34,589 nucleotides of DNA from positions 1 to 34,589 of the forward strand of contig JAOPWV010000023.1 in NCBI GenBank assembly GCA_025965475.1, written 5' to 3'. The stretch's first letter is position 1. Each line of letters opens with the position of its first letter. Under the pieces are notes generated by a model, which made no database searches, had not been told where the DNA came from, and saw only the letters and a list, made by a program, of their open reading frames with translations. Below are positions 1 through 34,589 of this stretch, piece by piece. This DNA is from Frankiales bacterium (GTDB lineage Bacteria; Actinomycetota; Actinomycetes; Mycobacteriales; SCTD01). The translations under genes were made by a program, and so were the position numbers.

Positions 1-1727
1 GGCGGCGAGGCAGGCGACGGCGCAGACGGCGGCGAGGACGGCGGCGTGGGGCGCGCCGCCGGCACGGGCCCGCAGATGAAGCGGGGCTCCGGCAGGTAGC
101 GGGTCGTGAACGGCTCCCGCCGGACCACGCGTCCGCCCTGGCTGAACACCCGCGTCACGACGATGTCGAAGCCCTCGGCGCCGGTGGACGAGGTGCAGTC
201 CGGCCGGTCGACGTACTGGATCCCGAACGTCCGGATCCGCGTGCGCGGCCCGGTCTCGGACGTGACGTCGTACCGCTTCGCGCCCCAGAAGGTCACGGTG
301 ATCGACGTCGGGGTGTACGAGGTCTTGATGAGCACGCCGTTCGGCGAGTCGTTCTGGAACCGGAAGTCCGGCTCGGGGAACGACACCGTCGACTCGCGGC
401 CCGGCGGGTAGCGGCTGATGTAGTAGCTGTGCGGCGTGTGCTGCACGTCCTTGAGCCCGCTGAAGAACACCGCGTTGAACAGCGTGGTGGTGAACTGCGA
501 GATCCCGCCGCCGATGTCGTTGACGAACTGCCCGTGCAGGATCTGCGGCGCCGACCGGAAGCCGCGGGCCGCGTCCCGCTTGCCGACCACACCGTTGAGG
601 CTGAAGACCTCGCCCGGCAGCACGACGTACCCGTCGAGGAGCTCGGCGATGGTGTGGATGTTCGTCACCCGGTTCGCGCAGCACGGGTGGTAGGTCGTGA
701 ACGTGCCGATCGCCTCCCGCACGCCCAGCGTCGTCGCCCGCGAAGTGGTGACGCGCGGGGTGGTGACCTCCAGCCCCACGGCGGTACGGCGGGGAGCCGG
801 CGCGGTCAGTACGCCGGAGAGCGCCTTCTCCAGCGCGGCCGCCTTGATCGTGCGGCCGTCCCGGCCCGGTACGAGCACCGGCTGGCCCGAGGTCACGTCG
901 AAGGTCGCGTCGACGGGCGTCCGCTCGACCGCCCGCACGGTGCGGCCGAGGGAGGCGAGCACCTTGGCACCGTCCAGGTGCTGCCGCAGCGCGCCGTCGT
1001 CGTTCACGGTGAAGCTCAGCCCGGCCGCCACATCGGCCGCCCGGACGGTGACCGGGCGGCCCTCGACGTCGACCGTCACGGGCGCGGCGACCGCCGGCCG
1101 GGCCAGCGACGTCAGGGCCTTCTGCACGTCCTCGGGCGAGCTCTTGACCTTCTGCTCGGAGACCGGGACGTGCACCGACGGCTGGCGCAGCCACGCACGG
1201 GACACGGCGTCGGCCGCGGCGGCGACGTCGAGGCGGCGGCCGGCCAGCGGCTGCACGGGCACCGGAGACGCGCCGCGGAAGGTGATGGTGCCCTCCCGCG
1301 GGGCCCGGTCGACTCCGAGCGCGAGCCGCTTCAGCGCGGCCGAGAGGACGCCGCGATCCACCGTCGTACGAGGGGCCACGTCGCGGCGGGCACCGAACAG
1401 CCCGCGCAGCCGGGACAACGGGCCGGCGGAGGTGGCGTCCGCGACCGTGGCCGCGACGTCCAGCCGCAGGCCGGACGTGGCAGGCGGGAGGGCGAGCCGG
1501 ACCTCGCCGGCGACCAGCGTGAGCGGCCGGGCGGCCTGCGGCGCGAGCCGGCTCTCGACGAGGGCACGGGCCTGCGCCGGCGTACGGCCCGACAGGTCGT
1601 GTCCTGCGACATGCACGCCGCGGGGCACGTCACCGTCTGCGAACGCGAACGACGCTCCGTAGCCGAGGACGAGCAGCCCGAGGATGCCCCCGGCCGCGAG
1701 TACGGCCGGGCGTGGAAGCGGAGGCAT
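1..1727 (-). CDS. VanW-family exported/membrane-anchored protein, 3' end cut by window edge
   Basis: Reading the minus strand from an ATG at 1727 gives an open frame that runs off the window edge without a stop (at least 575 codons). The N-terminus is a single hydrophobic segment (about residues 8-28, AVLAAGGILGLLVLGYGASF), so the protein is probably anchored with most of the chain outside. The middle shows repeated Ala/Thr-rich units of the peptidoglycan-binding-like type common in this family (inference). The VanW core follows, with the hallmark NDIGGGISQFTTTLFNAVFF near 540-470. The last visible stretch is Pro/Ser/Ala-rich and low-complexity, suggesting an extracellular tail. The start overlaps the stop of the flavin reductase gene (TGATG at 1725-1729), so the two are translationally coupled. 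VanW proteins are found in vancomycin-resistance clusters and widely in Gram-positives, but their biochemical role is not established; a cell-wall role is inferred. Confidence 0.9.
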   Translation of the reverse strand, partial: MPPLPRPAVLAAGGILGLLVLGYGASFAFADGDVPRGVHVAGHDLSGRTPAQARALVESRLAPQAARPLTLVAGEVRLALPPATSGLRLDVAATVADATSAGPLSRLRGLFGARRDVAPRTTVDRGVLSAALKRLALGVDRAPREGTITFRGASPVPVQPLAGRRLDVAAAADAVSRAWLRQPSVHVPVSEQKVKSSPEDVQKALTSLARPAVAAPVTVDVEGRPVTVRAADVAAGLSFTVNDDGALRQHLDGAKVLASLGRTVRAVERTPVDATFDVTSGQPVLVPGRDGRTIKAAALEKALSGVLTAPAPRRTAVGLEVTTPRVTTSRATTLGVREAIGTFTTYHPCCANRVTNIHTIAELLDGYVVLPGEVFSLNGVVGKRDAARGFRSAPQILHGQFVNDIGGGISQFTTTLFNAVFFSGLKDVQHTPHSYYISRYPPGRESTVSFPEPDFRFQNDSPNGVLIKTSYTPTSITVTFWGAKRYDVTSETGPRTRIRTFGIQYVDRPDCTSSTGAEGFDIVVTRVFSQGGRVVRREPFTTRYLPEPRFICGPVPAARPTPPSSPPSAPSPASP

Positions 1728-2224
1728 CAGTCGCTGAAGGTCCCGTAGCGGCCTTCGAAGAACAGCAGCGGCCTGCCGTGCGGATCGGGCAGCCCCAGCC
1801 CGAGCACCTCGCCCAGCACGACCGTGTGGTCACCGCCGTCGGTCGTGGAGACGGTGCGGCACTCGAGGGTGGCCAGGGATCCGTGCAGGAGCGCGGCCCC
1901 GGTGTGCTCGCCGACCACGTACTGGACCCCGTCGAACTGGCGGCCCAGGTCGCGGCCCCGGTGCGCGAAGTGCTCGGACAGCACCGCCTGCTCGACCGCG
2001 AGCACGGAGACGCCCCAGGTGCCGGTCGCGAGGACCGAGTCATGGAAGCGGGCGACCTTCTCGGCGCAGAAGAGCACCAGGACGGGATCGAGCGAAACGG
2101 ACGCGAACGAGCTGCACGTCATCGCGTGGTGCTCGCCGCCCAGGGTGGTCGACACGACCGTCACCCCTGTCGCGAACCGCCCCACGACCCGCCGGTAGTC
2201 CAGCGGGTCCAGGGCCGTGGTCAC
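1727..2224 (-). CDS. Flavin reductase-like (FMN-binding split-barrel) protein
   Basis: This 165-residue protein begins LDPLDYRRVVGRFATGVTVV after a few residues. That opening and the later MTCSSFASVSLDPVLVLFC are typical of the flavin reductase/HpaC-like family, whose members bind FMN and either reduce it with NAD(P)H for a partner oxygenase or act as small flavoproteins. I chose the GTG at 2224 because the frame upstream runs into the preceding membrane-protein gene (stop at 2235-2237) and the family homology begins just after it. The length fits the family (about 160-180). No partner monooxygenase lies nearby, so the electron acceptor is unknown. The gene sits in a minus-strand run with the membrane protein upstream and overlaps the VanW-family start downstream. 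The fold assignment is firm; the specific reaction is not. Confidence 0.88.
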   Translation of the reverse strand: MTTALDPLDYRRVVGRFATGVTVVSTTLGGEHHAMTCSSFASVSLDPVLVLFCAEKVARFHDSVLATGTWGVSVLAVEQAVLSEHFAHRGRDLGRQFDGVQYVVGEHTGAALLHGSLATLECRTVSTTDGGDHTVVLGEVLGLGLPDPHGRPLLFFEGRYGTFSD

Positions 2225-2234
2225 ACGCGCGAGC

Positions 2235-2627
2235 CTACCCAGGGGGCTGCCACGCCCTGACGAACAGCGGGACGGAGGCTCCCAGGGCAGCCCCGAGCAC
2301 GAACAGCAGGTACATCGTCTGCAGGTCCTGCGTGACCAGGAGGTCACCCCCGGGCCCGCGGCCGAGGACGACGACAGAGACACCGATCGCCGTAGCGAGC
2401 ACCAGCTGACCGGGCAGCCGCGACCGCAGCAGCCGGATGGCCGTGCTGCCGAGCGCGGCGTTCACGACGAACGCCAGGACTGCGCTCAGCGGGACGAGGT
2501 GCCCGCCGACCCGGAAGGGCAGCAACAGCAGGGTGAACAGGTTCAGGATCACGGCGATCAGCACCGTGAGCGCGATCCCGCCCAGGCGCACGGAGGTACG
2601 CACGGGTGCAGGCTCCGGCGAGGTCAC
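2235..2627 (-). CDS. Small four-helix membrane protein of unknown function
   Basis: This 130-residue protein has about four hydrophobic segments: residues 16-37 (ending NLFTLLLLPF), 43-62, 72-90 and 102-122. Short charged loops separate them. The N-terminal ten residues are polar. I recognise no family motif. It starts with GTG at 2627, 18 bases after the stop of the FtsH-like gene, and ends 10 bases before the flavin reductase start, so it is probably part of the same transcript. It could be a partner or substrate of the neighbouring membrane protease, but that rests only on position. The Shine-Dalgarno sequence is weak (CGAGGC), which fits re-initiation after the upstream gene. Confidence 0.8.
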   Translation of the reverse strand: MTSPEPAPVRTSVRLGGIALTVLIAVILNLFTLLLLPFRVGGHLVPLSAVLAFVVNAALGSTAIRLLRSRLPGQLVLATAIGVSVVVLGRGPGGDLLVTQDLQTMYLLFVLGAALGASVPLFVRAWQPPG

Positions 2628-2645
2628 GCCGGGCAGCCTCGCACG

Positions 2646-4574
2646 TCAGTCTGTGGGGACCGGGGCGTCCTCGCGCAGGTCGATCAGGCCCGGCCGCGGA
2701 CCCGCGGCGGCAGCCGCTTCGAGGACGTCGGTGATCTCCCGGCCGATCAGCTCGTGCCGGTCGAGCAGCGCGTCGCGCAGGGCCTCGACGAGATGCCGGT
2801 GCTCCACGAGCAGCGCCATGACCCTCGCCTTCTGCTCCTGCAGCAGGCCCTCGACGGCGTCCCGGCCGCGGTCGTCCGCGAGCACCCGCCCGACGATGTT
2901 GGTGTCGGAGAAGGAGCTGTTGGCGATCGCGGCGTACGAGATGAGGCTGCCGTTCATGCCGTGCGCGCCGACCATCTCGGCCGCGCAATTGGTCGCGTAG
3001 AGCAGGTCTCCCCCGGGGCCGGTGGACACGTCGCCGAAGAAGATCTCCTCGGCGCACTGGCCGGCCAGCGCGATCTGGACCAGCGCCCGCAGCTCGGTGC
3101 GCGAGCGGGTGAAGACGTCGTCCCGGTCCCCGTGGGCGAGCAGGCCGAGAGCACCGCGGCGCTTGATGATCGTGAGGACCTCGAGCCGGCGCTGCGGCGC
3201 GGTCAGCCAGGCCGCGGTGGCGTGGCCGGCCTCGTGCGTGGCGATGAGGCGCAGCTCGTGGTCGGTGTAGCCGACCGGCTGGCCCTGCCCGACCTCCTCC
3301 ACGAGCCGGGCCTGCTCGACGTCCTTCCAGGTCATGGCCCGGCGGCCCTGGCGGACCGCGTTGACCAGCGCCTCGTCGAACAGGTGCTCGATCATCACCG
3401 GCGTGTAGCCCTGCGTCACGGCGGCGAGCGCGTCGCGACGCTCCTCGTCGAGCTCGTCGGTGTGCGCCTTGCTGCCCAGGAAGTGGTCGATGAGTGCGCG
3501 GCGGCCGGCCTTCGCGGGGAGCTCGAAGGTGAGCCGGCGGTCGAAGCGGCCCGGCCGCAGCAGCGCGGGATCGAGGCTGTCGGCACGGTTGGTGGCGGCG
3601 ATGAGCAGCACGTTCGTCGGCACGGTCCGCGGCCGCTGGAGCTGGCGGTCCGGCGCCAGGAACAGGTTGATCCGGTCGACGCACCAGCCGCCCAGCCGTT
3701 GCCAGCCGGTCAGGGCGTCGAAGGACTGCATCTGCACGAGCATCTCGTTGACGACGCCGCCGGTGCCCTCGCTGACGAACGAGTTCGTGACCATGCCGGC
3801 GTACGACGCCGGGAGCGAAGCCGTCCCGTGACAGCCGTGGACCGCGGTCATGCCGGTGGCCACGCCGCCGCGGGACATGGCGATCGCGTCGATCTCCTCG
3901 ATGAACCCGATCGCGCCGCCCTCCTTGCGGGCGGCCTTGCGCAGCTCCTTGAAGTACGACCGGATCTTCTTCGCCGTCGCGCCGTACCACATGGACTGGA
4001 ACGACGTCGCACTCACGAACAGGAAGGGCACGCCCGCCTCGCGGGCCATCGCCCGGGCCAGGTGCGTCTTGCCGGTGCCGGGCGCCCCTTCGAACAGCAG
4101 GCCCCGCCGCGGGCTGCCGCCCATCTCCTCGGAGAACGTCTTGTGCGCGAGGAACAGGTTGAGCGAGCGCACCACGTCGTCCTTGACCGCGTCGATCCCG
4201 ACGACGTCGTCCAGCGTGGTGGTGATCTGCTCGGGCCGGTACGTCACGTGCGGCGAGCGGGCCGACATGACCTGCTGGCCGACGGCCATGAACAGGAGCA
4301 GGCCGAAGAACACGATGATCGTCAGCAGGAACGGGTCCACGTGCGGCAGCGGGACGAACGGGCCTTGGCCGCCGTACGTGGACGCCCGCCAGGACAGCAG
4401 CGCGGCGAGCGCCAGGATGACGACCGTCAGCTTGACCCAGCGGCGGCGGCGGCGTGACTCGCGGGTCAGCCCGACGTCGGCGGACCGCATCGACAGAACC
4501 GCGTCGGACGCGGTCCCCAGGAGCGTGCCCAGAGCGGGGCTCACCGCGGGGGCAGGGGCGTCTCGGTCCGGCAC
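2646..4574 (-). CDS. FtsH-like membrane AAA+ metalloprotease paralogue
   Basis: This 642-residue protein has two N-terminal transmembrane segments (about 46-62 and 82-100) flanking a short external loop. An AAA module follows: Walker A GAPGTGKT (about 163-170), pore-loop MWYG (about 195) and the second region of homology IAATNRADSLDPALLRPGRF. A zinc protease domain follows, with HEAGH at about 447-451 and a third-ligand candidate Asp in STGPGGDLLYAT (about 523). This is the FtsH architecture. It differs from ordinary FtsH in three ways. Walker B reads IGFIEEID instead of FIDEID. Two insertions of roughly 30 residues each lie between Walker B and the arginine-finger region. The pore aromatic pair is Trp-Tyr. 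The GTG at 4574 is preferred over the GTG at 4604 because GAGGAG lies 5 bases upstream of it. It is probably a second, specialised membrane quality-control protease rather than the housekeeping FtsH; this is inference. Confidence 0.88.
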   Translation of the reverse strand: MPDRDAPAPAVSPALGTLLGTASDAVLSMRSADVGLTRESRRRRRWVKLTVVILALAALLSWRASTYGGQGPFVPLPHVDPFLLTIIVFFGLLLFMAVGQQVMSARSPHVTYRPEQITTTLDDVVGIDAVKDDVVRSLNLFLAHKTFSEEMGGSPRRGLLFEGAPGTGKTHLARAMAREAGVPFLFVSATSFQSMWYGATAKKIRSYFKELRKAARKEGGAIGFIEEIDAIAMSRGGVATGMTAVHGCHGTASLPASYAGMVTNSFVSEGTGGVVNEMLVQMQSFDALTGWQRLGGWCVDRINLFLAPDRQLQRPRTVPTNVLLIAATNRADSLDPALLRPGRFDRRLTFELPAKAGRRALIDHFLGSKAHTDELDEERRDALAAVTQGYTPVMIEHLFDEALVNAVRQGRRAMTWKDVEQARLVEEVGQGQPVGYTDHELRLIATHEAGHATAAWLTAPQRRLEVLTIIKRRGALGLLAHGDRDDVFTRSRTELRALVQIALAGQCAEEIFFGDVSTGPGGDLLYATNCAAEMVGAHGMNGSLISYAAIANSSFSDTNIVGRVLADDRGRDAVEGLLQEQKARVMALLVEHRHLVEALRDALLDRHELIGREITDVLEAAAAAGPRPGLIDLREDAPVPTD

Positions 4575-4749
4575 GCGGGCTCCTCGGGCTTCACACAGCG
4601 TCACCGGCGCGACAGCACGGCGGCCGTTCTCGTGCCCGATTGTTCGCTACCGGACGCCTGCCGTCACTACGCAGAGTGAGAGATGCGCGAGAACCACCCG
4701 TTCGGCGTATCCAGCGACGGCAGCCGCGCGCCGATGTCGCGAGGTCGGG

Positions 4750-5766
4750 CTAGTCCAAACCGGCGAACAGGTCGTCCTCGCGGCCCTGCGGGCCGGCGCC
4801 CGGACCGCGCTCGCCGCGGGCGAGGACGAAGTACTCCACCCCGAACGCCCGCTGCCCGATGTTGTTGGACAGCGCGAAGAACGGGCCGTCGACCTCGATC
4901 TGCGTCTTGTGGGCACGCATCGCGGCGGTCTTCGCCTCGAGCCAGTCCCGGGCGTCGACCTCGGTCGTGACCTGGTCGTCCGGGGTGCCGATCGGAAGGT
5001 CCTCAGCCGAGTCCGCGCCGAAGAAGTTCGTCTCGCCGCTGGCCTTGAGCTGGTCGATGCCGGCCTGCAGCACGCTCTTGGGGAACGCCGTGTGGTACAG
5101 CTTCGACGCCTGCCAGGGCTCCCCGACACCCGGCTCGTACGACGGGTCGCCGGCCGCGTCGAACGCCGCCGTCGCGACCCGGTGGGCCTGGATGTGGTCG
5201 GGGTGGCCGTAGCCGCCGTTGTCGTCGTACGTGATGACGACCTGCGGCCGGATCTCGCGGACGACCGCGACCAGTTCGCGTACGGCCTCGTCGAACGGCG
5301 CCTGCCAGAACGTGTCGGGCCGCGCGTTCGCGGGGGTGTCCATCATGCCGCTGTCCCGCCAGCGGCCAGGGCCGCCGAGGAACCGGTGGTCGCGGACGCC
5401 GAGCGCCTCGCAGGCGGCGGCCAGTTCGCCGATCCGGTGCTGCCCGAGGCCGTCCTCGCGGTCGGCCGCGAGGTGCTCGAGCTCGGGGACCAGGACCTCG
5501 CCCTCCTCGCCCAACGTGCATGTCACGAGGGTGACGAGCGCGTGCTGGGCGGCGTACTTGGCCATCGTGGCGCCGGTCCCGATCGTCTCGTCGTCGGGGT
5601 GGGCGTGCACGAGCAGCAGCCGCCGCGGGTGGTCGAGGGGGGCGAAGGCCTCCGGGTCTGCCAGGCCGTCCACGGCGGTGGCAGCCTCCGCGAGGACGGC
5701 CTCGGCCGCATCGGCGGGAAGCTTCTCGCCCGGATCCGGCGGCGGGGGCAGGGTGGCGTCGCTCAT
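4750..5766 (-). CDS. mshB: N-acetyl-1-D-myo-inosityl-2-amino-2-deoxy-alpha-D-glucopyranoside deacetylase (mycothiol biosynthesis)
   Basis: MshB removes the acetyl group from GlcNAc-Ins to give GlcN-Ins, the second committed step of mycothiol synthesis, in the cytoplasm. The 338-residue chain carries the PIG-L/LmbE zinc motif HAHPDDE (residues 54-60) and the second motif GYGHPDH (185-191). H56, D59 and H191 match the zinc ligands, and H188 the catalytic His, of the family. The stretch [20 protein letters not shown] is typical of MshB rather than of the paralogue Mca (mycothiol S-conjugate amidase). There is an N-terminal extension of about 45 residues before the core (rich in Pro and Ala), so a later start is possible, but no better ribosome site is evident. 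The gene is divergent from the hybrid kinase, with only 39 bases between the starts, and shows that the host is a mycothiol-producing actinobacterium. Confidence 0.93.
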
Positions 5767-5805
5767 ACGCCGACCTTACGTGCGGTTGCGTGACAGGCTG
5801 CCCGC

Positions 5806-8538
5806 GTGAGCAGAGAGCGGCTGACGTCGCAGGTCGGAAGGCTGGGCCGGATCATGCTCGCGGCGCTGCTTGTCAGCGCGCTGGTCAGCGCGACCGTGCT
5901 CATCGCGCTGGCCGGCTGGCTCGCCCCCCGCACCGACCGCTACTGGGAGGGCGGCAAGGCGATCCGCCAGGCGCACCTGGCCATGGTCGACCAGGAGACC
6001 GGCCTGCGGGCCTTTCTGCTGACCGACGAGACCGTCTTCCTGCAGCCCTACTTCCGGGGGCGCACGGACCTGCCGGGACTGAACGCCCAGGCCAGGGCAG
6101 CGTTCCGCGACCAGCCGGCGGCGCTCGCCCAGCTCGACGAGATGATCCGCCGGCAGCAGGCCTGGATCGAGCAGTGGGCACTGCCCACCTCGAACGGCGC
6201 GGCCGGGCTGGCCGGACGCGGCACGACGCCCCAGCTCATCGCGCACGTCATGCAGGGCACGAAGCTGTTCGACGCCTACCGGACGAGCGAGACGGCGAGC
6301 GAGGACACGGCCGACAAGCTCCGCGCCACCGCCAGGCAGCGGGTCGGCCAAGCGATGGTGGTCGGCCTGCTCGTCGGGCTGGGGGTCCTGCTCGCGAGTT
6401 CGATCGTCGTACGCCGGCAGCTCGGCCGGCTGACGGCGGACGTGGTGACCCCGGTCGGCGTGCTGCTCGCCACGATGCGCCGGCTGCGCGACGGCGACCT
6501 GAGCGCGCGCGCCCAGGTCGCCGGCCCGACCGAGCTGCGCCAGATCGGTGCCGGCCTGGACGAGATGGCCGCCGCATTGAGCCGGCAGCAGGACCTGGTC
6601 GAGCAACGCGAGAGCGAGCTGGTGACGTCCCGGCGTGAGGCCGAGGCGGCCAACGAGGCGAAGTCGGCGTTCCTCGCCACGATGTCCCACGAGATCCGCA
6701 CCCCGATGAACGCGGTCATCGGGATGAGCGGCCTCCTGCTCGACACCGACCTGGACTCCACGCAGCGCGACTTCGCCGAGACGGTGCGCAGCAGCGGCGA
6801 CCAGCTGCTCGCGATCATCAACGACATCCTCGACTTCTCCAAGATCGAGTCCGGCGAGCTCGAGCTGGAACAGCAGCCCTTCTCGGTGCGCGACTGCGTC
6901 GAGTCGGTCCTGGAGCTCGTTGCCGCCCAGGCGGCCGCGCAGGGCCTGGACCTGGCCTACGAGCTGTGCGACAGCGTGCCTGCTGTGCTCGTCGGCGACG
7001 TCACACGGCTGCGCCAGGTGCTGCTCAACCTGACCGGGAACGCGGTCAAGTTCACCGACCGCGGCGAGGTCGTCATCAGGGTCAGCACCGGTGAGGGCTC
7101 GGAGCTGACCTTCGACGTGTGTGACAGCGGCATCGGCATCCCCGAGGACCGGCTCGACCGGCTGTTCCTCTCGTTCAGCCAAGTCGACACCTCGACCACC
7201 CGGGTCTACGGCGGAACCGGCCTCGGCCTGGCGATCAGCAAGCGACTGGCCGAGGCCATGGGCGGCAGCCTCCAGGTCGCGAGCACCGTCGGCACCGGCT
7301 CGACGTTCAGCCTGCGGCTGTCCCTGCCGCCCGGTGAGGAGACCGAGGACGCGCTGCGCATCCCGCCCGCCGAACTGCCAGGGCGCAGCGCCCTCATCGT
7401 CGACGACAACGAGACCAACCGCATGATCCTGCGCCGCCAGCTGACCGGCTGGGGCATGCGCGTCGTCGAACAGGGCGACCCGCAGCAGGCGCTGATCCAG
7501 GTGCGGGCCGGCGCGTCGTACGACGTCGTCCTGCTCGACATGCACATGCCCGGGATGGACGGCCTCGAGCTGGCCCAGCACCTGCGGGCGCAGCCATCGA
7601 CCGCCACCACCCCGATGCTCATGCTCACCTCGCTCGGGCAGCGGCCGGCCGGCTCCGAGGACCTCCACCTGGTGCACCTGATCAAACCGGTCAAGGCCGC
7701 CGTGCTGCGCGACGCCGTCGCCAGGGCGCTCGGGGCGCGGGACCAGGGCGACCGGCCGGGAGCGGCGACAGTCAGCCAGGAACGGCTGCGCGTCCTGCTC
7801 GCCGAGGACAACCTCGTCAACCAGAAGGTCGCGGTCCTCCAGCTCGACAAGCTCGGCCACCTCTCGGACGTCGTCAGCAACGGGCAGGAGGCACTGGCCG
7901 CACTGCAGCTGGCGGCGTACGACGTCGTACTGATGGACCTGCAGATGCCGGTCATGGACGGCCTCGAAGCGACCCGGCTCATCCGGACCGAGCTGCCGCC
8001 CGAACGGCAGCCGCGGATCATCGCGATGACCGCGAACGCGCTCGTGGACCACCGCGAAGCCGCCCAGGCCGCCGGCATGGACGACTACCTCGCCAAGCCG
8101 GTCCGGCTCGAAGAACTCGCGGCCGCGCTCGCCCGCACCACCAAGTCCGTCAGGGCCGTCGCACCCCCCGCCCGCCGGGAGGCTCCCGTGACCGACCCCG
8201 TCGACCCGTCGGTCCTGCTCGCGCTGAACACCCAGCTCGGCCCGGGTGCGGCCGGGCTGCGCGACACCCTCATCGACACCTGGGAGACGGAGACCGACAA
8301 GCGGCTGGCCGACCTGAAGGAGGCCGTCGCGGCCGGTGACGGCCTCGCCGTCGCGCGGATCGCGCACACGATCAAGGGCGGCAGCGCCGCACTCGGCGCG
8401 CACCGCCTCGCGGCCGTCTGCACCGAGGTCGAGCAGGCGGTGCGGGACGGCGGGACCGACCTCGAGGGCGCCGCGGCACGACTGCAGGACGCGGCCGCCG
8501 AAGCCAGGACGGGGCTGTCCGCACTGCGTGGCGGCTGA
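5806..8538 (+). CDS. CHASE3 hybrid histidine kinase with HAMP, two receiver domains and HPt
   Basis: This 910-residue membrane sensor has transmembrane segment 1 (about 15-38) and a periplasm-facing CHASE3-type domain (about 40-180, with signature [12 protein letters not shown] at 62-73). Transmembrane segment 2 (about 183-201) and a HAMP linker (about 203-258) follow. The kinase part has HisKA with the phospho-acceptor H295 in MSHEIRTP and an HATPase domain (N box around 400-415; DSGIGIPED and GGTGLGL). Two receivers follow, with phospho-acceptor D578 (MPGMDG) and D711 (MPVMDG), and a C-terminal HPt with H854 in AHTIKGG. All acceptor residues are intact, so a His-Asp-Asp-His relay could run within one protein. 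No DNA-binding output regulator is adjacent, so it is an orphan kinase. It starts with GTG at 5806 and no clear Shine-Dalgarno sequence. The ligand is unknown. Confidence 0.95.
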
Positions 8539-8589
8539 GCCGCAACGCGCCTGCCGGGTCTACAAGGGGATCACCGACGAGCTGCTCGC

Positions 8590-9156
8590 TCAGTTCAGCA
8601 GCGGGTCCTCGGGGTAGTTCGCCGCGAACGCGAGCGGAGCCCCCTGCCGCCGGAGCACGTGCTGCCAGAGCTGCTCCGGGTAGGCGTGGAAGGCGTCGGA
8701 CGGCAGGGCGTCGACCACCCACCAGGCGCCTTCCTCCACCTCCGCCTCGAGCTGCCCCGGCGACCAGCCGGCGTAGCCCGCGAAGATCCGCACCTCGCTC
8801 ACGGCGGTCTGCACCTCCTCCGGGGAGGCGTCCAGATCCACCGTGCCCAGAGCGGTCCCGGGAGCGCCCTCCAGCACCGAGTAGGCCCCGACACCGGGCG
8901 CGCCGGGACGGCCGTGACCGAGCGCGATGGCGGCGTTCGGCTGCACGGGTCCGCCGGTGAACACCACCGGCGGCTCCGCGGCGAGCGGGTGCCAGGCCTC
9001 GAGGACCTCGCCGACACCGGTGCCGGTCGGCTGGTTGAGCACCAGACCGAGGGCGCCGTCCTCGTCGTCGACCTGCAGCAGCAGGACCACCGACCGGGCG
9101 AAGTGCGGGTCGGCCAGCAGCGGTGTCGCGACTGCCAGCCGTCCAGCCTTCACCAT
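8590..9156 (-). CDS. YqgE/AlgH family protein
   Basis: This 188-residue protein begins with the family-typical pattern KAGRLAVATPLLADPHFARS, followed by VVLLLQVDDEDGALGLVLNQ and later GYAGWSPGQLEAEV. These are the conserved blocks of the YqgE/AlgH (DUF179) family. The family is very widespread but has no firmly established biochemical role; in Pseudomonas AlgH has been linked to alginate regulation. The length is normal. The start is ATG at 9156; a GTG follows immediately, so the exact start is uncertain by one codon, with GAGGA about 12 bases upstream. The gene lies 23 bases downstream of the typA stop in the opposite sense of numbering (typA ends at 9180, same strand), so it may be co-transcribed with typA. 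It converges with the kinase gene, 51 bases apart. Confidence 0.92.
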   Translation of the reverse strand: MVKAGRLAVATPLLADPHFARSVVLLLQVDDEDGALGLVLNQPTGTGVGEVLEAWHPLAAEPPVVFTGGPVQPNAAIALGHGRPGAPGVGAYSVLEGAPGTALGTVDLDASPEEVQTAVSEVRIFAGYAGWSPGQLEAEVEEGAWWVVDALPSDAFHAYPEQLWQHVLRRQGAPLAFAANYPEDPLLN

Positions 9157-9179
9157 GTCGTCACAGGGTCCTCACCGGT

Positions 9180-11042
<1,863 letters not shown>

Positions 11043-11057
11043 GGGGGAACTCCGATG

Positions 11058-11090
11058 GCTCGGCAGGGGTCAGAAAGATGACTGCCGAGC
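11058..11090 (-). promoter_or_regulatory. Perfect 9-bp hairpin in the typA leader
   Basis: GCTCGGCAG (11058-11066) and CTGCCGAGC (11082-11090) are perfect inverted repeats separated by 15 bases, just upstream of the typA ribosome site. The hairpin could be part of the 5' untranslated region of typA or a read-through structure after dodecin. There is no T-run, so it is not a standard intrinsic terminator. Which role applies cannot be told from sequence. Confidence 0.5.
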
Positions 11091-11107
11091 GGGGCACGGC
11101 GCCCCCC
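11091..11107 (-). terminator. Possible GC-rich hairpin after the dodecin gene
   Basis: GGGGC (11091-11095) pairs with GCCCC (11101-11105) about 30 bases past the dodecin stop on the minus strand. It is short and lacks a T-tract, so it is a weak candidate for a terminator; actinobacterial terminators often lack T-runs. Confidence 0.3.
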
Positions 11108-11135
11108 AGTCTACGTGCGGCCCGCAGGCCGCCCT

Positions 11136-11342
11136 CTACTCCAGCCGGAAGCCGACCTTCAGGCTCACCTGGAAGGCCGAGACCTCGCCGTCCTGGACCT
11201 GGCCGCGGATCTCGGTCGCCTCGAACCACTCCACGTTGCGGACGGTCCGGGAGACCCGGGCGATGCCGTTGCGGATGGCCTGCTGCACCGACTCGGGCGA
11301 CGACCCGACGACCTCGGTGACGCGGTAGACGTGGTCACTCAC
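11136..11342 (-). CDS. Dodecin (flavin-binding small protein)
   Basis: Dodecins form hollow dodecamers that store or buffer flavins (FMN/FAD; some also bind CoA). This 68-residue protein has the whole family pattern: VYRVTEVVGSSPESVQQAI, then RNVEWFEATEIRG with the Trp that stacks on the flavin, and a closing strand FQVSLKVGFRLE. The start is GTG at 11342 with a strong AAGGGGAG 6 bases upstream. It stands alone on the minus strand upstream of typA and divergent from the sdh locus, with 193 bases between the two starts. Confidence 0.95.
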   Translation of the reverse strand: MSDHVYRVTEVVGSSPESVQQAIRNGIARVSRTVRNVEWFEATEIRGQVQDGEVSAFQVSLKVGFRLE

Positions 11343-11444
11343 GTGGCACTCCCCTTCGACGTGTGGTTCCGCAGGATGACACGACCCGGGACGTCCGGGT
11401 GCTTTACCTCCCGGCCGGGTTCATGATGGGCTCCTGTCCGCCGA

Positions 11445-11460
11445 TGTGACGTGCGCCACA
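11445..11460 (+). promoter_or_regulatory. CRP/GlxR-like palindrome, distal site
   Basis: TGTGAC-GTGC-GCCACA fits the CRP/FNR-family consensus TGTGA-N6-TCACA with one mismatch in the right arm. It lies 75 bases upstream of the first gene of the sdh locus. A second copy with the same arms and the same 4-base core spacing lies 58 bases downstream. CRP-type control of succinate dehydrogenase genes is known in actinobacteria, which supports but does not prove function. Confidence 0.55.
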
Positions 11461-11502
11461 CACCATCGGCGGTCGGTCCATGGTGAAGTTGCCCGGTCCT
11501 GG

Positions 11503-11518
11503 TGTGACCGAGGCCACA
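11503..11518 (+). promoter_or_regulatory. CRP/GlxR-like palindrome, proximal site
   Basis: TGTGAC-CGAG-GCCACA has arms identical to the distal copy. It ends 17 bases before the ATG at 11536, next to the ribosome site (GGAGG at 11523-11527). Binding here would probably block transcription or its early elongation, so a repressive role is more likely than activation. The identical arms in both copies argue against chance. Confidence 0.55.
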
Positions 11519-11535
11519 GTGCGGAGGTGAGGGGC

Positions 11536-11814
11536 ATGCCCTTGCAGGAGGACGTCGCGGCGGCCCGGCGGGCCGTGCTGGATCTCGAACGGGCCACGGC
11601 GGCGGTGAGCCGCCACTACGACGACACGATCGACGTACGCCGGCTCAAAGCCGACGTCGCCCGCCTCAGCGGAGACCTCGACCTGCTGTGCGGGGCGAGA
11701 CCCTCCTCGCCGCCGCCGACCCTCGAGGTCATCGACGACAGCGAGTACTCCCACGACTTCTGGATGGACGCCGAGGACGAGGGACTGGGGTCCTCGAGGC
11801 ATCGCGCTCCCTGA
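11536..11814 (+). CDS. Small acidic protein leading the sdh locus, function unknown
   Basis: This 92-residue protein starts with ATG at 11536 with GGAGGTGAGGGG just upstream; the longer open frame from 11446 lacks a ribosome site and overlaps the regulatory palindromes. Residues 5-50 look helical (AAARRAVLDLERATAAVSRH, then a region with heptad-like spacing). The C-terminal third is acidic and aromatic (EYSHDFWMDAEDEG). I recognise no domain. Mycobacterial sdh1 loci also carry a small uncharacterised gene before the membrane subunit (recalled as Rv0250c and its relatives), so this may be the positional equivalent; homology was not tested. The next gene starts 33 bases downstream, which suggests one transcript. 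Confidence 0.82.
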   Translation: MPLQEDVAAARRAVLDLERATAAVSRHYDDTIDVRRLKADVARLSGDLDLLCGARPSSPPPTLEVIDDSEYSHDFWMDAEDEGLGSSRHRAP

Positions 11815-11847
11815 TCCCCTGTCCCCGACGAACGGACACCAGCTCGT

Positions 11848-12651
11848 ATGACGACGACCGTCCCTGCCCCGGCAGGCACCGGCGCCCCCGGTCGCGCCAC
11901 CATCGCGGCCCGCACCCTGCGCACCGACCGCTGGTGGGTCCAGCCGGCGATCACCGTCGGTGTCCTCGTGGCCTTCATCGTCTACTCGACGATCCGGGCG
12001 TTCGAGAACGCCAACTACTACGTCGAGCCGTACATCTCGCCGTTCTATTCGCCCTGCATCACGACCGCGTGCCAGGGCGACACGTTCCCCAAGCTGTTCA
12101 GCGGGCCGTCGTTCCTGACGCCGGCGCTCTACATCCTCATCGTCCCGCTCGGGTTCCGGCTCACCTGCTACTACTACCGGAAGGCCTACTACCGGTCGTT
12201 CTGGCTGTCACCGCCGGCCTGCGCGGTCGCCGAGCCGCGGGCCGGCTACTCCGGCGAGACCCGGTTCCCGCTGGTCTTCCAGAACGTGCACCGCTACTTC
12301 TTCCTGCTGGGCCTGGTCTTCAACGCGATCCTCACGTACGACGCGGTCCTGTCCTTCCGCGACCACGAGGGACGGTGGGGCCACATGGGCCTCGGCACCC
12401 TCGTGCTGCTGGCCAACGCGACGCTGCTCTGGCTCTACTCGCTGTCCTGCCACTCGTGCCGGCACATCGTCGGCGGCCGGCTCAACAACTTCTCCCGGCA
12501 CCCGATGCGGTACCGGTTCTGGACGCTCGTGTCGAAGCTGAACGCCCGGCACATGCAGTTCGCCTGGGTGTCGCTGTTCGGTGTGGCGCTGACCGACCTC
12601 TACGTGCGGCTGCTCGCCACCGGCACGATCACCGACCTCCGGTTCTTCTGA
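11848..12651 (+). CDS. Succinate dehydrogenase membrane anchor subunit, Sdh1-like
   Basis: This 267-residue integral membrane protein has about five transmembrane segments (roughly 33-48, 91-107, 147-168, 179-199 and 237-256). It should anchor the SdhA/SdhB pair and pass electrons to menaquinone. One large anchor instead of small SdhC plus SdhD is the arrangement of the mycobacterial Sdh1 type. The protein holds an unusual cluster of possible metal ligands: C201, H202, C204 and H206 (motif CHSCRH) at the end of helix 4, followed by H218 and H235. C70, C75, C107 and C125 lie elsewhere. A membrane-embedded Rieske-type cluster has been reported for mycobacterial Sdh1, and this motif is a fair candidate for its ligands. 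The ATG at 11848 has no strong ribosome site. Annotation rests on the adjacent sdhA and sdhB. Confidence 0.88.
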   Translation: MTTTVPAPAGTGAPGRATIAARTLRTDRWWVQPAITVGVLVAFIVYSTIRAFENANYYVEPYISPFYSPCITTACQGDTFPKLFSGPSFLTPALYILIVPLGFRLTCYYYRKAYYRSFWLSPPACAVAEPRAGYSGETRFPLVFQNVHRYFFLLGLVFNAILTYDAVLSFRDHEGRWGHMGLGTLVLLANATLLWLYSLSCHSCRHIVGGRLNNFSRHPMRYRFWTLVSKLNARHMQFAWVSLFGVALTDLYVRLLATGTITDLRFF

Positions 12652-12683
12652 CACCTCCCACGACAGGACAAAGGTTTCCGCTG

Positions 12684-14486
12684 ATGGCTGAGCTCGAACG
12701 CCACCACTACGACGTCGTCGTCATCGGCGCCGGAGGGGCGGGTCTGCGCGCTGCCATCGAGGCGCAGGCGTCCGGCGCCCGCGTCGCCGTGGTCTGCAAG
12801 TCCCTGCTGGGCAAGGCCCACACGGTCATGGCGGAGGGCGGGATCGCCGCCGCGATGGCCAACGTCTACCCCGAGGACAACTGGCAGGTGCACTTCCGCG
12901 ACACCATGCGGGGCGGGAAGATGCTCAACCACTGGCGGATGGCCCAGCTCCACGCCCAGGAGGCACCGGACCGGGTCCGCGAGCTCGAGGACTGGGGCGC
13001 CCTGTTCGACCGCACCCCGGCCGGCCTGATCTCGCAGCGCGACTTCGGCGGGCACCGCTACGCCCGGCTCGCCCATGTCGGCGACCGCACCGGCCTGGAG
13101 CTCATCCGCACGCTGCAGCAGCGGGTCGTGGCGCTGGGCATCGACGTGTTCATGGAGTGCACGGTCACCCGCCTCATGACCGGCCCGGACGGCATCACCG
13201 GCGCCTTCGGCTACTGGCGGGAGTCCGGCCGGTTCATCTCCTGGCAGGCGCCCTCGGTGGTGCTGGCCACCGGCGGCATCGGCAAGTCCTACAAGGTCAC
13301 GTCGAACTCCTGGGAGTACACCGGCGACGGGCACAGCCTGGCCCTGCAGGCCGGCGCGACGCTGGTCAACATGGAGTTCGTCCAGTTCCACCCGACAGGC
13401 ATGGTCTGGCCTCCGTCGGTGCGCGGGATTCTGGTCACCGAGAGCGTGCGCGGCGACGGCGGGGTCCTCAAGAACTCCGAGGGCACGCGCTTCATGTTCG
13501 ACTACATCCCGGAGTACTTCCGCAAGGAGACGGCCGACACGATCGAGGAGGCCGACCGCTGGTACGACGACAAGCGCAACAACCGGCGGCCCCCGGAGCT
13601 GCTCCCCCGTGATGAGGTGGCCAGGGCCATCAACTCGGAGGTCAAGGCGGGCCGCGGGACCGAGCACGGCGGTGTCTACCTCGACATCGCGTCCCGCCGG
13701 TCCAAGGAGTACATCCTCAAGCGGCTGCCCTCGATGTACCACCAGTTCATGGAGCTCGCCGAGGTCGACATCACGGCCGAGCCCATGGAGGTCGGGCCGA
13801 CCTGCCACTACGTGATGGGCGGCGTGGAGGTCGACCCCGACACCGCCGCGGCCAAGATCCCTGGCCTGTACGCCGCCGGCGAGGTGGCCGGCGGCATGCA
13901 CGGCTCGAACCGGCTCGGCGGCAACTCGCTGTCGGACCTGCTCGTGTTCGGGCGCCGGGCCGGCGCATCGGCAGCGGCGTACGCGCAGGCGCACCCGGTG
14001 ACGGCCGCGCAGCTCGACGACGACGCCGTCGCGGAGGCCGGGAAGGCCGCGCTGGCGCCGTTCGAGCGGGAGGGCGGCGAGAACCCGTACACGATCCAGC
14101 ACGACCTGCAGCAGACGATGAACGACCTCGTCGGGATCATCCGTACCGAGCCGGAGATGCGGGAGGCCCTGGACCGGATCGAGGAGCTGAAGAAGCGGGT
14201 GGCGAACCTCTCCGTCGAGGGGCACCGGCAGTACAACCCGGGCTGGCACCTCGCGCTCGACCTGCCGCACATGCTCAAGGTCTCCGAGTGCATCGCGAAG
14301 GCCGCCCTCGAGCGGCAGGAGAGCCGCGGCGGCCACACCCGCGACGACTTCCCCGGGCCGACGCCCGAGTGGGGCGCGCTCAACGTGATCTGCAGCGAGC
14401 ACGACGGTTCGATCAGCCTCCTGCGGCAGCCGCTGCCGCAGATGCCCGAGGATCTCGCCACCCTGTTCGAGGAGACGCCGGCATGA
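12684..14486 (+). CDS. sdhA: Succinate dehydrogenase/fumarate reductase flavoprotein subunit
   Basis: SdhA oxidises succinate to fumarate on a covalently bound FAD at the cytoplasmic face. The 600-residue protein starts at the ATG at 12684, whose product opens directly into the dinucleotide fold YDVVVIGAGGAG. H46, in GKAHTVMAEGG, is the expected attachment site for covalent FAD. Active-site blocks are visible: QFHPTGM, VTESVRGDGG, TCHYVMGGVEVD (about 373-384) and the C-terminal GSNRLGGNSLSDLLVFGRRAG. The open frame upstream of 12684 is a shadow of the anchor gene. The stop overlaps the sdhB start (ATGA at 14483-14486), so the two subunits are translationally coupled. All landmarks are intact. 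Confidence 0.96.
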   Translation: MAELERHHYDVVVIGAGGAGLRAAIEAQASGARVAVVCKSLLGKAHTVMAEGGIAAAMANVYPEDNWQVHFRDTMRGGKMLNHWRMAQLHAQEAPDRVRELEDWGALFDRTPAGLISQRDFGGHRYARLAHVGDRTGLELIRTLQQRVVALGIDVFMECTVTRLMTGPDGITGAFGYWRESGRFISWQAPSVVLATGGIGKSYKVTSNSWEYTGDGHSLALQAGATLVNMEFVQFHPTGMVWPPSVRGILVTESVRGDGGVLKNSEGTRFMFDYIPEYFRKETADTIEEADRWYDDKRNNRRPPELLPRDEVARAINSEVKAGRGTEHGGVYLDIASRRSKEYILKRLPSMYHQFMELAEVDITAEPMEVGPTCHYVMGGVEVDPDTAAAKIPGLYAAGEVAGGMHGSNRLGGNSLSDLLVFGRRAGASAAAYAQAHPVTAAQLDDDAVAEAGKAALAPFEREGGENPYTIQHDLQQTMNDLVGIIRTEPEMREALDRIEELKKRVANLSVEGHRQYNPGWHLALDLPHMLKVSECIAKAALERQESRGGHTRDDFPGPTPEWGALNVICSEHDGSISLLRQPLPQMPEDLATLFEETPA

Positions 14487-15238
14487 CGTACGACGCGAAG
14501 CTGCGGGTCTGGCGCGGGGACGCCGACGGCGGGGAGCTGCGGGACTTCACGGTCGAGGCGAACGACGGCGAGGTCGTCCTCGACGTCATCCACCGGCTGC
14601 AGGCCACCCAGGCCGGGGATCTCGCGGTGCGGTGGAACTGCAAGGCCGGCAAGTGCGGCTCCTGCAGTGCCGAGATCAACGGCCGCCCCCGGCTGATGTG
14701 CCTGACCCGGATGAGCACGTTCGCCGAGGACGACGTCATCACCGTCACGCCGATGCGCACGTTCCCGGTGATCCGCGACCTCGTCACCGACGTCTCGTAC
14801 AACTACGAGAAGGCGGCGCAGATCCCCGCGTTCACGCCGCAGCCCCGCGACGCCGACGGCAACCACCGCATGCAGCAGGTCGACGTCGAGCGGCCGCAGG
14901 AGTTCCGCAAGTGCATCGAGTGCTTCCTGTGCCAGGACGTCTGCCACGTCGTACGCGACCACGAGGACAACAAGAAGGTGTTCGCCGGTCCGCGCTTCCT
15001 CATGCGGCTCGCCGAGCTGGACATGCACCCGCTGGACAACCTGGACCGGCGCAAGGTCTCGCAGGAGAACTTCGGCGTCGGCATGTGCAACATCACCAAG
15101 TGCTGCAGTGAGGTCTGCCCCGAAGGCATCCACATCACCGACAACGCGATCATCCCGCTCAAGGAGCGCGTGGTGGACCGCAAGTACGACCCGATCACCT
15201 GGCTCGGCGCCAAGATCGGCCGCCGCCCGCATTCCTGA
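14483..15238 (+). CDS. sdhB: Succinate dehydrogenase iron-sulfur subunit
   Basis: SdhB carries electrons from FAD to the membrane anchor. The 251-residue chain has an N-terminal [2Fe-2S] ferredoxin domain with C53, C58, C61 and C73 (NCKAGKCGSC...MC). The C-terminal domain has C144/C147/C150/C154 (CIECFLCQDVC) and C202/C207/C208/C212 (CNITKCCSEVC), enough for the [4Fe-4S] and [3Fe-4S] clusters. The length is normal. The ATG at 14483 overlaps the sdhA stop. The stop is only 24 bases from the stop of the convergent 53-residue membrane peptide gene, so little room is left for a terminator. Confidence 0.96.
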   Translation: MTYDAKLRVWRGDADGGELRDFTVEANDGEVVLDVIHRLQATQAGDLAVRWNCKAGKCGSCSAEINGRPRLMCLTRMSTFAEDDVITVTPMRTFPVIRDLVTDVSYNYEKAAQIPAFTPQPRDADGNHRMQQVDVERPQEFRKCIECFLCQDVCHVVRDHEDNKKVFAGPRFLMRLAELDMHPLDNLDRRKVSQENFGVGMCNITKCCSEVCPEGIHITDNAIIPLKERVVDRKYDPITWLGAKIGRRPHS

Positions 15239-15262
15239 CCATGCTGCGGCCAGGCGGTCCTG

Positions 15263-15424
15263 CTACCGCTTCCGGTTGAACATGCGCGCGGCGAGAACGC
15301 CGAGCACGATGCCGAACACGATGAACAGGATGACGACGAACAGGATCAGCCGGCCGATGCCGCGCAGCACTCCCCTCGCCTCGAGGTCCATCCCGGTGTA
15401 GAGAGCGGCGTGCAATGACGTCAT
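15263..15424 (-). CDS. Small single-pass membrane peptide, 53 residues
   Basis: The minus strand from ATG at 15424 encodes 53 residues ending in TAG at 15263-15265. Residues 1-22 are soluble (MTSLHAALYTGMDLEARGV), residues 24-46 form one strongly hydrophobic helix (ILFVVILFIVFGIVLGVLAA), and the tail is basic (RMFNRKR), which suggests a C-terminus in the cytoplasm. GGAG lies 5 bases upstream of the ATG. Codon third positions are G/C-rich like the neighbours, except in the Ile/Phe-rich helix. I know no family for it. It converges on sdhB but is on the other strand, so a role with Sdh is not implied. Confidence 0.6.
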   Translation of the reverse strand: MTSLHAALYTGMDLEARGVLRGIGRLILFVVILFIVFGIVLGVLAARMFNRKR

Positions 15425-15560
15425 GACGTCTCCGATCGTCGCGCCGGCCCACGCTCACGGTCCCTGAGGGCTGTGGCGATTCTCCCCCCGGACGGACCAG
15501 ATCACCAGGTCGGCCGGTCCTGAGCGGCGGCGACCGGTCGACGACCTCACGCCGGTGCAA

Positions 15561-15586
15561 CCCGCGGGGAGCAGTTTCCCTGCGGG
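15561..15586 (+). promoter_or_regulatory. Strong hairpin in the asparagine synthetase leader
   Basis: CCCGCGGGGA (15561-15570) pairs with TCCCTGCGGG (15577-15586) with a single G-U pair and a 6-base loop. It lies about 85 bases upstream of the TTG start. There is no T-run, so it is more likely a leader structure than a terminator. The rest of the 15425-15671 gap shows no other gene or clear promoter. Confidence 0.4.
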
Positions 15587-15671
15587 GCCGGTAGGGATGA
15601 CTGCCGCCGGGGCCTGCATCACGGTCGGCTCCTGCGGCTCATCCAAGGGGTCGAAGAGAGGGTTGTCTCCG

Positions 15672-17510
15672 TTGTGCGGCATCGCAGGGTGGATCAGCTG
15701 GGATGGCGGGACCCGGCCCGCCTCGTGGGTGCGCCGGATGGGACAGCTGCTGAACCACCGTGGCCCTGACGACGCCCGGGAGCGGCAGTGGGACACCGCA
15801 GGACTGGCCTTCCGCCGGCTGGCGCTGCTGGACCTCGCCGGTGGCGCGCAACCCGCCACGGACGAGGCGGGGCGGCTGTGGTCGGTGTTCAACGGCGAGA
15901 TCTACAACCACGCCGAGCTGCGGCAGCGGTTGCTGGCGCTGGGCCATCGGATCCGCGGCACCGGGGACGCCGCCCTGATCCCGCACCTGTACGAGGAGTG
16001 GGGCGAGGAGTTCGTCCACCAGCTGCGCGGGATGTTCGCCATCGCGATCTACGACAGCCGGGACGACCGGCTCCTTCTCGTACGTGACGGTTTCGGCATC
16101 AAGCCCTTGTACTGGGGCGAGCCCGCCGGAGCGCTGGTGTTCGGGTCCGAGGTACGGGCCCTCCGGGTCGCGGGCCTCGCGGGAGAGACCTCGCCGGACG
16201 CGCTGTCCCAGTACCTCAGCTTCGGCTACGTACCCGACCCGATGACCATGTGGCAGGACGTCCACATGCTGCCTGCCGGCCATCTGCTGTGCGCCCACGA
16301 CGGACGCGTCGACGTACGACGCTGGTGGTGCCCGGTCCTCGCACCCGCGCGGGCCGCCCCGCAGGAGCAGGTCGTGGACCAGCTGTTCGACTGCCTGGAG
16401 GAGTCCGTCTCCTCGCACCTGGCAGCGGACGTTCCCGTGGGCGCCTACCTGTCCAGCGGGGTCGACTCCAGCCTGCTGGTCGCGCTCGCCGCCCGGCGCC
16501 AGCCGGTGCGCACCTTCAGCATCGGGTTCGCCGGGAGCGAGGAGACCCTGAACGAGCTCACGGCCGCGCGGAAGCTCGCGGCGGCACTGGGCACCCAGCA
16601 TCACGAACAGGTGGTGTCGGCGGAGGACTACTGGGCCGCCCTGCCGCGGATCGTGCGGAGCCAGGAGGAGCCGCTGGCGGACCCGAGTGCACCGGCTCTG
16701 TGGTTCCTCGCCGAGGCGGCGAGCCACCACGTCAAGGCCGTCCTGTCGGGGGAGGGCGCCGACGAGCTTTTCGGCGGCTACCCGATCTACCGTGAGCCGC
16801 AGGCGCTGCGCGCCGTGACCCGGCTACCACCGCGGGCCCGCTCGGGGCTGGGACTGCTGGCGGACCACCTGCCGGACGGGCAGCGCGGCAAGGGCTACCT
16901 GCGCAGGGGCAGCACGCCGCTGGAACAGCGCTTCCTGGGCAACAGCGCGATCTTCGACGACGAGGCGAAGGCGGCTCTGCTGACCCCTGACGGCCCCGGC
17001 GGGACCACGCCGTCCGCCTCCCTGGTGCGGCGGTACTACGCCGGCACGGAGGGCATCGACGCCGTCGCCCGCATGCAGACGGTCAGCATCTCCACCTGGC
17101 TGCCCTGCAACATCCTCATGAAGGCCGACAAGATGGCCATGGCCCACTCCGTGGAGGTGCGCGTCCCCTATCTGGACAGGGAGGTCTTCGCTCTGGCCCG
17201 CCGGCTCCCTCGGCGCCTCAGGGTCGGGGGACGCAGGACCAAAGTCGCGCTGCGGGCGGCGGCCGAACAGATCCTGCCCCGCGAGTGTGCGCAGCGGCCC
17301 AAGCTCGGCTTCCCCGTGCCGTTCCGGAGCTGGCTGGACGGGCGGATCGGAGCCGACGTGAGAGGGATGTTCGGCGACTGCGCCGATCCGCTGCTGGACC
17401 GGGCCGGCCTGTTGCGGCTGCTGGACGACGGCCGCCATCCGGACAGGCACCGGCGGGTCTGGGCCGTCATGACGTATCTCCTGTGGCGCGAGCAGCAGCG
17501 GTGCGCGTGA
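15672..17510 (+). CDS. asnB: Asparagine synthetase B-type amidotransferase (glutamine-hydrolysing)
   Basis: The enzyme uses glutamine nitrogen to amidate a carboxylate, normally aspartate, through an acyl-adenylate. I place the start at TTG 15672, because the next codon is the Cys that becomes the N-terminal nucleophile after Met removal (CGIAGW). A purine-rich GAGAGG lies about 9 bases upstream. The 612-residue protein has RGPDD (30-34), FNGEIYNH (73-80) and GDGFGIKPLY-like elements in the glutaminase domain. The synthetase domain has the PP-loop SGVDSS (262-267) and SGEGADELFGGY. Both active sites look intact. Homologues act as true Asn synthetase but also in surface-polysaccharide, antibiotic and lasso-peptide clusters. 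The neighbouring peptidase and acetyltransferase make a specialised substrate possible. The asnB name is used for the family; the substrate is not proven. Confidence 0.9.
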   Translation: MCGIAGWISWDGGTRPASWVRRMGQLLNHRGPDDARERQWDTAGLAFRRLALLDLAGGAQPATDEAGRLWSVFNGEIYNHAELRQRLLALGHRIRGTGDAALIPHLYEEWGEEFVHQLRGMFAIAIYDSRDDRLLLVRDGFGIKPLYWGEPAGALVFGSEVRALRVAGLAGETSPDALSQYLSFGYVPDPMTMWQDVHMLPAGHLLCAHDGRVDVRRWWCPVLAPARAAPQEQVVDQLFDCLEESVSSHLAADVPVGAYLSSGVDSSLLVALAARRQPVRTFSIGFAGSEETLNELTAARKLAAALGTQHHEQVVSAEDYWAALPRIVRSQEEPLADPSAPALWFLAEAASHHVKAVLSGEGADELFGGYPIYREPQALRAVTRLPPRARSGLGLLADHLPDGQRGKGYLRRGSTPLEQRFLGNSAIFDDEAKAALLTPDGPGGTTPSASLVRRYYAGTEGIDAVARMQTVSISTWLPCNILMKADKMAMAHSVEVRVPYLDREVFALARRLPRRLRVGGRRTKVALRAAAEQILPRECAQRPKLGFPVPFRSWLDGRIGADVRGMFGDCADPLLDRAGLLRLLDDGRHPDRHRRVWAVMTYLLWREQQRCA

Positions 17511-17520
17511 GGGCCGCGCC

Positions 17521-17589
17521 GTGACCGGGGAGAGGGCCCTGCAGGCGTCCCGTCGTACCGCGGCTGCCCGGGCCTCCGGCTCCGTGTGA
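17521..17589 (+). CDS. Possible 22-codon coupled leader ORF before the peptidase
   Basis: A GTG at 17521, with GAGGG about 7 bases upstream, opens a 22-codon frame whose TGA (17587-17589) overlaps the GTG of the peptidase gene (17586) in a GTGA junction. The peptide would be Arg/Ala-rich (begins VTGERALQASRR) with no hydrophobic segment or Cys. The peptidase has no ribosome site of its own, so translation of this frame could deliver ribosomes to it. It may equally be chance. Confidence 0.3.
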   Translation: MTGERALQASRRTAAARASGSV

Positions 17590-18422
17590 GTCCCCGCCGC
17601 GTGCGGGTGCTCGGCGCCGTTGCCCTCCTCGCGTCGGGGACCCTCGTCCTGTCCGCCGGCCTCGCCACCCGGTCGTGGCCGTTCCCCGGGCATGCGCCCG
17701 CGGCCGCGCCCGTGACCAGCACCGGACTGCCCCCTGCCCGTGCGGTGCGACTGGGCTCGCCGCCCCCGGTCCGGCCGTCCGCCGGAGATGCGTTCGCCCC
17801 GGCTGCGCCGGTGCTGCTGAAGGTCCCCGTCCAGGGTCAGCTCCCTGAGCTGCGCAACGGCTGCGAGGTGACCAGCCTGTCCATGCTGCTGAGCTTCGTC
17901 GGCGAGGGCGTCGGCAAGATGCAGCTCGCCCGCGAGCAGGAGACCGACCCGGCACAGCCGGTCTTCGCTCCGGGAAGACGGGGGGACCTCAGCCGGATCC
18001 TCGCGTGGGGGGACCCCGCAGCAGGGTTCGTCGGCAACGTCTACGGGCCGTACGGGTACGGCATCCACCACGCGCCCCTGGCACGCCTGCTGGCCCGGAA
18101 GGTGCCGGGCCGGGCCGTCGACCTGACCGGGCGGGGGTTCGCCGACGTCCTCGCGCGGGTCCGTTCCGGCATGCCCGTGCTGGTGTGGACCACCACGACC
18201 ATGCGGCCGACCAGCCGCTGGGTCACCTGGCGAGGCCCCAGAGGCCCGGTGCGGGCGACGTTCAGCGAGCATGCCGTCCTGCTCGTCGGCTACACCCGTA
18301 CCGCTCTCGTCGTCAACGACCCCCTGACCGGCAGGCAGGAGTCCGTGGCCCCGGCGCCGTTCGTCGCGGCCTGGCGCCAGCTCGGACGCCAGGCCCTGAC
18401 GGTCGCGCCGACGGGTGGGTGA
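17586..18422 (+). CDS. Exported C39-like cysteine peptidase family protein
   Basis: This 278-residue protein has an N-terminal signal-like segment (residues 8-27, VLGAVALLASGTLVLSAGLA) and a Pro/Ala-rich linker to about residue 75. A papain-like C39-type domain follows. The probable catalytic residues are the Cys in RNGCEVTSLSMLL (about 93), the His in SEHAVLLVGY and the Asp/Asn in VVNDPLTG. The same layout is found in the Peptidase_C39_2/YvpB-type proteins of Gram-positives, which are extracytoplasmic and mostly uncharacterised. They differ from C39 domains fused to bacteriocin ABC transporters; none is fused here. The GTG at 17586 has no Shine-Dalgarno sequence but overlaps a short upstream frame. 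The gene lies 75 bases after asnB and 92 before the GNAT gene. Confidence 0.82.
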   Translation: MSPRRVRVLGAVALLASGTLVLSAGLATRSWPFPGHAPAAAPVTSTGLPPARAVRLGSPPPVRPSAGDAFAPAAPVLLKVPVQGQLPELRNGCEVTSLSMLLSFVGEGVGKMQLAREQETDPAQPVFAPGRRGDLSRILAWGDPAAGFVGNVYGPYGYGIHHAPLARLLARKVPGRAVDLTGRGFADVLARVRSGMPVLVWTTTTMRPTSRWVTWRGPRGPVRATFSEHAVLLVGYTRTALVVNDPLTGRQESVAPAPFVAAWRQLGRQALTVAPTGG

Positions 18423-18514
18423 GGCCGTAACCGGGCCACGGGCCGCCGATCGGTGCGAGCCCCCGCTGCCGTGGGTAGGAGGGCGAGCGTCGCGAACCCG
18501 GAGGGAGTGGCCAC

Positions 18515-19195
18515 GTGACCGCAAGTCGTCCCCACCCGCTGGCCTCCGACCCGGAGGGCAGCGGCTGCCGGGCCATGCAGGCCGCCGACCTGCCCGCCAT
18601 CGGCGTGCTGCACCCGCAGGTCCTCCCGCCCGACTTCTTCTCGCGACTCGGACCGGCCTTCCTCCGGCAGTACTACGCGAGCTTCCTGGACAGTCCTTTC
18701 GCCGTCGCGCTCGTGTACGTCGCCGACGGCCGCGTGGCCGGTTTCCTCGTGGGAGCCGTCGACCCCGGATCGCAGGTGGCGTGGACCCTTCGCCGGCATG
18801 GTCCGAGGATGGCGCTCACCGCCGTAGTCGCGTTGCTCCGCAAGCCCCCGCTGCTGCTGTACTTCGTGCGGACCCGGTTGCTGCGCTACGCCGCCGCCGT
18901 GATCCGGCGGCTGGTACCGAGCAGCCGGCCCGTCGCCGCGACGCAGCAGCCGGCGGCCACACTCGAGCAGCTCGGTGTCGCTCAGGACGGTCATCGGCGG
19001 GGCACGGGACGCTGCCTGGTCGCGACCTTCGAGCGGACGGTCCAGGCACGCGGTTGCACCGAGGTCCGCCTCCTCACGCGTGCCGACGCGGTCGGCGCGG
19101 GAGGTTTCTACCGAAAGCTGGGCTACGTCGCGGCCGGCACGTCGATCGGCCGCGACGGTGTCCCCTGGACCGTCTACCGGCACGCCCTGGCCTGA
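18515..19195 (+). CDS. GNAT-family N-acetyltransferase
   Basis: This 226-residue GNAT protein should transfer an acyl group from acyl-CoA to an amine. The acetyl-CoA loop is visible in QDGHRRGTGRCLVATFER (about residues 163-180; R-x-x-G-x-G type). The C-terminal RADAVGAGGFYRKLGYVAAG is the usual motif-B end. A long central insert (about 90-150) is hydrophobic and basic (VVALLRKPPLLLYFVRTRLL), which suggests membrane association. Similar GNATs with the opening VLHPQVLPPDFFSRLGPAFL occur with polysaccharide genes (recalled, not tested). The start is GTG at 18515 behind GGAGGGAG. The stop is 19 bases from the convergent Nudix gene. Confidence 0.85.
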   Translation: MTASRPHPLASDPEGSGCRAMQAADLPAIGVLHPQVLPPDFFSRLGPAFLRQYYASFLDSPFAVALVYVADGRVAGFLVGAVDPGSQVAWTLRRHGPRMALTAVVALLRKPPLLLYFVRTRLLRYAAAVIRRLVPSSRPVAATQQPAATLEQLGVAQDGHRRGTGRCLVATFERTVQARGCTEVRLLTRADAVGAGGFYRKLGYVAAGTSIGRDGVPWTVYRHALA

Positions 19196-19214
19196 CGACG
19201 CGCAGGCCTGTGAG

Positions 19215-19649
19215 CTACGAGGGCTGCGGGTGACGCGACGCCGCACCGACGGTCAGCAGCAGGCGCAGCTCGTGCACCAGTGGCAGGTCGACGGGGATCC
19301 ACGGGACGTCCTCGAGCTCGTCCACGGTCAGCCAGCGGTGCTCGTCGTGGTCGACCAACGCCGGTTCCCCGCTGAGGATCCGGGCCGTGTAGACCCGCAG
19401 CACCGCTGACCCACCGATCGGCAGGTCCGTCCCGAGGCGGTCGCCGATCTCGGCGTCCACCCCGAGCTCCTCGTGCAGTTCCCGCCGTAGCGCCTGCTCG
19501 TCGGTCTCCCCCGGCTCGACCTTCCCGCCGGGGAACTCCCACAGCCCGGCGAGCCGCGGCGGCCCGGTGCGCCGGCTGGCCAGCACGCTCGGCGGCTCGT
19601 CACGGAGCAGGGCGGCTCCGACGACGCCGGTCGGTTCGGTGGGCTGCAT
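19215..19649 (-). CDS. Nudix hydrolase, MutT-like
   Basis: The protein has about 144 residues and a complete Nudix box (GGKVEPGET...RRELHEELGV, fitting GX5EX7REUXEEXGU), so it should hydrolyse a nucleoside-diphosphate-linked substrate with a divalent metal. The opening VVGAALLRD and the line ASRRTGPPRLAGLWEFPGGK resemble MutT-type 8-oxo-dGTPases. Substrate range in this family is hard to predict. The start is either ATG at 19649 or GTG at 19661; neither has a clear ribosome site, and the ATG is used here. It lies about 40 bases past the GMC gene on the same strand and may be the last gene of that transcript, though its function gives no clear link. Confidence 0.9.
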   Translation of the reverse strand: MQPTEPTGVVGAALLRDEPPSVLASRRTGPPRLAGLWEFPGGKVEPGETDEQALRRELHEELGVDAEIGDRLGTDLPIGGSAVLRVYTARILSGEPALVDHDEHRWLTVDELEDVPWIPVDLPLVHELRLLLTVGAASRHPQPS

Positions 19650-19689
19650 GCCGGGCGACACTACGGTGCGCCCGGCACTCCCAGGAGGC

Positions 19690-21330
19690 TCAGGCGGTGG
19701 CGCCCCGGCTGTCGGCGATGTGCTCGGCGACCCGCCAGGCGTTGGCCATGATGGTCAGCGTCGGGTTGGCGCCGGTCGCCGTCGGGAACGAGCCGCCGTC
19801 GACGACGAACAGGTTGTCCACCTCGTGCGCCCGGCAGTTGCGGTCGAGCACCGACGTCTCCGGGTCGTTGCCCATCCGGGTCGTGCCGTGCTGGTGCGAG
19901 CAGTTGCCGGTGACCCGGTCGATATAGACGCGGTAGACCGTGGTCGCGCCGGCCGCCTCGAGGATCTCCGCGTTGCGGTCGATGAGGAACCGGCCCATGG
20001 CCAGGTCGTTCTCGTGCGGCTTCAGCGTGACGCGGGCGACCGGCAGGCCCCACGCGTCGGTGACCGTGTCGTCGAGGTCGACCCGGTTCTCGTGCTGCGG
20101 CATGTCGTGGATGACCATCGCGGCCGCGAAGCTGTGGTTGAAGTACTCGCGGTCCATCTGCTTCGCGCCGGCACCCCAGCCCGGCCGGTCCGGCAACGAC
20201 CAGTTGATCGGCAGCGGGATCCCGACGCCGGCCGCCGCGATGTGGCCACCGCCGGCGAAGCCGCGGCTGTCGTCGTGCTCATAGAACTCGAAGCTGCTCG
20301 CGCTGACGTAGCCACCGCCGGCCCAGGCGTAGATCGGGTCGTCGAAGGTGCCGACGGCCGCGCTGTACTCGTGGAAGGTCACGTTGCGGCCGACCAGGTC
20401 GCTGCCGTTGGCCAGCCCGTTCGGAAAGCGACTGGATCGGGAGAGCAGCATGAGCCGGGCCGTCTCCACCGCGCCGCAGGCGAGGACCACGACGTCGGCC
20501 TGCTGCTCGACGACGTTGCCGTCGGCGTCCTCGTAGACGGCACCCTTGGCCCGGCCGCGCTCGTCCACGGAGATCTCGCGGACGTAGCTGTCGGGGCGCA
20601 GTTCGTACCGGCCGGTGGCGACGGCGTCGGGGATGAACACGTTCAGCGCGCTGGACCGGGTTCCCGTCGGGTCACCGTGCTGCTGCGCGAAGGCGCTGAT
20701 CACCGTGGCGGGCCGGCCGTTGTACGGCTGGGACAGCGCGGCCTGCGGGGTCGGGAAGGAGTTCCAGCCGAGCTTGCCGGCGCCCTCGTGGAACTTCTCG
20801 GCGTACCGCGACTGGGGCATCGGCGGGCAGGGGTACCCGCGGCTGCGCCGGGACTCGTACTTGTTGGCCCCGGCCAGGCCGGAGACCCCGAAGGCCCACT
20901 CGACCTTGTCGTAGTACGGCTCGATCTCGTCGTACGTGATGGGCCAGTCCGCGAGCGAGGCGCCCGGCAGGTCGCCGACCACGCTGTGGAAGCGGAAGTC
21001 GTTCTCGGTGAACCGCGGCAGCCAGCCCTGCCAGTGCACGGTGCCGCCGCCGACCATCTGCGGGACCGGGCAGAACAGCTCGGTCCGCGCCTCCTGATCC
21101 GCCGACTCCCGCACCGTGCGCGGGTTCAGCAGCGGATCGGGCCACAGGTTGTAGCGGTTGATGTTCGCCAGCTCGTCGCCGCCGAACGTCTCCTTCGTAC
21201 GCCAGGGCCCGCGCTCGAGCGCGACGACCCGCAGGCCGCGCTCGGTGAGCACCTTGGCCGTGGCCGCGCCCGATGCGCCCGCGCCGATGATGACCACGTC
21301 GACGCGGTCGGGGTTCTTCGTGCGTGACAC
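19690..21330 (-). CDS. GMC-family FAD oxidoreductase (sugar/glycoside oxidase-dehydrogenase type)
   Basis: This 546-residue flavoprotein has the FAD dinucleotide motif GAGASG (16-21) and the GMC C-terminal domain. The likely catalytic pair is H479 (SHQHGTTRMG) and N522 (GANPTLTIM), corresponding to the His/His-or-Asn pair of glucose oxidase and pyranose oxidase-type enzymes. With the preceding gene it resembles two-subunit sugar dehydrogenases, such as glucoside 3-dehydrogenase and gluconate 2-dehydrogenase. No signal or Tat motif is visible: the N-terminus goes straight into the Rossmann strand (VDVVIIGAG), so the enzyme is probably cytoplasmic. The start is GTG at 21330, two bases after the stop of the subunit-3 gene. 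I expect it to oxidise a sugar hydroxyl, perhaps C3 of an imported glycoside; the substrate is inferred from context. Confidence 0.92.
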   Translation of the reverse strand: MSRTKNPDRVDVVIIGAGASGAATAKVLTERGLRVVALERGPWRTKETFGGDELANINRYNLWPDPLLNPRTVRESADQEARTELFCPVPQMVGGGTVHWQGWLPRFTENDFRFHSVVGDLPGASLADWPITYDEIEPYYDKVEWAFGVSGLAGANKYESRRSRGYPCPPMPQSRYAEKFHEGAGKLGWNSFPTPQAALSQPYNGRPATVISAFAQQHGDPTGTRSSALNVFIPDAVATGRYELRPDSYVREISVDERGRAKGAVYEDADGNVVEQQADVVVLACGAVETARLMLLSRSSRFPNGLANGSDLVGRNVTFHEYSAAVGTFDDPIYAWAGGGYVSASSFEFYEHDDSRGFAGGGHIAAAGVGIPLPINWSLPDRPGWGAGAKQMDREYFNHSFAAAMVIHDMPQHENRVDLDDTVTDAWGLPVARVTLKPHENDLAMGRFLIDRNAEILEAAGATTVYRVYIDRVTGNCSHQHGTTRMGNDPETSVLDRNCRAHEVDNLFVVDGGSFPTATGANPTLTIMANAWRVAEHIADSRGATA

Positions 21331-21332
21331 CG

Positions 21333-21986
21333 TCAGTCCTTCTGGCCGGGGTGGAGCCTGTTCTGGGCGAAATAGTCGAGCGTGCTGTAGCGACCGGTGT
21401 GGACCTCGGCGAGCGAGCTCGGCCCCGGGAAGCCGATGACCTGCCAGCCGACCTGGTCGCGGTTGCCGCCGTAGATCGGATCGGCGTAGAAGCCCTGCCG
21501 GGTGTGCAGCGCGAGCAGCGGCACGAAGCCGAGGTCGATCTCGGCGCTCGTCTGCTGCAGCGCCGGCTCGACGGGCGCCCCGTAGAGCGCGACGCGGGCC
21601 CGCTCGAGCTGGGCCTCCTCGCCGAGGTCGGGCTGCTCGAGCGCCCGCAGGACAGCGTCCTGCTGGTCCTCGGTGAGCGCGACGAAGTCGCCGTCGTACC
21701 GCTCCCGGCTGGTGCGGTCGAGCATCGCGACGCCGGCGACGTAGCGCTCACGGACGATGTCGAGCCGCTGCCGCCAGGCGTCGGCCCGCTTGCCGTCCAG
21801 CTGCTCGAAGCCGCTGCCGTCGGGCTTGGCGTAGACGTTCTCGATGCCGCCGAGGTACCGGTCGAGGAACTCGATCGTGCCGGCCTCGCGGGCACCCGGC
21901 GTGTCGTCGGTCGGGATGATGCGGGCCATTGCCGCCTCGACCGTGGCGCGCTGGTGCGCGTCGAAGAATCCCTGCGCCACGGTCAC
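21333..21986 (-). CDS. Gluconate 2-dehydrogenase subunit 3-like partner of the GMC enzyme
   Basis: This 217-residue protein matches the small subunit of two-subunit GMC dehydrogenases: it opens FFDAHQRATVEAAMARIIPT, then DDTPGAREAGTIEFLDRYLG, and includes GFYADPIYGGNRDQVGWQVIGFPG, the conserved patch of the family. This subunit usually has a Tat signal that carries the folded GMC subunit across the membrane. Here there is none, which supports a cytoplasmic pair. No cytochrome c subunit gene follows. The GTG at 21986 overlaps the stop of the TIM-barrel gene (GTGA at 21983-21986), and the GMC gene starts two bases past its stop. The subunit assignment is firm; the location is inferred. Confidence 0.9.
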   Translation of the reverse strand: MTVAQGFFDAHQRATVEAAMARIIPTDDTPGAREAGTIEFLDRYLGGIENVYAKPDGSGFEQLDGKRADAWRQRLDIVRERYVAGVAMLDRTSRERYDGDFVALTEDQQDAVLRALEQPDLGEEAQLERARVALYGAPVEPALQQTSAEIDLGFVPLLALHTRQGFYADPIYGGNRDQVGWQVIGFPGPSSLAEVHTGRYSTLDYFAQNRLHPGQKD

Positions 21987-22903
21987 GCCACCAGGAGGGG
22001 ACGCAGCGTGCGGTACGCGACCTGCAGCCCGGTCTCGATGCGTTCCTCGGTGCCGCCCCAGACGGGGTCCTCGTGCTCCACCGACAGGACACCGTCGAAG
22101 CCGCCCTCGTAGAGCGTGTCGACGACGCGGCGCCAGTCGACGTCACCGAGGCCCGGCACCCGGTACCGCCACCAGCCGACGTCCCACGGGTCCTCCCGGA
22201 CGACCGCCTTGCCCGGGTAGCCGTAGCGGTTGCGCCGTTCCGGGAACGTCTGGGCGTCCTTGGCCTGGGCGTGCGCGACCTTGTCGACGTACGGCCGCAG
22301 GGCCTCGACCGGATCGATGCCCATCCAGACCAGGTGCGACGGGTCGTAGTTGAGGTAGAGCCCGAGCCCGAACATCCACTCCCACAGCTCCGGGGAGTAC
22401 GCCAGGTTGCCGGGGTAGCCGTCGGGGTGCCAGCCCTCCATCACGCAGTTCTCGATGACGAGCTTGACCCCCTTCTCCCCCGCGCGGTCCACCAGCGGGG
22501 CGAACACCTTCTCGGCCTCGCGCAGGTTCTCGGCAACGGTCTTGCCGGGGTGGCGGCCGACGAACGTGCCGACGGTCGGGCAGCCGAGCAGCGCCGCGGC
22601 GTCGACGCAGGCGAGCACGTGCGCGTTGACCCCAGCCCGCTCCGCCGGGTCCGGGTGCAGGTTGTTGTCGTAGAAGGCCAGCGAGGACAGGGTCAGCTTG
22701 TGCTGCGCGAACAGGCCGCGTACGTCGTCCGCCTCGGCCGCGCCGAAGCCCGCGACGTCGAGATGGGTGGCCGTGAACGGCCGGTCGCCCAGCGCGGGCC
22801 AGGCTGCCACCTCCAACGCCTCGTAGCCCTCAGCCTCCGCCCAGCGCGCGATGTCCGCGAGGCTGCGCTTCGGCAGGCAGGCGGTCAGGAACCCGAGCTT
22901 CAT
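21983..22903 (-). CDS. TIM-barrel sugar isomerase/epimerase or lyase family protein (second copy)
   Basis: This 306-residue AP-endonuclease-2-type TIM barrel has metal-ligand stretches VIENCVMEGWHPDG, LYLNYDPSHLVWMGIDP, HAQAKDAQ and VLSVEHEDP, with Glu, His and Asp in the family positions. Family members act as isomerases or epimerases of sugars and keto-sugars, as inosose dehydratases and, in C-glycoside and levoglucosan pathways, as the enzymes that cleave 3-keto-glycosides. The ATG at 22903 overlaps the stop of the Gfo/Idh gene (ATGA), and the GTG of the subunit-3 gene overlaps its own stop. It differs strongly from the first TIM barrel of the operon (27863-28693), so the two probably do different steps. 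The specific reaction is not determined. Confidence 0.88.
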   Translation of the reverse strand: MKLGFLTACLPKRSLADIARWAEAEGYEALEVAAWPALGDRPFTATHLDVAGFGAAEADDVRGLFAQHKLTLSSLAFYDNNLHPDPAERAGVNAHVLACVDAAALLGCPTVGTFVGRHPGKTVAENLREAEKVFAPLVDRAGEKGVKLVIENCVMEGWHPDGYPGNLAYSPELWEWMFGLGLYLNYDPSHLVWMGIDPVEALRPYVDKVAHAQAKDAQTFPERRNRYGYPGKAVVREDPWDVGWWRYRVPGLGDVDWRRVVDTLYEGGFDGVLSVEHEDPVWGGTEERIETGLQVAYRTLRPLLVA

Positions 22904-24009
22904 GCGGCGACCTCCACCCAGCTGCGCGATGCCGCGGACTCGACGACCGCGGCGGTGATCTTGGCGGCCCGCAGGCCGTCGGTGAACGTCGGCGCACCCT
23001 CCCGCGCGCGGTCGGTCACCGACGCGTAGGTGTCGCCGACGAACGCGTTGAAGCAGTCCTGGTAGCCCTGCGGATGGCCGGCCGGGACCGTGGCGAACGC
23101 CGCGGCGGCGGGCGACAGCGTGTCCGGGCCGCGCATGACCGAGCGGTTCTCCTGCCGGCCGCCGACCCACAGCGAGTCGGGCAGCTCCTGGTCGAAGACG
23201 TACGACGCCGTGCGGCCGTCGAAGGAGAACCACAGCCGGTTCTTGCGGCCGGGCGACACCTGGCTGGTGACCACCGAGCCGGCCGCGCCGCGGTCGGTCT
23301 CGAACATCACCGTCGCGCCGTCCTCGGTGTTCACCGGGGCCATACCGCCCGGGCCGTCCCCGCCCTGCCGGTGCTCGAAGGCGGTCGCCATCAGGGAGGT
23401 CAGCCGGACGATCCGGTGCCCGGTGGTGAACTCCATCAGGTCGCACCAGTGCACGCCGATGTCGGCGAAGGCCCGGGAGGCGCCACCCAGCGCCGGGTCG
23501 ACCCGCCAGTTCGTGTCGGCCTCGCTGGCCAGCCAGTCCTGCAGGTAGGAGCCGTGCAGCATCCACAGCGGTCCGGCGTCGCCGGCCGCGATGCGGGCCC
23601 GCGCCTCGCGGACCGTCGGGTAGTAGCGGTAGACGAACGGCACCGCAGTCACCACGTCGGTCTTGGCCGCGAGGTCGACCAGCCGTTGCGCGTCCTGCAC
23701 GGTGGTTGCGAGTGGCTTCTCGCAGATCACGTGCTTGCCCGCGGCGAGGGCCTGCTCGGCGAGCTCCGCGTGCAGGTGGTTCGGCGTGCAGATGTGGACG
23801 ACGTCGACCTCGTCGGACTCGATGAGCTCCTGCGCCGAGGCCGCGCCGCGGTCGGCGTAGAGCCGCACCGCCGCCTCTTCCGCCCGCTCCGGCGAGGTGT
23901 CGGCCACCCGGGTGAGGGTGGCGCCGGAGGCGCGCACCGCGTGCGCGTGGATGCCGCCGATGAAGCCCGTGCCGATGATCCCCGCACGCAGGGGCCGCCG
24001 GGCCGTCAC
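22900..24009 (-). CDS. Gfo/Idh/MocA-family NAD(P)-dependent sugar oxidoreductase
   Basis: This 369-residue protein has the N-terminal Rossmann motif GIIGTGFIGGIHA, the conserved HVICEKPLATTVQDA (catalytic Lys in EKP) and DIGVHWCDLMEF, where the His is the usual proton relay. The family oxidises or reduces sugars and cyclitols, including 1,5-anhydrosugars, inositols and levoglucosan. The GTG at 24009 overlaps the permease stop (GTGA at 24006-24009), and the stop overlaps the next gene (ATGA). The longer open frame upstream of 24009 is a shadow of the permease gene. It may oxidise the imported sugar, or reduce a keto-sugar released after cleavage. Family is certain; direction and substrate are not. 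Confidence 0.93.
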   Translation of the reverse strand: MTARRPLRAGIIGTGFIGGIHAHAVRASGATLTRVADTSPERAEEAAVRLYADRGAASAQELIESDEVDVVHICTPNHLHAELAEQALAAGKHVICEKPLATTVQDAQRLVDLAAKTDVVTAVPFVYRYYPTVREARARIAAGDAGPLWMLHGSYLQDWLASEADTNWRVDPALGGASRAFADIGVHWCDLMEFTTGHRIVRLTSLMATAFEHRQGGDGPGGMAPVNTEDGATVMFETDRGAAGSVVTSQVSPGRKNRLWFSFDGRTASYVFDQELPDSLWVGGRQENRSVMRGPDTLSPAAAAFATVPAGHPQGYQDCFNAFVGDTYASVTDRAREGAPTFTDGLRAAKITAAVVESAASRSWVEVAA

Positions 24010-24998
24010 TTCCGCCTCGCCATGGCGACAGCAAGGATGATGATGAGACCGCGGATGATCTGCTGCTGGCTGGTGTCGAGCCCGGCCAGGATCAGCCCGT
24101 TGTTGATGAGCCCGATCAGCAGGGCGCCCATCAGGGTGCCGACGACCGAGCCCGCCCCGCCGAACAGGCTGGTGCCGCCGAGGATGACCGCGGCGATGGC
24201 GGACAGCTCGTCGCCGGCGCCCCACTGGAACCGGCCGGACTGGAGCCGCCCGGCGTAGAGCATGCCGGCGACGCTGGCGACGACCGAGCACAGCAGCAGC
24301 ACCTGGAACTTGATGCGCTTGGTGTTCACGCCGGTGAAGTCGGCGGCGGTCCGGTTGCCACCCGTGGCCAGCACCTGCCGGCCGAACCGGGTCTTCGCCA
24401 GGATCACCGCGCCGATGGCGACGAAGATCCCCATCCAGATGATCAGGATCGGTACCGGGCCGATGTTGCCGGACCCGAAGATCGAGTTGAACGTGTCGTT
24501 CAGGATCGGCTGAGGCGCCGAGTTGGTGATCCATTGCGCGATGCCGGCGGCGATCCCGAGCATGCCCAGTGTCACGAGGAACGACGGGATGCCGAGCATG
24601 CTGACCAGGCCGCCGTTGATCGAGCCGATGACCAGACCGACGGCGAGCCCGGCGAGGATGCCGGCCGCGATGCCGTACCGGGACAGCGCCATCGCCGTAC
24701 AGACACTGGACAACCCGGCGACCGAGCCGACGGACAGGTCGATCTCGGCGCACGCGATGACGTAGGTCATGCCGACCGCGATCACCGTGATGGTGGCCGT
24801 CTGCCGGAAGATGTTGAGCAGGTTGTTCTTCGACAGGAAGCCCTGGTCACCCAGCAGCACCGCGAAGAACAGGAACACGACGACGACACCGATGTAGATG
24901 ATGTAGCGGCGCCAGTCGAGGGTGGCGAGCCGGCCGCGCCTGGCGACCGCGTTCTGGCCCGGCGCGCCGGGCGCGCCAGTTGTCGCGCTCTGGGTCAT
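24006..24998 (-). CDS. Sugar ABC transporter permease (RbsC/XylH type)
   Basis: This 330-residue inner-membrane permease has about 8-10 hydrophobic segments and the family stretches GMTYVIACAEIDLSVGSVAG and AAVILGGTSLFGGAGSV. These are hallmarks of the BPD_transp_2 family that imports ribose, xylose and related pentoses, hexoses or cyclitols. One permease gene is present, so it should act as a homodimer with the double-NBD ATPase. The ATG at 24998 lies 3 bases past the ATPase stop. The C-terminus is short (VAMARRK) and the stop overlaps the Gfo/Idh start. The substrate cannot be told from the permease. Confidence 0.95.
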   Translation of the reverse strand: MTQSATTGAPGAPGQNAVARRGRLATLDWRRYIIYIGVVVVFLFFAVLLGDQGFLSKNNLLNIFRQTATITVIAVGMTYVIACAEIDLSVGSVAGLSSVCTAMALSRYGIAAGILAGLAVGLVIGSINGGLVSMLGIPSFLVTLGMLGIAAGIAQWITNSAPQPILNDTFNSIFGSGNIGPVPILIIWMGIFVAIGAVILAKTRFGRQVLATGGNRTAADFTGVNTKRIKFQVLLLCSVVASVAGMLYAGRLQSGRFQWGAGDELSAIAAVILGGTSLFGGAGSVVGTLMGALLIGLINNGLILAGLDTSQQQIIRGLIIILAVAMARRK

Positions 24999-25001
24999 GG
25001 A

Positions 25002-26543
<1,542 letters not shown>

Positions 26544-26585
26544 TGCTCAGCTCCCAGCCGTGTCGTGCGTCGAGGGGGTGTGCCG

Positions 26586-26618
26586 CGACCGGGCGGCCGG
26601 ATCACGGCCGCCCGGTCG
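26586..26618 (-). promoter_or_regulatory. Perfect 14-bp hairpin between binding-protein and ATPase genes
   Basis: CGACCGGGCGGCCG (26586-26599) and CGGCCGCCCGGTCG (26605-26618) are perfect inverted repeats with a 5-base loop. The hairpin begins about 5 bases past the stop of the substrate-binding-protein gene. No T-run follows on the minus strand. Such hairpins after a binding-protein gene typically stabilise the upstream transcript or attenuate the downstream genes, giving more binding protein than transporter. This is inferred, not shown. Confidence 0.6.
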
Positions 26619-26623
26619 GGACG

Positions 26624-27805
26624 CTACTTGAAGGAGTTCTTCAGGTCCGCGGGCGCGTCCTGGTGGTACACCTGCTTCCAGGCGTCGAGCACGTTGGAGT
26701 GCTGCACCGGCAGCGACGGCAGCGCGACGTACGCCGGCGTCTTCTGACCGAGCAGCGCCTTGACCGCGAGGTGCACCTCGGTGACACCCTGGTCGTACGG
26801 GCGCTGCGCACCCAGGCCGACGATGAGCTCGCCCTTGGCCAGCGCGATCGCGACGTTCTTGCCGAGGTCCTCAGTGGCGATCTTCAGGTCGTTGCGGCCG
26901 GAGGCCCGGGCCGCCGCCATGACGCCCTCCGCCGGGACGTCCCAGACGGCCCAGATACCGTCGAGGTCGGCGTGCTTGCTCAGCATCGCGTTGGCCGCGG
27001 CCTGCGCGTCACCGGCGAAGTCCGGACCGGCGATGCCCTTCTCCTCGACGACCTGGATGTCCTTGTAGTTGTCCGCGATCGTCTTCTTGAAGCCCTCGTA
27101 ACGCTGCTTGGTCACGAAGAAGTCGGCCTCGTGGAAGATCAGGCCGATCTTGCCCTTGCCGTTCAGGGCCTTTGCCATCAGGTGCGCGGAGGTCACGCCG
27201 TTGCCGTAGTTGTCGGCCGACACCACGGAGGCGTAGTCCTTGCCCGCCGTGAAGCCCTTGGGCACGTTGTCCATGAAGACGAGCTTCACGCCGGCGGCGG
27301 CTGCGGCCTTGTAGGCGCTCGCGGTGGCGACCGGGTCGGTCGGGATCGACACGATGACGTTGGGCTTCTTGGCCAGCACGGTCTGGATGTCCGAGACCTG
27401 CTTGTCCGGCTTGAAGTTGGCGTCGGTGGTGGCGACGACCTCGATGCCCACCTTGGCGAACTCCGCCTTGAGACCGTCGATCTGCGCGACCGACCAGTCG
27501 TTGCCGCCGTAGTGCATGACGATCGCGGCCTTGGCGTGCATCGCCTTGACCGCGTCGATGTCGGCCTGCGTGATGTCGGCGGACGACGCGGGGGACGGGT
27601 CCTCGCCGTTCGGGCCCTTGCTCAGGACCTGCTCCTGGATCTTGGCGAGCGCAGCGTCAGCCGCGGCCGCGGCGCCGCCGCCGGCGGCGGCTGCCGAACC
27701 GGAGGCGGCGGGTGCCGCGGTTCCTCCGCTCGAGGAACCGCAGGCGGTCACAGCGAGCGCGAGCAGGACGGGGGCCGCCAGGGCCCTGATCCGAATGCGT
27801 GTCAT
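26624..27805 (-). CDS. Sugar ABC transporter substrate-binding lipoprotein
   Basis: This 393-residue protein has a lipoprotein signal, with basic MTRIRIR, a hydrophobic core and lipobox VTAC with C22 as the attachment site. A low-complexity Ala/Gly/Ser linker (about 23-50) follows. The mature part is a periplasmic-binding-protein type I (ribose/inositol-like) fold with AAIVMHYGGNDWSVAQID, then SDIQTVLAKKPNVIVSIPTD, and ends WKQVYHQDAPADLKNSFK. It should sit on the outer face of the membrane and feed the permease. The ATG at 27805 has GGAGAG about 5 bases upstream. A 14-bp hairpin follows the stop. The ligand is unknown; the family binds sugars and cyclitols. Confidence 0.95.
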   Translation of the reverse strand: MTRIRIRALAAPVLLALAVTACGSSSGGTAAPAASGSAAAAGGGAAAAADAALAKIQEQVLSKGPNGEDPSPASSADITQADIDAVKAMHAKAAIVMHYGGNDWSVAQIDGLKAEFAKVGIEVVATTDANFKPDKQVSDIQTVLAKKPNVIVSIPTDPVATASAYKAAAAAGVKLVFMDNVPKGFTAGKDYASVVSADNYGNGVTSAHLMAKALNGKGKIGLIFHEADFFVTKQRYEGFKKTIADNYKDIQVVEEKGIAGPDFAGDAQAAANAMLSKHADLDGIWAVWDVPAEGVMAAARASGRNDLKIATEDLGKNVAIALAKGELIVGLGAQRPYDQGVTEVHLAVKALLGQKTPAYVALPSLPVQHSNVLDAWKQVYHQDAPADLKNSFK

Positions 27806-27862
27806 GCGGTCTCTCCGGTGGACGAGCGGCCGAGGCCGCGGTGACGGAACAGGAAGACGGGT

Positions 27863-28693
27863 TCAGGCGCCCAGGTCGGCGAGCAGTCCGTCGAGGAACG
27901 CCTTGCTGATCTCGGCGGCCTCACGGGGATCGCCGTCGTACGCGTCGAGCTCGACCAGGAGCCAGCTGTCGTAGCCGGTCTCGCGGACGGCGCGGACGAT
28001 GTCGTCGAAGTCGAGCTCGCCCTGCCCGAGCGGCAGGAACTCCAGCGGGTCTCGACGCAGGTCCTTGAGGTGCACGTGCCTGATCCGGTCCGGGTAGGCC
28101 CGGATCAGTGCGGCCGGGTCTCCGCCGCCGGCCGCCAGGTGGGCGGTGTCGGGGCAGAAGCCGATGCGGGTCCGCGGGAGCAGCCGCTCCAGCTCGCTCG
28201 GGCTCTCGACGATCGTGGACAGGTGCGGGTGGTAGCTGGCGACGAGGCCGTGGTCGTCGGCCAGGTCGGCGACCTTGTCCAGCGCCGCGGCCAGCTTGTC
28301 GTAGTCCTCGTCGCGGGTGCCGGCGGCGCGACGGGCGCCACCGCCGACGACGAGGCGGCTCGCGCCGGCCGCGGCGGCGAGCCGGCAGGCACGGGTGACC
28401 CGGTCGAGCTCGTCGGGCAGGATCTCGTCGTAGATGAAGTTCGCGCCGGTGTAGACGCTGACCAGCTCGAGGCCGGCCTCGGCGTGCAGGTCGCGCAGGT
28501 AACCGGGCCGGTCGGCGAAGTCGGCGACGTTCCCGTCGAACATCTCGGTGCCCTCGTAGCCGGCGGCGGCGATGTCACGCACGGCCTGCTCCATCGCACC
28601 GTTGGTCCGGTAGTAGAGGTCCTTCACACTGGTCACGCCCTGGGCGTGACCGACGACGCCGCCCCACGTGATGGTGTGACACCCGAGCCGCAC
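27863..28693 (-). CDS. TIM-barrel sugar isomerase/epimerase family protein (first copy)
   Basis: This 276-residue AP-endonuclease-2-type TIM barrel opens GCHTITWGG and has metal-ligand stretches YEGTEMFDG, SYHPHL, GFCPDTAHLAAGG, RHVHLKDLRRD and WLLVELDAYDG. The family includes inosose dehydratase (IolE), hydroxypyruvate isomerase and sugar epimerases; the opening resembles IolE-like proteins, but I cannot decide between them. It is the first gene of the minus-strand operon, read from GTG at 28693 about 48 bases past a good promoter. The next gene begins 58 bases past its stop, so it can be made together with the transporter. Two TIM barrels in one operon point to a multi-step conversion of a sugar or cyclitol. 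Confidence 0.88.
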   Translation of the reverse strand: MRLGCHTITWGGVVGHAQGVTSVKDLYYRTNGAMEQAVRDIAAAGYEGTEMFDGNVADFADRPGYLRDLHAEAGLELVSVYTGANFIYDEILPDELDRVTRACRLAAAAGASRLVVGGGARRAAGTRDEDYDKLAAALDKVADLADDHGLVASYHPHLSTIVESPSELERLLPRTRIGFCPDTAHLAAGGGDPAALIRAYPDRIRHVHLKDLRRDPLEFLPLGQGELDFDDIVRAVRETGYDSWLLVELDAYDGDPREAAEISKAFLDGLLADLGA

Positions 28694-28740
28694 GACGTCT
28701 ACCCGCTTCCCCCGACGCGTTTCCCCACTGTTGCTCCGGC

Positions 28741-28769
28741 ATCTAATGTTGCTGGCGTGCAGAAGTCAA
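28741..28769 (-). promoter_or_regulatory. Sigma70-like promoter of the sugar operon
   Basis: On the minus strand TTGACT (28764-28769) and TTAGAT (28741-28746) are spaced by exactly 17 bases, a near-consensus housekeeping promoter. Transcription would begin around 28733, about 40 bases before the GTG at 28693. The direct repeat TGTTGCT at 28729-28735 and 28747-28753 (18-base period) flanks the -10 and start and could be an operator. Confidence 0.65.
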
Positions 28770-28773
28770 CACC

Positions 28774-28825
28774 TTGAAGCCAGAAGTGTGGTCGTGCACG
28801 ATGCACGCCATGAGCACGCCATGAG
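28774..28825 (+). promoter_or_regulatory. ROK gene control region: weak promoter, palindrome and tandem repeat
   Basis: TTGAAG (28774-28779) lies 17 bases before a weak -10, CACGAT (28797-28802). A perfect palindrome CGTGCA-CGA-TGCACG (28793-28807) covers that -10 and would allow repression by the encoded regulator. A perfect tandem duplication of the 11-mer CACGCCATGAG (28804-28814, 28815-28825) follows, just before GAGG-taccg-GTG of the ROK start. The palindrome also fits a site for the opposing operon, whose -35 is 24 bases away. Confidence 0.45.
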
Positions 28826-28831
28826 GTACCG

Positions 28832-30121
28832 GTGACGCCCACATCAGGGGACCCCGCGCTCCCCGTCGAGCAGCTGGACGACCTCGTCACGGTGCTGGAC
28901 CTGATCCGTTCGGGCCGGGCCTGCACGCGGCCGGAGATCGTGCGCATCTCCGGGCTCGGGCGCAGCGTCGTCACCCAGCGGGTCGCCCACCTGCTCGCGC
29001 AGGGGATCGTCCAGGAGAGCGGGCTCGCTCCGTCCACCGGCGGCCGCGCTCCGCGCGAGCTGTCGGTACGCGCGCAGGCCGGTCTGGTGCTGGTCGCCCC
29101 GCTCGGCGCCACGCACGTGGCCGCGGGCGCAGCCGACCTGACCGGCCGCCTCCTCGACTCCTTCAGCGAACCGTGGGAGATCGCGCTCGGTCCCGAGGAG
29201 ACGCTGACCCGGGTCGAGAAGATGTTCGACCGGCTGCTCGCCGACCCCGCCGTACGCGGAGAGGCCCGGCTCTACGGGATCGGCGTCGGCCTGCCGGGTC
29301 CGGTGGAGTTCGCCTCCGGCCGCCCGGTGAGCCCGCCGATCATGCCGGGCTGGGACGGCTACCCGGTCCGCGCCCGGCTCGCCGAGCGGTACGACGTACC
29401 GGTGTGGGTGGACAACGACGTGAACCTGATGGCGCTGGGCGAATTGCGGGGCGGGGCGGCGCAGGGCGAGCAGGACGTCATCTACGTCAAGATCGGCACC
29501 GGCATCGGCGCCGGGCTCATCTCGTCGGGCCGCCTGCACCGGGGCGCGCAGGGCTGCGCCGGCGACATCGGGCACATCGCGGTCGCCGAGGCGGCCGGCG
29601 TGGTCTGCAGGTGCGGGAACACCGGGTGCCTGGAGGCCGTCGCGGGCGGCGGGGCGCTGGTCCGGCTCGGCACCGAGGCCGCGCACGAGGGCCGCAGCTC
29701 CTACCTACGCGGCCTCCTCGACCACCAGCCGGTGCTGCACGTCGCGGACATCACCCGGGCGGCACAACACGGCGACGCGGTCGCGGTCGAGCTGGTGAGC
29801 CGCGCCGGCCGGCTCGTCGGCGAGACGCTGGCGACCCTGGTCAACTTCTTCGACCCGTCGCACGTCCTGCTCGGCGGGGCCCTGGCCGACGAGGGCGACC
29901 TGCTGCTGGCCGCGGTGCGGGAGACGGTCTACCGCCGGTCGCTGCCCCTCGCCACCCGCGACCTGCTGATCGCGAAGTCGTCGCCGTCCCCCGACCCCGG
30001 CCTGCTCGGCGCGGCGTTCATGGTGATCGACGAGCTGTTCAGCCGGGACGGCCTCGGCATCTGGCTGGCGGACGGCTCCCCCGCGGGGCGTCCCGAGATC
30101 GCGGACGCCGTATCGGCCTGA
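28832..30121 (+). CDS. ROK-family transcriptional regulator (putative sugar-responsive repressor)
   Basis: This 429-residue protein has an N-terminal winged-helix region (about 14-70; CTRPEIVRISGLGRSVVTQR is the recognition part) and a ROK sugar-kinase-like domain. The kinase side keeps GLPGPVEFASG, the DND motif (194-196, probable catalytic Asp 196) and KIGTGIGAGL (220-229). The zinc site is H248 with C259, C261 and C266 (CRCGNTGC). It is probably a sugar-binding repressor of the divergent operon. Intact kinase residues leave open some glucokinase-like activity. The GTG at 28832 has GAGG 5 bases upstream; the stop of a four-codon upstream frame overlaps it. Divergence from a sugar operon is the usual setting of such regulators. 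Confidence 0.92.
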   Translation: MTPTSGDPALPVEQLDDLVTVLDLIRSGRACTRPEIVRISGLGRSVVTQRVAHLLAQGIVQESGLAPSTGGRAPRELSVRAQAGLVLVAPLGATHVAAGAADLTGRLLDSFSEPWEIALGPEETLTRVEKMFDRLLADPAVRGEARLYGIGVGLPGPVEFASGRPVSPPIMPGWDGYPVRARLAERYDVPVWVDNDVNLMALGELRGGAAQGEQDVIYVKIGTGIGAGLISSGRLHRGAQGCAGDIGHIAVAEAAGVVCRCGNTGCLEAVAGGGALVRLGTEAAHEGRSSYLRGLLDHQPVLHVADITRAAQHGDAVAVELVSRAGRLVGETLATLVNFFDPSHVLLGGALADEGDLLLAAVRETVYRRSLPLATRDLLIAKSSPSPDPGLLGAAFMVIDELFSRDGLGIWLADGSPAGRPEIADAVSA

Positions 30122-30185
30122 CCGGCGAGCGTACGTAGCCACGGCCTGCACGCGTAGGTCGGGAGGAGCCGGGCAGTGCCGCCCG

Positions 30186-31373
30186 GTGACCGCCCTGACG
30201 CCGGCCCTCGTGATCAGCAGCGGCCGTCAGGGCCTCGCGGTGACCCGTGGCCTCGGCGAGATGGGCGTGCCGGTCGTCGTCCTGGCGTGGGACCAGCAGG
30301 ACCTGGCCAGCGTCTCGCGGTACGCCGCGCAGACCGTCCAGGTCCCGCAGGCCGACCAGGGTGACGGGGCGTTCCTCGCCTCCCTGCTCGCCCTGGCCGA
30401 CCGGTATCCCGGGTCCGTCGTCGTCCCGACCTCGGACGAGGCGGTCGCCGACGTCGCCAGGAACAAGGCGACCCTGTCCGCGGCCTTCCGGGTCGACTGC
30501 CCGGACTGGGCGGTCGCCGAGCGCTACATCGACAAGCGCGGGACGTACGAGGTGGCGGCCGCCATCGGGGTGCCGCTGCCGCGCACGGTCACGCCGTCGG
30601 ACCGGGACGAGCTCGCCGCGATCGGCGCGGACATCGGCTACCCGTGCCTGATCAAGCCCCGGCAGAGCCACCTGTACACCCCGCACTTCCACCGCAAGGT
30701 CAGCCTGGTGCACACGGAGGAGGAGTTGCACGCCGCGTACGACGCCGCGACCGCGGTCGGCGTCGAGGTGATGGTGCAGGAGCTGATCCCGGGTCCCGAC
30801 GAGCTCGGCGTCAACTACAACGCCTACCGCTCCGGCGGCCGGGTCGTCGCCGAGTGCACCGCGCGCAAGCTGCGGCTCGCGCCACCCCGCTTCGGCATCC
30901 CACGGGTGGTCCTGAGCGCGCCGGTCCCCGAGGTCGTCGAGCCCGGGCGGGCGATCCTCGAGGCCCTGGGCGTGGGCGGCTTCTCGTGCACCGAGTTCAA
31001 GTACGACACCCGGAGCCGGACGTACAAGCTCCTGGAGGTGAACGGGCGGCACAACTACTCGTCGCTGCTGTCCATCCGGTGCGGCCTGAACTTCCCCTGG
31101 ATCTCCTACCGCGAGCAGGTCTCCGGCGAGCTACCCGGGCCGACGCGTGTCCGGCACGGGCTGTACTGGATCGACGAGCTGGCCGACCTCGCGCACAGCG
31201 CCACCGCGGCCGGCCGGGACGGACGGACAGTCCGGGAACTGGCCCGGCCCTGGCTCGGCCGGCACGTGTTCGCCGTCTTCGACCCGCGCGACCCCCGGCC
31301 GTTCCTGCGACTGGCCGCCGGGGCGCCGCGGCGGGCCCGGTCGGCCCTGGGCGCGGCGCAGGTGCAGACCTAG
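30186..31373 (+). CDS. ATP-grasp carboxylate-amine ligase-like protein
   Basis: This 395-residue ATP-grasp protein has a Rossmann-like N-terminal domain (LVISSGRQGLAVTRGLGEMG), a lid/ATP region (YPCLIKPRQSHLY, VMVQELIPGP) and metal-binding residues in KLLEVNGRHNYSS. This pattern matches the PylC/CarB/D-aspartate-ligase-like group, whose members activate a carboxylate with ATP and join it to an amine. Related genes appear in surface-polysaccharide and peptide clusters. The GTG at 30186 is preferred because homology begins just past it, although the strong GGAGGAG at 30162-30168 is 17 bases away, longer than usual. The gene converges on the tandem AAA gene with only 9 bases between the stops. 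It is near the ROK gene, but an operon is not certain. Substrates are unknown. Confidence 0.85.
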   Translation: MTALTPALVISSGRQGLAVTRGLGEMGVPVVVLAWDQQDLASVSRYAAQTVQVPQADQGDGAFLASLLALADRYPGSVVVPTSDEAVADVARNKATLSAAFRVDCPDWAVAERYIDKRGTYEVAAAIGVPLPRTVTPSDRDELAAIGADIGYPCLIKPRQSHLYTPHFHRKVSLVHTEEELHAAYDAATAVGVEVMVQELIPGPDELGVNYNAYRSGGRVVAECTARKLRLAPPRFGIPRVVLSAPVPEVVEPGRAILEALGVGGFSCTEFKYDTRSRTYKLLEVNGRHNYSSLLSIRCGLNFPWISYREQVSGELPGPTRVRHGLYWIDELADLAHSATAAGRDGRTVRELARPWLGRHVFAVFDPRDPRPFLRLAAGAPRRARSALGAAQVQT

Positions 31374-31382
31374 GCGCCCGCG

Positions 31383-33719
31383 TCACGGCGGAGGGATGTC
31401 CTCCGGCAGCAGTTCGCTGAGGTCCTGATCGGTGAGCGTGAGGGGGTCCCGCTCGGCCAGCCGGACCGCCTGCTGGGACACGGCCTGCTCGATGAGGCGG
31501 CGGACGCTACGTCCGTTGGACCAGCCGGGCTTGTCCCGCTGCAGGGACAGGGTCGCGGTCGCCCGCTCAAGGCTCGCCGACCCCAGGGTGAGGCCGGCCT
31601 GGCGCGCAGCAGCCACGACGAGCTGCTCGATCTCCGCCGGCCCGTAGTCGGGGAAGTCCAGCGTCCGGTCGAACCTCGACCGGAGGCCGGGGTTGGCGTC
31701 GAGGAACTCCTGCATGGGCTCGGGGTAACCGGCCACGATGACGACGAGTTCGTCGCGGTGGTCCTCCATGAGCTTCAGCAGCGCGTCGATCGCCTCCGAC
31801 CCGAACGAGCCGGACGACTGGCCGGGCCCGCCCTCGTGCAGGGAGTACGCCTCGTCGATGAACAGCACCCCGCCCAGGGCGCGCTGCACCGCCGCCTGCG
31901 TCTTGAGCGCGGTCTGACCGGAGAAACCGGCCACCAGGTCGGCCCGGCTCACCTCGACGACGTGGCCCAGCGCGAGCGCCCCCTGCTCGGCGAGGACACG
32001 CGCCACGATGCGCGCGACGGTCGTCTTCCCGGTCCCCGGCGGCCCGAGGAAGGCCATGTGGCGTGACCTGGCGGGCACGGTCAGGCCGCGGTCGCGGCGC
32101 AGTCGCGCCATCCGCTCGGTGGCCGCGATCCGCCTGACCTCCTCCTTGATCTCCGGGAGGCCGACCAGTTCGTCGAGCTGCTCGACGGCGCTCTGCGTCG
32201 CCGCGCGGCCGGCGCTCCCGACGACGTCGCTGAGGTGGTCGAAGTCGGCCGCGCCGAGGGACCGCAGGTCCTCGTGTGTCCGGCTGTCCTCCCCGTGCAG
32301 CCGCACGGCCTGGCGGGACATCGCGTCGTCCAGCCACTGGCGCACCAGCCGGGCGTTGCCGAAGCCCTCCCCCCGCGGGACGCCGGCCAGCCGCGCCAGG
32401 AAGGCCGCCTCCGCCGCCGGTGTCAGGTCGTAGCCCTGCCCGGCGGCCATCCTCCGCAGGATGCGGAGCATCTCGTCCTCGGAGTAGTCGGCGAAGAGCA
32501 GGGTCCGGCCGAACCGGGAGCGCAACCCGGCGTTCGACTCGAGCAGTCGCGACATCGGCTGCGGGTAGCCCGCGGCGATGACGACCAGGCGGCCCCGCTC
32601 GTCCTCCATCGCCTTCACGAGGATGTCGACGGCCTCGCGGCCGAAGGTGTCCTGCTCGTCGTGGGCCAGCGCATAGGCCTCGTCGATGAACAGCACACCG
32701 CCCCGTGCGGCGCGCAGCGCGCTCTGCGTCTTCAGGGCGGTCTGTCCTACGTAGCCGGCCACGAGGGTGGCGCGGTTGGCCTCGACGAGCCGCCCGCTGC
32801 TCAGGACGCCCAGCGCATGGAGGATCCGCGCCACCAGCCGCGCGACGACCGTCTTGCCGCTTCCGGGGTTGCCCAGGAACAGCATGTGCGGCGCGACCAC
32901 CTCTGCGGGCAGGCCCGCCGCGCGCCGCTCCTTGGCGACCTGCACCTGGCTGACCAGCCGGCGTACCTGCTGCTTGACGCCCTGGAGCCCTTCGAGGGCG
33001 TCGAGCTCGGCCAGGAGGTCGTCGAGCTGTGGGCGCTCGGGCTGGACCGGGTCGGTGGGCCCTTGCGGGGCGATGCGCCCGAGGACATAGGACAGACCGG
33101 CGTTCAGCGCCCGGACGTCCTGCTTCGTCACGGCCACCACGTTGTCGATGAACCCGCCCAGGCCCTCCCACGGCTGCTCCGCCTCGCGCTGCTGCACGGC
33201 GCGGTGCGCACGCTCCCCGGCGAGCCGCAGGTGGTGCCACGCCTGTACGGCGGACTCGGCCGGCTCGGCATCGGGGGTCGGGCGGGCCAGCTGCGCCGCG
33301 ATGGCCAGGGCCCGCAACGCTTCGAGCGTGTCCCGGTAGGCGAGCTCGTCGCCGTTGATCGGCGCATGCCCTAGCCAGGCGCTGACCCGCACGCCCTGCC
33401 GCTGCAGGACGGCCGGGTCCTCCACTGTCCCGGGGCCCCCGACGAGCTCCGCGATGCGGTCTGGTTCCGGCCCGAGAAAGGCCACCGCGAAGGCGGTCGC
33501 CCTGGTCGTCGCGTCGACCGTGAACAACGGCAGGCGGCCGGCGGACGTCACGGCGTCGAGGTGCTCGCGCAGCGAGCGCTCACCGTCGTGCTCCTGCTGC
33601 TGGGTCGCAGCATGCAGATCGGTGGCTGCTGCGGCGAACTCGCCCGTCCCCGGCGCCGGTCCCACCGGGTCGTCGGCAGCGTCATCCGGCCCCGCGACGG
33701 ACTCGCCCCACACGCCCAT
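31383..33719 (-). CDS. Tandem CbbX/SpoVK-type AAA+ ATPase
   Basis: This protein has about 778 residues and two complete AAA modules. Module 1 has Walker A GNPGSGKT (about 284-291) and Walker B LFIDEAYAL (about 344-352). Module 2 has GPPGTGKT (about 560-567) and LFIDEAYSL (about 620-628). Both modules share the CbbX/SpoVK spacing, with LVAGYVGQTALKTQ and LVAGFSGQTALKTQ after the Walker A region and AGYP plus SRF motifs. The N-terminal 220 residues are an Ala-rich helical domain with no recognised family. It is not EccA of ESX secretion, which has one AAA domain and TPR repeats. Such proteins remodel or unfold partners; CbbX itself reactivates Rubisco. No Rubisco gene is present. The start may be GTG 33722 or ATG 33719, neither with a clear ribosome site. 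Confidence 0.9.
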   Translation of the reverse strand: MGVWGESVAGPDDAADDPVGPAPGTGEFAAAATDLHAATQQQEHDGERSLREHLDAVTSAGRLPLFTVDATTRATAFAVAFLGPEPDRIAELVGGPGTVEDPAVLQRQGVRVSAWLGHAPINGDELAYRDTLEALRALAIAAQLARPTPDAEPAESAVQAWHHLRLAGERAHRAVQQREAEQPWEGLGGFIDNVVAVTKQDVRALNAGLSYVLGRIAPQGPTDPVQPERPQLDDLLAELDALEGLQGVKQQVRRLVSQVQVAKERRAAGLPAEVVAPHMLFLGNPGSGKTVVARLVARILHALGVLSSGRLVEANRATLVAGYVGQTALKTQSALRAARGGVLFIDEAYALAHDEQDTFGREAVDILVKAMEDERGRLVVIAAGYPQPMSRLLESNAGLRSRFGRTLLFADYSEDEMLRILRRMAAGQGYDLTPAAEAAFLARLAGVPRGEGFGNARLVRQWLDDAMSRQAVRLHGEDSRTHEDLRSLGAADFDHLSDVVGSAGRAATQSAVEQLDELVGLPEIKEEVRRIAATERMARLRRDRGLTVPARSRHMAFLGPPGTGKTTVARIVARVLAEQGALALGHVVEVSRADLVAGFSGQTALKTQAAVQRALGGVLFIDEAYSLHEGGPGQSSGSFGSEAIDALLKLMEDHRDELVVIVAGYPEPMQEFLDANPGLRSRFDRTLDFPDYGPAEIEQLVVAAARQAGLTLGSASLERATATLSLQRDKPGWSNGRSVRRLIEQAVSQQAVRLAERDPLTLTDQDLSELLPEDIPPP

Positions 33720-33780
33720 CACGGGCCGGCGGCTTCACGTGACGTGTACGGCATCCGGGGGGCTCCGTCCCTCACGCCTC

Positions 33781-33793
33781 GCCCGCGACGGGC
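33781..33793 (-). terminator. Weak hairpin candidate between ychF and the AAA gene
   Basis: GCCCG-CGA-CGGGC forms a short 5-bp stem with a 3-base loop between ychF (stop at 33890) and the AAA gene. It has no T-run. It could be a weak terminator for ychF or chance in GC-rich DNA. Confidence 0.25.
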
Positions 33794-33833
33794 GCTGTGC
33801 CACCTGATCGTGCCCCGCGACCGGCCACCCCAC

Positions 33834-33856
33834 CCAGCGTTCATCCACCAGCGTTC
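33834..33856 (-). repeat. 9-bp direct repeat upstream of the AAA gene
   Basis: CCAGCGTTC occurs at 33834-33842 and again at 33848-33856, a 14-base period. On the minus strand this reads GAACGCTGG-N5-GAACGCTGG in the leader between ychF and the AAA gene. It could be a binding site for a regulator of the AAA gene. No promoter hexamers are clear around it. Confidence 0.4.
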
Positions 33857-33889
33857 CCGCTCCGCTCGCAGACAGGGAGGCAGGGACAC

Positions 33890-34589
33890 CTAGACGTTGA
33901 AGCGGAACTCCACCACGTCGCCGTCCTGCATGACGTAGTCCTTGCCCTCCATGCGCGCCTTGCCGGCCGCCCGTGCGGCCGGCACCGACCGCGCCTCCAT
34001 GAGGTCGGCGAAGCCGATGACCTCGGCCTTGATGAACCCGCGCTGGAAGTCGGTGTGGATCACCCCGGCGGCCTCGGGCGCGGTGGCGCCCTTGCGGATC
34101 GTCCAGGCGCGGGCCTCCTTCGGCCCAGCGGTGAGGTAGGTCTGCAGCCCCAGGGTGTCGAACCCGATCCGCGCGAGCTGGTGCAGCCCGGACTCCTCCT
34201 GGCCCATCGACTGGAGCAGCTCGAGGGCCTCGTCCTCGGGCAGCTCCATGAGCTCCATCTCGACCTTGGCGTCGAGGAACACCGCTTCCGCCGGGGCGAC
34301 CAGCGCGGCGAGCTCGGCGCGGAACGCGGTGTTGCCGAGCTCGTCCTCGTCGAGGTTGAAGACGTACAGGAAGGGCTTGGCGGTCAGCAGGTGCAGCTCG
34401 CGCAGCGGCTCCCGGTCGAGGCCCGCCCCGAACACGGTCTGCCCGGAGTTCAGGACCTCCTCCGCCCGGCGTACGGCCTCGAGCTGGGGCACGACGTCCT
34501 TCTTGATCCGCGCCTCCTTCTCCAGGCGCGGGATGGCCTTCTCCAGCGTCTGCAGGTCGGCGAGGATCAGCTCGGTGTTGATCGTCTCG
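33890..34589 (-). CDS. ychF: YchF redox-regulated ATPase/GTPase, 5' end cut by window edge
   Basis: The visible C-terminal part of about 232 residues begins ETINTELILADLQTLEK, a well-conserved YchF line, and ends in the TGS domain (FQRGFIKAEVIGFADLMEA, then KDYVMQDGDVVEFRFNV). YchF belongs to the Obg-family P-loop proteins, prefers ATP, binds ribosomes and has been linked to oxidative-stress response. The frame continues to the window edge without a start, so the P-loop half lies outside. The reading frame is intact over the visible part. An ATG at 34492 inside the frame is an internal Met, not the start. The stop is TAG at 33890-33892. Nothing unusual is seen. Confidence 0.96.
   Translation of the reverse strand, partial: ETINTELILADLQTLEKAIPRLEKEARIKKDVVPQLEAVRRAEEVLNSGQTVFGAGLDREPLRELHLLTAKPFLYVFNLDEDELGNTAFRAELAALVAPAEAVFLDAKVEMELMELPEDEALELLQSMGQEESGLHQLARIGFDTLGLQTYLTAGPKEARAWTIRKGATAPEAAGVIHTDFQRGFIKAEVIGFADLMEARSVPAARAAGKARMEGKDYVMQDGDVVEFRFNV

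Follow-up and report, generated by a model that had tools for sequence, protein, structure and literature searches.

A horizontally acquired AsnB, C39-like peptidase and GNAT islet in a Frankiales bacterium, a probable peptidoglycan-tailoring cassette

Three genes of a Frankiales bacterium, encoding an AsnB-like glutamine amidotransferase, a C39-like peptidase and a GNAT-family acyltransferase, form a unit that is inserted in a single species and recurs in Bacillota (Table 1; the window is the whole stretch of DNA analyzed, 34,589 nucleotides). The trio was acquired together by horizontal transfer and is probably a peptidoglycan-tailoring cassette. In the cytoplasm, AsnB would use glutamine to amidate the epsilon-carboxyl group of meso-diaminopimelate (mDAP) on a wall precursor. 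Outside, the membrane-anchored peptidase would cut stem peptides of the amidated wall, its action probably being tuned by the mDAP amide, and the GNAT may acylate an amine of that precursor or some other envelope substrate.

Table 1. Features of the inserted stretch (window positions)
Feature	Position	Strand	Basis
AsnB-like glutamine amidotransferase, placed by tree in the mDAP-amidating superclade	15672..17510	+	TTG start, Cys2; PF00733, PF13537; TIGR01536; trees; loop motif
C39-like (papain-fold) cysteine peptidase, predicted to be membrane-anchored/exported	17586..18422	+	PF13529; C93, H229, N244/D245, Q85
GNAT-family acyltransferase with insertion	18515..19195	+	PF00583; family found near cell-wall genes
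Islet between sdhB and NUDIX gene	15239..19214		sdhB and NUDIX gene abut in four relatives
53-aa membrane-like ORF within the islet, perhaps incidental	15263..15424	-	Reading frame

Insertion at one site and recurrence in Bacillota

The three same-strand genes described in an earlier note on this DNA were confirmed as open reading frames with the corresponding Pfam matches. They are separated by gaps of 75 and 92 bp, and a consensus scan of positions 15100-19400 found no sigma-70-type promoter or terminator. The note had seen no evident precursor peptide or exporter, and likewise none was seen near the trio here. The only extra open reading frame noted in the islet is the 53-aa one; tblastn at E 1 found no counterpart of it in any other fetched locus, copies of the window itself excepted.

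A blastn comparison with relatives around sdhB showed no counterpart of window positions 15231-19252 in genome G001, 15231-19262 in G002, 15231-19255 in G003 and 15208-19263 in G006. The site is empty in all four of these family members, three of which belong to the same genus; sdhB directly abuts the NUDIX gene, and the trio is therefore a species-specific insertion of 4 kb. The peptidase is present in one of 24 family genomes. Among close relatives the trio is unlinked, C39 being absent and AsnB either of other kinds or absent. No co-occurrence was found when the three proteins were compared by tblastn with 41 actinobacterial neighborhoods of GNAT, C39 or AsnB matches, and a search of the contig collection with the single GNAT matched 194 stretches, none of them a relative. 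An AsnB search at E 1e-145 across 396 genomes of the phylum matched the window alone, which directed the search for a source to other phyla.

Units in which AsnB is joined on the same strand by C39, by the GNAT or by both (AsnB-C39, AsnB-GNAT and AsnB-GNAT-C39) are found repeatedly in Bacillota of the Alicyclobacillus and Sulfobacillus kind, and the neighborhood is therefore not due to chance. Among the best 80 of at least 546 C39 relatives, the locus as fetched includes an AsnB in 14 cases, which fall into three arrangements, and no AsnB is visible at the other 66. Thirty AsnB loci from 59 Alicyclobacillales genomes include four with a same-strand C39 downstream and four with this GNAT directly 3' of AsnB on the same strand; one or both partners are present at seven loci, both at one, and both are missing at 23, some of which lie on short contigs. 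The complete trio was found in one genome besides the window. Some of these rows are near copies of one another, L171 and L174 for example, and the independent linkage events are fewer than the rows counted. The proposal of the earlier note that the genes form a set is thus borne out by distant bacteria. Its suggested check, conserved linkage in relatives, gave a divided answer, as the distant relatives are linked and the close ones are not.

The patchy distribution would also suit an islet that protects against wall-attacking enzymes or toxins, in which amide and acyl marks shield the wall and C39 removes something foreign. Cells that lose mDAP amidation become sensitive to lysozyme, according to an excerpt of PMC8554201, and metal-resistance stretches hold the plasmid copies of AsnB or C39 in seven of the nine stretches opened. 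However, none of the three proteins matched a PADLOC profile of known anti-phage defense proteins at E 0.001, no toxin or immunity partner was seen, and the metal context is missing from the inserted stretch. We consider this explanation improbable. Copper is explicit in two of the six opened plasmid stretches with a GNAT; the copper link is kept as a lead only, because the islet has no metal genes.

Class and predicted substrate of AsnB

AsnB scores 306.6 bits against Asn_synthase and 136.9 against GATase_7, and it exceeds the cut-off of the TIGR01536 asparagine synthase model (446.7 against 267.1). This score, and the lack in its genome of any other Asn_synthase protein above the cut-off, favor a plain asparagine synthase gained by transfer, with two unrelated riders; mDAP-type AsnBs can indeed be promiscuous, as in B. 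subtilis (PMC8554201). However, Listeria AsnB, with proven mDAP amidation, is also annotated as an asparagine synthase, and the TIGR01536 score therefore does not decide the substrate. The same partners recur in distant genomes, the TTIRAST stretch of the E. coli enzyme is absent from the window's AsnB, which has an extra loop, and close relatives exist without any AsnB. At E 0.001, AsnB was missing in seven of 41 genomes searched (six in other parts of the window's family, one in its genus), which speaks against a need for AsnB in asparagine supply. A plain asparagine synthase is thus unlikely.

In the AsnB tree, the window falls with Listeria AsnB, which amidates mDAP of peptidoglycan (PMC8554201, excerpt), in one 36-row superclade (SH-aLRT 96) that has flagged long branches and a single proven mDAP amidotransferase, that of Listeria, among its rows. 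A 20-row clade (SH-aLRT 95) unites the window with every one of the 12 same-strand linked AsnBs in the regions read; no linked AsnB occurs in its 19-row sister clade or in an 8-row Paenibacillus clade. One same-strand linked pair, L229, lies outside the linked clade in both the AsnB and the C39 trees. The motif of the extra loop, RGSTPLEQRFLGN, is present in 35 of the 36 superclade rows and in none of the 14 others; it was written after the alignment had been viewed, and an initial, stricter form fitted 24 of 50 rows, the nearest Bacillota AsnBs not being among them. In mDAP-type AsnBs the Asp-binding residues of asparagine synthases are lost (Ahn 2013, as cited in the excerpt of PMC8554201). 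The window's AsnB is consistent with the account of extra loop and Asp site in that excerpt: the loop motif is present, and EPLADPSAP replaces the TTIRAST stretch. Clade and loop together suggest that its substrate is mDAP of the wall precursor.

Alternatively, AsnB could have a surface polysaccharide or a teichoic acid as its target and amidate a uronic or other acid there, with the GNAT acetylating an aminosugar of that polymer. Genus-mates have AsnBs in sugar clusters (L055 and L056), and the TIGR03108 model of the XrtA/PEP-CTERM polysaccharide-system amidotransferase gives a score of 432.7, although this lies below its cut-off of 816.9. Neither the AsnB of L055 nor that of L056, however, has the loop or belongs to the superclade, and by eye the trio and the linked Bacillota units read have no sugar gene or glycosyltransferase next to them. 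Such a substrate is unlikely. Surface amidation was the likelier half of what the earlier note had guessed, its polysaccharide version being weaker than one that involves peptidoglycan.

The peptidase and the acyltransferase

The peptidase matches PF13529 (Peptidase_C39_2) with 101.5 bits against a gathering threshold of 24. Q85, C93 and H229 are invariant in 27 C39 sequences, and N244 is conserved in at least 90%. An N-terminal hydrophobic segment of 19 residues starts at residue 8 (mean Kyte-Doolittle 2.06). The predicted structure (pLDDT 80.0) is closest to 3erv (Z 30.4 over 194 residues; profile E 5.6e-78), followed by leader peptidases (6mpz, Z 15.6) and the wall-cleaving PeiR (Z 15.2). 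PeiR is also the second-best Foldseek match, at 14-19% identity; the match was not taken as specific, as many papain-like enzymes reach Z 12-15. The fold also includes leader peptidases and toxins. In the C39 tree, a 19-row clade (support 96) holds the window and nine of the ten same-strand linked C39s. C39 matches in phage records were seen only in nine records labeled Listeria phage.

The fold shared with C39 leader peptidases would suit a RiPP or NAGGN-like solute pathway, in which a peptide closed or amidated by AsnB would lose its leader through C39 and receive a cap from the GNAT. Genes for an amidotransferase, an acetyltransferase and a peptidase also occur together in NAGGN clusters. 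Against this, no precursor or ABC exporter was seen nearby, AsnB falls far short of the cut-offs for lasso cyclases (163.2 against 525 for NF033535; 77.7 against 300 for another model) and scores below that of the NAGGN amidotransferase (TIGR03104, 352.7 against 570.1), and the family has NAGGN-like AsnBs that group in a clade of their own. Such a pathway is very unlikely, and the peptide-biosynthesis half of the earlier guess finds no support.

Fold and neighbors suggest instead that C39 acts on the wall, as in the peptidoglycan-tailoring reading, the fold match to PeiR serving as a lead only. A class A PBP gene lies directly 3' of the second AsnB of A. tolerans, and a Mur ligase follows AsnB-GNAT in L326. 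The GNAT matches Acetyltransf_1 (PF00583) with 35.5 bits. Its relatives adjoin MurJ, VanW, VanY and PBP genes; in G021, MurJ and VanY are next to the GNAT. It may thus be an acyltransferase acting on an envelope substrate. The GNAT tree places the window with a support of only 17, and the gene may have a separate origin.

Wall marking and known mDAP amidotransferases

Tentatively, the trio may be a mobile wall-marking system with a writer and an editor, in which AsnB, perhaps with the GNAT, marks precursor mDAP and a dedicated C39 recognizes the mark, so that a private form of peptidoglycan chemistry could pass to another phylum in a single step. As part of this possibility, the combination would have arisen repeatedly from these three kinds of gene, in varying order. 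To our knowledge, the mDAP amide is recognized or required by few known enzymes. The C39 and the GNAT, being transferred together with the amidotransferase, are direct candidates for such enzymes. There is a precedent in L. plantarum, where asnB1 adjoins murE and full activity of the carboxypeptidase DacB requires mDAP amidation (PMC4155827, excerpt). In Gram-positives, mDAP amidation has effects on the shape and septation of cells, on their resistance to lysozyme and on immune recognition (excerpts of PMC8554201 and PMC4155827). The proposed activity would give the C39-like family of Bacillota a first role and show peptidoglycan chemistry moving between phyla as a small cassette. No earlier description of the AsnB, C39 and GNAT wall-tailoring combination was found in the open-licence PMC literature: titles and abstract openings yielded no AsnB-C39 or AsnB-GNAT cell-wall unit, and no paper there joins C39, peptidase, asnB and peptidoglycan, or asparagine synthetase, Alicyclobacillus, peptidoglycan and amidation.

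The window's AsnB shares its two-domain amidotransferase architecture with NAGGN and XrtA/PEP-CTERM amidotransferases and lasso cyclases but lies below the curated cut-offs for all of these. The mDAP amidotransferases compared are AsnB of Listeria and B. subtilis, AsnB1 of L. plantarum and LtsA of C. glutamicum. The window's enzyme shares with Listeria AsnB the superclade, the extra loop and, by prediction, cytoplasmic glutamine-dependent amidation; it differs in being 37% identical and on a deeper Bacillota branch. Unlike the known mDAP amidotransferases, it is accompanied by a C39 and a GNAT on an inserted islet. The peptidase shares its family with a C39-like peptidase from B. anthracis whose structure has been solved (3erv), and with kin of that protein in Bacillota, but whereas 3erv is named only as a putative peptidase, the window's C39 stands in an operon-like row with AsnB. 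Its papain-like fold is also that of the pseudomurein endoisopeptidase PeiR, for which action on wall peptides is known. The N5 domain of mycobacteriophage endolysins has been matched to the B. anthracis C39-like peptidase, its cut site being a prediction (PMC3314691). In contrast to these phage domains, which belong to lysis enzymes, the peptidase of the window is chromosomal and predicted to be anchored in the membrane.

The three genes and their insertion site

The three same-strand genes described in the earlier note, encoding AsnB, a C39-like cysteine peptidase (C39) and a GNAT, were confirmed at their places on the plus strand (see table). The TTG start codon of asnB makes Cys residue 2, as required by the glutaminase. 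Because the genes lie on one strand with gaps of only 75 bp (AsnB/C39) and 92 bp (C39/GNAT), their arrangement suggests an operon; a scan of the region for promoter and terminator consensus was neutral on this reading.

Features of the window
Feature	Position	Strand	Basis and remarks
AsnB	15672-17510	+	Pfam GATase_7 and Asn_synthase above cut-offs
Peptidase_C39_2 protein	17586-18422	+	Pfam; hydrophobic segment at N-terminus
GNAT	18515-19195	+	Pfam
Membrane-like ORF, 53 aa	15263-15424	-	Inside the islet; no match among other fetched loci
VanW protein with peptidoglycan-binding domains	3-1727	-	At window edge, 14 kb from the islet
Likely sugar-oxidation locus	19690-28693	-	GMC oxidoreductase, gluconate 2-dehydrogenase subunit 3-like protein (Pfam); neighbouring ORFs resemble sugar isomerase, Gfo/Idh/MocA and sugar ABC transporter genes (by eye)

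In three genomes of the same genus (G001, G002, G003) and one of the same family (G006), sdhB adjoins the NUDIX gene directly. Since the blastn match of each of these four sites with the window stops at 15231 (15208 in G006) and restarts at 19252-19263, an islet of ∼4 kb, carrying the trio and the 53-aa minus-strand ORF, is additional DNA in this species. The C39 gene was found in 1 of 24 genomes of the family, and AsnB matches within the family share at most 41% identity with the window AsnB. A search of 41 genomes (E 0.001) gave an AsnB match in 34 and none in seven, namely six other family members and one genus member (G001); so far as can be judged from incomplete genomes, the lineage therefore gets by without enzymes of this class.

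Recurrence in Bacillota

By tblastn, AsnB adjoins a C39 peptidase on plasmids of Anoxybacillus amylolyticus and Peribacillus asahii. A profile scan of genome contigs with the C39 alignment retained the best 80 of 546 relatives, all Bacillota by title. AsnB lay within the fetched locus in 14 of these 80: on the same strand and ahead of C39 in five (L155, L164, L171, L174, L229), divergent in four (L189, L191, L199, L211) and convergent in five (L190, L197, L205, L225, L228). The two reading frames overlap by 4 bp in L171 and L174. A metK-like ORF stands in the row of convergent L190 and L197 (by eye), as it does next to Listeria asnB.

The reverse search (E 1e-90) found AsnB in 29 of 30 genomes holding C39 loci, at 36 places; 30 of these regions were read, with C39 in seven, GNAT in two and both in one. 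In the order of Alicyclobacillus tolerans, AsnB occurred at E 1e-120 in 28 of 59 genomes (30 places, all read). C39 was present in four neighbourhoods (L266, L269, L313, L318) and GNAT in four (L266, L267, L325, L326), thus one or both in 7/30, always downstream of AsnB on the same strand; several of the others are shortened by contig ends. In A. tolerans itself (L266), AsnB, GNAT and C39 are consecutive. Linked loci are not independent, L171/L174, L267/L325 and others being close kin.

All trees were quick, without bootstrap and with long branches flagged. Among 50 AsnB rows, the window grouped with L155, L164, L171 and L174 (SH-aLRT 97). This group is part of a superclade of 36 rows (96) to which Listeria AsnB and the AsnBs of the order also belong; in L057, the one neighbourhood read for the latter, a cytochrome oxidase-like gene adjoins AsnB (by eye). 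With 63 rows, a 20-row clade (95) comprised the window, seven unlinked rows and, from the regions read, the 12 AsnBs with a same-strand partner. The 19-row sister clade and an 8-row Paenibacillus clade held no linked row; linked L229 fell outside the 20-row clade. The C39 tree (97 rows) placed the window with 9 of 10 same-strand linked rows in a 19-row clade (96). The window GNAT had no clear placement in its tree. The AsnB and C39 trees, each by itself, point to the same Bacillota group. The islet was not distinguishable by G+C content, perhaps because the nearest AsnB loci are G+C-rich (L164, 0.75; L276, 0.70; L277, 0.68).

On Bacillota plasmids (L145-L150, L152), AsnB or C39 lies inside metal-resistance stretches in seven of nine opened, with copper or heavy-metal ATPases, CopZ, multicopper oxidases and copper-binding proteins; several also hold C40, M15, Lgt or LspA genes. 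A link between metal stress and wall tailoring might merit a survey.

Indications of a cell-wall role

Listeria AsnB amidates meso-diaminopimelate (mDAP), and such enzymes are without Asp-binding residues and carry an extra loop (PMC8554201, in part). In the window AsnB, EPLADPSAP aligns with E. coli TTIRAST, and the extra loop is RGKGYLRRGSTPLEQRFLGN. A loop motif composed after inspecting the alignment matched 35/36 superclade rows and 0/14 others; a stricter first motif matched 24/50, none outside the superclade. LtsA amidates diaminopimelate in lipid intermediates (PMC7920481, in part). The window AsnB scores above the cut-off of TIGR01536 and below those of the NAGGN, XrtA and lasso models.

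An AlphaFold model of C39 (27-row alignment, mean pLDDT 80.0, catalytic part mostly >90) best matched 3erv, a putative C39-like peptidase of B. anthracis (Z 30.4), followed, among many papain-like enzymes, by the leader peptidase 6mpz (15.6) and the pseudomurein endoisopeptidase PeiR (15.2). The N5 domain of mycobacteriophage endolysins, predicted to cut at D-Glu-mDAP, was matched to the B. anthracis C39-like peptidase (PMC3314691, in part). A hydrophobic segment precedes the catalytic domain in 68 of the best 80 of 546 relatives.

GNAT relatives adjoin MurJ and VanY (L051), VanW and M15 (L329), Lgt (L330), VanW (L331), or MurJ, followed a few genes later by a PBP (L333). In L326, AsnB-GNAT is followed by a Mur ligase. 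In L271, which holds the second AsnB of A. tolerans, a class A penicillin-binding protein gene comes directly after AsnB. That the GNAT substrate is a wall precursor is a natural guess, no more. In several actinobacteria, GNAT forms a pair with a lipoprotein-like ORF that looks alike from one to the next (by eye; L106 9037-10050, L052 7579-8625, L100 6657-7769); that of L106 has no match in Pfam.

The trio is a real unit that was transferred and recurs, and its components point to peptidoglycan. A precedent for the dependence of a wall peptidase on mDAP amidation is DacB, which requires it for full activity (PMC4155827, in part). The AsnB/C39/GNAT combination was not found in the literature searched; each kind of enzyme in it is already known.
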